Part shown: piece by piece, positions 1-64,000 of the stretch
Position numbering within the stretch: position 1 is the first letter of the stretch
Layout of the letters: each line of letters opens with the position of its first letter
From: Apium graveolens
Taxonomy: Eukaryota > Streptophyta > Magnoliopsida > Apiales > Apiaceae
Direction: 5' to 3'
Assembly (NCBI RefSeq): GCF_009905375.1
Contig: NW_027417638.1
Location: forward strand, 1-64,000
DNA length: 64,000 nt
Notes under the pieces: generated by a model
Databases searched by the model: none
The model's input: only the letters and a program-made list of their open reading frames with translations
Told to the model about the DNA's origin: nothing
Made by a program: the position numbers and the translations under genes

Positions 1-413
1 TACAGCTTTTCAACACTATAAAGGAAAAAAAATGATGCCGTCACTTTTGATAATTTTATCGCTACTGAATCAATTGCAGTAACCTAATAAATGCTCCTTT
101 TACGTCAACCAGTCACTGATCTATATGAATTGTATGTCATGAATGAATTGTACTAAAAGACTAGCACAACAAAACGAAAATTTAAGCACAACATCAAACA
201 AGAAAAAATTATAAGCAGGAAACGGAAACTAACCAGTGACTAGCTTAGAATTTAAAGAACAGTCTGCTAAAACTTTAAGCCATAACAATCCCATAGGAAC
301 GCAATGTTCGCGCAGCTTTGTTATCCATAACACCTAATGCATCAAGCATTGCATGAGCACAATTATAGATTCAAAGCCTTCATGTTGGCATACACTTGAT
401 TTCTTTTAAAAAC

Positions 414-458
414 CTCCCACATTGGCCAAGAATAGTGTTAACTTATTCTTTATATAAT
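414..458 (+). promoter_or_regulatory. U6 promoter: USE and TATA box
   Basis: USE CTCCCACATTG at 414-424 (plant consensus RTCCCACATCG) and TATATAAT at 451-458 are separated by 26 nt. TATA starts 27 nt upstream of the U6 start. This short spacing is the known plant RNA polymerase III class. Confidence 0.85.
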
Positions 459-477
459 AACAGTTTAATTACACATT

Positions 478-497
478 GTCCCTTCGGGGACATCCGA

Positions 498-529
<32 letters not shown>

Positions 530-579
530 GGCCCCTGCGCAAGGATGACACGCACAAATCGAGAAATGGTCCAAATTTT
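478..579 (+). ncRNA. U6: U6 spliceosomal snRNA (copy 1)
   Basis: The 102-nt body matches the plant U6 sequence as I know it from GTCCCTTCGGGGACATCC to GAAATGGTCCAAA. It includes the ACAGAGA box that pairs with the 5' splice site and the GCCCCTGCGCAAGGA segment that pairs with U4. U6 forms the catalytic core of the spliceosome with U2 and is transcribed by Pol III in plants. A T7 run at 576-582 is the terminator. The promoter has a USE and a good TATA at Pol III spacing. The body is identical to the 25547 copy. It is probably functional; expression cannot be judged from sequence. Confidence 0.97.
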
Positions 580-582
580 TTT
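576..582 (+). terminator. Pol III T-run terminator of U6 copy 1
   Basis: Seven consecutive T directly after CCAAA at the end of U6, as expected for RNA polymerase III termination. Confidence 0.85.
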
Positions 583-1239
583 GCCAATCAAATCTAGGAA
601 ATGGACCATAGTTTTGTTACAAAACTCTTTCCGTTCAAAATCTAGCCATGAAATCAGGGCTGGAGGAAACCTACTACGAGTCCAAGATCCCCGAATATAT
701 TTTTTAAAATTATTACATAAAATTAGAAAAAAATTACAATCACAATACATAGGAAAAATATCGGTTAACTGTAAAATATTAGCTAAGATACAACCAACCA
801 GAAAAAAAACGTACTTCAAGATTTCCTTACTGATTGAATGGCCATTAGAGTCCACTATTTTTAATTTATCCAATAAAACTGATGAATACAAATAAAATAC
901 AATCACTCTTAATATAATACCTATTACTACTTTACTAGTTATAACTTATATTAATAGTAACAACTAATTTTAACTACTTCTGACCAATGGCCTATACTTA
1001 TAAAGTTACTACGCACTGCATGCACTCACACATCCTCCTAACTTCCTATAGAGTATTATGTATGCACTCGCCCATTCTTACCGCACAATATGCCAGTTCT
1101 AGTTTAGTCCTTTATTTTGACATATCGACTAAATGGTGCAGAATTAGAATTTTAATTCTCAATTCAAGATATAAAGGACCATATCTATAAGTGAAATCTA
1201 GAAACATGCACTAAGCCTTTTATATCATGCCCTCTTGAA

Positions 1240-1450
1240 CCTAGCCATGAAGTCACCTTCTTTTAAATGTACGACCGACAATTAAGAGATCAAAAGGTTT
1301 CTAGTTGCACAATTGAGGTTTCGTTCCTGGATTCTTAAGTCCGGCTCGGATACGTATGCTTGTGAATTTAAGTTTCGAGATAAATCAAAAGTAAAATGCC
1401 TATCTAATTAAGCTGCTATTGGATCCAATGAGATAATCTTTAGCAATCAA
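1240..1450 (+). repeat. Unidentified block conserved in three duplication units
   Basis: This block, about 0.7 kb after U6, recurs near 26240-26440 and 62080-62270 with good similarity, for example catgaaatcgccttctttt and ttcgagataaatcaaaag. No RNA family or protein is recognised. It may simply be duplicated spacer. Confidence 0.6.
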
Positions 1451-2152
1451 CACAATCCTTGTTTTCGTTATCAACTCCAACAAGTTGAACACTGATGGAG
1501 GTTAAATAGTATCTTAAGAAGTGTCACTGTACACAACAAAACTTTTTTCAATTTAGCTAACTTTGCGCCCTTACCAGATTCATGCCCACTTATGTTTTCA
1601 CCGTAACATTAGCGTTCTTTAAACTTTTGTACACGTAACAAATTGCTTCCTTGCTGCTGCATTGAATCAAATATACATTATTAATCATTTTTATTCAAAT
1701 CAATTATGTAAAACAGAGTTTTGCTTAACAGGTTATAGGCTGCAATATGAACAGGTACTTGCACAAGGAAAAAGTACGGGCAGATTAGAGGCACTTAAGG
1801 CTCTGTCACGATCCTTTACTACAGTGACAGTATACGCATTAGGTTGAACTACAGCTTGTCACAAGCTAACAGATTACACAAAGAAAGCTAGCAGCGAATA
1901 ATTCTCAAGCGTACAATCAGTACATCCTGCACATAATTTCACCTTGCTACAAAAAACTCTAGAATCGCCAATCCACATAACCCACGTCTATATACAGAAT
2001 TATACAAGCCCCTCTTAGAATTACCAAGTTCCATATGGTTATTCATTTTTTTGGGAATTCAAAGAAATTCCACATTGCATGAATAAGGTAAACAACATTA
2101 TCAACATCACATATCAAAGAGCTGTCCGGATTTCTACTAATTGAACGCAACC

Positions 2153-2275
2153 ACGTGACCATGTGATGAGCACAAAGCAAACTATTGTTTCACCTTTTAC
2201 TTAAAAATAACGTGTGCTTGTCACTTACAGTGGAATATTAATATCCTATCTTCAAGGGGGTTTCTGTATGGATCT
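2153..2275 (+). pseudogene. U5 snRNA pseudogene (copy a)
   Basis: The U5 stem arms are recognisable: ATGTGATGAGCACAAAGC at 2161 and GTGTGCTTGTCAC downstream. Loop I is altered (CACCTTTTACTTAAAA against CGCCTTTTACTAAAGA in the 21043 gene). The Sm site ATTTTTGG is replaced by ATCTTCAAGG. Loop I aligns exons and the Sm site is needed for snRNP assembly, so this copy is very unlikely to function. No good USE/TATA pair precedes it. It is closely similar to the 63185 copy, so decay preceded the duplication. Confidence 0.85.
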
Positions 2276-3247
2276 CCGAGCAATTCAAGCTACAAGACTA
2301 ATGCAATCCACCGACTAAAAGGGTTTACCAAACTCTGAAGTGTTTTAACAAACCCGTCCATCTGTGTCGTAATTATTTCAATATATTCACATAGTTGTTA
2401 AGTCTACAATTCAAGGTCTAAAATTTATGCAATACACCCACTTAAGGGATAACTAAATCCTAACTCACGTGTCTGAATATACTGGTTCAACAGTGAGAAC
2501 ATAACTATTAAGGCAAGGGACATGATTGCATAAAAACATATTACCATTAATACTTCATCATCATAACCTCTGATTTGAAGGGACGTACGAAACAACCCCG
2601 AATGTCTGAACCAGCCAAATGTTGATTCCCGTCTCAACTCCAAAAGTTAAATGGCTGATGGAGCATTTCCTTATGAGAAGTGATGCCTACATATTAAGAA
2701 TGAAATTTGAGCAAGAGGTCAATTAATGTATAGAATCAGCTTTTAATTTTGTTCGAATAAAACATAAACAAACATATAAAAGAAATATAAAAAATGGAAC
2801 GGAATTACATCAAATGATTCCACCTTGAATTTTGGACTAAAAAGGTCCACAAAGAAAGTAGATTTGCAATTGAACCGAGTGCATTTATTTTCTTACACGG
2901 AGATGTTAATTTTTTTGTCCTCTGTAACTTTAAAAAACAGAATGCAGATAGTACTTGTACTGATTTATTTTTCCATACCTGCTTTTAGATGTTATACAAG
3001 TTAACTTCTCGTAGGTAAATTTTTGGAATGCACAATATTTATCCATCCTTCCTTTCTATTTACTTGCCTCAAGCATAACTCTAGAAACGATGAAGACCGG
3101 AAGAATATATTGTTGACAATTGCAGTGACAGCCACTTGGTCAAAACTTTGAGTAGAAAGATGAATTCCTTGATATTAGTAGAAATCCCTGAGTCATTCAA
3201 AACAGAACATGAGATCAAAAGAATATGTTAATGCAGTCATACTATGT

Positions 3248-3809
3248 AGAGCTGGCAATTTGGTATACAACATGATAAAACGACACGAGAACGACACGAT
3301 ATAAATGGATATGTGTTCAGCTTTTTGGTACACGAACACGAAAGTACACGACACAAAAGAACACGAAATCTAAACGGGTACGGATATGTGTTTACCCTTA
3401 GATACACGACACGACACGAAAGTACACGAAATAATAAATTTTTTAATAATTTTTTAATATTTGTATATTCATTTATATAAATATACATATTACTATAATA
3501 TTATATGTATATATACATAAAATTCATGTATATTATAAAGTTATATCCAAAAATATACAATTATATGTAAATATATATATTTGTAATATATATATAAATA
3601 TTTATATGTAAAATTATATCAAACTATATAATATTTTATATATTTATTAAATTATTTATTTATTTATTTTTATACACGAAACGATGAGTTACGGATATGT
3701 GTTTACCCTTAAGTACACGAATGCTAAACGGGTCGGATATGTGTTTGTTCTTCACTACACAAAACACGAAAGTACACGATACGAAAAGTATACGAACGAC
3801 ATAAATTGC
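3248..3809. mobile_element. Non-autonomous hAT-like element (MITE)
   Basis: An AT-rich ~560-bp insertion with inverted ends GCTGGCAATTT (left) and AAATTGCCAGC (right). The subterminal zones carry many ACACGA/ACGACACGA repeats and two copies of CGGATATGTGTTTACCCTTA. The paralogous segment at 27310-27390 lacks this sequence between matching flanks (aatatgttaat..tcat and gccagca), which marks it as an insertion. I could not find a clean 8-bp target duplication, so assignment to hAT rests on end sequence and style. There is no transposase. Confidence 0.65.
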
Positions 3810-4080
3810 CAGCAAATAATGGGACCAAATTGTTGGAAGATGCAAATGTTCATAGTGATTAGCAGAACTCAGAATTAAGTTCACCAGTTCTTCTCCGGTT
3901 CTAATAATCAATAAACTCTTACAAAACAAACACTGCCTTATGCGTGAGAAGAGGACTCTGTCTGAACTCTGAAGTAGGTGTACGTGTACAACACACACTC
4001 AAACATGCTTTGAGTGTCTTGGAAATCGTGATGCTTGTCAGTTGCAGCTTAGGCCTCGAGACTTCCCTTTAAAATAATAA

Positions 4081-5959
4081 TCTACTACTTTAGTCCTCGG
4101 GCCGTACCGGTTAATATCTAGTTTATTTGAAATGAATGTTTTAGTTTAGTTTAGAAAAATCAAGTAGATATTAAAAAAATATTTTATATTAATATTTTTT
4201 TAATATGGAAAAAATAATTTCATCAATAATATATTAATCATTTATGAAATAATATTAATAAAAATTTGCATCGCACGGGCGAATAAGATGTAATTTGATT
4301 CACCTCTCGATTTAGTTTAGTTGTCTCTTTTAATCACGACAGTCACATGTTTTTAATAAAATAACTATGACAATTCGATCAAAATTTTTTTAGTGTCTCT
4401 TGTTGGCTCTTCGTGGGAGGAATGCCGATCAAAATTGTCAACTTTTAGCTTCATTCGGCACTTTCCTAAAAATAAAAATGATGTCATGTGACCTACTAAA
4501 AACATGTACTTTCATATTTATTTTTAATTATATTTGTATATAAATATTTTGACAACTTTAAATGCTAATTGTTATAATAAATTTTGATAAGAAATATGTC
4601 AAAAAGTACGGTCCCAGAACAAAACAATAATATATTAGTATTACTGATGAGTTTGACAATATTAACAAACTTGAATTTGTACACCAATTGGTATTGCTCG
4701 TATGCCCACTAATTATGTAACATCGTATCAGAGTTCGGACCGATAAATGACTCAGATTCGAGTCCTTGTTATACTAATATTCTCATCTATATTATATTAT
4801 AATAGACGAAATATTAAAAATTTGGTAGTCGGTTGGTCGGTACTTGCTGAAATTACTTAATTACTCTTACTTAATTATTTAAATTCTAATTATTGGGTCG
4901 AACAATTCTAATTATAATTGATCTTGTAGACAACTTCATCTATTACTTTACCAATTTCAATTCTATTTTATATCAAACTCTATATCATTATAATTTATAT
5001 TAAATTCAACTTATTCTACCAATTCATATTGTAATTCATATCGACTTCTATATTATTCTAATTTGTTACTTCAGGCTAAATTAAATTTAAGCAAAATAAA
5101 TATAATTATTAAGATTTAGTTGATATATCATGTGAATCAGGTTAAGATAAAATAATAATATTAGCAATCCTCCAAAAAAAATTATATAATGAACTTGGAT
5201 AAATTAATTAATATATTTTATTTATCTAGGATAAAAAAATACATTATATAATTGATGCAGACTAACACAAAACTAAAATAAAAATATAATTCGACTAACA
5301 AAAATAAAATTATATATACTAATTATTCAGTCTAAAATAAAATTATCTTATTGATCTAGACTCTAAAAAATTAAAATTAAACTAAAAATAATTAGTTTGA
5401 TTTGGTCGGTGTATTGGGTATCGGGTTAAAATAAAATAATGTAAACCACTGATCTGAGATAAATCAAATTAATATTAGAATAAGTATAATTCGTATCCTA
5501 CTGATGTGAACTAAAAATTCAAATTTTAATTTAAACATAAATATTATTTTTTTTAAAATACATATAGAATTATCAATAAAATTATATTGTTCAATCAGTA
5601 ATATTGTCTCTTTCAAATATCTTTTATAGAATTATAGTTAATCAATTAAGTAATCATCATGCTAAAAATAATATTTTTTTAAGGTCCCGACATAATGGAG
5701 ATATTATATTTTTACCCTCAATAAAATAATAATTTCGTTATAATAATATTTCCCCCTTACCAATGCTATCACTTTAAATAAGTTTAAATGTTCTAAAAAG
5801 TTATGAATATACAAGTCTACTGATATAATTATTATGAATTCATATCATATAGAGTTTTAAATGAACAAAATTAGGAATTGAATTCAATTTTTTTAAAAAA
5901 AATTATATAATATTAAAAAAAATCTGTGAGATCCGTGCATCGCACGGGTTTTAACCTAG
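4081..5959 (+). mobile_element. Possible non-autonomous Helitron
   Basis: The 3' end has a short GC hairpin (CCGTGC ATC GCACGG, ending at 5946), then a short spacer and CTAG at 5956-5959 followed by T. The proposed 5' end is TCTACTACTTTAG at 4081, preceded by A. This matches the Helitron pattern (5' TC, 3' hairpin plus CTRR, insertion between A and T). A similar motif GCATCGCACGGGCG at 4268 may be a second, nested end. No Rep/helicase coding was found. The 5' end is the weakest part of the call. The rest is AT-rich non-coding DNA. Confidence 0.4.
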
Positions 5960-6183
5960 TAATAATTAATTAATCAATGCACCATAAGAGGATGCGCGTG
6001 ATCTACTTTTCATGTGTCGGGACCGGTTGATGACTTGTGTGTGGGTTTTCGAGTGACCGGAAGTGGTTAAATATTAATATAAAATTGTGATAATTGTAAT
6101 AAACGGAATACAATACAATTTTTTGTTTAATTTTCACAAATTTTGGTTCATTTTGTTTGATTTTCACATTTTTTGGTTCATTT

Positions 6184-6311
6184 TGTTGGGAATGGAAATT
6201 TTGTATCTAAATATCAAATCATAAATAAACAATATATCCTTTCATTTAAAACTGTGCATAATCTGTGATTATATCTCACAATTAAATGTATAAGATGAAG
6301 TAAATCTTAAC
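6184..6311 (-). repeat. Degenerate LTR-like fragment, left of the LINE
   Basis: CTGTGATTATATCTCACAAT and the following AAGATGAAGTAAA match the copia LTR at 44776-45000. The matching sequence resumes after the LINE near 10976. The LINE therefore inserted into an older LTR-like copy. The left edge at TGTTGGGAATGG is tentative. Confidence 0.55.
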
Positions 6312-6434
6312 AAATACTTATTAATTCTTAAATAGTCTGGGAATATATCACTAGAAGAAGACGGTTTTTCTCCTATGAAGTGAGAGCTTTTGTTTTTCTC
6401 TCCCTTTTCGAAGTGTGAGAGTGTTGTCTTTTTA

Positions 6435-7631
6435 ATGGCGAGAGTAGAGGATATCAACGATAGGTTAGCAGAAATGGGGATTGACGATGAGCAGAATACG
6501 GAACTTGTGTTTGAGGAGGAGGACGAGGACATATCGAAAACGTTTGAAACTTGTCTAGTAGGTCATTTTTTGACTGATAAGAATCTGAATGTTCGAGCTA
6601 TGAAGTCCAAAATGGCGGATATATGGCGACCTGCAAAGGGGATAAATATTAAGAAGTTGAAGCCAGGTGTGTTTCTTTTCCAACTTTATCAGTTGGATGA
6701 TTTGGAATGGGTCACAAATGGAGGGCCTTGGAGTTTCGATGGTGCGATGCTTATCACTAGTAAAATTGGTTATGGTGAAGATCCACTGGAAGTTCCATTA
6801 ATCCATTTACAATTCTGGATTCAGTTATTTGGTGTTCCTTCAGGGTTGATGACTAAAGCAGCGGGGAAACAGTTAGGCAATTTCTTTGGTACGTTTATCT
6901 CATATGATCCTAATAATAACTCTAGTATATGGCGTGACTGCATGCGTCTGAAGATCAATGTTGATATAAGGCAGCCTCTAAAACGTAAGAAAAAGATTTG
7001 CAGGAAGAATATGTCGGAATGCATTGTCCAATGTAAGTATGAAAGACTTGGCGACTTATGTTTTGTTTGTGACGTGGTGACACACACTGAAAGGTTCTGC
7101 AACAGAAAATCAGCATCGTTGAACAAATATTGTCCTCGTGAATGGGGGGCATGGTTACGAGCTCCGACCAGGAGATCGTTGGGGCAAGAACGAAGCCGTT
7201 TTCTCCGTGATGATAGGGATACAGATTGGGACGGGAGTCAAGGAAAATTTCATGTCAATCAGCATATTCCGAGGGATTCTTTTATTCTAGTGGGATGTAC
7301 CGGTGTGTATGGGCGGGATTTAAGTATTGAGTTATCTGATAAAGCTAATAGTCAGGGATTTGTTTTTAAATCTGTTGGGGAGAACTCTTTGGCGGTACAT
7401 GATAGAATTACTGGGCCTACTGAGGAGGAATTAATTGGGCTAAATATGGAGGACAGTAATAAAAGGATACGTGGGCCAGAAAATTCTATGTTAATGGATA
7501 TTGAGAATGGGGTTACTTCTGTTATTGGGCTTTCTAAAGTTGATTGTCCAGTTTCATCTGGTTCTGATTTGGCTCGCTTGGGCTCAGCTTGCTTGGCAAG
7601 CGAGCCAGGCCCAATGATTTTTCTTAGTTGA
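6435..7631 (+). CDS. LINE ORF1 protein (DUF4283 / CCHC zinc knuckle)
   Basis: An open frame of 398 codons from the Met of MARVEDINDRLAEMG (an in-frame Met lies 15 codons upstream). The N-terminal half has the DUF4283 pattern of plant LINE ORF1 and gag-like proteins: CLVGHFLTDKNLNVRAMK, then LFQLYQLDDLEWVTNGGPW near residues 75-100. A zinc-knuckle-like stretch CKYERLGDLCFVCDVVTHTE follows near residue 200; its last cysteine is in RFCNRK. The C-terminus is serine/acid rich without a domain. ORF1 proteins coat LINE RNA. The frame is intact, unlike ORF2. Stop TAG lies just upstream of the ORF2 endonuclease frame. Confidence 0.85.
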   Translation: MARVEDINDRLAEMGIDDEQNTELVFEEEDEDISKTFETCLVGHFLTDKNLNVRAMKSKMADIWRPAKGINIKKLKPGVFLFQLYQLDDLEWVTNGGPWSFDGAMLITSKIGYGEDPLEVPLIHLQFWIQLFGVPSGLMTKAAGKQLGNFFGTFISYDPNNNSSIWRDCMRLKINVDIRQPLKRKKKICRKNMSECIVQCKYERLGDLCFVCDVVTHTERFCNRKSASLNKYCPREWGAWLRAPTRRSLGQERSRFLRDDRDTDWDGSQGKFHVNQHIPRDSFILVGCTGVYGRDLSIELSDKANSQGFVFKSVGENSLAVHDRITGPTEEELIGLNMEDSNKRIRGPENSMLMDIENGVTSVIGLSKVDCPVSSGSDLARLGSACLASEPGPMIFLS

Positions 7632-10600
7632 AAATGTCGAGGGTTGGGATCCTCTCGCACAGTTCGAGTCCTTGGAGATCTCATCAGGTCACATAAGCCT
7701 GAGTTTCTTTTCCTTTCGGAGACTATCTCGTTTGCAAATAAAATTGAGGAGCTGCGTATCAAACATGGTTTTGCTTCTTATTTTTCAGTTGATAGAGTAG
7801 GTCGTAGCGGTGGTTTAGCAATTTTTTGGAGACACAATGTTAAGTGTGAGGTTACTAGCTTCTCTCGTAACCATATTAATGTAAATTTTCTGAATAATGG
7901 GGCTGCTAGTTGGTCCTTGTCGTGTTTTTACGGGTTCCCGGAGAGGGCTCGTAGAAAGGATTCTTGGGAGCTTATTCATAAGTTGGCTAGTATGACTCGG
8001 CTTCCTTGGCATATTATTGGTGATTTCAACGATATGTTGTATCCGCAAGACAAATGGGGGGGGTGTTCCTCAAGCTACTTCTTTATTGTCTGGTTTTAAA
8101 GATGCTTTGGACGATTCTTTGCTGGTTGAATTGGATTTACAGGGAGGTGACTATACCTGGGAGAAATCTCAAAGTACCCTGGAATGGGTTAAAGAGCGTT
8201 TAGATAGAGCTTTCGCAACTCGAGATTGGTTGCTTGCGTTTCCTCTCTGCAAGTTACAGGTGGTTCCAGTGCCGGTGTCTGATCATGATCATTTGCTTCT
8301 TGATCTGTATAGTGTGGCTTTTTCTAAAAAACAATTTCGTTTTCGGTTTGAAAACACGTGGTTACAAAAGCCTTCTTTTCGTTTCCTCTCTGTAATGTGC
8401 TTTATAAGATTTTATCAAAAGTGCTAGCCAACAGGTTGAAGAGAATTTTGCCACATATTATTTCCGAAAACCAAGCCGCTTTTGTTCCTCACAGAAGTAT
8501 AAATGACAATGTGCTCATAGCATTTGAGCTCATTCATCACACGAAGAAAGCAGTTGGGGGTGGGGAAGGAGATGTGGCGCTTAAGCTCGATATTTCGAAG
8601 GCCTACGATAGAGTTGATTGGAACTATTTAAGGCGTCGTCTGCAAGTTATGGGTGTTTGTGACCAATGGATAAAGTGGATGCTCATGTGTGTCAAGACAG
8701 TATCTTATGATGTTTGCTTTAATAGTAGCACTATTGGTCCAATTATTCCGTCGAGAGGAATAAGGCAAGGAGACCCTCTTTCTCCCTACCTATTTCTATT
8801 TTGTGTTGAGGGATTATCAATCTCTTTGATAAATGTTGTTGATAGAGAGGATATTCATGGTGTCAAGGTGACTCGTACAGGCCCTGTAATATCCCACTTT
8901 TTATTCGTCGATGACTCGTTTTTGTTTTTCCGGGTAAATCAAGTTGAAGCAGAGGCAGTCAAACGAATTCTGGATGAGTATGCTGTAGTTTCGGGTTAAT
9001 CCATCAACTATCAAAAATCGGGCATTTTCTTCAGTTCAAATGTCAAACAAGAAAAACGAGGGCTGATTTCAAATATTTTGGGGGTTCATAATGATCTTCA
9101 GAATAGTATGTACCTGGGTTTACCCTCTCTGATTGGGAGATCAAAGAAACGTGTGTTTGGGTTTGTGAAAGACAGGTTATGGAAGAGACTCCAAGGCTGG
9201 AAAGCTAAAAAAAAATCACGTGCAGGGAAGTCTGTCCTTATCAAGAATGTTGCAACAATTATTCCTTCATATTGTATGTCCTCTTTTCTTCTTCCTGAAA
9301 TGATGTGTAAGCAGATGGAAATGATGATGAATAAGTACTGGTGGCAATCAGGTTTTGCGGACAGGAAAAGAATTCACCGGGTTGGTTGGGATGGCATGAG
9401 TATGTCCAAGTGTCAGGGGGTATCGCTTTCAGGAATCTGTATGGTTACAACATTGCTCTCATGGCCAAGCACGTATGGAATTTCATTTACAAGCCTAATT
9501 CTCTTGTGTCGCGATTTTACAAGGCAAGGTATTTCTCCAACACGCATATTCTCCAAGCTATTGTGCGTCCTGGTTCTAGTTTTATCTGGCAAGGCATTGT
9601 CAAGGCAAAGAACGAAGTTATGCAGGGTTATGGATGGATTCTTGGGGATGGGAAAACTATCAAATGTTTTCAAGATCCGTGGCTAGCTGGGAAGGTTGGT
9701 TTTAAAGTCGATCAGTCTAGAGAGTATGCTGATAACACCTCTGTTGTGTCTCCATTATTTCAAGAGAATGCTAGAGAATGGGACACTAGAAAAGTCATGG
9801 AGATTTTCTCTAATGTGGATGCTGATTTGATTTTGGCAACTCGAATTCCTGCTAGTTCTGTGGATGATCGTTTGGCGTGGACAAGGACTACGAATGGCAA
9901 ATATTCAGTTAAAACTGGGTATCAATTATGGCATGGTCGAAATATTGGCACTGGTAATGTGGTTCAATCGCAGGGTTGGAGTAAACTATGGAAACTTGAT
10001 CTCCCTCGTAAAATCAAGGTGTTTTTATGGCGATTATGCAGAGATAATATTCCGGTGAAGTCGAGATTAATTGTAAAAGGGGTGGCTTTATCTCTTGTGT
10101 GTCCTATGTGTGATAGGGGGAATGAAGACTTACTCCATCTTTTTATGTTATGTTCTTTTGCTATGAGTTGCTGGCACTATGCAGGGTTATCTGTCGATGC
10201 AGGGGTCGATGAATCTATCCCATCTTGGCTTCTTGCTCGACTCTCGTCAATGGATATGGCTCAGATTAGTACTGTTGTCAAGGTGTTATGGGGCATCTGG
10301 TTTTTCCAGAATAAGAAGGTGTGGAAAAATAAGTTAGTTACAACATCTCTGGAAATGGATTGGAGCGCCAAATGTATTGCAGATTGGAAACGTGCTAAAG
10401 ATTCTCGAGCTCCTCGGTTAAACCAGCTCCATAAGTCGAGTTCTCAATACTCTATCCGACGGAAGAAGCCAGATGTTGGGTCATTTAAACTCAATGTGGA
10501 TGAAATATTTCGAGTTGGAGCTTCTTCTTTCTCTGTAGGGTTGGTGATTAGTGATCATGACGGTGCTTTTGTAGCTGCTAAATCTTTGTCGTATCCGATG

Positions 10601-10819
10601 GTTTCTACGGTGTTTGAAGCAGAGGCTGTAGCCATTCATGCAGGTCTGTCTTGGCTATCCTCTCTTCACTATACTTCAGTTTTCATCAAATCGGATTCTC
10701 TAGTTAATGTTCGTGCTCTCCAGTGCTCTCACGAGAATTTGTTGGAGGTTGGCCATATGTTGGAAACTTGTCGTAGTATTCTTGATTCTTTTACAGGCTT
10801 TTCCATCTCGTTTATTTAA
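7632..10819 (+). pseudogene. LINE ORF2 (endonuclease-RT-RNase H), broken
   Basis: The reading frame starts at KCRGLG right after the ORF1 stop region, with no ATG. The AP-like endonuclease is seen from FLSET to GDFND (about 7707-8035) and then the SDHDHLLL motif. A one-base shift falls in a G8 run at 8056-8063. Near 8380 the frame jumps from the endonuclease end straight into PLCNVLYKILSKVLANRLK of the RT, so several hundred residues are deleted. RT motifs: DISKAYDRVDW, GIRQGDPLSPYLF and FVDD in place of YADD. A stop lies near 8997 (SG*SIN). Another shift falls in a G5 run near 9416. The zf-RVT region (LPRKIKVFLWRL..CPMC) and RNase H (LNVD..EAEA..KSDS) follow in frame to 10819. Confidence 0.9.
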
Positions 10820-10975
10820 AGACAAGCGAACAAGGTTGCTCACTTAGTAGCATCTTTACCTTGTTCTCTAAATTGTCCTTATATTGTTATGTCTCCTTCA
10901 GGTCTGTTGTTGAAGGCTATTTTGTCTGATGTTTCTTAAGAATGCAAGCTGCTTTATTCAAAAAAAAAACACTTA

Positions 10976-11230
10976 GAGAGAAATATCATTTTAAAAATGA
11001 TAATCTCATATCAAGATTTAAAATAAAAAATAATATATAAATGCACACCATATGTCCTTATATCTCACAATTATATATACAAGATGAAGTAAAGCTAAAT
11101 TGAGAGAGAGAGCTACAGAAGAATGTTCTCGATTTACAATCATGCATTATGTTAATCTATTATCCACGAGTTCTACTACTTTATATCTAAGAACGTATCA
11201 AATGACCTTTAACAAGAAAATGTTGTTATG
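10976..11230 (-). repeat. Degenerate LTR-like fragment, right of the LINE
   Basis: This continues the repeat at 6184-6311 and matches 44820-45060, including AAAAATGATAAT, CAAGATTTAAAATAAAAAAT and the TTTACA-TCATGCATT region. It is split by the LINE. Similarity to the copia LTR fades after about 11220. Confidence 0.6.
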
Positions 11231-11369
11231 TCTAAGTGGCATAAACATGGTTATTGCTCCATTTTGATTAACATTTTTCAATTACAATTGTTAGATATTG
11301 TTAGGAATATGTGTATTAGTTTGATGATAAGTTAAGCAAAACACTTAAGTAAAATATAGTGTTTGTAGC

Positions 11370-11740
11370 CTCAACGGATAAGACCACTCTGGCTATCCGT
11401 TGATGGAGTAGTTTTACTTAGAAATAAGTTTAGTATTGTAGCACATTTCAGTTTCTGTATTTAAGTTATAATTCTTAGAAGTTGTGGGAAATTATAAGTC
11501 ATGTTGACTACTAGTGGATATGCAAATAGGAGGGCTAATTGTAAAAAATTTCATGCCTTGTAAGTTTATATAAATGAAGTAGTATCAACTGATAAATTAA
11601 AGGCCTTCAACGGATGAGAAACAAAGCTTCAACGGATGTCTCTAAAGCTTCAACGGATAACATCCATCAACGGATGAATGCATCAATGGATAAAGCTTCA
11701 ACTGCTAATACACCAACAGATGAAAACTTCAACGGATGCT
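11370..11740 (+). repeat. Cluster of TCAACGGAT motifs in the LTR
   Basis: At least six direct TCAACGGAT copies (near 11373, 11603, 11627, 11649, 11668, 11730), a variant TCAATGGAT and an inverted ATCCGTTGA (11394). The same motif is repeated in the 49003-49985 LTR (four copies at 49627-49710). AACGG is the core of the plant MSA/MYB element. Confidence 0.8.
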
Positions 11741-12329
11741 CAATTCAATAGCAGTTGACAGTGACAATTCATAAGCTGACAGAGGCACATGGGTTGACAG
11801 AGACAATTGGAATGTGGCAGCCTCTTGGAGGAATCAAGAAAATGCAGCATTTCCATTCTGGTGCAAACAAGGAAGTATTCAAAGATTCACAGATTATCCT
11901 AGATTGCATTGATAGAGAAATGAAGAAGAAACATGTGAAGAACTATTTTAAAATTGTATTTTATCTTTGTCTTCACTTGTAAACTTGGTGATATATAAAC
12001 CAGGTTGTAGCTAGTAATTAGAAATGAATTTTCCAGAGCTGTTTAGAAAAATATAGAGAGAAAATCATCTAGTTTGTACTAGGACGCAGCTGTGATCAAT
12101 TCTTTGAATCACAGATTTTCTGAAATACACATCTCTGGTGGAATAACAAATCCACTAGAAAAGTTTTTAAAACTTTTGTGTTCTTTACATTTGTGTCCTG
12201 AATATATATCTGTCTACACATGCTCAAAGCAATTCACACACAACTGTTCATCAAAACACTCAGCCTTTGAAACTGCTCAAAACTTGAAAAAGTTTTGAAA
12301 TTTACATTCAACCCCCCTTCTGTAAATCT

Positions 12330-15300
12330 TGTGGCACCCTCCAAACCCGGGTCAGAAGTTTGGGGTCCACACACACACCTTAATTATAACCTGCTTATAA
12401 CAATAATAAAGATAATAATAATATATGCAATGACCCTACTTACCAACCACCACGGACCGCAACAGGTTAAAGTATGCACACAAGCCAAACACACTAATAT
12501 ATTACAAACCGTTCAAATCCCAACTATTTCAAATTCAAACTGAGTATTAAACATTATTACAAACTTTTACAAACTTAAATTATTCCAAAAGAAGCCTACT
12601 AGCTCAGCTTTCTCAACCTGAACCCCTAGCTCTCGCGCTGGACTGGGGATCCTCTTTACCAACTGGTTCCTTTTTAACTGGAAAGAATATAAACAACATC
12701 GCACAAATGAGCTAACTAGCTCAGCAAGTCACAATGACAAAACTGAGAATAATGATCATCAGGTGAATATGGTTATGATATCAAGTGAACAATGGATTAC
12801 GATTTAGAATTGGATATTATACTTTTAATTTAAAACCAAGGTTAGGCTGCTGATCAGTCACGCACTAACCCCGAGCAAGGCACACAGCATTGCTCTAACT
12901 ACTGGATCCAAGGCACACATTGGCCTAACTTGACCATTATATGGTCTGACCACGAATCTGGTCCACAATTTTATAAAAACAATCCAATTCTAACATAATA
13001 ACAGAATATGCAATAATAAACAATAACCGAAATCATTAACAACAATAAATGTTTAACAATGAAAGGGTTTCAATCCTTGCAAGGATCAACAAGGTACTTT
13101 CAAAGCTTGAATGCTGGGTAATGAAAGAATTGGATAACAAAGGAAACAACGTTTCAGGGTTTCAAGAATTTGGTCTTTCAAAGCATAAGATATCATGGAT
13201 TGAGTATATAATAATTCAGTTCAGTGTCTGGTATTTAGTTTGTATGTATTTGTGGAGTAGTATCGTAGATTTGTGGTTCGTGTTTGGGTATACAATAATC
13301 AATGGCTTAGAAAGAATATGGTTCATAGCTCAAGAACAATAACTGAAATCAGGATTTAGGTTTCCGTGCTTCAAAGCACTTGCAATGTCAACAAGACTAT
13401 CAAGAATTACAATATCTCGAGAAAATTCAGAACACTTGCCTGATATTAGCTTACTATCCTGCACTTGCTTTCAATCACAATCGTTTTACTCCTCAACTAC
13501 CTGTTTCCCTTTCCTACGCCTTGCCTCTTCTGCTCACATATCATAAGCATCTATCAATCATCAACTCACATGATTCTATTCAACACATACTTCTATCTAC
13601 CCTTCGTTTTACCCAAATCCGATTAACGGATTGAAAGTTATGCGATAATCAAGTAAACACCGAATATATAGACCGATAGTCAATTAACAAGTCACATGTA
13701 GCACATAATACATCACGTAATCAATGATATATTATTTATAAAGAAATCTCGGGTCATAAATAGGCTTTCTGGTATTTAAAATGATTTTTAAAACATTTTT
13801 CGGAATTAAAACGGGTCGTTGGATCAATTTCGGGTTAATAAACAGGGTTCGGTTGGCCCATTCTGGCTCCGAAATAATTTTAGAATAATTATCGAGCCTT
13901 GGAAATAATTTAGAATAATATTTTAAAACTCGAAACTATTTTTCAGAATTTTTAAATTATTTTTAAATAATTAAATCTAATTAAATAACTAATTAAAATC
14001 AATTAATAATTAATTAAATCAATTAATCAATTAATTTTCGAATTAATTGACTAATTAATCAATTAAAAATTAACTGAAATTAATTAACTAATTAATTCAG
14101 ATTTATTTGTGAATTAAAAATAATTTTCGGAATTAAAATAATAATTTTTAGAATTTTCAGAAATTAAAAACGAATTTTTATAATAAAAATAAATAGGAAA
14201 TATGATTTTTAAACATTTTTAAAACAGGAATCCAATTTTTTGCAAAGTCTGGAAACTACAGGGACCAAACTACATCGTTTTCAAAACTGCAGGGACCAAA
14301 CTACAATTTTGCAGTCCAGTCGCCGGGAAAAAATCGGAGTGGCCGGAGAACATGTTCCCGACGTCCTCACCCCACCAACACCTACAGATCACATCTACAG
14401 GTTACCGGGAACACAACCATGCAATCAAAACAACCTAACAATCCCTGAGTTGGCCGGAATTTGGCCGTGAAGTTTTCCAGTTTCCGGCGAACATCGAAAA
14501 ACTTCAAAACACAACTCCCTTCTCTACAGACCTCGTTGGTTCATGAAACTTATACGACTAGATTGCAAATTTCACAGAGAACACAACCCACTATAACACA
14601 GCATCAATCTATCACAGAATAAGAAACCCCCAAATTTCAATTAAGAACATTCATACGGGTTATAAACCCTAATTTTGAAATTCGAAAATTAAACTCAAAT
14701 TTGAACATGTTATTGAACTCCAAATCAGACATATGACATATGAAAATCATCAGGAAAACAATCTCTACAACATGCAATCATCAAATCATACAAACAATCA
14801 TCCGAACAAAAAATCATATTTTTAATAAAATAAATTCGAAAATAAATAAATTTTTAGAAAAATAACCTTGATTTCTGCAGTGAAATAAAGCTCAGAATCT
14901 GATAGAACACCTCAAATCCTTCGTTTTGGTTACTCAAGCTTTAAAAACAGAGATCGGTAACGCCTTCGTTTTGCTGTTTGATTCTTAGAACAGTTTTAAG
15001 AAATTAGGGCTTTTCTCTGAAAATTATATAATTAACTATCTGCAAATGATTTTGATACGAAATAAAATACGGTAAAAGGCTATTTATAATTACGGAAAAT
15101 TTGTATCCCGTTGGATCATTCCGGATATAAGACAGTACGTTTATCTGTAAAAACTGATCCAAACGGTATCGGTTTTCGGGATAATTATCCAAATCAGTAC
15201 AATTTGTACTGCGGTCTTGATCTCAGCGCCTGGTTACACGTATTACGAAGTGATAATTGGAATAGTTTAATAAAAAGCTCCCGTTTATCGAAAATACGGG

Positions 15301-15760
15301 TTTTATTGATTTACCGAAACGAATATTGTATCGAAAATGTTGCGCCGGGACCCGCGCAGGACAAACCGTAAGCCGGATCGAAAAAGTCGAAACATGAAAA
15401 ATGCTCGGAATATTCCAATTAGGTTAGGAAGGAGTTCTCGGAAGAGTTTCGGGTTCCAAAAACGTAACAACGGTTGACGTCGGTTGGTTCCTGTTTTTAT
15501 AAAATAGATTTTAATTAACCGGAAAAAGATTTTAGAAATTTCATATGATTCTTATAAATCCATATATCAACATAAAAATAATTAGGAAGATATGATAATT
15601 ATCTATATTTTATTTTGGACATATAAAAATTAAAATACTCAATTAATATTATTTTTGAATATTCAAGTACAGATAACACTTAACAATTAACTCACAGAAT
15701 AGATACTGGGCACACATAATAATATCAAAAATAATTACACGATATATCCCGGATATTACA
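12330..15760 (-). mobile_element. Gypsy (Tekay/Del-like) solo LTR, 3.4 kb
   Basis: Bounded by TGTGGCACCC and GATATTACA and flanked by AATCT (12325-12329 and 15761-15765), a perfect 5-bp target duplication. On the - strand it starts TGTAATATCCGGG and ends GGAGGGTGCCACA, comparable to the 40500-44775 LTR (TGTAACGACCG to GAGGGCGTCACA). No internal domains are present. It sits inside the copia-type LTR 25 bp before that LTR's end, so it is the younger insertion. Short frames inside it show no protein resemblance. Confidence 0.88.
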
Positions 15761-16197
15761 AATCTCATTGTTAGTTACTTGGGAATAACAGATATTTTAA
15801 ATTAAATTGATAAAAAATATTAAATTTAGTAGTAAAATTATTATATACATTAGTCTCGTATTTAAATCTCATCAACAACATTAGCTAATTAATAAAATTA
15901 CAACTAATTTATACATTCATCTCAAGTTTGAATTTCACCAATAACATTTAGTACCATAAACAATATTTATTAATTACAATGTAAACAAATTTCATTTAAC
16001 AAATAATTCATACATATAATTCATATTACAAATACGACAAAAAAATATATTAAAAATAATGAAAAACTAGAGCTTGTAAAAACAACTGATACGAATTAAT
16101 TATACACAAATTTAATATTATGATTTAAAACTATTCCAAAACAAGTTCATATAAAATTTATGCGACTCTTCCCTAATAATTGATTTTCACCCATTAT

Positions 16198-16535
16198 AAT
16201 GCGTTCGTTTAAGTTATTTATAAAAATGAAAAATTCAATTATTTTTAATGAAAGAATTTTAAAATATTTATTTACAAATAATTGAATGTATTGATTTACA
16301 TGTACAAATAAATGACTCATTACCTCCTATTTAGAAAATAAATAGTATCTTTTATTTTTTTACACGTACATTTAAAAGTTTTACCAATGTAGTAAAAAAT
16401 ATCGTTTTCAAAATCTTTTTTTGGAATAAAAGTTATAAACTAATTATTTTATTTGCAAAAAAACATTAAAAAAATAATTTATTTACTATATAGTCAAACT
16501 TTTTAAAATTACGTGCAAAAAAGTCAAACGATTAT
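16198..16535 (+). repeat. MITE-like repeat, copy 1
   Basis: A ~340-bp AT-rich repeat beginning TAATGCGTTCGTTTAAGTT and ending GTCAAACGATTATTA, with imperfect inverted ends. A second copy lies at 57137-57480 in the same orientation, with the shared blocks TTATTTATAAAAATGAAAAA and TTTACTATATAGTCAAACTT. The superfamily is not determined. Confidence 0.6.
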
Positions 16536-16559
16536 TACAAACATAGAGAGTATTTTTTA

Positions 16560-17285
16560 TGACAAAATAATATGATCCAATGAATACCCGATCTGAAATT
16601 TAAAATTTTGGATTTACCCAAACCTAAATTTTTTGATTTGAATTTGGATATGAAATTGATTTTTAACCTCGAAAAATTTTGAATTTGGATTTGGATTTCG
16701 AGTATATCGAGCCAAAATACGAAACGCAATTCAAACTTGATCCGAACTTGAAACCCGAAATAAACCTGAACATATGTATTATAATTATATATATTACACA
16801 TTATAATATATTTTATAATATATATATATATATATATTTCCCGGAACCTATATTTTTATATTTATGTTAAATTTTAACTAAATAAATTTAATAAAATTTA
16901 ATTATTGTATAATTAAAACAGTTGATAAGGTGCATAGAGAATCTTCTAGTAATAAATTTAATTAATTGGGTATCTATTAAGTTGATTTTTAAAATGTTAG
17001 TTATACATATAAAACACAATTAAAATTGTGGTGAAATGGTTGAAAATGGACTGTTAAAATGTTTCACTTGCAAGTCACAATTTTGATCTCAATCACTTGA
17101 AATATTATTAATTTATACAAAATTTTCAATTTCGGGTTTGAGTTTCGGATTTCAAATTTTGGGCGTGAATATTTAATTTAAAAAAATATATGTTTCACAT
17201 ATACCCGAATCCGATGAATTAGGTTCGGATATGCATTTTTGAGTATTTTCCGGGTTTAGACCGAACAATGAAATTCAGTTTGTTA
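16560..17285. repeat. Possible non-autonomous element with CCGAA-rich arms
   Basis: The left arm is rich in TTTGGATT/CCCGAAA strings. The right arm carries CCCGAATCCGATGAATTAGG and CCGGGTTTAGACCGAAC. An AT-rich centre lies between them. The layout resembles non-autonomous DNA elements with subterminal repeats, but no clean terminal inverted repeat or target duplication was found. Confidence 0.3.
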
Positions 17286-18601
17286 CGGTTCTGAAAATCA
17301 TAATATACTTAACAAATAATATTAAAAGGCGAGTTTTTGACAAAACTTGAATATAATAACCAAAAACCAAAACCAAGGAAGTAGTTCCATCTTTGGAAAA
17401 ATAGTATATTTAATGAATGGATCAATAAGTTGTATAAATATATAGTAGCATATAATCCGTGTGATTTACGAATAACTTTTAACATGACTTTTTTTATTAC
17501 CATCTTGATTTAAAATTATATTTTCAATAGTTGGGAAATTAATTGAAAAAGATAATAAGTGATAATAATATATAGTTTATTGTATTTTGAGACAAATAGA
17601 TGATGGTGAAAAATCAAAATACCCATCATTTGGAGGGGGCAAATTATCAAAACACAGTTTTGGCGATAAATATTCACCGAATAAGTATCTTGGAGATGCG
17701 TGTTTATTTCTTTTATCTCCGCGTGTTCCATTTTGGCAAATGCATGTTTTTTACCGAATTTTAAATAGTTGAATACGCACCTCCTGAATGCCATATTTTG
17801 GGTAGTGTTCAATTATTTTATTTTGGGCAGTTGATCTCCAAAAATGAGGTATTTTGATATTTTTTTAATAGATGAAGGGGGTTGTACCTGAATCCTAAAT
17901 ATAGATAATATAAAGTCTATAGATAATATGTTGATAATATGTTGTTAACGAGACTTGAACCAAGTGTTATGAAATACAGAATATCCAAATAAAAAATTAA
18001 AAATTTAATATGCTAAGGGGATTCGAACCCAGGTCCTACAAAAGTTATTAAGATATTAATATATTGAATATTATTTTATCATTACATCTAAGGGTTCTCA
18101 TATTTTGCTTAAGATCTAAGATTGTTCTAAGATTGTTATTTATCATACCAAATAACTATACCGAACAACCAACAATACTATCAAATAGAGGGAGCCTATA
18201 ACTCAGTAATGCACCGGTTGATTCCAACATTTGTTATCTTATTGTTAATATAATGTTAACCACATTATACCGAACAACCAACTTTCAAATAGTGAAGTCT
18301 ATAACCGATGCGATACATGGATTAATTCCTAACATTTGAATATAATGTTTAACCGCATTTTCTATTCAGTCTTTTTCAAAATTATTGTTCATATTCAGTT
18401 AATATTATAATTTAAGTGTTAGTTTTTTTATAATCTAATTTAAGTATTAACTGTGTTAACTTATTTGAAAAATAAAATATATTTTTGGTAGGTATTAGGT
18501 TGTATGATCTTTACAGAAAAAGATGTGATTAAATAAAAAAAATGTAAATCTAATTGGTGACAAAATGAGTGAAACGAAGTGAGTATTATAATGGAGAATG
18601 T

Positions 18602-18993
18602 TAGCTCCAGTTGCAAGATAAAGAAAGAATATGCTCTTGTATTCTTCATAAAAAGAATACAAGACAAAACAAGTGGAACAAAGTGAGAATATTCTTCATA
18701 AAAAGGTGACAAAACAAGTGGAACAAAGTGAGAATTATAATTGAGAATGTTATAATTTTGAAGTTTAAAATAGATTGGCATGTACCGAACCTAAATATTC
18801 TATTAATGGAATTTGTTGAATAAAATACTATAATGGCTGGGCATATTGAAAAAGTTAAAGAACATATATTTAATGAATTCGAATATGCTCTTGTATTGGG
18901 CTGTTCAACTAAATAGATTTTAAAATAAATAGGTGAATATAAAAAATGCGCAGTTTTTTTAGCTCCAGTTGCAAGATAAAGAAAGAATATGCA
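18602..18993 (+). repeat. Direct repeats flanking a ~300-bp segment
   Basis: TAGCTCCAGTTGCAAGATAA continuing into AGAAAGAATATGC occurs at about 18602-18635 and again at 18959-18993. Between them GTGGAACAAAGTGAGAAT is also duplicated (near 18671 and 18717). It looks like nested local duplication upstream of U3. Confidence 0.65.
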
Positions 18994-19138
18994 TACAAGT
19001 ATCTAATCCTACAAAATACATGGGGCAAATGAAAAGAGATCAAGAAAAAAGTTATATTGCATGCTAAGTTTTGCCCCAGACCTTAACTTTTCAAAAGTTA
19101 AAAATACACTCATAGAGTGTTACTAGAAACTCGTGAAT

Positions 19139-19180
19139 ATCCCACATTGAAAGAACTTGAAACAAATACTCTGTATATTA
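19139..19180 (+). promoter_or_regulatory. U3 promoter: USE and TATA (Pol III spacing)
   Basis: USE ATCCCACATTG at 19139-19149 and TATATTA at 19174-19180 are separated by 24 nt. U3 starts at 19205, 31 nt after the TATA start. In plants U3 is a Pol III gene, and this spacing agrees. Confidence 0.85.
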
Positions 19181-19204
19181 ACAAGGTGTGCAACCCTTTT
19201 GCTC

Positions 19205-19430
19205 ACGACCTTACTTGAACAGGATCTGTTCTATAGTAATCGTACCTCTGTATCCTTGATTTCTAAGGAGACAGGTGACCAAGTCTGGTGGATGAATCAT
19301 GACTGCAGGACCAGAGCGTGATTAACAGCCCTGCATGGTCAGTGCACCATTCAGAGCCGTAGAGGATCGTTCTCAGCTGGGGTTTCCCGGCTGGGGTGGT
19401 CTTGCAGTTGTCTGACAGACCCCCTTAAAC
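19205..19430 (+). ncRNA. U3: U3 snoRNA (copy 1)
   Basis: It begins ACGACCTTACTTGAACAGGA and continues GGATCTGTTCTATAG, the conserved 5' region of plant U3 (boxes A'/A) that pairs with pre-18S rRNA. The box B/C region is visible around GAGCGTGATTAA and GCCGTAGAGGATCG, and box D TCTGA lies at 19411-19415. U3 is the box C/D snoRNA of the small-subunit processome, needed for 18S rRNA maturation in the nucleolus. Length is about 226 nt, normal for plants. USE/TATA at Pol III spacing and a T6 run at 19433-19438 complete the gene. It opens the first array, upstream of U5 and U4. A second full copy lies at 53819. Confidence 0.93.
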
Positions 19431-19432
19431 TC

Positions 19433-19438
19433 TTTTTT
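19433..19438 (+). terminator. Pol III T-run after U3
   Basis: Six T shortly after box D, consistent with Pol III termination of plant U3. Confidence 0.75.
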
Positions 19439-19633
19439 GCTGCCCTCTTCATTTGGAGTGGTCTGCTAAAACATGGTGGCTTTTGTACATTCACAGACAT
19501 TAACCCTTTTTTTCGTGCATCAAAGACCTTAACCTCTTTTCCCCACTGTTTTTCTTTGGATTCTTAAAATATTTGCTACTTATGAGTTGAGACCTGTACA
19601 TCTTTAATCAAGGGGAACAGGGATGGTTGGGGC

Positions 19634-19675
19634 AAGACCAGAGCGTGATTAACAGCCCTCAGTGGTCAGTATGCC
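19634..19675 (+). pseudogene. U3 snoRNA fragment
   Basis: ACCAGAGCGTGATTAACAGC and the nearby GTGGTCAGT repeat the central (box B) part of the U3 gene 330 bp upstream. Neither the 5' nor the 3' part is present. It is a local duplication scar. Confidence 0.8.
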
Positions 19676-20271
19676 GCAGGTTCCCGTCTCTGCTATAAAT
19701 GGATTTTTCTTTACTGGGACGGGCACATTACATTTCTAAGCATATTCTCTGCCTTGTATGTCCCATTTCTTCCAAGGAGCCGCAACACTAAGTTCAGGGT
19801 GTAGGGCAAAGAAAATGAGCTCAAACCGCACCTACATACGACAAATACAGAATAGTTTATTAGAGAACTGAAAATTGGACTACATCACAACAGTTAAAAT
19901 CACTAGAACATTTAACAAAGATGGCCAAAACAGCAAACACAATTTCAAAGCACCTGATCATTTCCCTTTCCTGTGCATTCCAATCTCTCGGGCGACATCA
20001 ACCATAGCCTGTCAGCATAAAATAAACAAGCTGAATACGTTACTAAACTACAGTGTAATGCATTTCATCTTTTTTATAAAATAGAGGTTATAGGTTTCAG
20101 GTTTTAGGTTTTCTGGCCCCAATTTTCTGTAATAGCCAAGTGAATTAGCTATTGACAATTCTTGCGTGATACTTAAGAAAGTATAAGGGCAGGCTGGATT
20201 GCATGAAAATGGTGAACGACGTTGTCAACATCACATATCAAAGAGCTGACCGGATTCCTTCTAATTAAACG

Positions 20272-20346
20272 CAGCCATGTGACGAGCACATAGCGAACTA
20301 TTCTTTTGCCTAGGGACATACGCCTATTTTTAGAGTGGGGTTTATC
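20272..20346 (+). pseudogene. U5 snRNA pseudogene with internal deletion
   Basis: The 5' arm CAGCCATGTGACGAGCACAT and AGCGAACTATTCTTTTGCCT are clear. Then the rest of loop I and the returning 3' arm are missing, and the sequence resumes at CATACGCCTATTTTTAGAG next to the Sm site. Without loop I and the stem it cannot act as U5. Its upstream flank (acatcacatatcaaagagct) matches those of the 2153 and 63185 remnants, not that of the functional gene at 21043. Confidence 0.85.
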
Positions 20347-20466
20347 TATGGAACACCTAACAATTCAAGCCATAAGATTTATGCAATCAATCGATGAAAA
20401 GGGTATACCTAAATCTTAACTTTGAAGTGTTTTAACAAACCTGTTCTACAATTGACGTGCTTCTCC

Positions 20467-20573
20467 TTTTTTGTCAACTGATAAGAACGTTCATGTGTCT
20501 TGATTCATTTAGTTAATGCTTTTTTTGTCAACTGATAAGAACGTTCATGTGTCTTGATTCATTTAGTTAATGC
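20467..20573 (+). repeat. Tandem duplication, 54-bp unit x2
   Basis: The unit starting TTTTTTGTCAACTGATAAGA and ending TTTAGTTAATGC is present twice, head to tail and essentially identical, so it is a recent duplication between the U5 remnant and the U5 gene. Confidence 0.9.
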
Positions 20574-20954
20574 TTTCTGAAAGTTTACCTTCTACTATGT
20601 CCATCAAGTTATTTCCCGTGACTTCTATTAATTAATTTGGAGTTCATATCGCAAAAGCTAAAGATATTTAGCATAAAATAATGCAATAAGGAAATTTGTT
20701 GTGTTCTTCCCCTGTCCTGTCCCCTGGTTTACTTGGTGGAGTAAAGCCTTTTTCCTATTGAAGACCTGCAAAGCTTTGAATTTTAGACCACTCCGTTTTA
20801 CATATTTTGACGGTCTCCTCGTTTGGCTTCTAGCTTTAAAACTTCAATAAAGGTTATATGGACTCTGAACTATTTCTTCTTATATTTAAATAGCACCAAA
20901 AGACAATATATTGTGAAGTGCATGCGAGCACTTGATCTACTCCGGTTAGCATAC

Positions 20955-21015
20955 AACCCGCATCGAAAATATTATTTCACATCCATAAATAAATCGTCTA
21001 GCACACCTATAAATA
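20955..21015 (+). promoter_or_regulatory. U5 promoter: USE-like and TATA
   Basis: AACCCGCATCG at 20955-20965 resembles the USE, and TATAAATA lies at 21008-21015, about 35 nt before the U5 start. The 42-nt gap is longer than the usual Pol II value (~33), so the USE assignment is less certain than for U2 and U4. Confidence 0.6.
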
Positions 21016-21042
21016 ACTAGCACCGAGGAAGCTTTAAAATCA

Positions 21043-21168
21043 CACAGCCATGTGATGAGCACAAAGCGAACTATTCTTTCGCCTTTTACTAAAGAATACC
21101 GTGTGCTCGTCACTCATAGTGGCATACGCCTATTTTTGGAGGGGTCTTCCTTTTGGTTGGCTCCCTAC
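21043..21168 (+). ncRNA. U5: U5 spliceosomal snRNA
   Basis: The invariant loop I CGCCTTTTACTAAAG is intact, closed by a long stem (GTGATGAGCAC pairing with GTGCTCGTCAC; GCCATG facing CATAGTGGC). The Sm-protein site ATTTTTGGAG follows near 21132, then a 3' hairpin GGGGTCTTCC..GGCTCCC. U5 holds both exons during splicing and is part of the U4/U6.U5 tri-snRNP. A 3'-box-like CAATTTAAGTTCA follows directly. It is the only U5 in the window with all elements; three other copies are broken. The 5' end is placed from the stem and TATA and may be off by a few nt. Confidence 0.92.
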
Positions 21169-22202
21169 AATTTAAGTTCATAATTAATAATTAATTCCAT
21201 AGTTTAAATTGTTTTACTCACATGTGTTTGAAAAAAATTAAATATCAGATTTGTCACTCTTACTAATATTGATTAATAGAAAATTTGTATTTGTAAGTGT
21301 TAAATAAATTGATTACCAAGTGCAAATGATATCGATAAATGCACATATATGTGCTCGACAAGTAAAATTACTTCGAGTATCACACATTTTTCTTTTTTGA
21401 ATGATACAACAAGCAACAAAATGAAAAGTTGTGAATTCTAGTATTTTATATAATATGTGGAGATTCTAAGAGATCTATTTACCAATTATTTTTAATTAAT
21501 TAAAATAACTTTAAATTTAAAATAATTATTACTCAAAATTTTTTAAGATCTAAATATAATACATAAAATACTAGAATACACGAACTTTCACTTGGTTATA
21601 GTAACATTCAGGAAAAATATAGACTTAATAAAATATTATTCTTAGTTCTCAAGCACGTGTAATTTTTTTAGTTTGAATACATTTATTTTTTTATAATTAC
21701 TATTAAACTTTGAGGGACGTGTAGTGTGTAGCACAAGTATAACAAAATTGGCATTCCAAAGGTGTTGCAAAATGAAAAGGCAATGCATTAGAACTTCGCA
21801 AATTCAATTGGTAAATTCATAAGTTCAATTCCAACTAGATGCCGGTTAAGTGCTCCTCGCTTATAATAGTATACCTAATTTTGAAGGGTGTCTACTGATT
21901 TTGCCACTACAACTTCAAAAATTTTTAAAATTAATTTTAAACATTTACTTAAAATCTACTTAGGTGTTCAACTCGAACTTTCTACCTCTAATTTTGCAAA
22001 AAAATATTGGTTGTTGAAGTTTGTATCATTTCCTTATTTTGTAAAATAATTATGTAAAACATCGTAAACTCTCGGTTTAGAAGGAGAAAACAACTTCTTA
22101 TTTTAAGAATAAGATTAAAATTAAAAAAATGAAATGACCAAAGCTTGGGAAATGTTAAAACACTCTAGCACTTTTTTTCACTAGTCATACACTCGAACAC
22201 CT

Positions 22203-22254
22203 AAACCACATCGCTTGATTTCTCAATAAAATTAGGAGGCAGCTGTTTAAAATA
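22203..22254 (+). promoter_or_regulatory. U4 promoter: USE and TATA (Pol II spacing)
   Basis: AAACCACATCG at 22203-22213 (USE) and TTTAAAATA at 22246-22254 are separated by 32 nt, and U4 starts 33 nt after the TATA start. This is the plant Pol II snRNA layout. Confidence 0.78.
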
Positions 22255-22278
22255 CAAACAAGTACCAAGTTTAGTGGC

Positions 22279-22433
22279 ATCTTTGCGCTTGGGGCAATGA
22301 CGCAGCTAGTGAGGAACTAACCGAGGCGCGTCAATTGCTGGTTGAAAACTATTTCCAAACCCCCTCCTTGGTCTTGGCTTTGCCTCGTGTCATTGAGAAT
22401 TTTTGGAAGGGTTCCCTCTAAACTAGGGAAAAG
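22279..22433 (+). ncRNA. U4: U4 spliceosomal snRNA
   Basis: The 5' part ATCTTTGCGCTTGGGGCAAT is the U4 stem II strand, complementary to U6 GCCCCTGCGCAAGGA. Next come the 5' stem-loop (CTAACCGAGGCGCGTC), the central CTGGTTGAAAACTATT, and the Sm site ATTTTTGG near 22400 followed by the 3' hairpin (AGGGTTCCCTCT). U4 chaperones U6 until spliceosome activation. Length ~155 nt agrees with plant U4. The 3' box CAATTCTCAGTTTAA matches the plant Pol II CA-N-AGTNNAA signal. Minor variation (GGAACTAACC against GGTACTAACC in the 55003 copy) lies outside the main pairing. Probably functional and the only intact U4 here. Confidence 0.94.
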
Positions 22434-22438
22434 CCCTA

Positions 22439-22453
22439 CAATTCTCAGTTTAA
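22439..22453 (+). terminator. U4 3' box
   Basis: CAATTCTCAGTTTAA directly after the U4 end matches the plant Pol II snRNA 3' processing signal CA(N3-10)AGTNNAA. Confidence 0.75.
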
Positions 22454-22639
22454 TATTTTTCTAGTCCCACCCAAACCAACTTCACTAAATATCTCAACAG
22501 TTTACATCACGCTTGCTAAATACTAGTAACAGTTTAAAGCAGCAATCAAATATGATTTCTATAGCACAGAGGGCAATAAAAGCTTAAGAACTGATCTTCG
22601 TACCTTGCTTGTGGAAACATAACACCAACCTTCCTGATT

Positions 22640-22900
22640 ACCATCTCAACTTGCCACCGTCTACCATCTCAACTTGCCACCTCAATTCCAAAAGTAGTTA
22701 AAAAAAATTTGAGCAACAGGTCGATCCCGTGGCATCAAACACAAACAACTGTCCAATCCATCAAACACAAACAACTGTCCAATCCCCCTAAGAATATATA
22801 TGGTTATTTTTTTTTTTTTGAGAAGCCATGCAGCATGTAAAGACAGCAAGTCAGCAACAGGTCAATGCCCTGGCATCAAACACAAAAACTGTCTAATCCC
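22640..22900 (+). repeat. Short local direct repeats downstream of U4
   Basis: TACCATCTCAACTTGCCACC occurs twice (period about 23), and CATCAAACACAAACAACTGT occurs twice in tandem with a third degenerate copy near 22873. Confidence 0.8.
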
Positions 22901-23162
22901 ACTAACACTTATAAATTTGTAGCAATTAACAGGATTATGTGAACAAAAGCCCCATTTACCTCATTTTCTGGCCATTGAGTTTTGATGCCAAATAAAAATT
23001 TTGTATTTCTTTGTATAGAACAGGCTCGGGATTGCACACTTTCCTGCAAGTCAAAGGCAAGCAGCTATGAATCATGCATGTAGAGTGTTTGTTTTCCAAG
23101 AGCATCAACTTGTTGGAGATGGTAGTATGGCACACATTCTGGATACCATCAGAACCGACCAA

Positions 23163-23245
23163 TCTATATTCAGTGTCGGGGATTTTTCGAAGGAATCCCT
23201 TTAATACAGGGGTGAATCCTTATAACTCCAGTGTAAAATTTTTCA
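23163..23245 (+). pseudogene. Probable degenerate U4 3' domain
   Basis: GTGTCGGGGATTTTTCGAAG, then AATCCCTTTAATACAGGGG and CCTTATAACTCCAGTGTAA align in order with the Sm site, 3' hairpin and 3' box of the U4 gene at 22279 (GTGTCATTGAGAATTTTTGG, TTCCCTCTAAACTAGGG, CCTACAATTCTCAGTTTAA). The 5' half is not recognisable. Confidence 0.5.
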
Positions 23246-23870
23246 TTGTTCACTAAAATCTGGTGGAACAAACAAGGCCTCGAATTAGTGAATCGCATTG
23301 AGAAGAATAATTTGACCATAAAACCAAAAATGTAACTCATGAAAGCTTAGATGTCTCCGCCAGCACCTATAATTAATCAAGTTTTCTGCTCTAGACTAAA
23401 TATCTACATGATACATTAGTCCAGAATGTATCAAATCTGAATGGGACTTCATGAAAATTAAGATAAAAGCATAAACGCAGTATAAAGGGAACTTGTAAAA
23501 AAGAAGAGAATGCCTGATGTCTTAGTACAAGCAGAAGCGGATGGAAGACAAGTCTTCATGCTAGGGCTGTCTATTTAGATTATACATGATGTAACCTGCC
23601 ATGATTTAAAAGCAATTAAATAAAAAATTTAGAAGCGTGACATTAACAATGTTCATCTAGGTAATCAATAAAGTCAGAACACCAGATTGGGGAATAAACT
23701 TTTAGTTTGAGTGTGCAATTAATTGTTGGTGAATCTGTATTTTGGACTAAAAACAAATCAATTAGGGAGATCTCAAAGGCAAGCAGATTGTAACGTTTTA
23801 GTTCAATAGGCAGACTTTGTTTTGCATCAAAGTTATTTTCTCCCTAATTCAATAGGCAGACTCTGTTTTA

Positions 23871-24043
23871 GATCAAGTGTAGTATATGTTCTTAACAGTT
23901 TAATAGGTTTAATATCTGATATGTAGGCCATTGGTTCACATGATATTAAATTAATTTTATAAAGGGGGGAGACTCGTCACAATAGCTTGCTATTGGAGTC
24001 TTTATGAGGTGCCCAAGTGTTGCACTGGCTCACCCCACCAAAA
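23871..24043 (+). pseudogene. U2 snRNA pseudogene, 5'-truncated
   Basis: The match to U2 starts only at GATCAAGTGTAGTAT; the first stem-loop (ATACCTTTCTCGGCC) is gone. An inserted GTTTAATAG duplicates neighbouring sequence near 23900, and ACTGCTTAGGCC is missing near the 3' end (TTGCACTGGCTCACCCC). The branch-site-pairing GTAGTA remains, but without the 5' end and with an altered 3' hairpin it should not make a working U2. It sits between U4 (22279) and U6 (25547), keeping the array order. Confidence 0.9.
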
Positions 24044-24049
24044 CATAGT

Positions 24050-25480
24050 TTAAATATATTCATGACGCTTAGCTTTATATATTCATCTTTTTGAAAGTAC
24101 CTTTTAGCAAGAGTGTAACAATTATAACAGTTTGATCAAGGTTTTTCTCAACCAACTGACAGTGCAAGGTTGCATGATACCAAAAATTAATGATTATGAA
24201 TACCTTATTTTCCGCTTGGAGTGAATATCAGCAACTGTGCGGACTAACTTCAGGCAGAACAATAGAGTGACCATTTGATGCAGAAATTGGACTTCTGTCT
24301 GCTTGTCAACACTCCCGAGGAAAAAATGATGCTGTCACTCTTGATAATTATATCGCTCCTGAATCAATTGTAGTAGCCTAATAAATGCTTTCTTTTACGT
24401 CAAGAACCCGTCATGGATCCATATGAATGGTACGATGTAATGAAGGAAATGTATTAAATGACGAGCACAACATAAGAAATATTTCACCACAACAGCAAAC
24501 AAGAAAAAGAATATAAACAGGCAACCTGTTACTCGTTCACACAACCATCTTTTCACATTGGGAGAGGTTCCGTTATTCATTCGTGAAGTTGTGGTTCTGA
24601 AAATTCAGTTTTGACCCCGTGGTTGTTTGGATGGCAGATGACACAACTTGTTTCAAATCTCAACCTTTCAATGTTTTAATCAGCTTTTACTAAATGAAAC
24701 TAAACTAATAATGTATAAGGCAGGTTCTCAAGATTCTGATATTGGAGACGATATGTATTGTTGCATTAAAAAATGTTACGATTTATGTTGACGATGCAAA
24801 AAGTCTAAAGTTCTCTTCCTAGTAAATAAAATTTTGTGGCTGACCTATGACAATACCATGGTGTGCTCACCACATGTTTAACCATTACAACCCACTTAAA
24901 ATATATTTCCAAAATGCAGGTTACTCACAACTTGGATAAATTATATTTAAAAAAATATGTAAATTTGACGAAGACTAATAATTATGACCAAGTAAAATAT
25001 ACAGCCTTTGGTGCCCGGGGATAAACAGCACTATTCAACATAAACACAAGTCTTGCGGTTGAAAGTCACCACTTCAACAAGCACAAACTAAAAAGTAAAA
25101 TAATATACGAAATAGTGAAATACTATTTTGTGGGGATTAAGTACTTTGCATGCTATAAGCAAATGTTGGACATTCACTTCTAATTTGGGATGCGACCAGC
25201 TTTTCTTTATATACAATCATGTCCCAATTAGAATATCTTCTGTTAAATAAATAGGCCTGGTCAAATAAAAATATCCAGGGGTCCAATTCAGATAGATAGG
25301 CTACGATCTAACCATTGACTAGCTTAGAATTTATAGAACAATCCGCTAAATTTTAAGCCACAACAATCTCATAGGAAAGCAACACCCGCTCATCTTTGTT
25401 ATCCATAACACCTAATCATTAGATTAAAAGCATTGCATGTTGGCATACACTTGCTCTCTTAAAAGCCTTCATATAATAAT
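24050..25480 (+). other. Spacer between U2 pseudogene and U6; start of duplication unit B
   Basis: No gene recognised. From about 24190 it matches 59200-59640 and 60695-61000 (gcagaaattggacttctgtc, ttatatcgctcctgaatcaa). Confidence 0.6.
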
Positions 25481-25530
25481 CTCCCACATTGGCTGAGGAC
25501 AGAGATAACATCTTATTCATATTATAACAG
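25481..25530 (+). promoter_or_regulatory. U6 promoter copy 2: USE and weak TATA
   Basis: CTCCCACATTG at 25481-25491 is the USE. The TATA position reads TCATATTATAAC (25518-25529), weaker than the TATATAAT of copy 1. Confidence 0.7.
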
Positions 25531-25546
25531 TTTAAGTACATATTAT

Positions 25547-25566
25547 GTCCCTTCGGGGACATCCGA

Positions 25567-25598
<32 letters not shown>

Positions 25599-25648
25599 GG
25601 CCCCTGCGCAAGGATGACACGCACAAATCGAGAAATGGTCCAAATTTT
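25547..25648 (+). ncRNA. U6: U6 spliceosomal snRNA (copy 2)
   Basis: The body is identical to copy 1 at 478: GTCCCTTCGGGGACATCC, the ACAGAGA box, the GCCCCTGCGCAAGGA strand for U4 pairing, and ending GGTCCAAA. An 11-T run (25645-25655) is a strong Pol III terminator. The USE is kept but the TATA box is weaker. Perfect sequence conservation while the flanks have diverged suggests selection or gene conversion. It closes the U3-U5-U4-U2-U6 order of the first array. Confidence 0.95.
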
Positions 25649-27832
25649 TTTTTTTGCCAAAACCAAATACAGGAAATGGATGGACTATGTAAATATTTTT
25701 AAAAAATATTACATTTAAATAGAAAAAATAACAATAACACTACATACATGAAAATTTGTTAAATTGTAAAAAAATAGCTTAGATACAACTAACTGGGAAA
25801 AAAACATAATTCGAGATTTTCTTACTGATTGAATGGTGCCATTAGATGCACTAATTTTAATTTCTTCAATAAAAACTAATGAATACAATTAGAATACAAA
25901 TCAATTTAAATTTAATACCTTTTTCTAGTTACATAAGGAGTCTATTACAGTTTAGTTACATTAGGAGTCTAATACAGTTTTAGAGATTAAATGTGTAATT
26001 AAAGTAACAACTAATTTCAACTAGTCCTAAGCAATGGCTACTCTACTCATGAAGTGACGCTGCACCTGCATGCACTCACCCATCCTCCTATAAAGTAACT
26101 CTGCAGCACTCACCCATTCTTAACCGCGCAATATATTAGTTTATGACTAAATGGTGCGGGATTTTAATTCTCAAATCAAAGATGATAAATGGACCATATC
26201 TATAAGTGAAATCTAGAAACATGCAATAAGCCTTTTGTACCATGCCCTCTTGTAACCATGAAATCGCCTTCTTTTAAATGTACGACTGGCAATAAAGAGA
26301 TCAAAAAGCTTCTACTGGCACAAATAGAGGTTACCATCCTGGATTTTAAGCAGGCTCGGATACAATATGCTTGTGAATTTAGGTTTCGAGATAAATCAAA
26401 AGCTATAATGCCTATACAATTAAGCTGCTATTGGATTCAATGAGATAAATCTGTAGCAATCAACATGATCATGTAAACAAGAAAAGATAAATTTGTAGCA
26501 ATTAACAGGATATTGTAAACAAGAAAAAGCAACATAAATTAGTTGACTTGTACAAATATAAGAATTTGCATACTTCATAGACTTGTGAAATGGATACCTC
26601 TTTCGCATCGACATGGAACGACTTAATGGAAGAGGTGATTTTTCCTAAACGCCGGAACCAACACGATCCCTGTTTCCGTTTTAAACCTGCCTAAGACTCG
26701 ATGATGGAGAATAAACAGTATTCAAAGAAGTGTCATTGTACACCAATGCAACTTTTGCAATTTAGCTAACTTTGTGCCCTTACCAGATTCATTTCCACTT
26801 ATGTTTTTCACCGTGAATAGTGTTCTTTAAACTTTTCTACACGTAATAAATTGCTTCCTTGCTGCTGAATTGAATCAGATACACAATATTAGTAACATAT
26901 TATCATTGCATACTTCATCAAAATACCCTCTGATTTGAAGGGACGTACGAAACAAGCCCGAATGTCTGAACCAGCCAAATATTGATTCACATCTTTAAAA
27001 GTTAAATGGCTGATGCAGCATTTCCCTATGAGAAGCGATGCCTGCATATTAAGAATGAAATTTGAGCAAGAGGTCAATTAATGTACAAAATCATCTTTTA
27101 GATGTCATATGAATTAACTTCTCGTAGGTGAATTTTTGGAATGCACAATCCAATATATACATCATTCCTTTCTAAAATTCACTTGCCTCGAGCATAACTC
27201 TAGAATATATTGTTGACAATTGCCACTTGGTTAAAAATTTTGAGTATAGAGATGAGATAAATTCCTTGATATTAGTGGAAATCCCTGTGTCATTCACAAC
27301 ACCAAGTGAGATCAATTGAATATGTTAATACATTCATGCCAGCATATAACGGGACCAAACTGTTGGAAGATGCAAATGTTCATAGTGATTAGCCTTAGAA
27401 TTAAGTTCACCAGTTCTTCGACATGAATTGCTAAAGGTTCAGGTTCGTGTACTCCAAAACAATAAATAATTAAAAAATTAAAAAAAAAATCATGCACCAA
27501 AAAGCATCTATATTATAACCTAACCATCATTTAGAGTGAAACAGCATATAGAACTATAACATATGTTCCTACTGCCTCCAAATTTTTGCATAGAAAAGAA
27601 AAACATAATCTAAACAACTTAAATATGTTAATCCCACTCCATTCTTTACATACTTTTTCCCTATACACGGATACTTTTTAATTATTTACTAAATAATTAA
27701 AAAAATTTAAAAAAAAACTACATGTACCAAAAAGCATCAATATCTTGTAACCTAACCATCATTTAGATAGTGAAACAGCATATGTGATATAAACAACTTA
27801 AATATGTTAACATGTATAACAAAACTGATAGG

Positions 27833-27923
27833 GTGTTTGTGTTGGTGCAGTGGCTTTCCCGAGGGAGGTAAAGAGTTCGAATCTCGGGATGCGCGAGTGT
27901 TGTAACTATAAAAAAATAAAAGA
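27833..27923 (+). mobile_element. Short tRNA-derived SINE
   Basis: A-box TGGTGCAGTGG (27843-27853) and B-box-like GAGTTCGAATCTC (27873-27885), about 20 nt apart, followed by an A-rich tail. The flanks AAACTGATAGG (27822-27832) and AAGCTGATAGG (27924-27934) look like an 11-bp target duplication with one mismatch. Only about 91 bp, so either a small or a truncated SINE. Internal Pol III promoter boxes are known for this class. Confidence 0.7.
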
Positions 27924-27954
27924 AAGCTGATAGGAGAAACAATGTAACTAACCG

Positions 27955-28054
27955 GAAAGTGACGCCGGAAGTTTCGTCGATCGAAATAGACCGTCACTCG
28001 CTCCTCTTTCATCTTCTGCTTTGGTTGTTTTTGTTTGAGTTTTGAGAATCCCAA
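27955..28054 (-). other. Possible stray first exon of an unknown gene
   Basis: On the - strand an ATG at 28054 opens MGFSKLKQKQPKQKM.. for about 33 codons to a good splice donor (TTCCG|GTTAGT). The stretch is lysine/arginine rich and more GC-rich than its surroundings. No downstream exon was found. The matching place in unit A (near 3900) lacks this sequence. Function unknown. Confidence 0.3.
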
Positions 28055-28849
28055 AAAACCCTCAAGTAATAATAAAGCAAATACTTGTTTGCAGTAATAT
28101 TTTTGTACAAAACAAACACGGCCTTATATGTGAGAGTGGGGGACCGTGAAGTAGGTGTACGTGTCCACCATCAAACATGCTTTTAAGATGCTCTTGTTTC
28201 ATTTTCAATGCACATTTCCCATGAGCAGAAGAAGCAATAAAATACTAATAAATAAACCCTGCTTCAAAAACTAACACAACTCAAGTTTTAAAAAGAAAGA
28301 AAATTACCTGACAAAAAAAAAGAAAATTAAGTGTTCGAATTTAAAAAAAAAAAAGTGATGATGAATATATAAATTTAACAAATTTTTACTACTTCAAAAA
28401 TGAAATTGAAAATATTTTACCTCATAATCACTTATTTCTTCTTTTTAAAAACTCGGGAATAAAAGTGAAACTAATTTATGCACAACTAATTGATACTATT
28501 TTCTTAACAACCCTCTACCACGACTAATAATGTAAGATCAGACTTCAACTTCTTTTCTCTCAAAACTCTAATCAGAGTCGGTCGTCATTCATAATTATCA
28601 TCCATCTTTCACCATCCCCTCCTTCCATCAAATTCACATGCATCTCATCAATCTTCTCATCCCGTTTCCTCCATTTCTAAATCTTTAATTTCTATTATAA
28701 TAATTTTTAATAAAATCGAGATCTAAATCTTTTTGGGTGTGATCTTGTTACCGTACCCATCTTTTTGGGTTGTTGATTGTCCCCAATTTTTGGATTTTTG
28801 GGTGTATGTCTTGTTGCGTTTTTGATTCATTGTCATGTTGCATTAAGAA

Positions 28850-29117
28850 TGATTTCTACGGTGTATTGGGAGATCTGGGCAACCCACTTCAAAACTGAAA
28901 TTGTGGTACTTATCGCGAGAGCTCACATCGCACAACAAAGGATTGTTCAATATATGAGGCATCTGTACCCCCGACCTTAGTTGGTGTAACTGACAAATAT
29001 GGACAGTGGTCTATCACCGGTTTTTTATATGCGCGGGTCAATTGTGATTCTACTATTTTCAGTTATAGTGGTGTCGACTGGATTGCTCGAGAAACTTTTG
29101 TAATCATTTTTATTATC
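28850..29117 (+). pseudogene. LINE ORF2 RNase H remnant, 5' part
   Basis: TVYWEIWATHF resembles VLWGIWFFQN of the 6.3-kb LINE, and a later frame (VNCDSTIFSYSG) resembles the start of the RNase H domain. The remnant runs into the MULE at 29128 and continues at 32675. Several stops and shifts. Upstream, 28200-28850 shows no gene. Confidence 0.6.
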
Positions 29118-29778
29118 AAGAATATTTGGGTAAATGGGCAAATTCATCACTGTGCTTTTCGAAAACTTTCACTTGGGTCACCAACCCAAAAAAGCTTTCA
29201 GTCACATAACAGTTTCATACAATATTGTCAATCGTAACACTTGATTTCAAATTATTTTCACGTCCGTTAAATCGCCATTGACTTTAATGGTGTGTCGTTA
29301 ACTTTAACCACGTCGGTGCCACTTCGGTGTCACATCTGTGCCAGATGTAATAACCCGACCCGTTTCTAAATAACCACCCATATCAAATAAACCCGATTTA
29401 CTAAAGAAAATTAAGGGTTTATTATTACTTACATCTAAACCAACACATACGACTGGAGAAAGGGGGCGATCGATCAATCAAAACGGACGACAGATGTGAT
29501 CGAAGATTGAAGGCAACCTAGTAATCATGTAAGTTTCGATCTTATGCTCATATTTACCCTATTATATATATATGGTTTATATATGTAAGTTTCGACCTTA
29601 TTGTGATATATAGGTTAAACCCTAAACTGGTAGTTATTACAATTCTGAAACCCTAATTTGTACTCATTACTTAATTGGTAGTATAATTATGAACCCTAAA
29701 TCGATATACATGTGTTTTACAGGCCTCAAGATCTAGTAATATATTATGGTGGTCATTTTATGACTTTTATCTGCTGTA

Positions 29779-31449
29779 GGGAGGGATGGAAATAACTCCA
29801 TTTTTCATGTTGCAATGGTTGTGGTTGAGACTGAATCATATGATAGCTGGAAGTGGTTCTTAATGCTTGTTGCTGAAGATCTTAGATTAGGGACTGGTTA
29901 TGGATATACCTTCATTTCTGACCAACAAAAGGTACATCAGTCCCTTCATTATTTTATTATGTTGGATAATTTTTTGTTTGATAATTTTTTGTTGGTTATA
30001 GATCTTTATTTTGTTGGATAATTTTTTGACAGGGGCTAATAAAGGTTGTGAAAGAACTGCTACCACATATAGAGCACAGGAATTGCACAAGGCATATATA
30101 TTCCAACCTTGGAAAGAAATATGGAAGTGAGGCTGTGAGGAATATTTTTTATGATGCTAGTGATGCCACATATCCTGAAGCTTTTAAAGCTGCAATGAGG
30201 GATCTTGAGAAGGCATCAAAGAGGGATTGGGTGATAATGAATAGGTTTGAACCACATGTATGGTCTAAAGCTTTCTTTGGAACACATTGCAACACAGATA
30301 TCACCGAGAATAACATCTCGGAGTGTTTTAATTCATGGATTCTGAAATCCAGATTCATGCCATTAATTGAAATATTGACTGATATCCATGATAAGATTAT
30401 GGAAAGATTACATCAGAAAAGAGATGTTATGCAAAATGTAGATTGTATTATTCTTCCTTGAACTCAGAAAATTTTAAATGATGCGGTTGTAGCAAGTTCT
30501 GAGTATAGTGTGCTTTGGGATGGGAGACATAATTTTCAAGTGAAATGGAGGGGGGTAGGATTTTGTGTAAACTTAACAGAACATACATGCTCATGTAGGG
30601 TCTGGGAATTAACAGGGGCACCATATTGTCACGCTGTTGCTGCTATACAGAAAAGTAGGCCTAATCCAACTGATTTTGTGTCCCGTTATTTTAAGAAAGA
30701 AACTTATATGAAGGCTTACTCTCACTTTTTGGAAGTGATAAGGGGTGAGCCTTTTTGGGAAGAGGTTGATGGAGATACTATTATGCCACCTCCAAGAATG
30801 AAGACATTGAGAGGAAGGCCTAAAAGGCAGAGAAGGAGAGAAGGTTGGGAAGGATCAGTTAACAGGGGTGGGAATAGTAAGTTAAGCAAGCTAAGTAGAC
30901 AAGGCAGGGTGATGCACTGCAGTAATTGTAAGAAACCGGGACATAACATCACCAAATGCCCTGAAGAAACTCAGAGGACCCCTTCAACAAAGAAACAGAG
31001 AGGGAAAAAAAGAAGAAAACTCAAGAAGAAGAAGAAATTGCAAGTGAGATGGAGAGGCATGACATTGAAAAAGAAACAGGGGAAGATGAGCTTATGGAGG
31101 AGGCAATGAGAAATGAGGAAATGTTTTCAAGTCAAAAACCTAACACACCAAGGAGAAGCCAGAGGCTTGCACAGTCCACTCAAAGCACACTTGAAGATGT
31201 TACTCCAAGCACTCAAGTCAACTGGCTTATTTTTGTAAGATCTTAAAGATTTCTATCAAGTTTTGTAATTTCTTAGCCCATTACTAATGTTTACTATCTT
31301 ATTATTGCAGATGCATACACCTGGTTTGGTTTACAATGGTGGAACTAGTGGCACTCCAGATGCAGACATGCCAGGAACATCAAGAGTGAGAAAGGGGAAG
31401 AAAAGCAAGGGTCCAGTCAAATCATTCAAAGCCCCAAGGAAGAAGTAGT
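29779..31449 (+). pseudogene. MuDR-type MULE transposase, internally deleted and broken
   Basis: Recognisable from GRDGNNSIFHVAMVVVE after an acceptor at 29778. A likely intron (29930 GTACAT to 30031 CAG) joins SDQQK to GLIKVVKELLPH. Then come the transposase core end, an in-frame TGA in CIILP*TQK (30459-30461), and the SWIM zinc finger (CSCRVWELTGAPYCHAVAA, 30589-30645). A CCHC knuckle follows (CSNCKKPGHNITKCP, near 30919-30961). A frameshift in the A-rich stretch around 31010-31050 moves the acidic tail (MERHDIEKETGEDE) to another frame. A last exon may lie at 31311-31448. The N-terminal part with the first catalytic Asp is absent. Not active by itself. Confidence 0.9.
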
Positions 31450-31781
31450 ATTTGTTTTTATCAAAGTCATGTTTAAGTTTAAGTTTAAACTAAGTGACAG
31501 TCATGCTTAGTTTAAGTGCTTTTGTAAACTTCTATGAACTTAGCTTATGTCTTTTGTATGGTCAAGGAACCTATTTTATTACTTTTGTAAGCTCCAAGTG
31601 GGGAACCATGGCTGTCTTTTGGTGTTGAATTTATGATCTTGTAAGGAATCTTTCATGTTATGCAATGACAGAAATCACCCTTTCTTTCTTTTATCTTTCA
31701 CAAACTAAAACAATCAAAATAAACCAAAATATTGTATTCACTTGCACTTAATATCACCATTACAACCAACAAACTGCTACT

Positions 31782-32447
31782 TCAACAACCAACTACTCCA
31801 ACTACACTAATAAAACTACAACTACAATCATCATATATCACCAACCAAAACATAAATACAAATATTACTGCAACTGCCAACAACTTCTTCAAAATACAAT
31901 TTGCTCTCATCAATTTCTTTAACAACTCTTCCGCCTCCTCATTTTTGCGACGAAGTTTGCACACTTCTTCATGTAACACAAGCATTTTTCTTTCACAAAA
32001 ATTGACATCAACTCCAACATTGTTCAAAGCATCTTCCTTCTTCTGCATTTTCGACTTTAAAACATTGATCACCTCTCTAGCCCTTTCCGAGTATGGTGGA
32101 TCAGCCCAAACGAAAAAATTACATTTCTTACTAGGATTCTACCAATAAAACAAAAAAATCATCACATTCAACAATCTCAAAAGTTTTAAATTCTGAAAAA
32201 AACTCAATGTTACCTTGTATTGTGAACACCCAAAAAATCGCCTTCCCGGATCTAGTGTGCCCTCTTTCCACGCTTCTTGACATGGTGCTGGCAAATCGCA
32301 TTTACATCTCACATCAAGATATTCAAACTCGCAGTTGTTTTTTCTACTAGTATAGAATGTATTAGAACTATTACCATAAGGGTTCCTAATTGAAGAAGAT
32401 GAACTGTTCGAGCTAGACATGGAAGGGGGAAGAATGAAGGGTTGCAT
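31782..32447 (-). CDS. GRF-type zinc finger protein with coiled coil and TM segment, inside the MULE
   Basis: Two exons on the - strand: 32447-32214 and 32138-31782, with a 75-bp GT-AG intron that keeps the frame (SQYK|NPSKKC), giving about 196 residues. The GRF zinc finger spans residues ~48-90: CKC..C..PGRRFFGCSQY..CNFFVW, with Cys 48/50, 56, 74 and 84 in the family spacing. Residues ~105-160 look helical/coiled-coil (LRRKNEEAEELLKKL), and residues ~164-179 are hydrophobic (VIFVFMFWLV). Plant GRF proteins of this size with this domain order are common and mostly uncharacterised; GRF fingers are linked to nucleic-acid binding. The alternative start at Met10 is equally likely. It converges on the transposase. 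No disabling change is visible, unlike its partner. Confidence 0.82.
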
Positions 32448-32674
32448 CTTCTAAGAATGAAATGGGGGATGGGTGGGTTATTCAAGAAGCAGGATAACGG
32501 GTAGTTCATGCCATGTCACTCTTCCATATAAGCATTCTGTTACTTTTTTAACGGGAGTAACGGGAGAAACTCAATTGAAATGTATACGTAGTACAAGTGT
32601 TTTTGGGTTGATGACCCAAGTGAAAGTTTTCGAAAAGTACAGTGATGAATTTGCCCATTTATCCAAGAATATTT

Positions 32675-32825
32675 ATATTCTATCTGTTAAGCAATCTGAA
32701 AACAAAACGGCTATTTGTTTAGCTCGGTCTTTGTTTCACAATCAGGTTGTATTTGTCAGTTTGGGGGTTTGTCCCGACTGTGTTTTTATGTTTTATGTTT
32801 AATAAAATCTTATTGTTCGTCAAAA
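32675..32825 (+). pseudogene. LINE 3' end remnant, right of the MULE
   Basis: LSVKQSENKTAICLARSLFH..CPDCVFMF is the C-terminal RNase H tail typical of plant LINEs. It is followed by TTTAATAAAATCTTATTG and an A-run (32823-32830). It continues the 28850-29117 piece when the MULE and one target copy are removed. Confidence 0.75.
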
Positions 32826-32830
32826 AAAAA

Positions 32831-33545
32831 TTGATACTCCCTCCCTCATACGTATCATTTTGAAAGAAAAAAAAGTTATCCGATATTTTAAGAAAAAAAA
32901 TGTTTTTCGTGAAATAATTTTTCCTATAGCTTATGTTACTTTTACCAAAAACTTTAGTTCAATATAGTTTTGAGAATCAAAAATGAAAAATAATTAAAAA
33001 CATACTATTTAACAGAAGAAATAAACAAATGATTGACGTATGCAAATCTTCATACTTCATAGTGATTAGCAGAATTTAAAATTAAGTTCACGAGTTTCTC
33101 TTCTAACCATCACATTTTTAGAAAGAAAGTTATGAATAAAAAATTGTTAATCTTCGATCATCACAGTTTTAGGAATCAAATTATGGATAAAAAGTTGATA
33201 GAATTTTATTTACAAATTTCTTTTTTTCTCTGAAAAAACTCGATAGCATAGTTTGGAAAAAAAAATTTGAATTTTTTTTATTCTATTATCTTATCTTTTT
33301 TTATGAATCTAATTAGGGAGTACATAGTTCAAGACTTTCTCTTTAATAAAGACCTGCCAAGAACTTATAAAGGGGAAATAACTATATTCCTCATTTCTTT
33401 TAATTTAATATTAAAATAAGTCATTTTTAATTATAACGCATTATTGATAAAAAAAATAGCTATGAAAATAAATGACATCCAAACTTCTTATTATTTTTAC
33501 TTTAGATTTAGATAAATCATTATAACTCAACAATTAGGCACATAG
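32831..33545. other. AT-rich spacer
   Basis: No gene seen. Near 33050-33110 a short stretch (catagtgattagcagaat) repeats the duplicated sequence found near 3850 and 27380. Confidence 0.5.
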
Positions 33546-33559
33546 ATTTAGACGCCTTG

Positions 33560-34503
33560 AAATTTTTTAGGGCTTGTGATAAGTGTCGAAGGTTCATAAT
33601 ATTTAGCAACATGCCCGCTGTGAGCCTGACTTCACTCACTAGCCCATGGCCGTTTGCTATGTGAGGGATTGATTTAATAGGGGAATTATCCAAGGTAAAA
33701 CGGGGCGTGAAATATGCAGTGGTCGTAGTAGACTATTTCACAAAATGGGCAGAAGTTGAACCATTAGCCATTATAACTGTTAAAAAACTTATGGATTTTG
33801 TTCATCGGGCCATTGTATGTCGCTACGAGATCCCTTATCAGCTTATTTCTGATAATGGCAAGCAATTTGATAGTGAAAAAATGAATAAGTTTTGCAAAAA
33901 TCGGAAAATCAAGAAGAGTTTTCCGGTCGTTAGTCATCCAAAAAGTAACAGGTACATTGAGGCGATATATAAGATTATCAAGCACACTTCAAAAACCAGG
34001 CTGGAAGACATTAAAGGAAATGGGTCGACGAATTACCTAGAGCACTCTGGTCGTATAACACGACTGCTCGCAGTACCACGGGTGAGACCCCGTTTTCTCT
34101 CACATACGGGTGCAAAGCCATGGTACCTATTTAGATCAGTTCAGGGTCATTCATAAGCGATCATTATGACTCTCAGGCTAACGAGGTGAATCATCGGTTG
34201 TATCTTGATATGCTAAAAGAAACACGACAAGATTCTGACGCTCGTTTAGCGTCCTATCATCAGCGGGTCGCTAGATATTATAATGGGAAAGTTAAAGTAC
34301 TCCCGTTGCATGTTGGAGATCTGGTCTTACGACGTGTCATGCCAAACACCAAAGTTCCTGGCCACGGGGTCTTTGGGGCAAACTGGGCGGGGACCTACAA
34401 GGTCAAAGCAGTGTTGTGGGAAGGTAGTTATCATCTCACATATATGAATGACACGTTAATTTCGCGGGCCTGAAATGCGGAGTATCTCAAAAAATACTAC
34501 CAG
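33560..34503 (+). pseudogene. Gypsy (Tat-type) integrase, broken
   Basis: The zinc-binding end (FFRACDKCRRF) is seen from about 33565. The core follows with GIDLIGELSKVKRGVKYAVV and WAEVEPL, and the second catalytic Asp in LISDNGKQFDS. The E region is degraded (NRYIEAIYK). A frameshift and stops follow near 34020-34180. The C-terminal pol part resumes as LYLDMLKETRQDSDARLASY.. and GDLVLRR to LISRA*NAEYLKKYYQ, where TGA likely replaces a Trp codon. Clearly inactive. Confidence 0.88.
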
Positions 34504-35305
34504 TAGCGGACACACTTCACTCAGTAGCCTCTATTTTAAGTGTTTTTTTATATTTTAGACTCGGTATGAATAAATACATCTTAGTATAGGGGTAAGGGTC
34601 ATATAGACGTCCCCTCTAGGTGGTACATATGTAATATGACCTTTTGGGTTTCGCTCTACTTATTTATGAATAATTTGTTTATTTGTTCAATTTTAAGAAT
34701 TATGTATTGGTTAAGGATTATTCCATGTTAAATATAAAAAATTACGAGTAAATATTGAGGTAGGCATCACCCTCGCTTTGCTTTCAAACTTGTGGCATTC
34801 GCTAAAACATGCTGCAACATGATACTAAGAGGAACTCGCTATAGGCAACATTTTGGATAGGTCGCTTACTAAAAGGAATATCGATCAAGGTCGCCATTGC
34901 CAGCCTAATAAGGTTTATGATGATTATTAAACGTGATCCATATACAAATTAATAATAAGATTTGATATATCTAAGTTAAGGAATACATTTAAAGCGACCT
35001 TTGAAAAATATAAAGGGGCAGCTAAAATGCGGACCCCGCTTACTTGTATAAATTAATTGCAAAAAGCCACCAAGAGGAGCATACATAATATGCGACCCAG
35101 GAGGAAGCTTAAATGCATAAAAAACAACATATAAAAGGAACTAAAAGACGATTAAATAAAATCATTAAAATTCGTAGTTAAAGAGCGACCCAAATCAGTT
35201 AAATAAATTATAATTGTGGAGTTTTGAATGAATCCAATCTTCTTTAAGTTTGACATTGTTCATAAATAAATAAGAAAAACAGGAAATGAAGTTGGTGGCC
35301 GCACC

Positions 35306-37187
35306 TACTTTGGCCCACGGGCGGCATCCTCGACCTGCTTCTTTGCAAGCCCGACCGGCTTTTCTTCATGCCCCTTTTTAGATTCCTCATCCATTTTCAC
35401 TTTAAGGTCTTCAACATATTGAACGAGGTGTTGCCCAAAAACGAACCAGTCAGAGTTAGGAACTTTGCGGAGAAAACGCTTCATGAAAACCTGTTGACAA
35501 AAACTGATTGTTCGGTCTCAAGCCCCGTCTTATCAAAAGTAGCGGCCTCTAGCTGAGTGGTCAAATCAATAATTTTTTTTATTAAGAAGCTCATTTTCCA
35601 ACTGAGCCGTCTCAATTACAGTATCACGAGCTTTCTCCGTGTCCTTTACCTTTGCCATCTCCTTGCGGAGATCCTTTCACACCACCGTGATGTCCTCCTT
35701 CAACTTTAGTTTGTAATTCTCGGACATCTTCTCCGCATCCTTCTCTGTTTGAGCTAACTTGAATCGCATAATCATGTTGTCACATCTCAAATTCTTTCAC
35801 TCTTTTGTATGGGAAACCTTTCTCATAAAGAGTTCCACGATCAGCTCAGAGGTAATGTCAATTGAGACACCAACATCTGCGTTAACCCAGTCATGGACCC
35901 CCGCTTCAGTTATGAATTGAGACCCTATTTTTATATATATATGATGAACCATTATAGCATTAGGAGTGCCAGCCCATTGTTTCTTTGATGCGACGCCAGA
36001 TTCAGGCGGCCCCTCAGGTTGAACCCGCTTAACAGAAGCTTCCACCGTGTTAGCGAGAGCAAGGGTCGGTTGGGGCTCGTGAATGACGATCCCCAAGATC
36101 AATGGGAGAAGAATGTATAACCCTATAATTGAACGGTAGCTATTAGGGTTGATTTGAATGGGTGCAAGGGAATATTCCTCGCAAACGTCCACGACGAAAG
36201 GGTGGAGATGAGAGGAAAACCCCAACTTTAGGCAGGCCACAGATGAGACCATGCGAGGAACGCGCCCACCATTTTCAGAATAATTAAAATGATAACATCT
36301 CATATGGTTCAGAGGAATAATTGGTTTGCAAACTAAGTGCAGTTTATCCACTAATTTCACCAGGTTCTCGGCTGTAAGGGTAGAATGTTGATCCATACAG
36401 GCCAACACACGGGGGCGATCCTGCCTTCACATTTGAGCTCCCCTCCTTATTAGGGGCTGGTCCTCCAACATAAATTGTTCCCTCTAGTTTAGGCCGGGGT
36501 AGAGATATATAGCTCAGGCTCTCTTCTAGCACGTAATCATGATCACACACAATTATTATCTTTTTTATCTCGTCAATGTCGCCATATGCGAACTCTCACT
36601 CGATATTTTTATCATCGTCAGAATCTTGAGCATCATAAAATTAACATGCAGGCTCTGTTAACGAGCTTGTGAGCGTTTCACTCTTTACATCAATTACATC
36701 TCTTTGGCCAGAGGGCCCTACCCCAACAAACAACCGATCAACTTTCGCGGTTAGCTGGCTTATCTCACGATGAGCCTTCTCGACATAGGTCAGGGGCTCT
36801 TGAGTCATTTCCACATCCTCGCAAAACGCTGCGTTCTCTCCTATATCCTCATCATTGGGATCAGGGTCATTAACCGAAAATAAATTCTGGAATGGTAACA
36901 TTGAAAGGTTTCTTTTTGTGCCATTTACCAAGATCAGAGTCGCGGGTAAAATGTTCTTGATTCCATGATGGATCTGAAAATAGTTAGAATGAATAGGAGG
37001 AACTAGTCGCCACTTGGACTCTTGCTATGTTAGCGGCAAATTCCTCGCTAATTCTTGGGGTCGGAGAAAGAGGGTGCCGTGTTTTTCCAGATATTTCGTT
37101 AAGTTCCTTTTGGAACTCCTCAGAACTGTGCTGGTGGCGAGGAAAGTGGCTAAGTGGGGAAGAAGCTGATGACGCGTCACTCGACAT
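35306..37187 (-). pseudogene. Antisense extra ORF of the Tat element (gypsy-type 'transposon protein' domain)
   Basis: On the - strand, from MSSDASSASSPLSH at 37187 through several broken frames. The central part LGFSSHLHPFVVDVCEEYSL.. PIQINPNSYRSIIG (about 36070-36240) fits the Pfam 'putative gypsy type transposon' domain. The C-terminal part is coiled-coil-like (KLAQTEKDAEKMSENYKLK, about 35760-35700) and ends AKKQVEDAARGPK near 35310. Frameshifts lie near 36420 and 36640, and there are stops in the coiled coil. The role of these ORFs is unknown. Opposite orientation to pol is typical for this lineage. Confidence 0.75.
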
Positions 37188-37861
37188 CTGAAAAGATGGT
37201 GTTGTAATTAGTGCGTGATCCTAAAAAAAATAAAATAAAATAAAATAATGAAAGTCAAGGACAAGAAGAGTGTAAACTAGTGGCCTCATCACACACGAGC
37301 CTATATCTGAAATGGGGTCGTTGTCATATATCTAACTGGGTTCTCATGATTCCTAGGGCTCGTTTCAGGGTCCCCTCGTGATTAAGATATATCAAGAGAC
37401 ACATGTTATGAATAAACAAGCAAATATTTGACTTAACAAAGATTATAAGATTAAAAATTTTATTGTTTGAAGATTGAGATGAACTTGAAGAGTGCGATGA
37501 CTGAATATGGTAAACTATTCTTGATGTTCTTCGAATATTCACCGTTTTGATCATTTAGCAGATGAAGAGTGATTTGTTAAAAATATTCCTGAGAAATTAA
37601 GGAAATGAGTTAAAATCCAACATATTTATAGACGGTTCAGGAGAGAGAAAATGTTGGACATGTGGCATGATCCCAACCTCGAGGTCTAATCTCAATGAAA
37701 GACACATGTCAAATAATTGTTTCATTTATAATAATTAATGAAGGTGAAAATATGGCCACTTATGAAAGGTCGCAACTACGGCCATGACCATACTTCGTCC
37801 TTTTTATGATGAACTCTAATTTTGTGTCATTTTTTTAATAGCAACCCTGAATGGAGGTAGT

Positions 37862-38621
37862 TGTTATGCCCGCTTTTTGCATAGGTCCTAAACATGCCTA
37901 ATGGGCTTTACATTATAAATCAACAGGTATGAGCTCCGTTAAGGGTCATAGAAAGCCTCGTGAAAGGAATTTGTTGATAGAGGCCATTACTACGACCCTC
38001 AAAAGTAACACTCGCTAAACAGGGTCGTTATTATCACTAATAGCGAACCCAACTTTGGGGACGTATTACTCCTTTACTTGTAATATGGAGGCTCAAATGA
38101 TAAGTTCTAAAGAGGACGCCTCGCGAATGTAGAAGATCAGCAGACAAAACTCTTAAGAGGGCGCCTCATGAATGTAGAAAACCAGCGAGCCAAGATCGTA
38201 AGGCGGCATATCGCTATGAAAGCTAATAAGTATAAACTCCTCAAAAAGGGTTACATGGACATAATTACCAGATCGCTGTATGGGCCAAGGTTCCCAGGGA
38301 TCGCATACGTGACATCATTACTCTGCGACCCTAGCAGTTATGATACCACTTGTGCTTAAACTTCGGTTGATCTTGATGGGTTAGACGAAACCCTAAACCA
38401 TTTAGAGGTAACTTATCCTCCAAGAATTAAGTGTGGCTCGATTATCTATAAATAAGATACATAGACCTCTTATTTTGGGTTGAGAAATAGTTTACATTAG
38501 AAGGAATATACATATTTTCTCTGGTATTCAAGTAATCAATCAATAAGATTAATCACAACATTCATTTCATGTTTTTCGAGTGTTTAGCAAAATATCTATA
38601 TTTTGTTCCGTAATTTCAGCA
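37862..38621 (+). repeat. 3' LTR of the Tat-type element
   Basis: Begins TGTTATGCCCGC after a purine-rich stretch (AATGGAGGTAG) and ends TTTCAGCA at 38621. A TATA box TCTATAAATAAG lies near 38444. The matching 5' LTR is not in the window, so the ends are inferred from TG..CA and context. Confidence 0.65.
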
Positions 38622-38887
38622 ATCTTCAAAATATTATTATACTAAATTTATGTTATGTAGTTATTGTGAATGTAGTAGAGTCCGGATCCGTTATTATTAA
38701 GAAGTGTGGGCAATCAAAACAAGTTAAACTTGCGAGAAAAACCGTAGGTTGTGATGATTTACATTTCAAATACAAACAATCACAAAAAATGACAACGAAA
38801 TGATTGATGAATGCTGTGGTGACGTAAAATGACAAGGAGCATAAAATAAAAACAAACTCAAATATCTCATCTCTCCAACCAACAAAA

Positions 38888-40459
38888 ATGGTTTCAACGA
38901 GACGAAGTGGATCTCTTTCCACCAACAACACCGCTAGGCGATCATCATCATCTGAAGATAAGCCTCAGTCTCCTAAGCGCCAAAAGGTAATTTCATTTCA
39001 TCTCATCTCATCTCATCAAATCTCAGCCGTTGATTTTCACGCTTTATTTATCGTTATTTTATAGGTAGATAATGATGCCACGTCGGATAAAACGACGTCG
39101 CTTGATACTTCAAACTCGCCGGCCGATCCGCCGAAATGCGACGCCGGAGAGACGGAGGCTGCTCCTGGAACTAATGTCGTGGAACTAAAACACGAGATTT
39201 TACAAGAAGCGCATAACTCGAGATTTTCAATTCACCCTGGGAGTACGAAGATGTACCAGGATTTGAAAGAAAATTATTGGTGGCCAAACATGAAAAAGGA
39301 AATTGTGGAATGGATAAGTAAATGTTACACGTGCCGAAGAGTTAAAGCGGAATATCAAAGGCCAAGCGGATTGCTTCAGCCACTGGACATACCTGAATGG
39401 AAATGGGAACATATCGCGATGGATTTCGTGGTAGGATTACCTAAAACCAAGTCAAATCACGATACGATTTGGGTGGTAATCGATCGGTTGACAAAGTCAG
39501 CACATTTCTTGCCGATAAACGAAAGGTTTTCATTAGAGAAGTTGGTCAAATTGTATCTGGATGAGATCGTGATGCGTCATGGAGTTCCTGTATCTATCAT
39601 GTCTGATAGAGATCCAAGGTTTAATTCGAGATTTTGGCGACAATTTCATGATCATTTGGGAATGAAATTGAAAATGAGTACGTCATATCATCCGCAGACA
39701 GACGGACAAAGTGAAAGGATAATTCAGACGATTGAAGACATGTTGCGAACCTGCGCAATAGATTTCAAAGGAAATTGGGACGATTATTTGCCCTTAATTG
39801 AGTTTTCCTACAACAACAGTTATCACGCGAGTATTGGCATGCCGCCTTATGAAGCGTTGTATGGAAGAAAGTGTAGATCCCCTACTTATTGGGACGAAGT
39901 TGGTGAGCGCAAGTTAATTGGCCCAGAGCTAGTTCAGCAAATGAAGGAAAAGGTTGAAATGATACGAAAGAGATTAATTGCAGCTCAAGACCGACAGGCA
40001 AAGTACGCGAATCAAGAACGAAAAGATGAGCAATTTGAAACTGGAGACAAAGTCTTGTTGAAGATATCTCCTTGGAAAGGTTTAACTCGATTTGGAAAGA
40101 AAGGAAAGCTGAGTCCAAGGTACATTGGACCATTTGAAGTATTGCGACAAGTTGGGAAAGTGGCGTATGAATTGGCGCTGCCGCCGCAAATGCAACATCT
40201 GCACAATGTGTTTCATGTATCTCTCCTGAAAAAGTATAATGCTGATGCGAGCCATGTGATCGAGTTGGAACCAGTGGAAATCCAACCATATTTATCCTAT
40301 ATAAAACAACCAGTGCGAATTTTGAATCGAAAAGAAAGGACGCTTAGAAATAAAGTTGTACCTCTAGTTAGAGTGTTGTGGAGAAATCCTTTAGTCGAAG
40401 AATCGACTTGGGAATTAGAAAGCGAAATGAAAGAAAAGTATCCCCATTTGTTTGCTTAG
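38888..40459 (+). CDS. Chimeric gene: host 5' exons fused in frame to gypsy integrase-chromodomain
   Basis: Exon 1 (38888-38986) encodes MVSTRRSGSLSTNNTARR.. with SSSEDKPQSPKRQK. A 78-bp GT-AG intron follows (38987-39064), then exon 2 from 39065 (VDNDATSDK..). At about residue 71 the reading runs without shift into VELKHEILQEAHNSRFS of a Tekay/Del-type integrase. No stop occurs until 40457-40459, giving about 497 residues. The start resembles the N-terminus of plant AAA-ATPases with an FHA domain (from memory). The integrase part has HHCC (CYTC), the catalytic triad D153, D214, E250 with 35 residues between the last two, and a chromodomain-like C-terminus (about 437-497). The AAA-ATPase remainder is absent. 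It may be transcribed from the host promoter; alternatively it is a silent rearrangement. Confidence 0.7.
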
Positions 40460-43400
40460 ATTAGATTCTGGGGACAAAATCCCTTTAAGGAGGGTAGATT
40501 GTAACGACCGAGAATTTTGCGTCGTAATTAAGAAAATAAAGTATGTGTTATATGATGAGATTATAATTATGTGACTAAGTGATGATTATTTGTCTTACCT
40601 GGATACTAGAGTTAAGGAGCGTGGATAAAAACGTTCCAATTTAAAGAGTCAGCTTAGAAGTCGAGCTGTGGTGTCGGGCCATCAGGTAGAACGGAACCCG
40701 TCCTAGTATGAAAATTAAATAATATAAAATGAGAATTGTATGTGAAGTGAATGAATAAAGTATTTCGTCCTAAGAGACGTGTTGATTGGCAAAGATAATG
40801 AGAAGCGTAATCGAAACGCTGAGCGTCGGGCCGTCAGGCTGAACGTGACCCGGTACGCGTAAAAGAGGATAAAGATTAAAGAGGGATATATTCTATAATC
40901 CGACCTAAGTCGTTTTGTGACTGTATATGTGTGATTGCTTGACTGTATGCATGACTATGTGTTCTGTGTCGATTTTGTGAATTTTAAATGAATTATGTGA
41001 TTTAAGTAAAGGTTTAATTAACCTTCGCGTATTTTTATAAAATCATCTGAGAAGGATAAAAACATGGGATTTATTCTGTTATCTTCATAAAGATCCTAGA
41101 GATTTTTTAAAAATAATAAGTGAATTTGATTGTTGATCTTTGCATTTTTAAATTGATTTTATGTGGAAAATATATTTATTAAAGCAAGATTGCAAAATTC
41201 ATATAAAATCAACCGTTCGCTCAAATTCTTATTATGAGTAATGGATAAAAAGCTAATTTCGAGACCTACGTGTTAAAATTATCATTTTCAATAATCTTCG
41301 ACTTTCCGAGAGAAAAATATTTTTATTTTGAATTTCGTTGCATTTGAGTTAAAAGAGAAAGAAAGTGCAAGTCAAAAAGAAATTAATGAATTACTAAATT
41401 GCCCTTGTTTTGGTGGAGTATAAATTACTCCTTCCTCCCCCATTTTCTTTCTTCTTGCTCCCGTGACCTCATTTTTTTTCTCTTCTCTCTAATCTCTTCT
41501 TCTCTCACTCGAACAACTCTCTCTCGGCTCTCTCTTCAATCTCTCTCGGTATACCTCCTTTTTCCTTGATCAAACTCATCAATCTTCCCTAATTCTTCTT
41601 GCTAAACACTTATGTGTAGGTAGAAGTATGTGCATATGTGTGATTAGGCTTGCATGCCGAAGTGTGTGTGTGTTTTCGGGTTCGGTTTTGAGCCAAGAAC
41701 CGATGGCTTGCTTGATTAGTTCGTGTTCTGTGATTACTATGCTGAAATCAGATTGCATGTAGTGTTGTTGCATTTCTTTTGTTAAGAAATCGGGGGTTTC
41801 GTGGTTGGACACCCTCGAATGAGGGCACCACCGTGATGCCACCGCCACCGGTGATGAACTCCGGTGAACCGGTGGTGAGCTATGATGTTAAAAACTGAGC
41901 TCTAGAACCTTAAGATCACTTATTTATGTTTGCATGTGATGTTTTGATTAAAAGGCCGAATGGCCCTTACTATTTTAAGGAAATCAAGTTGATTGTATTG
42001 AAATGCATGAGTTATTGATTTGATGTTGAAATATAGGTTGATTTGTGATTCAAGGATTAAGAATATCAAGTTGCATGTTTGTTTTTGAAAAAGGCCGAAT
42101 GGTTTTAATCTTTAAAGTTGTTTGATTTGAGTTAACTTGCTTAAAAATGATGATGGATTGTTATTAGATTAAAAATGAATGAAATTGTTGTTACATGCTA
42201 AGTCTAAGTTCGATTTTTTGTGTTAACAAGAAAGGAAATTGAATTGTGTGAGATAATCTTGGTAAACACTAAGTTTGTATGGTTTAAAAGTGATTGCATG
42301 ATAGTTTTAAAGGAGATCAATAAGTGCATGCTAGTGATTAGTCTTTGAGTTGAAAACTATGTTTTGCCGAATAAAAATAAGATAAAAAGGGGATTAATTA
42401 TTGATTAAGTCAATGCATGTTGGTTGAATGAGTTAATTGATGCATGATTTGATGTTTAAGTGAATAGAATGATCTAGTTAAAAACTAAGATAAGTGGGAA
42501 ATGTGATGTATTGCCTTGCATGTTAAAATCCATTCTTGAATGTTGATTTATGGAAAAACTCGAATGGATTCTTAGGAATAAAAAGGTGAAATTAAATGGA
42601 TTAAATTGCTAAGTGAGATTTTGATTGCATGACAAAGATTAAATAATGTTGTGTTCGAACTTTAATAATTAAACAAAAGTGTTGATTTCAACCCTTAATG
42701 AAAGTAGGATTCGGATTTTTGGTTAAAAAGGGATGAAAGTGCTAAATGATCCTTGTGAATTGCATTAGTTGTGTTTGTTTATATGAGGTTGAAATTGAAT
42801 ATATGTGGATGCGTTTTGTATGTGTGGTTCGAATTAAGGAACAAAAGAAAAGGAAACTGAGATGATTGATATAAGTGATGGTTATGAATGTAAATGTTTG
42901 GTTGTGAATAGGTCTTGTAAAAGAGTCGTGTTAGTTTGATTTGTGAAATAGCCAAGGTCAAGCGAGTACGCTTTGATTGTTAAGTATATAAGGATATAAA
43001 AGCTACGAGAAAGGAATATGCTATGTGCTATGTGCTATGTGCTTATATGTATAAGCTATATTCGTATACTCGAGTCAAAGATATAATCGAGTTATCGTAT
43101 AGAGTGATCGTTCCGGGAACGAGAGTTGAGAATCTGATTAAGATTTTGGTTTTATTGTAGATTCGGAGCGTGAGGGCATTCAGGCTAGGAAAGGAAAGGA
43201 TTTACTAGGTGGCAGTAGTTCAACCCTCAGGAAAGCAAATTCAGGCAAGTAACTCTGATTACTTGTGTGAGCGATTATAAAGAGAATGTTGTTCATACCA
43301 TGTAGAGTATTGAACTGTTAAAATGTGAAACCTTTGCTTTATGAAACCCTGATATTGATTTGAAGAACTCTTGTTCTTAATAACCTGTTATTGATAATCC

Positions 43401-44775
43401 TATTGATTTCACCCTTTGATAATCTGTCTTTCTGTTCAAGTTACCCATAATGCCATGAATCATATTGAACCTATTGATTATCTTGGTTAACCCTGTTTAA
43501 TGATATTCTGTTTCTCTTGATCACCCTATTGATCCCTAAATCAATGTTTATCCTTCTAATTTGGTGTCTTGTTATCCTTGACACAGAATTCTTGTGAATT
43601 GTTCCTTGCGTATCTTTGATTCACTCCCTGAACCTTGTTTCTTTAAAATCTGATTTAAGAATGAGTTTCGACTTGAAAGAGTCTGAATGATTTCAAATGC
43701 TTGGTAATGATAAAAAATGGATTTTAGAAAACCTATTTGTTTTTCCAACTCAAGGTTTTCCAAATGAATTCCTGATGGATTGGATTGAGACGTAAGAGGC
43801 TAGTGGGACTAGTCCAGTCATGGTAAGAGGCTAGTGGGACTAGTCCAATTTAAGGCTGAAATTATGCTGATTGGTACCTTTAAGACCGGAATGGAGGTCG
43901 ATACGGGCTGATCACCCGTATATAATGAAATGGAAAGATAAAGTGATCCAATCAAGGGTTCTAATTGATTATTTAAAAAGGGAACTAAAACTTTCATTCA
44001 ATAAATTGATTTTTGGAAATGAAAATGGTTTATATTGCTTTGAAAAGAGTTGATTATGTTATTGTGGAGCTTAAAGCTCGAGAACCCTGATTCTTGAAAT
44101 TGTTGATCATATGGTTGATTCTATCTTGAAATACTGATGCTTTCCTCTATCGAAAGATCTATTTTGATCCTATAATGATTTGTGATGAATATCGGCTTTC
44201 GTCCTTCTTCGAGCCTTGTTCCTTGAAACCCCTACTATTCTTCAGATACCTTTCCTTATTCCAAAAAAAAAAAATAGAAATCTGCCACCTAGATTAATTG
44301 AAGTAGAATGCCCTAGTTTGTTCAAGTATATTGTGATTTGATATTGTAGAACTGCTATATAGTTATTTGCTGAGTTTTATACTCATTTGATTTGTCTTAA
44401 TCTAACCATGGCAGTTAAGCAAGAAGATGGCCAGACTTAGGCGCACTGCTCGTAAGAGCGTACCTGGTGGTCCCTACCGTGTTGAGGGCTTTCGGTTGCC
44501 AGAGCAGGTAGTGGTGTTTATGAGTGAGCTCGCGCCTAGAAAGTGGTGTATAAGGATACAATGGGTTATCTGTCGGTTCCCAGCCGGAATCGATATTGTT
44601 TATTTAATAATATATTGGGTTTGTAAGTTATATTTTATGATTGGTAGTTGTAATCTTGTCTCATACTTTATCCTGTTGATCCTGTTAGTAGTTAATCGGG
44701 GTTTATGTATATTTAATTATTAGATTAGAGGTGTGTGAGTCCTCATTTCCTAACCCCGAGATTGAGGGCGTCACA
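39179..44775 (+). mobile_element. Tekay/Del-type gypsy fragment: integrase plus 3' LTR
   Basis: Only the integrase/chromodomain end of pol and the 3' LTR remain; gag, PR, RT and RH are missing upstream of 39179. A polypurine tract TTTAAGGAGGGTAGA directly precedes the LTR at 40500. The chromodomain ending and the very long LTR are typical of the Tekay/Del chromoviruses. Confidence 0.85.
40500..44775 (+). repeat. 3' LTR of the Tekay/Del-type element, 4.3 kb
   Basis: Starts TGTAACGACCGAG after the polypurine tract and ends GAGGGCGTCACA. Its 4276 bp carry no domain. A small frame at 44427 (MARLRRTARKSV..) is a chance or LTR-specific ORF. The following sequence TCTGTGATTATATC is the interior of a copia LTR, so this element inserted into, or recombined with, that LTR. 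Confidence 0.85.
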
Positions 44776-45533
44776 TCTGTGATTATATCTCACAATTACA
44801 TGAATAAGATAAAGTAGAGCTCAACTCTTAAAAAGAGATACCATGTTAAAAATGATAATTTCGCATCAAGATTTAAAATAAAAAATAATTCATAGCTGCA
44901 CACATTATGTCCTTATATATCATAATTACATGAACAAGATGAAGTAAAGCTCAACTCTTAGAGAGGGAAAATAACAGAAGAATATTCTCAATTTACAGTC
45001 ATGCATTGTCTTAATCTTTATCCTCTAACTCTAATACGATATTGTTCATCAAAGGTGAGAAAGAAAATCGAATAACTTGTGTGAATGTAGAGTCGTGACA
45101 TGAATTAACACTATCCTAAAATTGAATTTGCCTTGCTACGTACACACGGCCTATTAGCAATCAACCTACAGGATTACACGACCTCTATTAATTCAGTGTA
45201 GTACAAAGAAATACATTGAAATTACTCTTAATCATTTCCCAAAAACATTCATATATTTATATGATAGTACTTGAGAGAATATAATTTTTTGTGTTCAAAA
45301 TTGAGGAAAGAGACCTCCTTTTATATGAGTGAAACTAATAACTCCAAGGATAGTCATAGGTCACTATTGATAATGGGAGGTGAAATGTAAAAGGTCTTTG
45401 AATGAAGAGTATCAAAATGAAAGGTTTTAAAAACAAAAGTATTAAAAATAAAAGTCTTAAAACCAAAATACTCATACATTATTTTATTTTGAAGCAAACA
45501 TATTTTTGAAATAATATTTATATTAATTCTAAC
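44776..45533 (-). repeat. 3' LTR of a copia element (outer end lost)
   Basis: On the - strand the LTR begins TGTTAGAATTAATATAAATA at 45533, right after the purine-rich ATGTGGGGAA. It contains two tandem copies of a ~120-bp unit (CACAATTACATGAATAAG.. and CATAATTACATGAACAAG..). Its outer end is cut at the Tekay LTR. Confidence 0.7.
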
Positions 45534-46105
45534 ATTCCCCACATGATTCAAAAGAAAAATAAATTGAGTAATTTAATGGGCAATGGTAGTCGGTTTCTTC
45601 AACATCATTATCTTGTGGACTTGAATTGATACACAGTAAATACAAACATCCCTCACAACCATGTAAGGTAGAAAGTTCTTGAACGTCTCATGGTAGTTAG
45701 TGAGAATATATTTGCGCACTTAAACCTTTCTCAAATCAAGAAGCGATTTCGCATCATTTTATAAAAATGCCCCACGTTGTACCTGAATTTTCGTGAATGC
45801 TCCATAGGTCCTTCTCTTAAAGAACTCTCATAGGGGGTTGGGCATAACCCCCACATTCACATAGATAAGTTCATCAAATTTGTATTCACGAGGGTATGAA
45901 CTTATTAAGAGCATTAGCTCATCCTTACATATATGACAATAATAAAAATACTAAATCACTTTGTTAGTAAGGTTGGGAGTAGTATACATAAACATTAGTT
46001 CTTTTGTGATTTCGTTTGACCCATTGAACTTAGACAAGTCTAATATTGAATTCACAATTTACTCCACAATATGATTTAAACCCATTCATAGTGCTGACTC
46101 CAATA

Positions 46106-46704
46106 CTAATTTTCTACAAAGGCCTTTGATGAGAGGATCTGTAATACTCCTCTCTGATTTACATACTCGAGTGATATCACATTATTTCTGATCAGACTTT
46201 GAACTATAGCATGCCTCAAGCGAATATGTCTTTTTTTCCCATCGTATAATTGATTATTAGCTAGTCCCATTGCAGCTTGTGAGTCCCAATGCATTGAAGT
46301 TGATGGAGCTAGCTTCCCCCATAATGGAATATCATCAAGTAAACATCTTAGCCATTCGACTTCTTATCTGCCAACTTTAGCGCAATAAACTCAAATTCTT
46401 GTGTGGATTTAGCATAACAAGTTTGTTTTGAATATTTTCAAGATATAGTAGCTCCAGAAAGAGTAAAGTTATAACCACTAGTAGACTGAATCTCATAATT
46501 GTCTAACACCTAATTTACATCACAATATCCTTCTAAAACATACGGAGTTCTTTGATAATTTAAACCCCAGTTGATAGTGTCTTTTAAGTACTTCAACAAT
46601 CTAATTAAAGCATCCCAATGATCACGATTAAGATTGTGAGTGTATCTACTCAGTCTACTAACAATATACACTATATCAGGCTTGATATAGTTCATTAAGA
46701 ACAT
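46106..46704 (-). pseudogene. Copia RNase H region, broken
   Basis: Two frames: [20 protein letters not shown].. (46704-46510) is the linker after RT, and HWDSQAAMGLANNQLYDGKK.. (46294-46106) is the RNase H end (usual form CDSQAAI..GKRRHIRIRH). A frameshift or gap separates them. Confidence 0.85.
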
Positions 46705-46794
46705 TACGATTCTAGTTATCTTGGCATATTTTTCCTAGAAAAACACTAATGCCTTTATTCTGTTTCAAATGAATACTAGGATCATATGAAGTTT

Positions 46795-47340
46795 TCACGG
46801 AGGTAAAATCAAATTGATTAATTTTTTTAAAATTTTCTCAATATAATGAGACTGATTTAATATTAACCCATATGAATTCCTAGTAATCTTTATGCCAAGA
46901 ATCACATATGTTTCTCCTAAATCCTTCATATCAAAATATGAGCTTAGGAAAGCTTTGCTTGTATATACTACATCAATTTTGGTACCAAAAATTAACATAT
47001 CCACACATTGATATATGATCAAACAATCAAATTGATTAAATTTGGAATAAACACATGCATCTGAACCATTTACCTGAAAGTCATTAGAGGTGATTGTTTG
47101 ATGTAGATTTTTCATACCAGTCTTTCGGAGCTTATTTAAGACCATATAATGATCTTATAAGCCGGCATACCTTGTCTTCATATCCAGGGACAACACATCC
47201 CTCTGGTTGTTTCATGTATATCTCATCATTTATATATCCATTTAAAAAGGCAGTCTTCATATCCATTTGATGCACAATAAGATTATGAATAGATGCAAGA
47301 GTTATTAAGACTCTTATGGTGGAAATATTGGTCACGGGGA
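46795..47340 (-). pseudogene. Copia reverse transcriptase, broken
   Basis: The frame 47335-47132 carries HQMDMKTAFLNGYINDEIYM and CRLIRSLYGLK, conserved copia RT blocks. The frame 47145-46795 carries DACVYSKF and then CVDMLIFGT where YVDDMLI is expected, so one catalytic Asp is lost. It continues with MKDLGETYVILGIKI. The two frames overlap, showing a frameshift near 47135. Confidence 0.9.
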
Positions 47341-47725
47341 GAAAGTATCAATTAAATCTACCCTTTTTATGTCCATCACCCACTAGCCTGGCTTGGTATT
47401 TTTCAATTGATCCATCAAGATTATATTTCTTTATGAAAATCCACTTATTTCCCAGTGCTTTACAATCTTTAGGAAGATCACATAAACCCAAGTGTTATTA
47501 TTCATAAAGAACTATATTTCATTATTTATGGCTTCTAGCCAAAAATTGGAGTCAATTGATCTCATGGTCTCCTCATAGGTATTAGGGTCTTCTTCAAGAA
47601 TGATAGCATTTATTTCATCATCACCATAATGCACCACCATTAAAACCGACAAAAATACCATCAACAGTCTTGGGCCCAATTTTACTTCTTTGAAAATTTG
47701 GGAGCCCTATTTTTTCCAAACACTC

Positions 47726-48652
47726 CTACAATTTGAGGTAACTCAAGTTGGGATTAAAAACCTTCCATAATTCATAAGGAGTTTTATCTAATTTTTTTAT
47801 GCGGCATACGGTTAAGCACATAAAAAGCATAAATAATAGCTTCACCCCACATATTAATGGGCATTCTTGAACTAATAAGCATATCATTCTATTTTTAAGA
47901 GTTCTATTTTTACGTTCCGCTATTCCATTTTGTTCAGGCATATATGATGTTGTAACCTCATGAATAATCCAATTAAGTTCACAAAATCTCTTTAGAGTTG
48001 TTCCATCGTATTCTCCGCCCCTATCTGATCTTAACCTTTTAATTTTTATATTTAACTGATTCTCAAATTTAGCCTTATAAATAAGAAATTTTTCTTCAGC
48101 CTCATCTTTCGAACTCAACAAGTAAAACTTTGGTGTATCGAGAAAAATCATCCACAAAAGTGATATAATAATGTTTACCTCCTCTACTCATAGTGTTCTT
48201 AAAGTCACCTAAATCACTGTGAATCAATTCAAGAAATGCTGATGACGGATTTCCACTTAATTAAAGGCCTTTTTAGGGTGTTTTGCTACAATACATACTT
48301 CACATTTATTAAAAGATGTATTATTGAATTCAACTATTAAACTAAGTTGTTGAAACCTTTTGATAGAAGCAACATTGATGTTACCTAGTCTAGCATGCCA
48401 TAAAGTAACAAATTCGACAATATAAGCAGAAACAGTAGCAATTTTATTCTCAGTCAAAATATCAAGTACAAATAGTCCTCCATTACAAAATATTTGCCCA
48501 CTATTTTTAGTAAGAACAAGTTTATCATATTCAATAGTCAATTTAATACCAGCTTTTTTCAATTTGCCCACCGTTTTTTTAGTAAGAACAAGCTTATCAA
48601 TAAAAATTTGTATAAATGTTGACTTAAAGCTAAAAATACGGCTTAAAATCAC
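47726..48652 (-). pseudogene. Copia gag-pre-integrase and integrase, broken
   Basis: 48652-48257: LWHARLGNINVASIKRFQQL and CEVCIVAKHPK (zinc-binding end). 48157-47726: LRSDRGGEYDGTTLKRFC and EQNGIAERKNRTL contain the second Asp and the Glu of the integrase triad, then TPYELW. The first Asp region is degraded between the frames near 48200. Confidence 0.9.
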
Positions 48653-49002
48653 AAGTTGATAAGATGTAACTTATAAATTAACAAATTTATAAATATTGAC
48701 TTAAATTAATTCTATTGTATTTTTATTGTCATCACTTATAATACAACTTATAAATTATATTACGGTAATATTCTAACTCATTTCCATAAAAACAAAATAG
48801 AGCTCCGCTAAATAATCTTTGAATGACAAGGATGAAATATGTCATCGGTATTTAAAATCAAGCATAACTCAACTGTTCACCAGTTATGCGCAATAATTAT
48901 AAAATAAGGGGGCTGTTTCAAATTTTACTTTAGTAGTTACTAGACATTATTCAATAAAATTATTTTTATGTATCATTGTATCATTTTATACATTAAACAC
49001 AT

Positions 49003-49985
49003 TGATATTCCCGACCAATCTAACAACAGAATTACAGAAGAGGTTGAATGAAATTCTGGTTTCTTTTTGGAAATTTAAAACTTCTTACGAATATATATAA
49101 CAGTGTTTGAATAAGTTAGTCGCAGATAAGAAATATTCAAGTATTCAAAGACAAAGTAAATACACAAGGGTGTTTAATAAAACTTTCTGGTGGATTTATA
49201 CTTCCACTAGAGATATATATAAATGTAGAAGATCTTTGTGATGCAAAAACACACAGCTGCTGAACTTGAGAGTTCTAAAGGATACAACTTACAAATGCTC
49301 TCTAGTTCTTGCTTGTGTTGACTGTGTCGATCGATATTAAGTCTTTACTACACTTGGTTTATATATCACCAAGTTACATGTGTAATATGACAAAATATAA
49401 ATCTATTGTTTAGGTCTAATCACATGTTTCTTCATTTCTCTGTCCCATGCAATCCAGATAGATATAGCATCTTTGAATGTCCCTGTTTTGCATGAAAATG
49501 TAAATGCTTCTTGATCTTCATAACCCTAATTATAGGCTGCCGCATTCCTTTTGTATACAATCAACCCATGTGACTGTCAAGTCGCTTTCAACTGCTATTT
49601 AAATGTGATGTTCCTTGAGACTTGAGCATTATCCGTTGAGTCTGTTATGGATCATCCGTTGAAGGTGCCTTGAATCATCCGTTGAGAGCTTTGCAGATTA
49701 TCCGTTGATAGTATTTCCTTAGTAGTTGATACCCTTTCACTTATGCAGAAGTACAAGGTATCATCTATTTATAATTAGCCAACATGTTTTGCATATCTTA
49801 CTGGTAGTCAACATGACTTGAAATGTCTAACAATTTCTAAACCTCTAAGATATTATAGTATACATGAATGAGCTACATACTTGTTTAATACAAGCTACTC
49901 CATCAAAAGATGGTTACACAAATCATTTAACTTAACTTAGAGTGGATTGTTAAGTTATCATCAAGTTTACATCATATTCATAACA
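49003..49985 (-). mobile_element. Copia-type solo LTR (same family as 11299)
   Basis: On the - strand it starts TGTTATGAATATGATG and ends TCGGGAATATCA. It is flanked by CACAT on both sides (48998-49002 and 49986-49990), a perfect 5-bp target duplication. It carries four ATCCGTTGA motifs on + (49627-49710), matching the TCAACGGAT cluster of the 11299 copy. About 983 bp with no internal sequence. Confidence 0.9.
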
Positions 49986-50279
49986 CACATGTATCTGTGC
50001 ACATACAAGTTAGGGGTCTTTTAAGAAAAAAATATTTTCATTATTTGGAACAAGGGTAAGGCTGCGTACGGTATACCCTCCTCAAACACTGTCCTCTACG
50101 GTATTTACTGGGTACAGTTGATTGATTATTTGATTGACTAAATCACTTTGCTAGGGAAAAAAATATTGCAAGTGATTAAAAAGAACAAAATTAATATTTA
50201 ACAATCACATTTTGAATCTGAATTTAAATTTTGGATCACTGGATTAACATACCTAACATAATTAGATACGCACAAAAAG

Positions 50280-52765
50280 TTCATTGGGTGGGGTTTTATC
50301 CGGACTTTAAAAAATCCGATTTTTTTCAAAACGGACCGGCCCCGAGTTTTAAAAAAATTTGGGTCGGACCGGGCCTACTGAGAAATATAAGGCCCGTTTT
50401 AGACTCGCGGACCGGGCTGGATCGGGCCGAACCGAGCTTTATTCGGGTTTTTTTATTTATATATTAAAAATTATTTTTATATTTTATAACTCGAATTATG
50501 AGCAGTTTAAATATCAGAGAGAATAATATCTTGATATATCAGATATAGTAGTTTAGACACCAAAATAAACAATTATTTTTTAATATAACATATATAATTA
50601 TGTACAACTTGTATTATGCAAAATCTGTATGGCAGCTAGTTATCAGTATCAAACACAAGCTTGTTAGTTAAGCTTGGTAGTTTTTATTTCTCTCTAGGCA
50701 TTCTTGATACACTAAGTTGCCTAATTCATATATTTTGTATAGTCACAAACAATATAATTTAGAGTTGGGTTCAGTGGAGACCAGTATTATTTTGAGACCT
50801 GGAGACCTATATAACTACAGTTACATTTTTGTCAGATTGTGGGGTACAGATGAGTGAGAAACATGATTAATATTACTTATAAACCTAAGTAAAAAATGTA
50901 ATGTAACATGTATATAAATATTATGTTAAAAATATATTAAAAAAATAGAGTGCTGAACTTTGTAAATATAGTGAAGTAGTTTAAATTGTAAAATGATTAA
51001 AATCATACTGAAAATTTTATTTAAAAAAATAGAGTGCTGAACTTTGTAAATATAGTGAAGTAGTTTAAATTGTAAAATGATTAAAATCATACGTGAAAAT
51101 TTTATTTAAAAAAATAGAGTGCAGAGCATATCGTACAACTTTATAAATATAGTGTAACTTCAAATTATAAAATTTAATACATTTAATTGCAAATAAAAAA
51201 TATAATGTAACCTGCAGAATAAAATATTATGTGAAAAAATATATTAAAAAATAATGTGCAGAACATATTGTAGAACTTTATAAATATAATGTAGTAATTA
51301 AAATTACAAAATATAATACTTTTAAACCTAAATAAAAAACATAATACAACCAGAATAAAATATTATGTGAAAAAAAATATATTAAAAAATGAAAGAAAGA
51401 ACATAGTGCAAAATTTTATAATTAGAGTGTAGTACTTAACATTATAAAATTTAGTACTTTAAATCTAAATAAAAAATATAATGCAACTTACAAAATCAAA
51501 TATTATGTTAAAAATATATTAGAAAAAATATAGTGCAGAACTTAGTGTAGAATTTTTTTATAGATAAAATGTAGTACTTTAAAATCTAAATAAAAAATAT
51601 ATAATTTAACATGCAGAACACATATATGTGAAAAATATATTTAAAAATAGAGTTTTAATGCATAACTTAGTCTAATAAAAATTATAATGCAATATATTTG
51701 ATGTGGAGTAAATGACAATAAAAGTATTTATACATAAATAAAAACTTAGTACTTTTAATCCTAAATAAAAAAAATATAATGCAATCTGCAGAATAAAATA
51801 TTATGTGAAAAAACTATTAAAAAATAATAATGCAAAATAAATCGTAGAACTTTATAAATAGAGTGGAGTACTTAAAATTATAACATGTAGTACTTTTAAA
51901 CCTAAATAAAAAATATAATGCAAGAATAAAATATTATGTGAAATATTTAAAAAAATAGAGTGCAAAATATATTGTAGATTTTTTATATATAAAGTGTAGT
52001 ATTTTATATTCTAAATAAAAAATATTATTTAAAATAAACAAATAATATTTGAAAATTATATTCAGAAATAGAGTTCTAATGCATAACTTAGCTTAATAAA
52101 AGTTATAGCGTAATATATTTGAGTAAAGAAAAATAAACTACTTGATCTATGTAAAGTAATACACTTGTAATGTAATATGAGTCGGTCCATTTCATCCCTA
52201 TAAACAGGACTCCAAGTCTCCAAATAAAACACAGACTCCACTAAAATTTTGTCATATAATCTAAATTATAAATTTAAATAAGATGTCATTTGCAATTTAT
52301 AATAATTTACAACTAACTTAGTAATTATCTTTAATACTTTTTATTTTGGTGAAGAAAACATAAAATCTTAACAAAATAAATAAAATCTTAACAAATAAAT
52401 CGGCAAATAATCATATATACCTTATTGCTTCTAATATTATAATATATTTTTTAAAAAATTTATCAAAAGTATTATATGTTCAAATTTTATATAAAAATTT
52501 CAATTTTTTAATCAGACTTTTCAAAACGGCCGAGCTTTTATCCGGGTCGAACCAATTTTTTATCCGGGTTTTTTTAGATCCGGGCTTTGTTAAATCTGGG
52601 CCTTTATCCGGATTTCTCGGATTTCGGTCCGGACCAAATTTTTGATAAAAAGGAGGTCCATTTAAAGCCCACGGACCGGGCTGAATTGAGCCGGAATTTT
52701 TTCCCGAATCAAAGTTTTCGGATTTTTTTCGGATCGGATCGGATCGGATTTGAAATCTCTAAACA
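50280..52765. mobile_element. Possible non-autonomous DNA element: GC-rich arms around an AT-rich minisatellite
   Basis: The left arm (50285-50450) and right arm (52510-52755) are both full of CCGGGC/CGGACC/TTATCCGG strings, in rough inverted arrangement (left TTTTATCCGGAC, GGACCGGGC; right ATCCGGGTTT, CGGACCGGGCTG). The right arm ends with GGATCGGATCGGATCGGAT. I could not define exact terminal inverted repeats or a target duplication, so the class is open. No transposase. Confidence 0.4.
50880..52150 (+). repeat. AT-rich minisatellite, period near 80-140 bp
   Basis: About ten imperfect units containing AAATAGAGTGCAGAACTT-like and ACCTAAATAAAAAATATAAT motifs. Unit starts lie near 50947, 51030, 51114, 51249, 51390, 51527, 51650, 51820, 51953 and 52070. 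The first two units are nearly identical (about 82-bp period); later ones are longer and more diverged. Confidence 0.8.
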
Positions 52766-53046
52766 TAATAACAATGTAAACTATTTATATTGGAGAATGT
52801 CAAAGAAATCAAACGAGCGATTTCATATGCTAATTTTATTTTAAAAGAAAATAAGAAATCAAAGAAATTACAATAAGATGGATTGGGATGTAAAAAGTTA
52901 GCATCTCAAAATAGGGCACCAAACTTATTTGGTAGCATCAATTATCAAAATATTATTATTTTTTTTTAAATATTATACAACTTTTTGAATATCTACTTGT
53001 AAGTCCAAAGTATGCATAAATTGCAATAATTATGAGTTGATATTTA

Positions 53047-53101
53047 AACACGCATCAAATTGGGATCACATAAACACGCATCAAATTGGGATCACATGGG
53101 G
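53047..53101 (+). repeat. 28-bp tandem duplication
   Basis: AAACACGCATCAAATTGGGA with TCACAT is repeated head to tail twice. Confidence 0.9.
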
Positions 53102-53752
53102 TTCATATATGAAATAAAAAAGGTAAATTAATGAAGAACTTGAACAACCTTTAAGTTGTCCAAAATGTTCGTAGATATGTACCCCATCAGTGATATGATA
53201 TTGCTGCTTATATTTTAGTACATTTCAAAGGGCAGGTACCATAATGGATTCAAGAATCATCAACTGTGCACCTGAAACAATCAATTGCAACATATATATT
53301 AGCTGGTTAAGAAATAGAGTGCTTCCTGACCGACCTATTTCCGACCAACAAGTCGACAACTGTCAGGGGTCAAAAAATTTCCACAGGAATTAACTCTGTT
53401 TTTGTAGTGATATATATCATGTCCAGTTAAAGATGTCTACATGTTTAAAGTTACTTTAATCCTACAAATGGGTAATGGAAAAAAACTAGGGAAACAGAAA
53501 ACTGATCATCTCCTCTCTACTAATTCAATTCAGGAACTAAACTCACACCAAGAATCACAGAAAATCAGATACCCTTGTCAAGCACGACACGAAACTACAA
53601 GACTAACATGATTTTGGAGGACGGTGGTCGCACATAAACAAATGAGTTGGCAGATAATGACCTTGTTATCTATTGCAGGCTAAGTTTTGCCCAGCTTATC
53701 TTTTCAGAACTTAAAAACATACTCAAAAGAGTGTTACTAGAAACTCGTGAAT

Positions 53753-53792
53753 ATTCCACATCGAAAGAACTTAAAACAAGTACTATAAATAT
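53753..53792 (+). promoter_or_regulatory. U3 copy 2 promoter: USE and TATA
   Basis: ATTCCACATCG (53753-53763) and TATAAATA from 53784, spacing about 20 nt, a little short for the Pol III class (24-26 in the other copies). Confidence 0.7.
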
Positions 53793-53818
53793 TAGCAAAA
53801 TGTGCAAGCCTTTAGCTT

Positions 53819-54042
53819 ACGACCTTACTTGAACAGGATCTGTTCTATAGTAATCATACCTCCTTATTCTTGATTTCTAAGGAGACAGGTGACCAAGTCT
53901 GGTGGATGAATAATGACTGCAGGATCAGAGCAGTGATTAACAGCACTGCATGGTCAGTGCACCATTCAGAGCCGTAGAGGATCCTTCCCAGCTTGGTTCT
54001 CCTGGCTGGTGGTCTTGCAGTTGTCTGACAGACCTCTAAACC
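53819..54042 (+). ncRNA. U3: U3 snoRNA (copy 2)
   Basis: A full-length relative of the 19205 gene with the same start (ACGACCTTACTTGAACAGGA), the A-box region GGATCTGTTCTATAG, the central GTGATTAACAGC, GCCGTAGAGGATCC and box D TCTGA near 54024. It differs by scattered substitutions, for example CTCCTTATTC for CTCTGTATCC after the A region, and a shortened 3' stem (CTGGCTGGTGG). A T8 run at 54043-54050 terminates it. The essential rRNA-pairing boxes are kept, so it may be functional. It heads the second array. Confidence 0.88.
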
Positions 54043-54050
54043 TTTTTTTT
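54043..54050 (+). terminator. Pol III T-run after U3 copy 2
   Basis: Eight consecutive T following CCTCTAAACC. Confidence 0.75.
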
Positions 54051-54851
54051 CGTGATGTTGCTCAGAAATTTTCAACCTGCCAAGTATTTTCTTTTCACAA
54101 TTTATGGTCTGCCACACATATGATCGAATGAACTATTGGGATGAGTCAAAATTTCTGAAGAAAAAATACTTACCTTTCTATAGCTGAGACAAGTTGCAAA
54201 AGGAATCAAGGCTGATTGGCACGGACACATTATCACGAAGAAGTTGTTTCAAATGTCTCTGCAAAGTGTTTGCAGGTATCGAAGAATGATTTTCAACTGT
54301 TATCTTATTGGTTAATTAATGAAGTATGCGATAATAACTTTACTGTTATCGGTTTCTTAATGAAGTATGTGACAGTAATTCATATTTATGCTTTGTATAA
54401 TTGTATATAGGGTAGCTAAACTGTTAGAAGACAGCAGTTATTATCAACAATGCACCATTTTGTAGCTCAAGTCGACAGATTTCTTAAGATTGCATAAAAA
54501 TATCCAATCCTACATAATACACTGGGAAAAGGAGAAAAATCGGGGAAATAGATTAACTGATCATGGAAATAAGAGACACTTTTCAAGCACATCCAAGCAA
54601 GACATATTACATTGTTAGTACCAGCTAGTGAAACTTTGTGGAAGCTTCGATTGACCTTTGGGAAGTAAATTACAGATTGTTGAAGTTAAAATGAGAGAAT
54701 TTGTTATACCACCAGAATTCCTGGAATTTCTTTGGAACTCAGCTTGCAAATATATAATTTAACCAAGATGGTCAAAACAGCAAACACAATTTGGAAGCAT
54801 GTCTGGTCATTTCCCATGACTTCTATTAATTAATTCGGAGTTCATATCGCA

Positions 54852-54990
54852 AAAGGACCATTTTTAAAAACACTCCAACACTCTTTTCTTACTAGTCATA
54901 CACTCGGACACTATTTCCAAAATACGAACAAGGACCATTTTTCTTACTAGTCATACACTCGGACACTATTTCCAAAATAGGAACAAGGAC
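54852..54990 (+). repeat. Tandem duplication just upstream of the U4 pseudogene
   Basis: CTTACTAGTCATACACTCGG with ACACTATTTCCAAAATA and GAACAAGGACCAT occurs twice. Compared with the U4 gene upstream region (near 22180-22278), the USE is deleted within this duplication. Confidence 0.8.
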
Positions 54991-55002
54991 CATGTTTAAT
55001 GT

Positions 55003-55148
55003 ATCTTTGCGCTTGGGGCAATGACGCAATGACGGGGCTAGTGAGGTACTAACCGAGGCGCGTCCCAAACCCCCTCCTTGGTCTTGGCTTCGTCATGTGC
55101 CATTGAGAATTTCTGGAAGGGTTCCCTCTAAACCAAGGTAAAGCCCTA
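55003..55148 (+). pseudogene. U4 snRNA pseudogene
   Basis: The 5' strand ATCTTTGCGCTTGGGGCAAT is intact, but an 8-nt duplication CAATGACG is inserted after it. About 25 nt of the central domain (AATTGCTGGTTGAAAACTAT..) are deleted after GAGGCGCGTC, and the Sm site reads ATTTCTGG instead of ATTTTTGG. The 3' hairpin and a 3'-box-like CAATTCTAAGTTAAA are kept. Its USE and TATA are missing. Unlikely to be made or assembled. Confidence 0.92.
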
Positions 55149-55575
55149 CAATTCTAAGTTAAATTTATTTCTTGGCTATCTCTAGATATGTTTAGGAAGG
55201 CATTAAAGGCAGCATGAGCCACCCAAACCAACCTTACAGAACTCTTAAACTTGTTTAAAATTAAGATAACAGCAAAAACCAAGGAAGCTTATAAATCAGA
55301 AGAGGATACATGATGACTTTATGCTAGATTATACATGATATAATCACAAAAGTTGCAATGATTTTTTTTTTAAAAGAAATTAAAAAAATAGAAGCGTAAA
55401 AGTATAACCATGTTCATCTAGGTAATCAACAAAGTTAGAACAGCAGATTATGGACTACAACTAATAGTTCATGAATCAGTACTATAGACTTGAAAAGAAA
55501 TCAATAATGAAGATCTTAAAAGCCAGGACGTTTTAGTTCAAAAGGCAGACTGTGTTTTGCAACAAGGTTAATTTC

Positions 55576-55626
55576 ATCCCTCATCGAAGTCGACAGAGAA
55601 TATATAATTTAAGTGTTGTATAAAAG
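55576..55626 (+). promoter_or_regulatory. U2 copy 1 promoter: USE and TATA (Pol II spacing)
   Basis: ATCCCTCATCG (55576-55586) and TATAAAAG (55619-55626) are separated by 32 nt, and U2 starts 32 nt after the TATA start. Confidence 0.85.
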
Positions 55627-55650
55627 CAGAGCTGGCCTATTTTTAAAAGC

Positions 55651-55848
55651 ATACCTTTCTCGGCCTTTTGGCTAAGATCAAGTGTAGTATCTGTTCTTAT
55701 CAGTTTAATATCTGATATGTGGGTCATTGGCTCACACGATATTAAATTAATTTGTTAAGGGGGAAGATCCTTCACAATAGCTTGCTATTGGGTTCTTCAA
55801 GAGTCGCTCAAGTGTTGCACTACTGCTTAGGCCTGGCTCACCCCACCA
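55651..55848 (+). ncRNA. U2: U2 spliceosomal snRNA (copy 1)
   Basis: Starts ATACCTTTCTCGGCCTTTTG. It has the U6-pairing region and the branch-site-pairing GTAGTA in AGTGTAGTATCTGTTC, stem IIa (CAGTTTAATATCTGATATG), and the conserved CACGATATTAAATTAATTT leading to the Sm site. The 3' hairpins (TAGCTTGCTA; AGTGTTGCACTACTGCTTAG) and the end CTGGCTCACCCCACC follow. U2 selects the branch point. The Sm site reads AATTTGTTA, where the second copy has AATTTTTTA. The 3' box CATAGTTCAA follows. Probably functional, with that reservation. Confidence 0.94.
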
Positions 55849-55851
55849 AAA

Positions 55852-55861
55852 CATAGTTCAA
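55852..55861 (+). terminator. U2 copy 1 3' box
   Basis: CATAGTTCAA fits the plant Pol II snRNA 3'-end signal (AGTNNAA) just after the U2 end. Confidence 0.7.
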
Positions 55862-56059
55862 TGTGTATTAATGACAATTAGCCTTAAAATTATGTTCTAA
55901 TACAGTTGATTAAAAATCTTCGGGAGATAATAACATCTTGTTTTTAGTGACTGAGCACGGTTGTGTAATACCAAACAAATTATGGAATACCTGTGAAACT
56001 TTTTAGCTTGGGGTGAATAGTCTGCTTTTCAACACTCTTGAGGAATAAAAAGATGCCAT

Positions 56060-58014
56060 CACTCTTTATAATTATATCGCTCCTGCATCAATTCTGTCAC
56101 CGATGAATTGTATTAAATGACAAAGAAAAGTTTCACAACAGCAAACAGGGAAAAGAATATAAGCAGGCAAACTGTTATTCATTCACACAACCACCTTTTA
56201 CATTGAGTTACCGTTATTTATTTATTCGTACAGGGTGGCTCTGAAAATTCAGTTTATAGCAGATGAGACAAATTGTTTCAAATTGTTTTTTAAAACTATT
56301 TTTAAAAAACTAGTTTTTTTAAGTGAAAAATGAAAAAATAAATCAATTTAATATATCATCTTAGTTTTAACCAATCTCGTGAGATCTCATGTCAAATTTT
56401 GAATATTTTTAAAATCGGGACAATACCCAAAAACAGTAATGCGCTACCAATGAAGTTAGTAATTTTAATACAAATAATCAATTGACTTGATCCTATAAAG
56501 ACCTCAAACACATTAATTTATATTAACATAAGATATTAGAAAATTTCACATTATTGGTAAGATATTCTCGCCAGTCTTGTAATTTAAATTTACTAAACGT
56601 ATAATCTGACGATGTTTTTTGGCGGGTCCTATAGTCAAATTTCGAGTATTTTTTGAACAATGAGCCAAGTTCTTATTTCAAATTCGAAATAAACTGAAAT
56701 GCATTGACTTATTATAATTTGAACTTATCTAAATGTGTAATACCAATATAGATTATTTATATATAAGTGATTCTATTTTCAATATTTTCTTTAAAAATCA
56801 TAATGTACATTTTAGTTACTTTTTATAATAAAAAATATGTTAAAGAGATATGAGATATATTATCAAACTAAAAAATGATTAATAAATAAGATAAAAATGT
56901 ACCATGCCTAACTTTACATATAGAATTCAATTTTTTAAAATTAATTAATTTTTTAAAATAATTGTACAAATATTCAAGTAACTATTTTTTTTTTGCGGAA
57001 TTCAAGTAACTATTTTTTACGAACATGCGTCTCACCCTATTTGTTTAAAATTAATAGATGCATTAGACGATTTGACGTATTTGATGGGTAGGTTGGGCCA
57101 AACATACTGAAATTGTAGTATTTTGGTGATTATCTCTTATAATGGCTTTGTTTAAGTTATTTATAAAAATGAAAAATTTAATTTTTTAATGAAAAAATTT
57201 TAAAATCTTTATTTACAAGTAATTAAATATATTGAAATATGTATAAAAATGAATCCTCGTCAGACCTTCTGTTTGTAAATAGCAGTGTATTGACTTTTTT
57301 TATGCGTACTTTTAAGAGTTTTGTCATTATAGTAAAAAGAATTGTTTCCAAACTTTTTTTTGAAATAAAAATTATAACTAAGTTTTTTATTTATATATTT
57401 TTTTAAATAATATCATTTACTATATAGTCAAACTTCCTAAAATTATGTGCAAAAAAGTCAAACAAACTATTATATAAAGATAAAGAGTAGTATTTGTAAA
57501 AAAGATAGGGCGGTCAATTTCGAATTACAGGCCGGGTTCGTGTCGGGTCAATTTCTTAAGTCGAATTTTAGGTCTGACACTAACCCGACCTGAAAAATAT
57601 TGACCCACAAAATATTGAATGTTTGTGTCCGATTCTAAAGTGTTGGTTGAAGCTTGAAGTTAAGGATAGAGTTATTTCCACATTATTGTGTTGGATTGTC
57701 CTGAGTTTTGTAAGCACTTTAATCATGTGCTGATTGTGTTTACTACGAGGTATGCGAATAATGTGACGCATATACTAGCTACTTATTATATGTATAATGA
57801 GTGTATTATTCCCCTGATTTCCTTAATCATGAATTGAATCTTGATTTAAATTGTTAATGAAGTACGTTTGTTTCAAAAAAATGAACTTAATATGTGAAAT
57901 ATAGTTTTGAAAATATAAATTAGATATATATAAAATATAATTAAATTAGATATGAAATAGATCAAATAGAATTGAAGTGAATAGCAAATTTAAAACAAAT
58001 TCATTTTCTACAAT
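56060..58014. other. AT-rich spacer between the two U2 units
   Basis: Up to 56300 this is the tail of the duplicated unit. The rest shows no gene and contains the MITE-like copy at 57137-57480. At 57510-57620 there is a short stretch with GGCCGGGTTCGTGTCGGGTC that recalls the arms of the 50.3-52.8 kb element. Confidence 0.55.
57137..57480 (+). repeat. MITE-like repeat, copy 2
   Basis: Matches 16198-16535 along its length: TTATAATGGCTTTGTTTAAG at the left and GTGCAAAAAAGTCAAAC at the right. Confidence 0.6.
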
Positions 58015-58780
58015 TAAAGATGTCTACATGTTTAAAGTTACTTTAATCTTATAAATGGGTAAAGGAAAAAAATTGGGTAAACAGAAAACTGATCATGGAA
58101 ATAAGAGACACTTTTCAAGCACATCCAAGCAAGACATATTACATTGTTAGTACCAGCTAGTGAAACTTTGTGGAAGCTTTGATTGACCTTTGGGAAGTAA
58201 ACTACAGATTGTTTAAATTAAAATGAGAGAATTAATATACCGAAGATGGTCAAAACAGCAAACACAATTTAGAAGCATGTCTGGTCATTTCCCATGACTT
58301 CTATTAATTAATTCGGAGTTCATATTGCAAAAGCTAAAGATAATTAGCATATAATAATGCAACAAAGATATTTATTGCGTTCTATAGATATGTTTAGGAA
58401 GGCATTAAAGCATGAGCCACCCAAAACAACCTTACTGAACTCTTGAACTTGTTTAAAATTAAGATAATAGTAAAAACCAAGGAAGCTTATAAATCAGAAG
58501 AGGATACATGATGACTTTATGCTAGATTATACATGATATAATCACAAAAGTTGCAATGATTTTTTTTCCAAAAGAAATTAAAAAAATAGAAGCGTAAAAG
58601 TATAACCATGTTCATTTAGGTAATCAACAAAGTTAGAACAGCAGATTATAGATTATGGACTGCAATTAATAGTTCGTGAATCAGTACTATGGACTTGAAA
58701 ATAAATCAATAATGAAGATCTTAAAAGCCACGACGTTTTAGTTCAAAAGGCAGACTGTGTTTTGCAACAAAGTTAATTTC

Positions 58781-58831
58781 ATCCCTCATCGAAGTCGACA
58801 GAGAATATCTAATTTCAGTGTTGTATAAAAG
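58781..58831 (+). promoter_or_regulatory. U2 copy 2 promoter: USE and TATA (Pol II spacing)
   Basis: ATCCCTCATCG (58781-58791) and TATAAAAG (58824-58831), 32 nt apart, the same as in copy 1. Confidence 0.85.
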
Positions 58832-58855
58832 CAGAGCTGGCCTACTTTTTAAAGC

Positions 58856-59053
58856 ATACCTTTCTCGGCCTTTTGGCTAAGATCAAGTGTAGTATCTGTT
58901 CTTATCAGTTTAATATCTGATATGTGGGTCATTGGCTCACACGATATTAAATTAATTTTTTAAGGGGGAAGATCCTTCACAATAGCTTGCTATAGGGTTC
59001 TTCACGAGTCGCCCAAGTGTTGCACTATTGCTTAGGCCTGGCTCACCCCACCA
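58856..59053 (+). ncRNA. U2: U2 spliceosomal snRNA (copy 2)
   Basis: The same architecture as copy 1, with ATACCTTTCTCGGCC, GTAGTA, stem IIa, Sm site and 3' hairpins. Differences from copy 1 are few and lie in the 3' half: Sm site AATTTTTTA (canonical), CTATAGGG for CTATTGGG (weakening the TAGCTTGCTA stem edge), ACGAGTCGCCC for AAGAGTCGCTC, and CACTATTGC for CACTACTGC. 3' box CATAGTTCAA present. On the Sm site it looks the better of the two U2 copies. Confidence 0.95.
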
Positions 59054-59059
59054 AAACAT

Positions 59060-60165
59060 AGTTCAATGTTTGTTAATCACAATTAGCCTTGATTTCATGT
59101 TCTAAGCATTACAGTTGATAAAAATTCTGGTGTGGATAATAACATCTTGTTTTTAGTGACTGAGCAAAGTTGCATAAAAACAGAACATAAAAACTTTTGA
59201 TAGAATACCTGTGAAAGTTTTTAGCTTGGGTGAATAGCTGCAACTTAAGAACAGATTTGTTGTTAGAAATTGCACTCCTGTCTGCTTTTCAACACTCCCG
59301 AGGAATAAAAAAGATGCCATCACTCTTTATAATTATATCGTCTTTATAATTATATCGCTCCTGCATCAATTCCGTCACGGATTCATATGAATGGTACGAT
59401 GTCATGAAGGAATTGTATTAAATGACAAGCACAACATAAAGAAAAGTTTCACCACAACAGCAAACAGGAAAAGAATAAAATTCAGCAGGCAAACTGTTAT
59501 TCATTCACACAATCGCCTTTTTACATTCGTACAGGGTGGCTCTGAAAATTCAGTTGAATACCCCCACGGGTGGGAGGATGGCAGATGACACAAATTGTTT
59601 CAAATCTCAACCTTTAAAGGATTTATCAGCTTTTACTAAATGAAACTATACTAATAACATAGAAGGCAGCTTCTCAAGATTCCAATACTGGAGACGAGAA
59701 TACCGATGGTTGCATCCGTGTTAGCAAACATGTTACAATTCATGTTGTGATGCAAAGTCTAAAGTTCACTTCATAGAAAATAACATGTTAAACCATGGAA
59801 TGTGCTCACCACATGTTAAACCATTTCAACACACTTAAAACAAATTTCCAAAAGGCAGGTTACTCACAACTTGGATAAATTATAGTTAAAACAAAGTTAT
59901 ATAAAAATTTGATGAATACTAAGAATTATGACCAAGTGGAATATACAACCTTTGGTGCCTAGGGATAAAAAGCCTCCACTCTCTAATTACAGAATTTCTA
60001 GCCAACTAATCTATAATCAAGAAACATGACATACACTATTCAACATAAAAATGTTGGACAATCACTTCTAATTTGGGATGCGACCAGCTTCTCTATATAT
60101 ACGTCCCAATTAGATTAATCTTTGATAAATAAATAGGCTTCATGTTGGCATACACTTGCTTCCTT
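59060..60165 (+). other. Spacer downstream of U2 copy 2
   Basis: No gene recognised. The sequence follows units B and C (for example TTTCAAATCTCAACCTTT, CACTTCTAATTTGGGATGCG) up to the deleted U6 locus. Confidence 0.6.
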
Positions 60166-60235
60166 ATAATAACTCCCACTTGGCTAAGGGGTGCAGGAAA
60201 CCGACTACGAGTCCAAGATGACCCGGAATATATTT
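60166..60235 (+). pseudogene. Deleted U6 locus: USE remnant joined to downstream flank
   Basis: CATGTTGGCATACACTTGC and ACTCCCACTTGGC are the usual U6 upstream sequence and USE. Directly after come GGTGCAGGAAACCGACTACG and GAGTCCAAGAT, which in units A and C lie after U6. The TATA and the whole U6 body are deleted. Confidence 0.8.
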
Positions 60236-60430
60236 TATAAATTTTTTTACATAAATATAAAAAAATCACAAAACGTACGGAAAATATTTGTTAAATTGCA
60301 AAATTTACATAAATATTTGTTAAATTGCAAATAGCGTTGGCTATTTAGTTTATATATATGCTTGTCCACTTGGTTTCTATATGCTGTAATGGCAAAAGTT
60401 GCCATTAAAAGTTTATAAAAGCAAGTGTTG

Positions 60431-60485
60431 CACGAGTCGCCCAAGTGTTGCACTATTGCTTAGGCCTGGCTCACCCCACCAGAAC
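60431..60485 (+). pseudogene. U2 snRNA 3'-end fragment
   Basis: ACGAGTCGCCCAAGTGTTGC, then ACTATTGCTTAGGCC and CTGGCTCACCCCACC: the last ~55 nt of U2, closest to copy 2, followed by the 3' box AACATAGTTCAATG. No 5' part. Confidence 0.9.
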
Positions 60486-61286
60486 ATAGTTCAATGTGGA
60501 CTTATGACATTAGCCTTGTGTTCCAAGATTTTAGGAGGCACGGGGCTTGGAATTTTGAAGTAAGAGTAAAACATTCCCACTGACATTAATTATAGCAACT
60601 TTGATCATGTTTTTTCCCAACCACTGACAGCAAAGTTACGTAAAACAACTTAGCAAAAAAGAAAGTTGCATAATACCAAACATTTATTTTTTATGGGATA
60701 CCTGAGATTGTTTCAGCTTCAGCTTGCAGTGAACATTCTGCAACATAAGTGCAGACTAACTTCAGGCAGACGATAGAGCGGCCATTTGATGCTAGAAATT
60801 GGACTTCTGTCCTCGGCTTACCACTGCTTTTCAACACTATAAAGGAAAAAAATGATGCCGTCACTTTTGATAATTGTATCACTCCTGAATCAATTGCAGT
60901 ACGTCAACCAGTCACTGATCTATATGAATAGTACGATGTCATGAATGAAGTGTGTATTAAAAGAAGACGAGCACAAGAAAAAGAAAAGTTTCAGCACAAC
61001 ATCAAACAAGAAAAAGATATAAGCAGGAATCTAACCAGTGACTAGCTTAGAATTTAAAGAACAGTCTGCTAAAATTTTAAGCCATAACAATCCCATAGGA
61101 AAGCAACGCTCGCTCAGCTTTGTTATCCATAACATCTAATGCCTCAAGCGTTGCATGAGCACAATTATAGATTCAAAGCCTTCATGTTGGCATACACATA
61201 CACTTGATTTCTTCTAAAATCTCGCACATTGGTTAAGAATATTTATTACTTATTCTTTATATAGTAACAGTTTGAGTGCATATATT

Positions 61287-61389
61287 GTCCCTTCGGGGAC
61301 ATCCAATAAAATTGGAATGATACAGAGAAGATTAGCATGGCCCCTGCACAAGGATGACACGCACAAATCGAGAAATGGTCCAAAATCTT
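61287..61389 (+). pseudogene. U6 snRNA variant, probably a pseudogene
   Basis: Full length, but with three substitutions against the other two copies: CCGAT to CCAAT, AACGAT to AATGAT (just before ACAGAGA) and TGCGCAA to TGCACAA (U4-pairing strand). All three are CpG transitions. The 3' end reads CCAAAATCTTTTT, interrupting the T-run, and the USE has a C-to-G change (CTCGCACATTG, 61221-61231). The TATA (TTTATATAG) is kept. The U4/U6 stem II mismatch and the weakened USE argue against function, although low expression cannot be excluded. Confidence 0.85.
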
Positions 61390-63184
61390 TTTGCCAACCA
61401 AATCTAGGAAATGGACCATAGTTTTGTTTGAAAAAAGCTCCCAGCAAAACTCTTTTTGTTCAAATCTAGCCATGAAATCAGGGGTGGAGGAAATGTACGA
61501 GTCCTAGATCCCCGAATATTTTTTTTTTAAAATATTACATAAAAATAGAAAAAAATTACAATCACAATACATACGTATTTTGGTTGACTGTAAAATATTA
61601 GCTAAGATACAACTAACCAGAAAAAAATGTATTTCAAGATTTCCTTACTGATTGAATGGTCATTAGAGTGCACTATTTTGAATTTATTCAATAAAATGAT
61701 GAATACAAATAAAATACAATCTCTTAATATAATACCTATTACTAGTTATATATTAGGAGTCTAATACAGTTTTAGAGATCACATGTACAATAATAGTAAC
61801 AACTAATTTTTAACTACTTCTGAGCAATGGCCTACTCTACTTATAAAGTTAATTTGCACCTGTATGCACTCACCAATCCTCCTAACTTCTAAAGTAACTA
61901 TGTATGCGCTCGCCCATTGTTAACCGCACAATATGCTAGTTTAGTCCTTTATTTTTGACATATTGACTAAATAGTGCAGAATTTTGATTCTCAAATCAAA
62001 GATATTATATGAACCATATCTATAAGTGAGTCTAGAAACATGCAATAAGCCTTTTATATCATGCCCTCTTGAACCTAGCCATGAAATCGCCTTCTTTTAA
62101 ATGTACGACCGACAATTAAGAGATCAAAAGGTTTCTAGTTGCACAAATTGAGGTTTCCATCCTGGATTCTTAAGCCGGCTCGGATACGATATGCTTGTGA
62201 ATTTAAGTTTCGAGATAAATCAAAAGTTATAATGCCTACCTCATTAAGCTACTATTGGATTCAATGAGATAGATCTGTAGCAATCAACATGATCACGTTA
62301 ACAAAAAAGGATAAGTTTGTAGCAACTAACAGAATATCGTAAAACAAGAAAAAGTAACATAAATTAACTGACTTGTACAATTAGAATATATATTTGCATG
62401 CTTCATATGCATGTGAAATCGATACCACTTTCGCATAGACACGTTGAATGACTTAATGGAGGAGGTGATCTTTCCTGAACGCCGGAACCAACACGATCCC
62501 TGTTTTCGTTATCAACCTGCCTAAGTCTCAACTCCAAAAAGTTGAACACTGATGGAGGTTAAAAAGTATCTAAAGAAGTGTCACGATACAGTGTACACTA
62601 ACAAAACTTTTTCAATTTAGCTAACTTTGTGCCCTCACAAGATTCATGCCCACTTATGTTTTTCACCGTAAATAGTTTTCTTTAAATTTTTGTGCACGAA
62701 ATAAATTGCTTCCTTGCTGCTGCATTGAATCATATATACATTATTAATCATTTTTATTCAAATCATATTATGTAAAGCAGAGTTTTACTGAATAGATTAT
62801 AGGGTGCAATATGAACAGGTACTTGCACAAGGACAGTATACATATACACATTAGGTTGAACTACAGCTTGTCACAAGCTAACAGATTACAAAGAAAGCTA
62901 GCAGCAAATAAGTTCTCAAGCGTACAATCAGTACATCCTGCACATAATTTGACCTTGCTACAAAAAACTCTAGAATCACCAATCCACATATCCAACATAG
63001 CCCACCTGGTTGAGAACTATATACAGAATTATACAAGCCCCTCTTAGAATTACCAAGTTCCATGTGGTTATTCATTTTTTTGGGACTTCAAAAGAAATTC
63101 CACATTGCACGAATAAGGTAAACAACATTATTAACATCACATATCAAAGAGCTGTCCGGATTTCTACTAATTGAACGCAACCGC

Positions 63185-63295
63185 GTGATCATGTGATGAG
63201 CATAGAGCAAACTATTGTTTCACATTTTACTAAAAAATAACATGTGCTTATCACTTGCAGTGGAATATTAATATCCTATCTTCAAGGGGAGTTTT
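63185..63295 (+). pseudogene. U5 snRNA pseudogene (copy c)
   Basis: The same decayed form as the 2153 copy: CATGTGATGAGCATAGAGC, loop CACATTTTACTAAAAAA, returning arm CATGTGCTTATCAC, and no Sm site (ATATCCTATCTTCAAGG). It carries additional stem mismatches. Confidence 0.83.
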
Positions 63296-64000
63296 GTATG
63301 GATCTCCGAGCAATTCAAGCTACAAGACTAATGCAATCCACCGACTAAAAGGGTTTACCGAACTCTGAAGTGTTTTAACAAACTCGTTCATCTGTGTCGT
63401 AATTATTTCAATATATTCACATAGTTGTTAAGTCTACAATTCCAGGTCTAAAATTTATGCAATAAACCACTATAGGGATAACTAAATCCTAACTCAAGTG
63501 TCTTAACAAATTGGTTCAACAGTGAGAACATAACTATTAAGGCAAGGGACATAATTGCATAATAACATATTACCATTACATACTTCATCATCATAACCTC
63601 TGATCTGAAGGGATGTACGAAACAAGCCCGAATGTCTGAAACAGCCAAAGGTTGATTCCCGTTTCAACTCCAAAAGTTAAATGGCTGATGGAGCATTTTC
63701 TCATGAGAAGTGATGCCTACATGTTAAGAATGAAATTTGAGCAAGAGGTCAATTAATGTACAGAATCAACTTTTAATATGTTCGCTTAAAACAGAACCAA
63801 AGCATATAAATGAAGATATAAAAAATGGAACGGAATTAAGCAAATAAAGGGACCAAACTGTTGGAAGATGCAAATGTTCATAGTCATTAGCAGAACTTAG
63901 AATTAAGTTCACGAGTTCTTTGACATGAATTGCTCATATACTCCAAAACATTGTTCTAATATATGGTTAATTTTTTCTCAACCACCCTAATGTTCGTACC

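Follow-up and report, generated by a model that had tools for sequence, protein, structure and literature searches.

In Arabidopsis, small nuclear RNA genes of two families at once lie close together, U1 and U4 180–300 nt and U2 and U5 <200 nt apart, and the authors describing these pairs suggest that snRNA genes spread by duplication (PMC545797). The celery locus analyzed here likewise brings different plant snRNA families close together, but differs from the Arabidopsis pairs in joining up to seven families, U3 and 7SL included, mostly 0.4–2 kb apart, and in being repeated along a 158.8-kb contig and over 227 kb of chromosome C6. As in celery, U1, U2, U4, U5 and U6 share a single cluster in Symbiodinium minutum; this organism is, however, a dinoflagellate, whose genes generally lie on one strand, and the passage of the review that covers it names neither U3 nor 7SL (PMC4083563). 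Euglena resembles celery in having a many-copy U3–U5 linkage, presumably arisen by duplication, but there the two genes are convergent and only two families are involved (PMC2784804). Human RNU1 and RNU2, which lie near Cajal bodies, offer a further parallel, as in both species snRNA genes have been amplified and may be retained at a nuclear body, but the human arrays are homotypic, with one family each (PMC4802181). The listings from our search of the open-access literature contained no description of a plant cluster combining three or more snRNA families.

The window, i.e. the first 64,000 nucleotides of celery (Apium graveolens) contig NW_027417638.1 (C592), was compared with the Rfam covariance models using cmscan at gathering thresholds. 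The original prediction had placed a one-strand array of U3, U5, U4, U2 (as a pseudogene) and U6 at 19205–25648. Rfam called each of these five RNAs at its predicted position, well above the cut-off; all lie on the + strand in the order U3–U5–U4–U2–U6, spaced by ~1–1.6 kb. The features of the array are:

19139..19149, + strand: USE of U3, ATCCCACATTG, at -66 (10/11 match to RTCCCACATCG)
19205..19421, + strand: U3 snoRNA gene, complete, then a T6 run (Rfam Plant_U3, RF01847, 185.6 bits, cut-off 80)
19632..19670, + strand: second U3 copy, a fragment (blastn 89.7% over 39 nt)
20273..20345, + strand: internally deleted U5 pseudogene, its right end set by eye (blastn 92% over 39 nt, 20273–20311)
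21046..21162, + strand: U5 snRNA gene, RNA complete (Rfam U5, RF00020, 89.5 bits, cut-off 40)
22203..22213, + strand: USE of U4, AAACCACATCG, at -76, Pol II-type spacing (9/11)
22279..22424, + strand: U4 snRNA gene (Rfam U4, RF00015, 97.1 bits, cut-off 46)
23833..24043, + strand: U2 pseudogene that lacks its 5' end and promoter (Rfam U2, RF00004, 85.4 bits, cut-off 46)
25481..25491, + strand: USE of U6, CTCCCACATTG, at -66 (9/11)
25547..25649, + strand: U6 snRNA gene, complete, T11 run at its end (Rfam U6, RF00026, 113.1 bits, cut-off 44)

The covariance models were covered end to end by the Plant U3 snoRNA gene (1–221 of 221), the U5 snRNA gene (1–117 of 117) and the U4 snRNA gene (1–138 of 138), and score and T-run end together mark the last member as a U6 snRNA gene; all four RNAs look complete. 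The U2 is a dead copy, as had been proposed: though above the Rfam cut-off, it scores far below the better copies in the window (166.3 and 171.9 bits), its blastn match is restricted to U2 positions 25–171, it is not preceded by a proper USE/TATA, and its 3' stem, read by eye, is shortened. It keeps a 3' box, and does not qualify as a complete, promoter-bearing U2 gene. At a density taken from the 7,141 'snRNAs' that the celery genome paper counts (PMC8051603), 0.014 such genes are expected by chance per 6.4 kb, giving P(≥5) = 4e-12 if local duplication of such genes is ignored. ARAGORN, run in its bacterial setting, found no tRNA genes, and sub-cut-off Rfam matches to Plastid-ycf2, snoZ157 and CRISPR-DR25 in the window were discarded, as were those to Plastid-ycf2, MIR1888 and U6atac in the further loci.

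Plant snRNA-type promoters combine a USE (consensus RTCCCACATCG), near -65 in Pol III genes and near -75 in Pol II genes, with a TATA-like element at a fixed distance from it, and this spacing sets the two polymerases apart. Promoters of this kind were found for the U3, U4 and U6 of the array. At U3 the TATA-like element lies at -33, a USE–TATA gap of 22 and hence of Pol III type; at U4 a gap of 32 leads to TTTAAA at -33, and the plant Pol II snRNA 3' box CAATTCTCAGTTTAA follows the gene. For U6 the gap chosen by the scan was 31, whereas other U6 copies of the contig mostly have 26. The U5 gene has TATAAA at -38 and a USE-like AACCCGCATCG at -91 (9/11), an abnormal gap of 42; of the 14 U5 copies scanned at other loci, one of which is the near-identical C6 copy described below, 11 have 31–34.

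On C592 the gap was 20–22 in all four U3 copies scanned, 26 in five of six U6 copies, and 32 at each of the two U4 genes and at the two U2 copies in good condition. Among 48 chosen copies outside C592, Pol II-type gaps were found not only in the U5 copies just mentioned but also in U4 (32–35 in 10/19), U2 (32 in 2/4) and U1 (31–34 in 3/3), while U6 had 26 in 4/5 and the single U3 had 19. The two 7SL copies scanned had a gap of 34, which differs from the Pol III value; seven of the 19 U4 copies had a USE matching at 6–8/11 positions only, with gaps of 50–60 or 17, and at C6 2.30 Mb the scan found no convincing USE for either U2 or U6. As for end signals on C592, T-runs come after 6/6 U6, 3/3 complete U3 and 2/2 7SL copies, and 3' boxes after 4/4 U2 and 3/3 U4 copies scanned, the 3'-box pattern being absent after U1 (0/2), U5 (0/3) and a diverged U5, termed U5A (0/4).

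The five-gene list was correct as it stood but incomplete, since the window holds further small-RNA genes:

478..580, + strand: U6 snRNA gene of an upstream, contig-truncated unit (Rfam 113.1 bits; USE at -64, T7); its RNA is identical to that of U6 25547
2157..2277, + strand: diverged U5 (U5A) with no clear USE/TATA, a probable pseudogene (Rfam U5 45.6 bits)
53819..54034, + strand: U3 gene of the third unit (Rfam 142.2 bits; USE 10/11 at -66, T8)
55003..55134, + strand: U4 pseudogene (Rfam U4 35.1 bits, below the cut-off of 46)
55651..55846, + strand: U2 gene (Rfam 166.3 bits; USE at -75, TATAAA at -32, 3' box)
58856..59051, + strand: U2 gene, the window's best U2 copy (Rfam 171.9 bits; USE at -75, TATAAA at -32, 3' box)
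60431..60479, + strand: U2 3' fragment (blastn 100% over 49 nt)
61287..61389, + strand: U6 gene of the third unit (Rfam 106.8 bits; USE 8/11 at -66, T5)
63187..63307, + strand: diverged U5 (U5A), probably a pseudogene (Rfam 35.9 bits, below the cut-off of 40)

The remainder of the 158.8-kb contig adds U1 and 7SL, both on +, as well as damaged copies (U3 111345, U1 132441). All 28 distinct gathering-level matches on C592, counting once the single match common to both scans, are on +. The suggestion that the array eases balanced dosage drew no support here: the tally is uneven (6 U2, 6 U6, 6 U5, 4 U3, 2 U4, 2 U1 and 2 7SL) and many copies are damaged.

Order was compared among paralogous blocks within the celery genome, where several families within a few kb, i.e. 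heterotypic snRNA gene clusters, were found repeatedly. Chromosome C6 carries at 3.07 Mb a near-identical U3–U5–U4–U2–U6 cluster, differing by 5 mismatches and 2 gaps over 9,954 aligned columns; the counterpart there of the U5 pseudogene at 20273 is longer and scores 68.3 bits (L047 7494–7612). Because the two are so alike, and celery heterozygosity is 0.20% (PMC8051603), C592 and this cluster may be one locus assembled twice and hence no independent evidence. At C6 6.97 Mb the five genes again follow this order, in a copy ~12% diverged, with U3 truncated and U4 and U2 degraded. The suggestion that the array is a distinct organization thus holds in that its order repeats at both C6 sites, the second diverged and damaged. 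Diverged or partial clusters comprise those at C6 6.97, 2.30 and 11.89 Mb and others on C2, C9 and C11, with an interrupted U6 on C9.

Genome-wide lists of U4 and U5, which are lower bounds, point the same way. A listed U5 lies on the same strand ≤3 kb upstream of 20 of the 33 listed U4 genes, and on the opposite strand for none (0/33); among listed U4 and U5, such same-strand U5-before-U4 pairs occur on C2, C6, C9 and C11. At C6 2.18–2.41 Mb there are at least 18 U5 and at least 8 U4, the 26 listed being all on +. In 30 U4 loci of 3.1 kb each (L006 and L007 being C592 itself, L005 near-identical to L006, and L024 and L025 overlapping), all 31 further gathering-level matches share the strand of their U4: upstream U5 (16/16), 7SL (2/2) and one U3, downstream U2 (8/8), U6 (3/3) and one U1. 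Clustering is nevertheless not universal, as seven of the 30 gave no gathering-level match to a second family within 1.5 kb.

Duplication is visible at two depths. Within the contig, positions 1–24337 match 134489–158841 at 99.2% identity, a 24.4-kb duplication that bears out the idea of amplification. Between chromosomes, spacers of the window and C9 are collinear, and the blocks were therefore duplicated; spacer K2P to C9, C2 and C11 is 0.19–0.23, a lower bound computed on alignable sites only that gives no firm date. Transposon domains sit between units.

Gene identities, strand, order and the repetition of blocks were observed, as were the promoter and end signals of intact-looking copies. 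Judged from sequence, they are probably best explained as a set of Pol II and Pol III small-RNA genes, each with its own promoter, that block duplication has multiplied and decay has eroded. An ancestral one-strand cluster of U3, U5, U4, U2 and U6, parts of which also had U1 and 7SL, would have been copied as whole blocks, genes and spacers together, in tandem and onto other chromosomes, and individual copies would afterwards have decayed or stayed active one by one. Each intact-looking gene would be its own transcription unit with its own USE and TATA, Pol II presumably reading U1, U2, U4 and U5, and Pol III U3, U6 and 7SL; termination would occur gene by gene, at a 3' box or T-run, so that the array would not be an operon. 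Transposons inserted between units probably widened the gaps between blocks. More speculatively, it could benefit the shared snRNA activator and Cajal bodies that the genes stay together, or their proximity could be no more than a consequence of how the copies arose. We are doubtful of the stronger proposal that celery and, as the age of the blocks would suggest, probably other Apiaceae too keep many USE-dependent small-RNA genes (U1, U2, U4, U5, U6, U3, 7SL), of Pol II and Pol III alike, in ordered one-strand super-clusters, selected as a unit, like rDNA arrays, for joint activation by a shared snRNA factor and Cajal-body/nucleolar assembly.

The most serious competitor, which we consider unlikely but by no means negligible, is that the locus is a pseudogene graveyard, a repeat-rich heap of mostly dead, functionless amplified copies with the active genes elsewhere. 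Many copies are indeed truncated, no promoter is present at U2 23833 or at the U5A copies, the cluster at C6 6.97 Mb has damaged members, and USEs are missing at C6 2.30 Mb; the recent 24.4-kb duplication and the transposon fragments between units fit as well. However, U3 19205, U4 22279, U2 58856, U6 25547, U1 79678 and 7SL 80744 retain full-length RNA and a USE, and all but U1 79678 a recognized end signal too; gene order is maintained across blocks at a K2P of 0.12–0.23 (alignable spacer), and upstream promoters are not expected in RNA-derived copies. On the origin of the array, this reading and block duplication with decay overlap.

Spread of the genes as cargo of a transposon or Helitron-like element seems improbable. 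It would accommodate the occurrence of U4 or U5 matches on as many as seven chromosome-size contigs, four of which carry multi-family blocks, and the transposon genes nearby, but the blocks share piecewise collinear spacers and the transposon domains differ from gap to gap, which argues weakly against it. A single polycistronic Pol II unit, processed into individual RNAs, is very improbable: the genes share one strand throughout at close spacing (~1–1.6 kb in 19205–25648), but the intact ones have their own USE, TATA and ends, on which grounds we rejected this reading, and Pol III-type genes with T-runs alternate with Pol II-type genes, so that a common transcript would be ended or excluded. 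No more credible is a misjoin in a small unplaced contig with two N gaps (67088–67153 and 112963–113028) and 24-kb end repeats at 99.2% identity, a reading that we rejected as far as the cluster is concerned, given its near-identical counterpart at C6 3.07 Mb; moreover, no N falls within 19205–25648, and diverged or partial clusters lie on C6, C2, C9 and C11. The total length of C592 may be wrong.

A plant locus in which the five major snRNAs are joined by U3 and 7SL, and in which genes of two polymerases would alternate on one strand, offers a natural test of whether linkage affects dosage, joint activation and the formation of nuclear bodies. With intact copies next to dead ones, it illustrates the turnover of such gene families. 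It also gives a defined place to look in celery and, by prediction, in coriander and carrot. At C11 3.65–4.08 Mb, where no listed U4 is nearby, U5 genes occur on both strands.

We scanned the window by cmscan with Rfam models, and the covariance models recognised all five RNAs of the predicted array, each above the curated (gathering) cut-off.

Small-RNA genes of the array (cmscan, above cut-off)
19205-19421, + strand, Plant_U3, full model length
21046-21162, + strand, U5, full model length
22279-22424, + strand, U4, full model length
23833-24043, + strand, U2 (pseudogene)
25547-25649, + strand, U6, full model length

The original prediction of U3, U5, U4, a U2 pseudogene and U6 on one strand is thus borne out. 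At the density implied by 7,141 celery snRNAs (PMC8051603), 0.014 hits would be expected by chance in 6.4 kb. The U2 at 23833 is a pseudogene because its blastn match is limited to U2 positions 25-171 and a promoter scan found neither TATA box nor USE (the upstream element of plant snRNA promoters) ahead of it. A further U5 copy (window 20273-20345) has an internal deletion; its counterpart in the C6 3.07 Mb cluster (L047 7494-7612) is nearly full length (68.3 bits), the two copies being otherwise almost identical. Below-cut-off matches to the Plastid-ycf2 5'UTR family lie in the U5-U4 spacer of both the window (21785-21844, - strand) and another celery locus (L042 5058-5117, - strand), possibly a plastid-derived insert or chance.

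The window contains three partial copies of a repeated unit (~1-3900, 19055-27430 and 53424-63934). Additional small-RNA genes above cut-off, all on +, start at 478, 2157, 53819, 55651, 58856 and 61287 (cmscan), and matches at 55003 and 63187 fall below it. Beyond the window, which spans C592 1-64000, the contig holds further U2, U3, U4, U5 and U6 copies besides U1 and 7SL.

U1 and 7SL genes of C592
79678, + strand, U1, 140 bits
80744, + strand, 7SL, 205 bits
132441, + strand, U1, 94 bits, damaged 5' end
133447, + strand, 7SL, 204 bits

All 28 distinct gathering-level hits on C592 are on + (U2 6, U5 6, U6 6, U3 4, U1 2, U4 2, 7SL 2), several being damaged copies, and every blastn match of the window's genes to C592 is also on +. 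Nine reading-frame pieces from the inter-unit gaps were tested by Pfam; two had no Pfam domain, and six of the seven with domains were of retroelement type, either non-LTR (DUF4283, RVT_1, zf-RVT, RVT_3) or what we label gypsy-like (rve, Integrase_H2C2) and copia-like (RVT_2), the seventh carrying a SWIM zinc finger. A non-LTR retroelement-like gene in pieces occupies window 6384-10819 (Pfam: DUF4283, zinc knuckle, RVT_1, zf-RVT, RVT_3).

A search of the 3.33-Gb genome showed that the array is not confined to one contig. The cluster at C6 3.073-3.083 Mb (L047) reads U3, U5, U5, U4, U2 (pseudo), U6 and differs from the window by 5 mismatches and 2 gaps across 9,954 alignment columns; the two may be one locus assembled twice. 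At C6 6.97 Mb, U3, U5, U4, U2 and U6 all lie on -. Of these, U5 and U6 appear complete, at 92.7 and 113.1 bits; U3 is truncated to ~104 nt, U2 is reduced to a fragment and the U4 score is as low as 49.5 bits. C6 2.30 Mb has U5, U4, U2 and U6, preceded by the remains of an older U4-U2-U5 group, its U4 and U5 scoring under the cut-off; no U3 was found within the 10 kb examined, and the promoter scan gave no convincing USE for U2 or U6. Other clusters comprise U1, 7SL, U4, U6, U3, U5, U5 with 7SL fragments in between (C6 11.89 Mb); U5, U4, 7SL fragments, U4, U2 and an interrupted U6 (C9 30.33 Mb); U5, U4, U1 and fragments of 7SL and U2 (C2 19.82 Mb); and, on - at C11 160.03 Mb, U4 with a below-cut-off U2 remnant (43.2 bits), upstream of which L024 adds U5 and another U4. 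Within each of these blocks, all small-RNA members seen share a single strand. On C9, L043 (30.327-30.337 Mb) carries four tandem 7SL 3' fragments of ~107 nt (7SL positions 199-303), ~1.0-1.1 kb apart; shorter 7SL fragments occur there and in L044, which also has, between U5 and U4, a below-cut-off U6atac match (2255-2337, - strand; 28.1 bits against a cut-off of 33).

A survey of gathering-level hits around 30 U4 loci (3.1 kb each) revealed a fixed order. All 31 further hits share the strand of their U4, with U5 (16/16), 7SL (2/2) and the one U3 upstream, and U2 (8/8), U6 (3/3) and the one U1 downstream. The position of U1 varies: it follows U4 both in L014 and on C2, and precedes it at C6 11.89 Mb. 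U4 is accompanied by one or more other families in 23 loci, and none was found within 1.5 kb in 7/30. These 30 loci are not independent (L005/L006/L007 are near-identical, L001-L003 close paralogues, and L024 overlaps L025). In coordinate lists of at least 33 U4 and at least 47 U5 matches, 20/33 U4 genes have a same-strand U5 within 3 kb upstream and 0/33 an opposite-strand one, among the matches listed; likewise among matches listed, 26/26 U4/U5 at C6 2.18-2.41 Mb are on +. A uniform rule is contradicted, however, by C6 6.97 Mb, on - when 7.07-7.12 Mb is on +, and by C11:3646843-4082134, where seven U5 matches in ~435 kb divide into four on + and three on -, with no U4 nearby, among matches listed. 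The latter is a different style of U5 amplification. Elsewhere on C11 (159994872-160041145), five U4 and one U5 lie within 46 kb, all on -, among matches listed.

Paired plant linkages such as U2-U5 and U1-U4, mentioned in the original prediction, are documented in Arabidopsis, which has U1-U4 pairs and one U2-U5 pair (PMC545797). Whereas Arabidopsis has family pairs, celery brings more than two families together, an arrangement for which our search of open-access literature found no plant report; the predicted distinctness of the organisation therefore stands, as a novel form of known snRNA gene linkage. Passages on snRNAs in the celery paper (PMC8051603) cover their numbers, the methods used and a comment on how they are distributed over the chromosomes, and mention no clusters. 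Euglena has convergent U3-U5 pairs, and that work states that U3 is otherwise linked to tRNA genes only (PMC2784804). As anatomy, the celery cluster is well supported.

Plant snRNA genes carry a USE and a TATA-like box, the spacing between which chooses the polymerase. On C592, U3 has its USE at -66 from the RNA start and a USE-TATA gap of 20-22 (4/4 copies scanned), and U6 a USE at -64 to -66 and a gap of 26 in 5/6; for U6 25547, whose TATA is embedded in AT-rich sequence, a crude scan gave 31. In the two good U2 copies and in both U4 genes the USE lies at -75/-76, with a gap of 32; U1 79678 has TTCCCACATCG at -75, and GACCCACATCG occurs at -67 in both 7SL genes. T-runs follow 6/6 U6, 3/3 complete U3 and 2/2 7SL, and a 3' box follows 4/4 U2 and 3/3 U4; the 3'-box pattern search found none downstream of U1 and U5. 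Among 48 copies hand-chosen from other loci, the expected spacing was present in U5 11/14, U4 10/19, U2 2/4, U1 3/3, U6 4/5 and U3 1/1, and two 7SL copies had a gap of 34. The window U5 at 21046 may be weak because its gap is 42. Since the intact genes have their own promoters and end signals, they would most simply be separate transcription units using two polymerases and one activator family. For the putative shared Cajal-body hub of the celery array there is a human parallel (PMC4802181).

Positions 1-24337 of C592 are repeated at 134489-158841, at the opposite contig end (24.4 kb, 99.2% identity), and 85891-98002 at 139176-151286 (99.2%). The 24.4-kb terminal repeat arose either by tandem duplication in the recent past or through a fold in the assembly; unless assembly misjoined the copies, these repeats make recent tandem block duplication directly visible, in keeping with the amplification originally proposed. 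Comparison of the window with C9 shows collinear spacer stretches between U4, U2 and U6 and past U6, so the genes were duplicated together with their linkage, in blocks. K2P of the spacers, computed on alignable sites only with the window as reference, was 0.07 for C6 2.30 Mb, 0.11 for C6 11.89 Mb, 0.12 for C6 6.97 Mb, 0.15 for the third unit of the window, 0.19 for C9, 0.21 for C2 and 0.23 for C11. Taking these K2P values as lower bounds on the celery paper's rough scale (Ks 0.1 ~ 10 My), the C9, C2 and C11 copies likely predate the celery-coriander split, placed at 11-13 Mya (PMC8051603).
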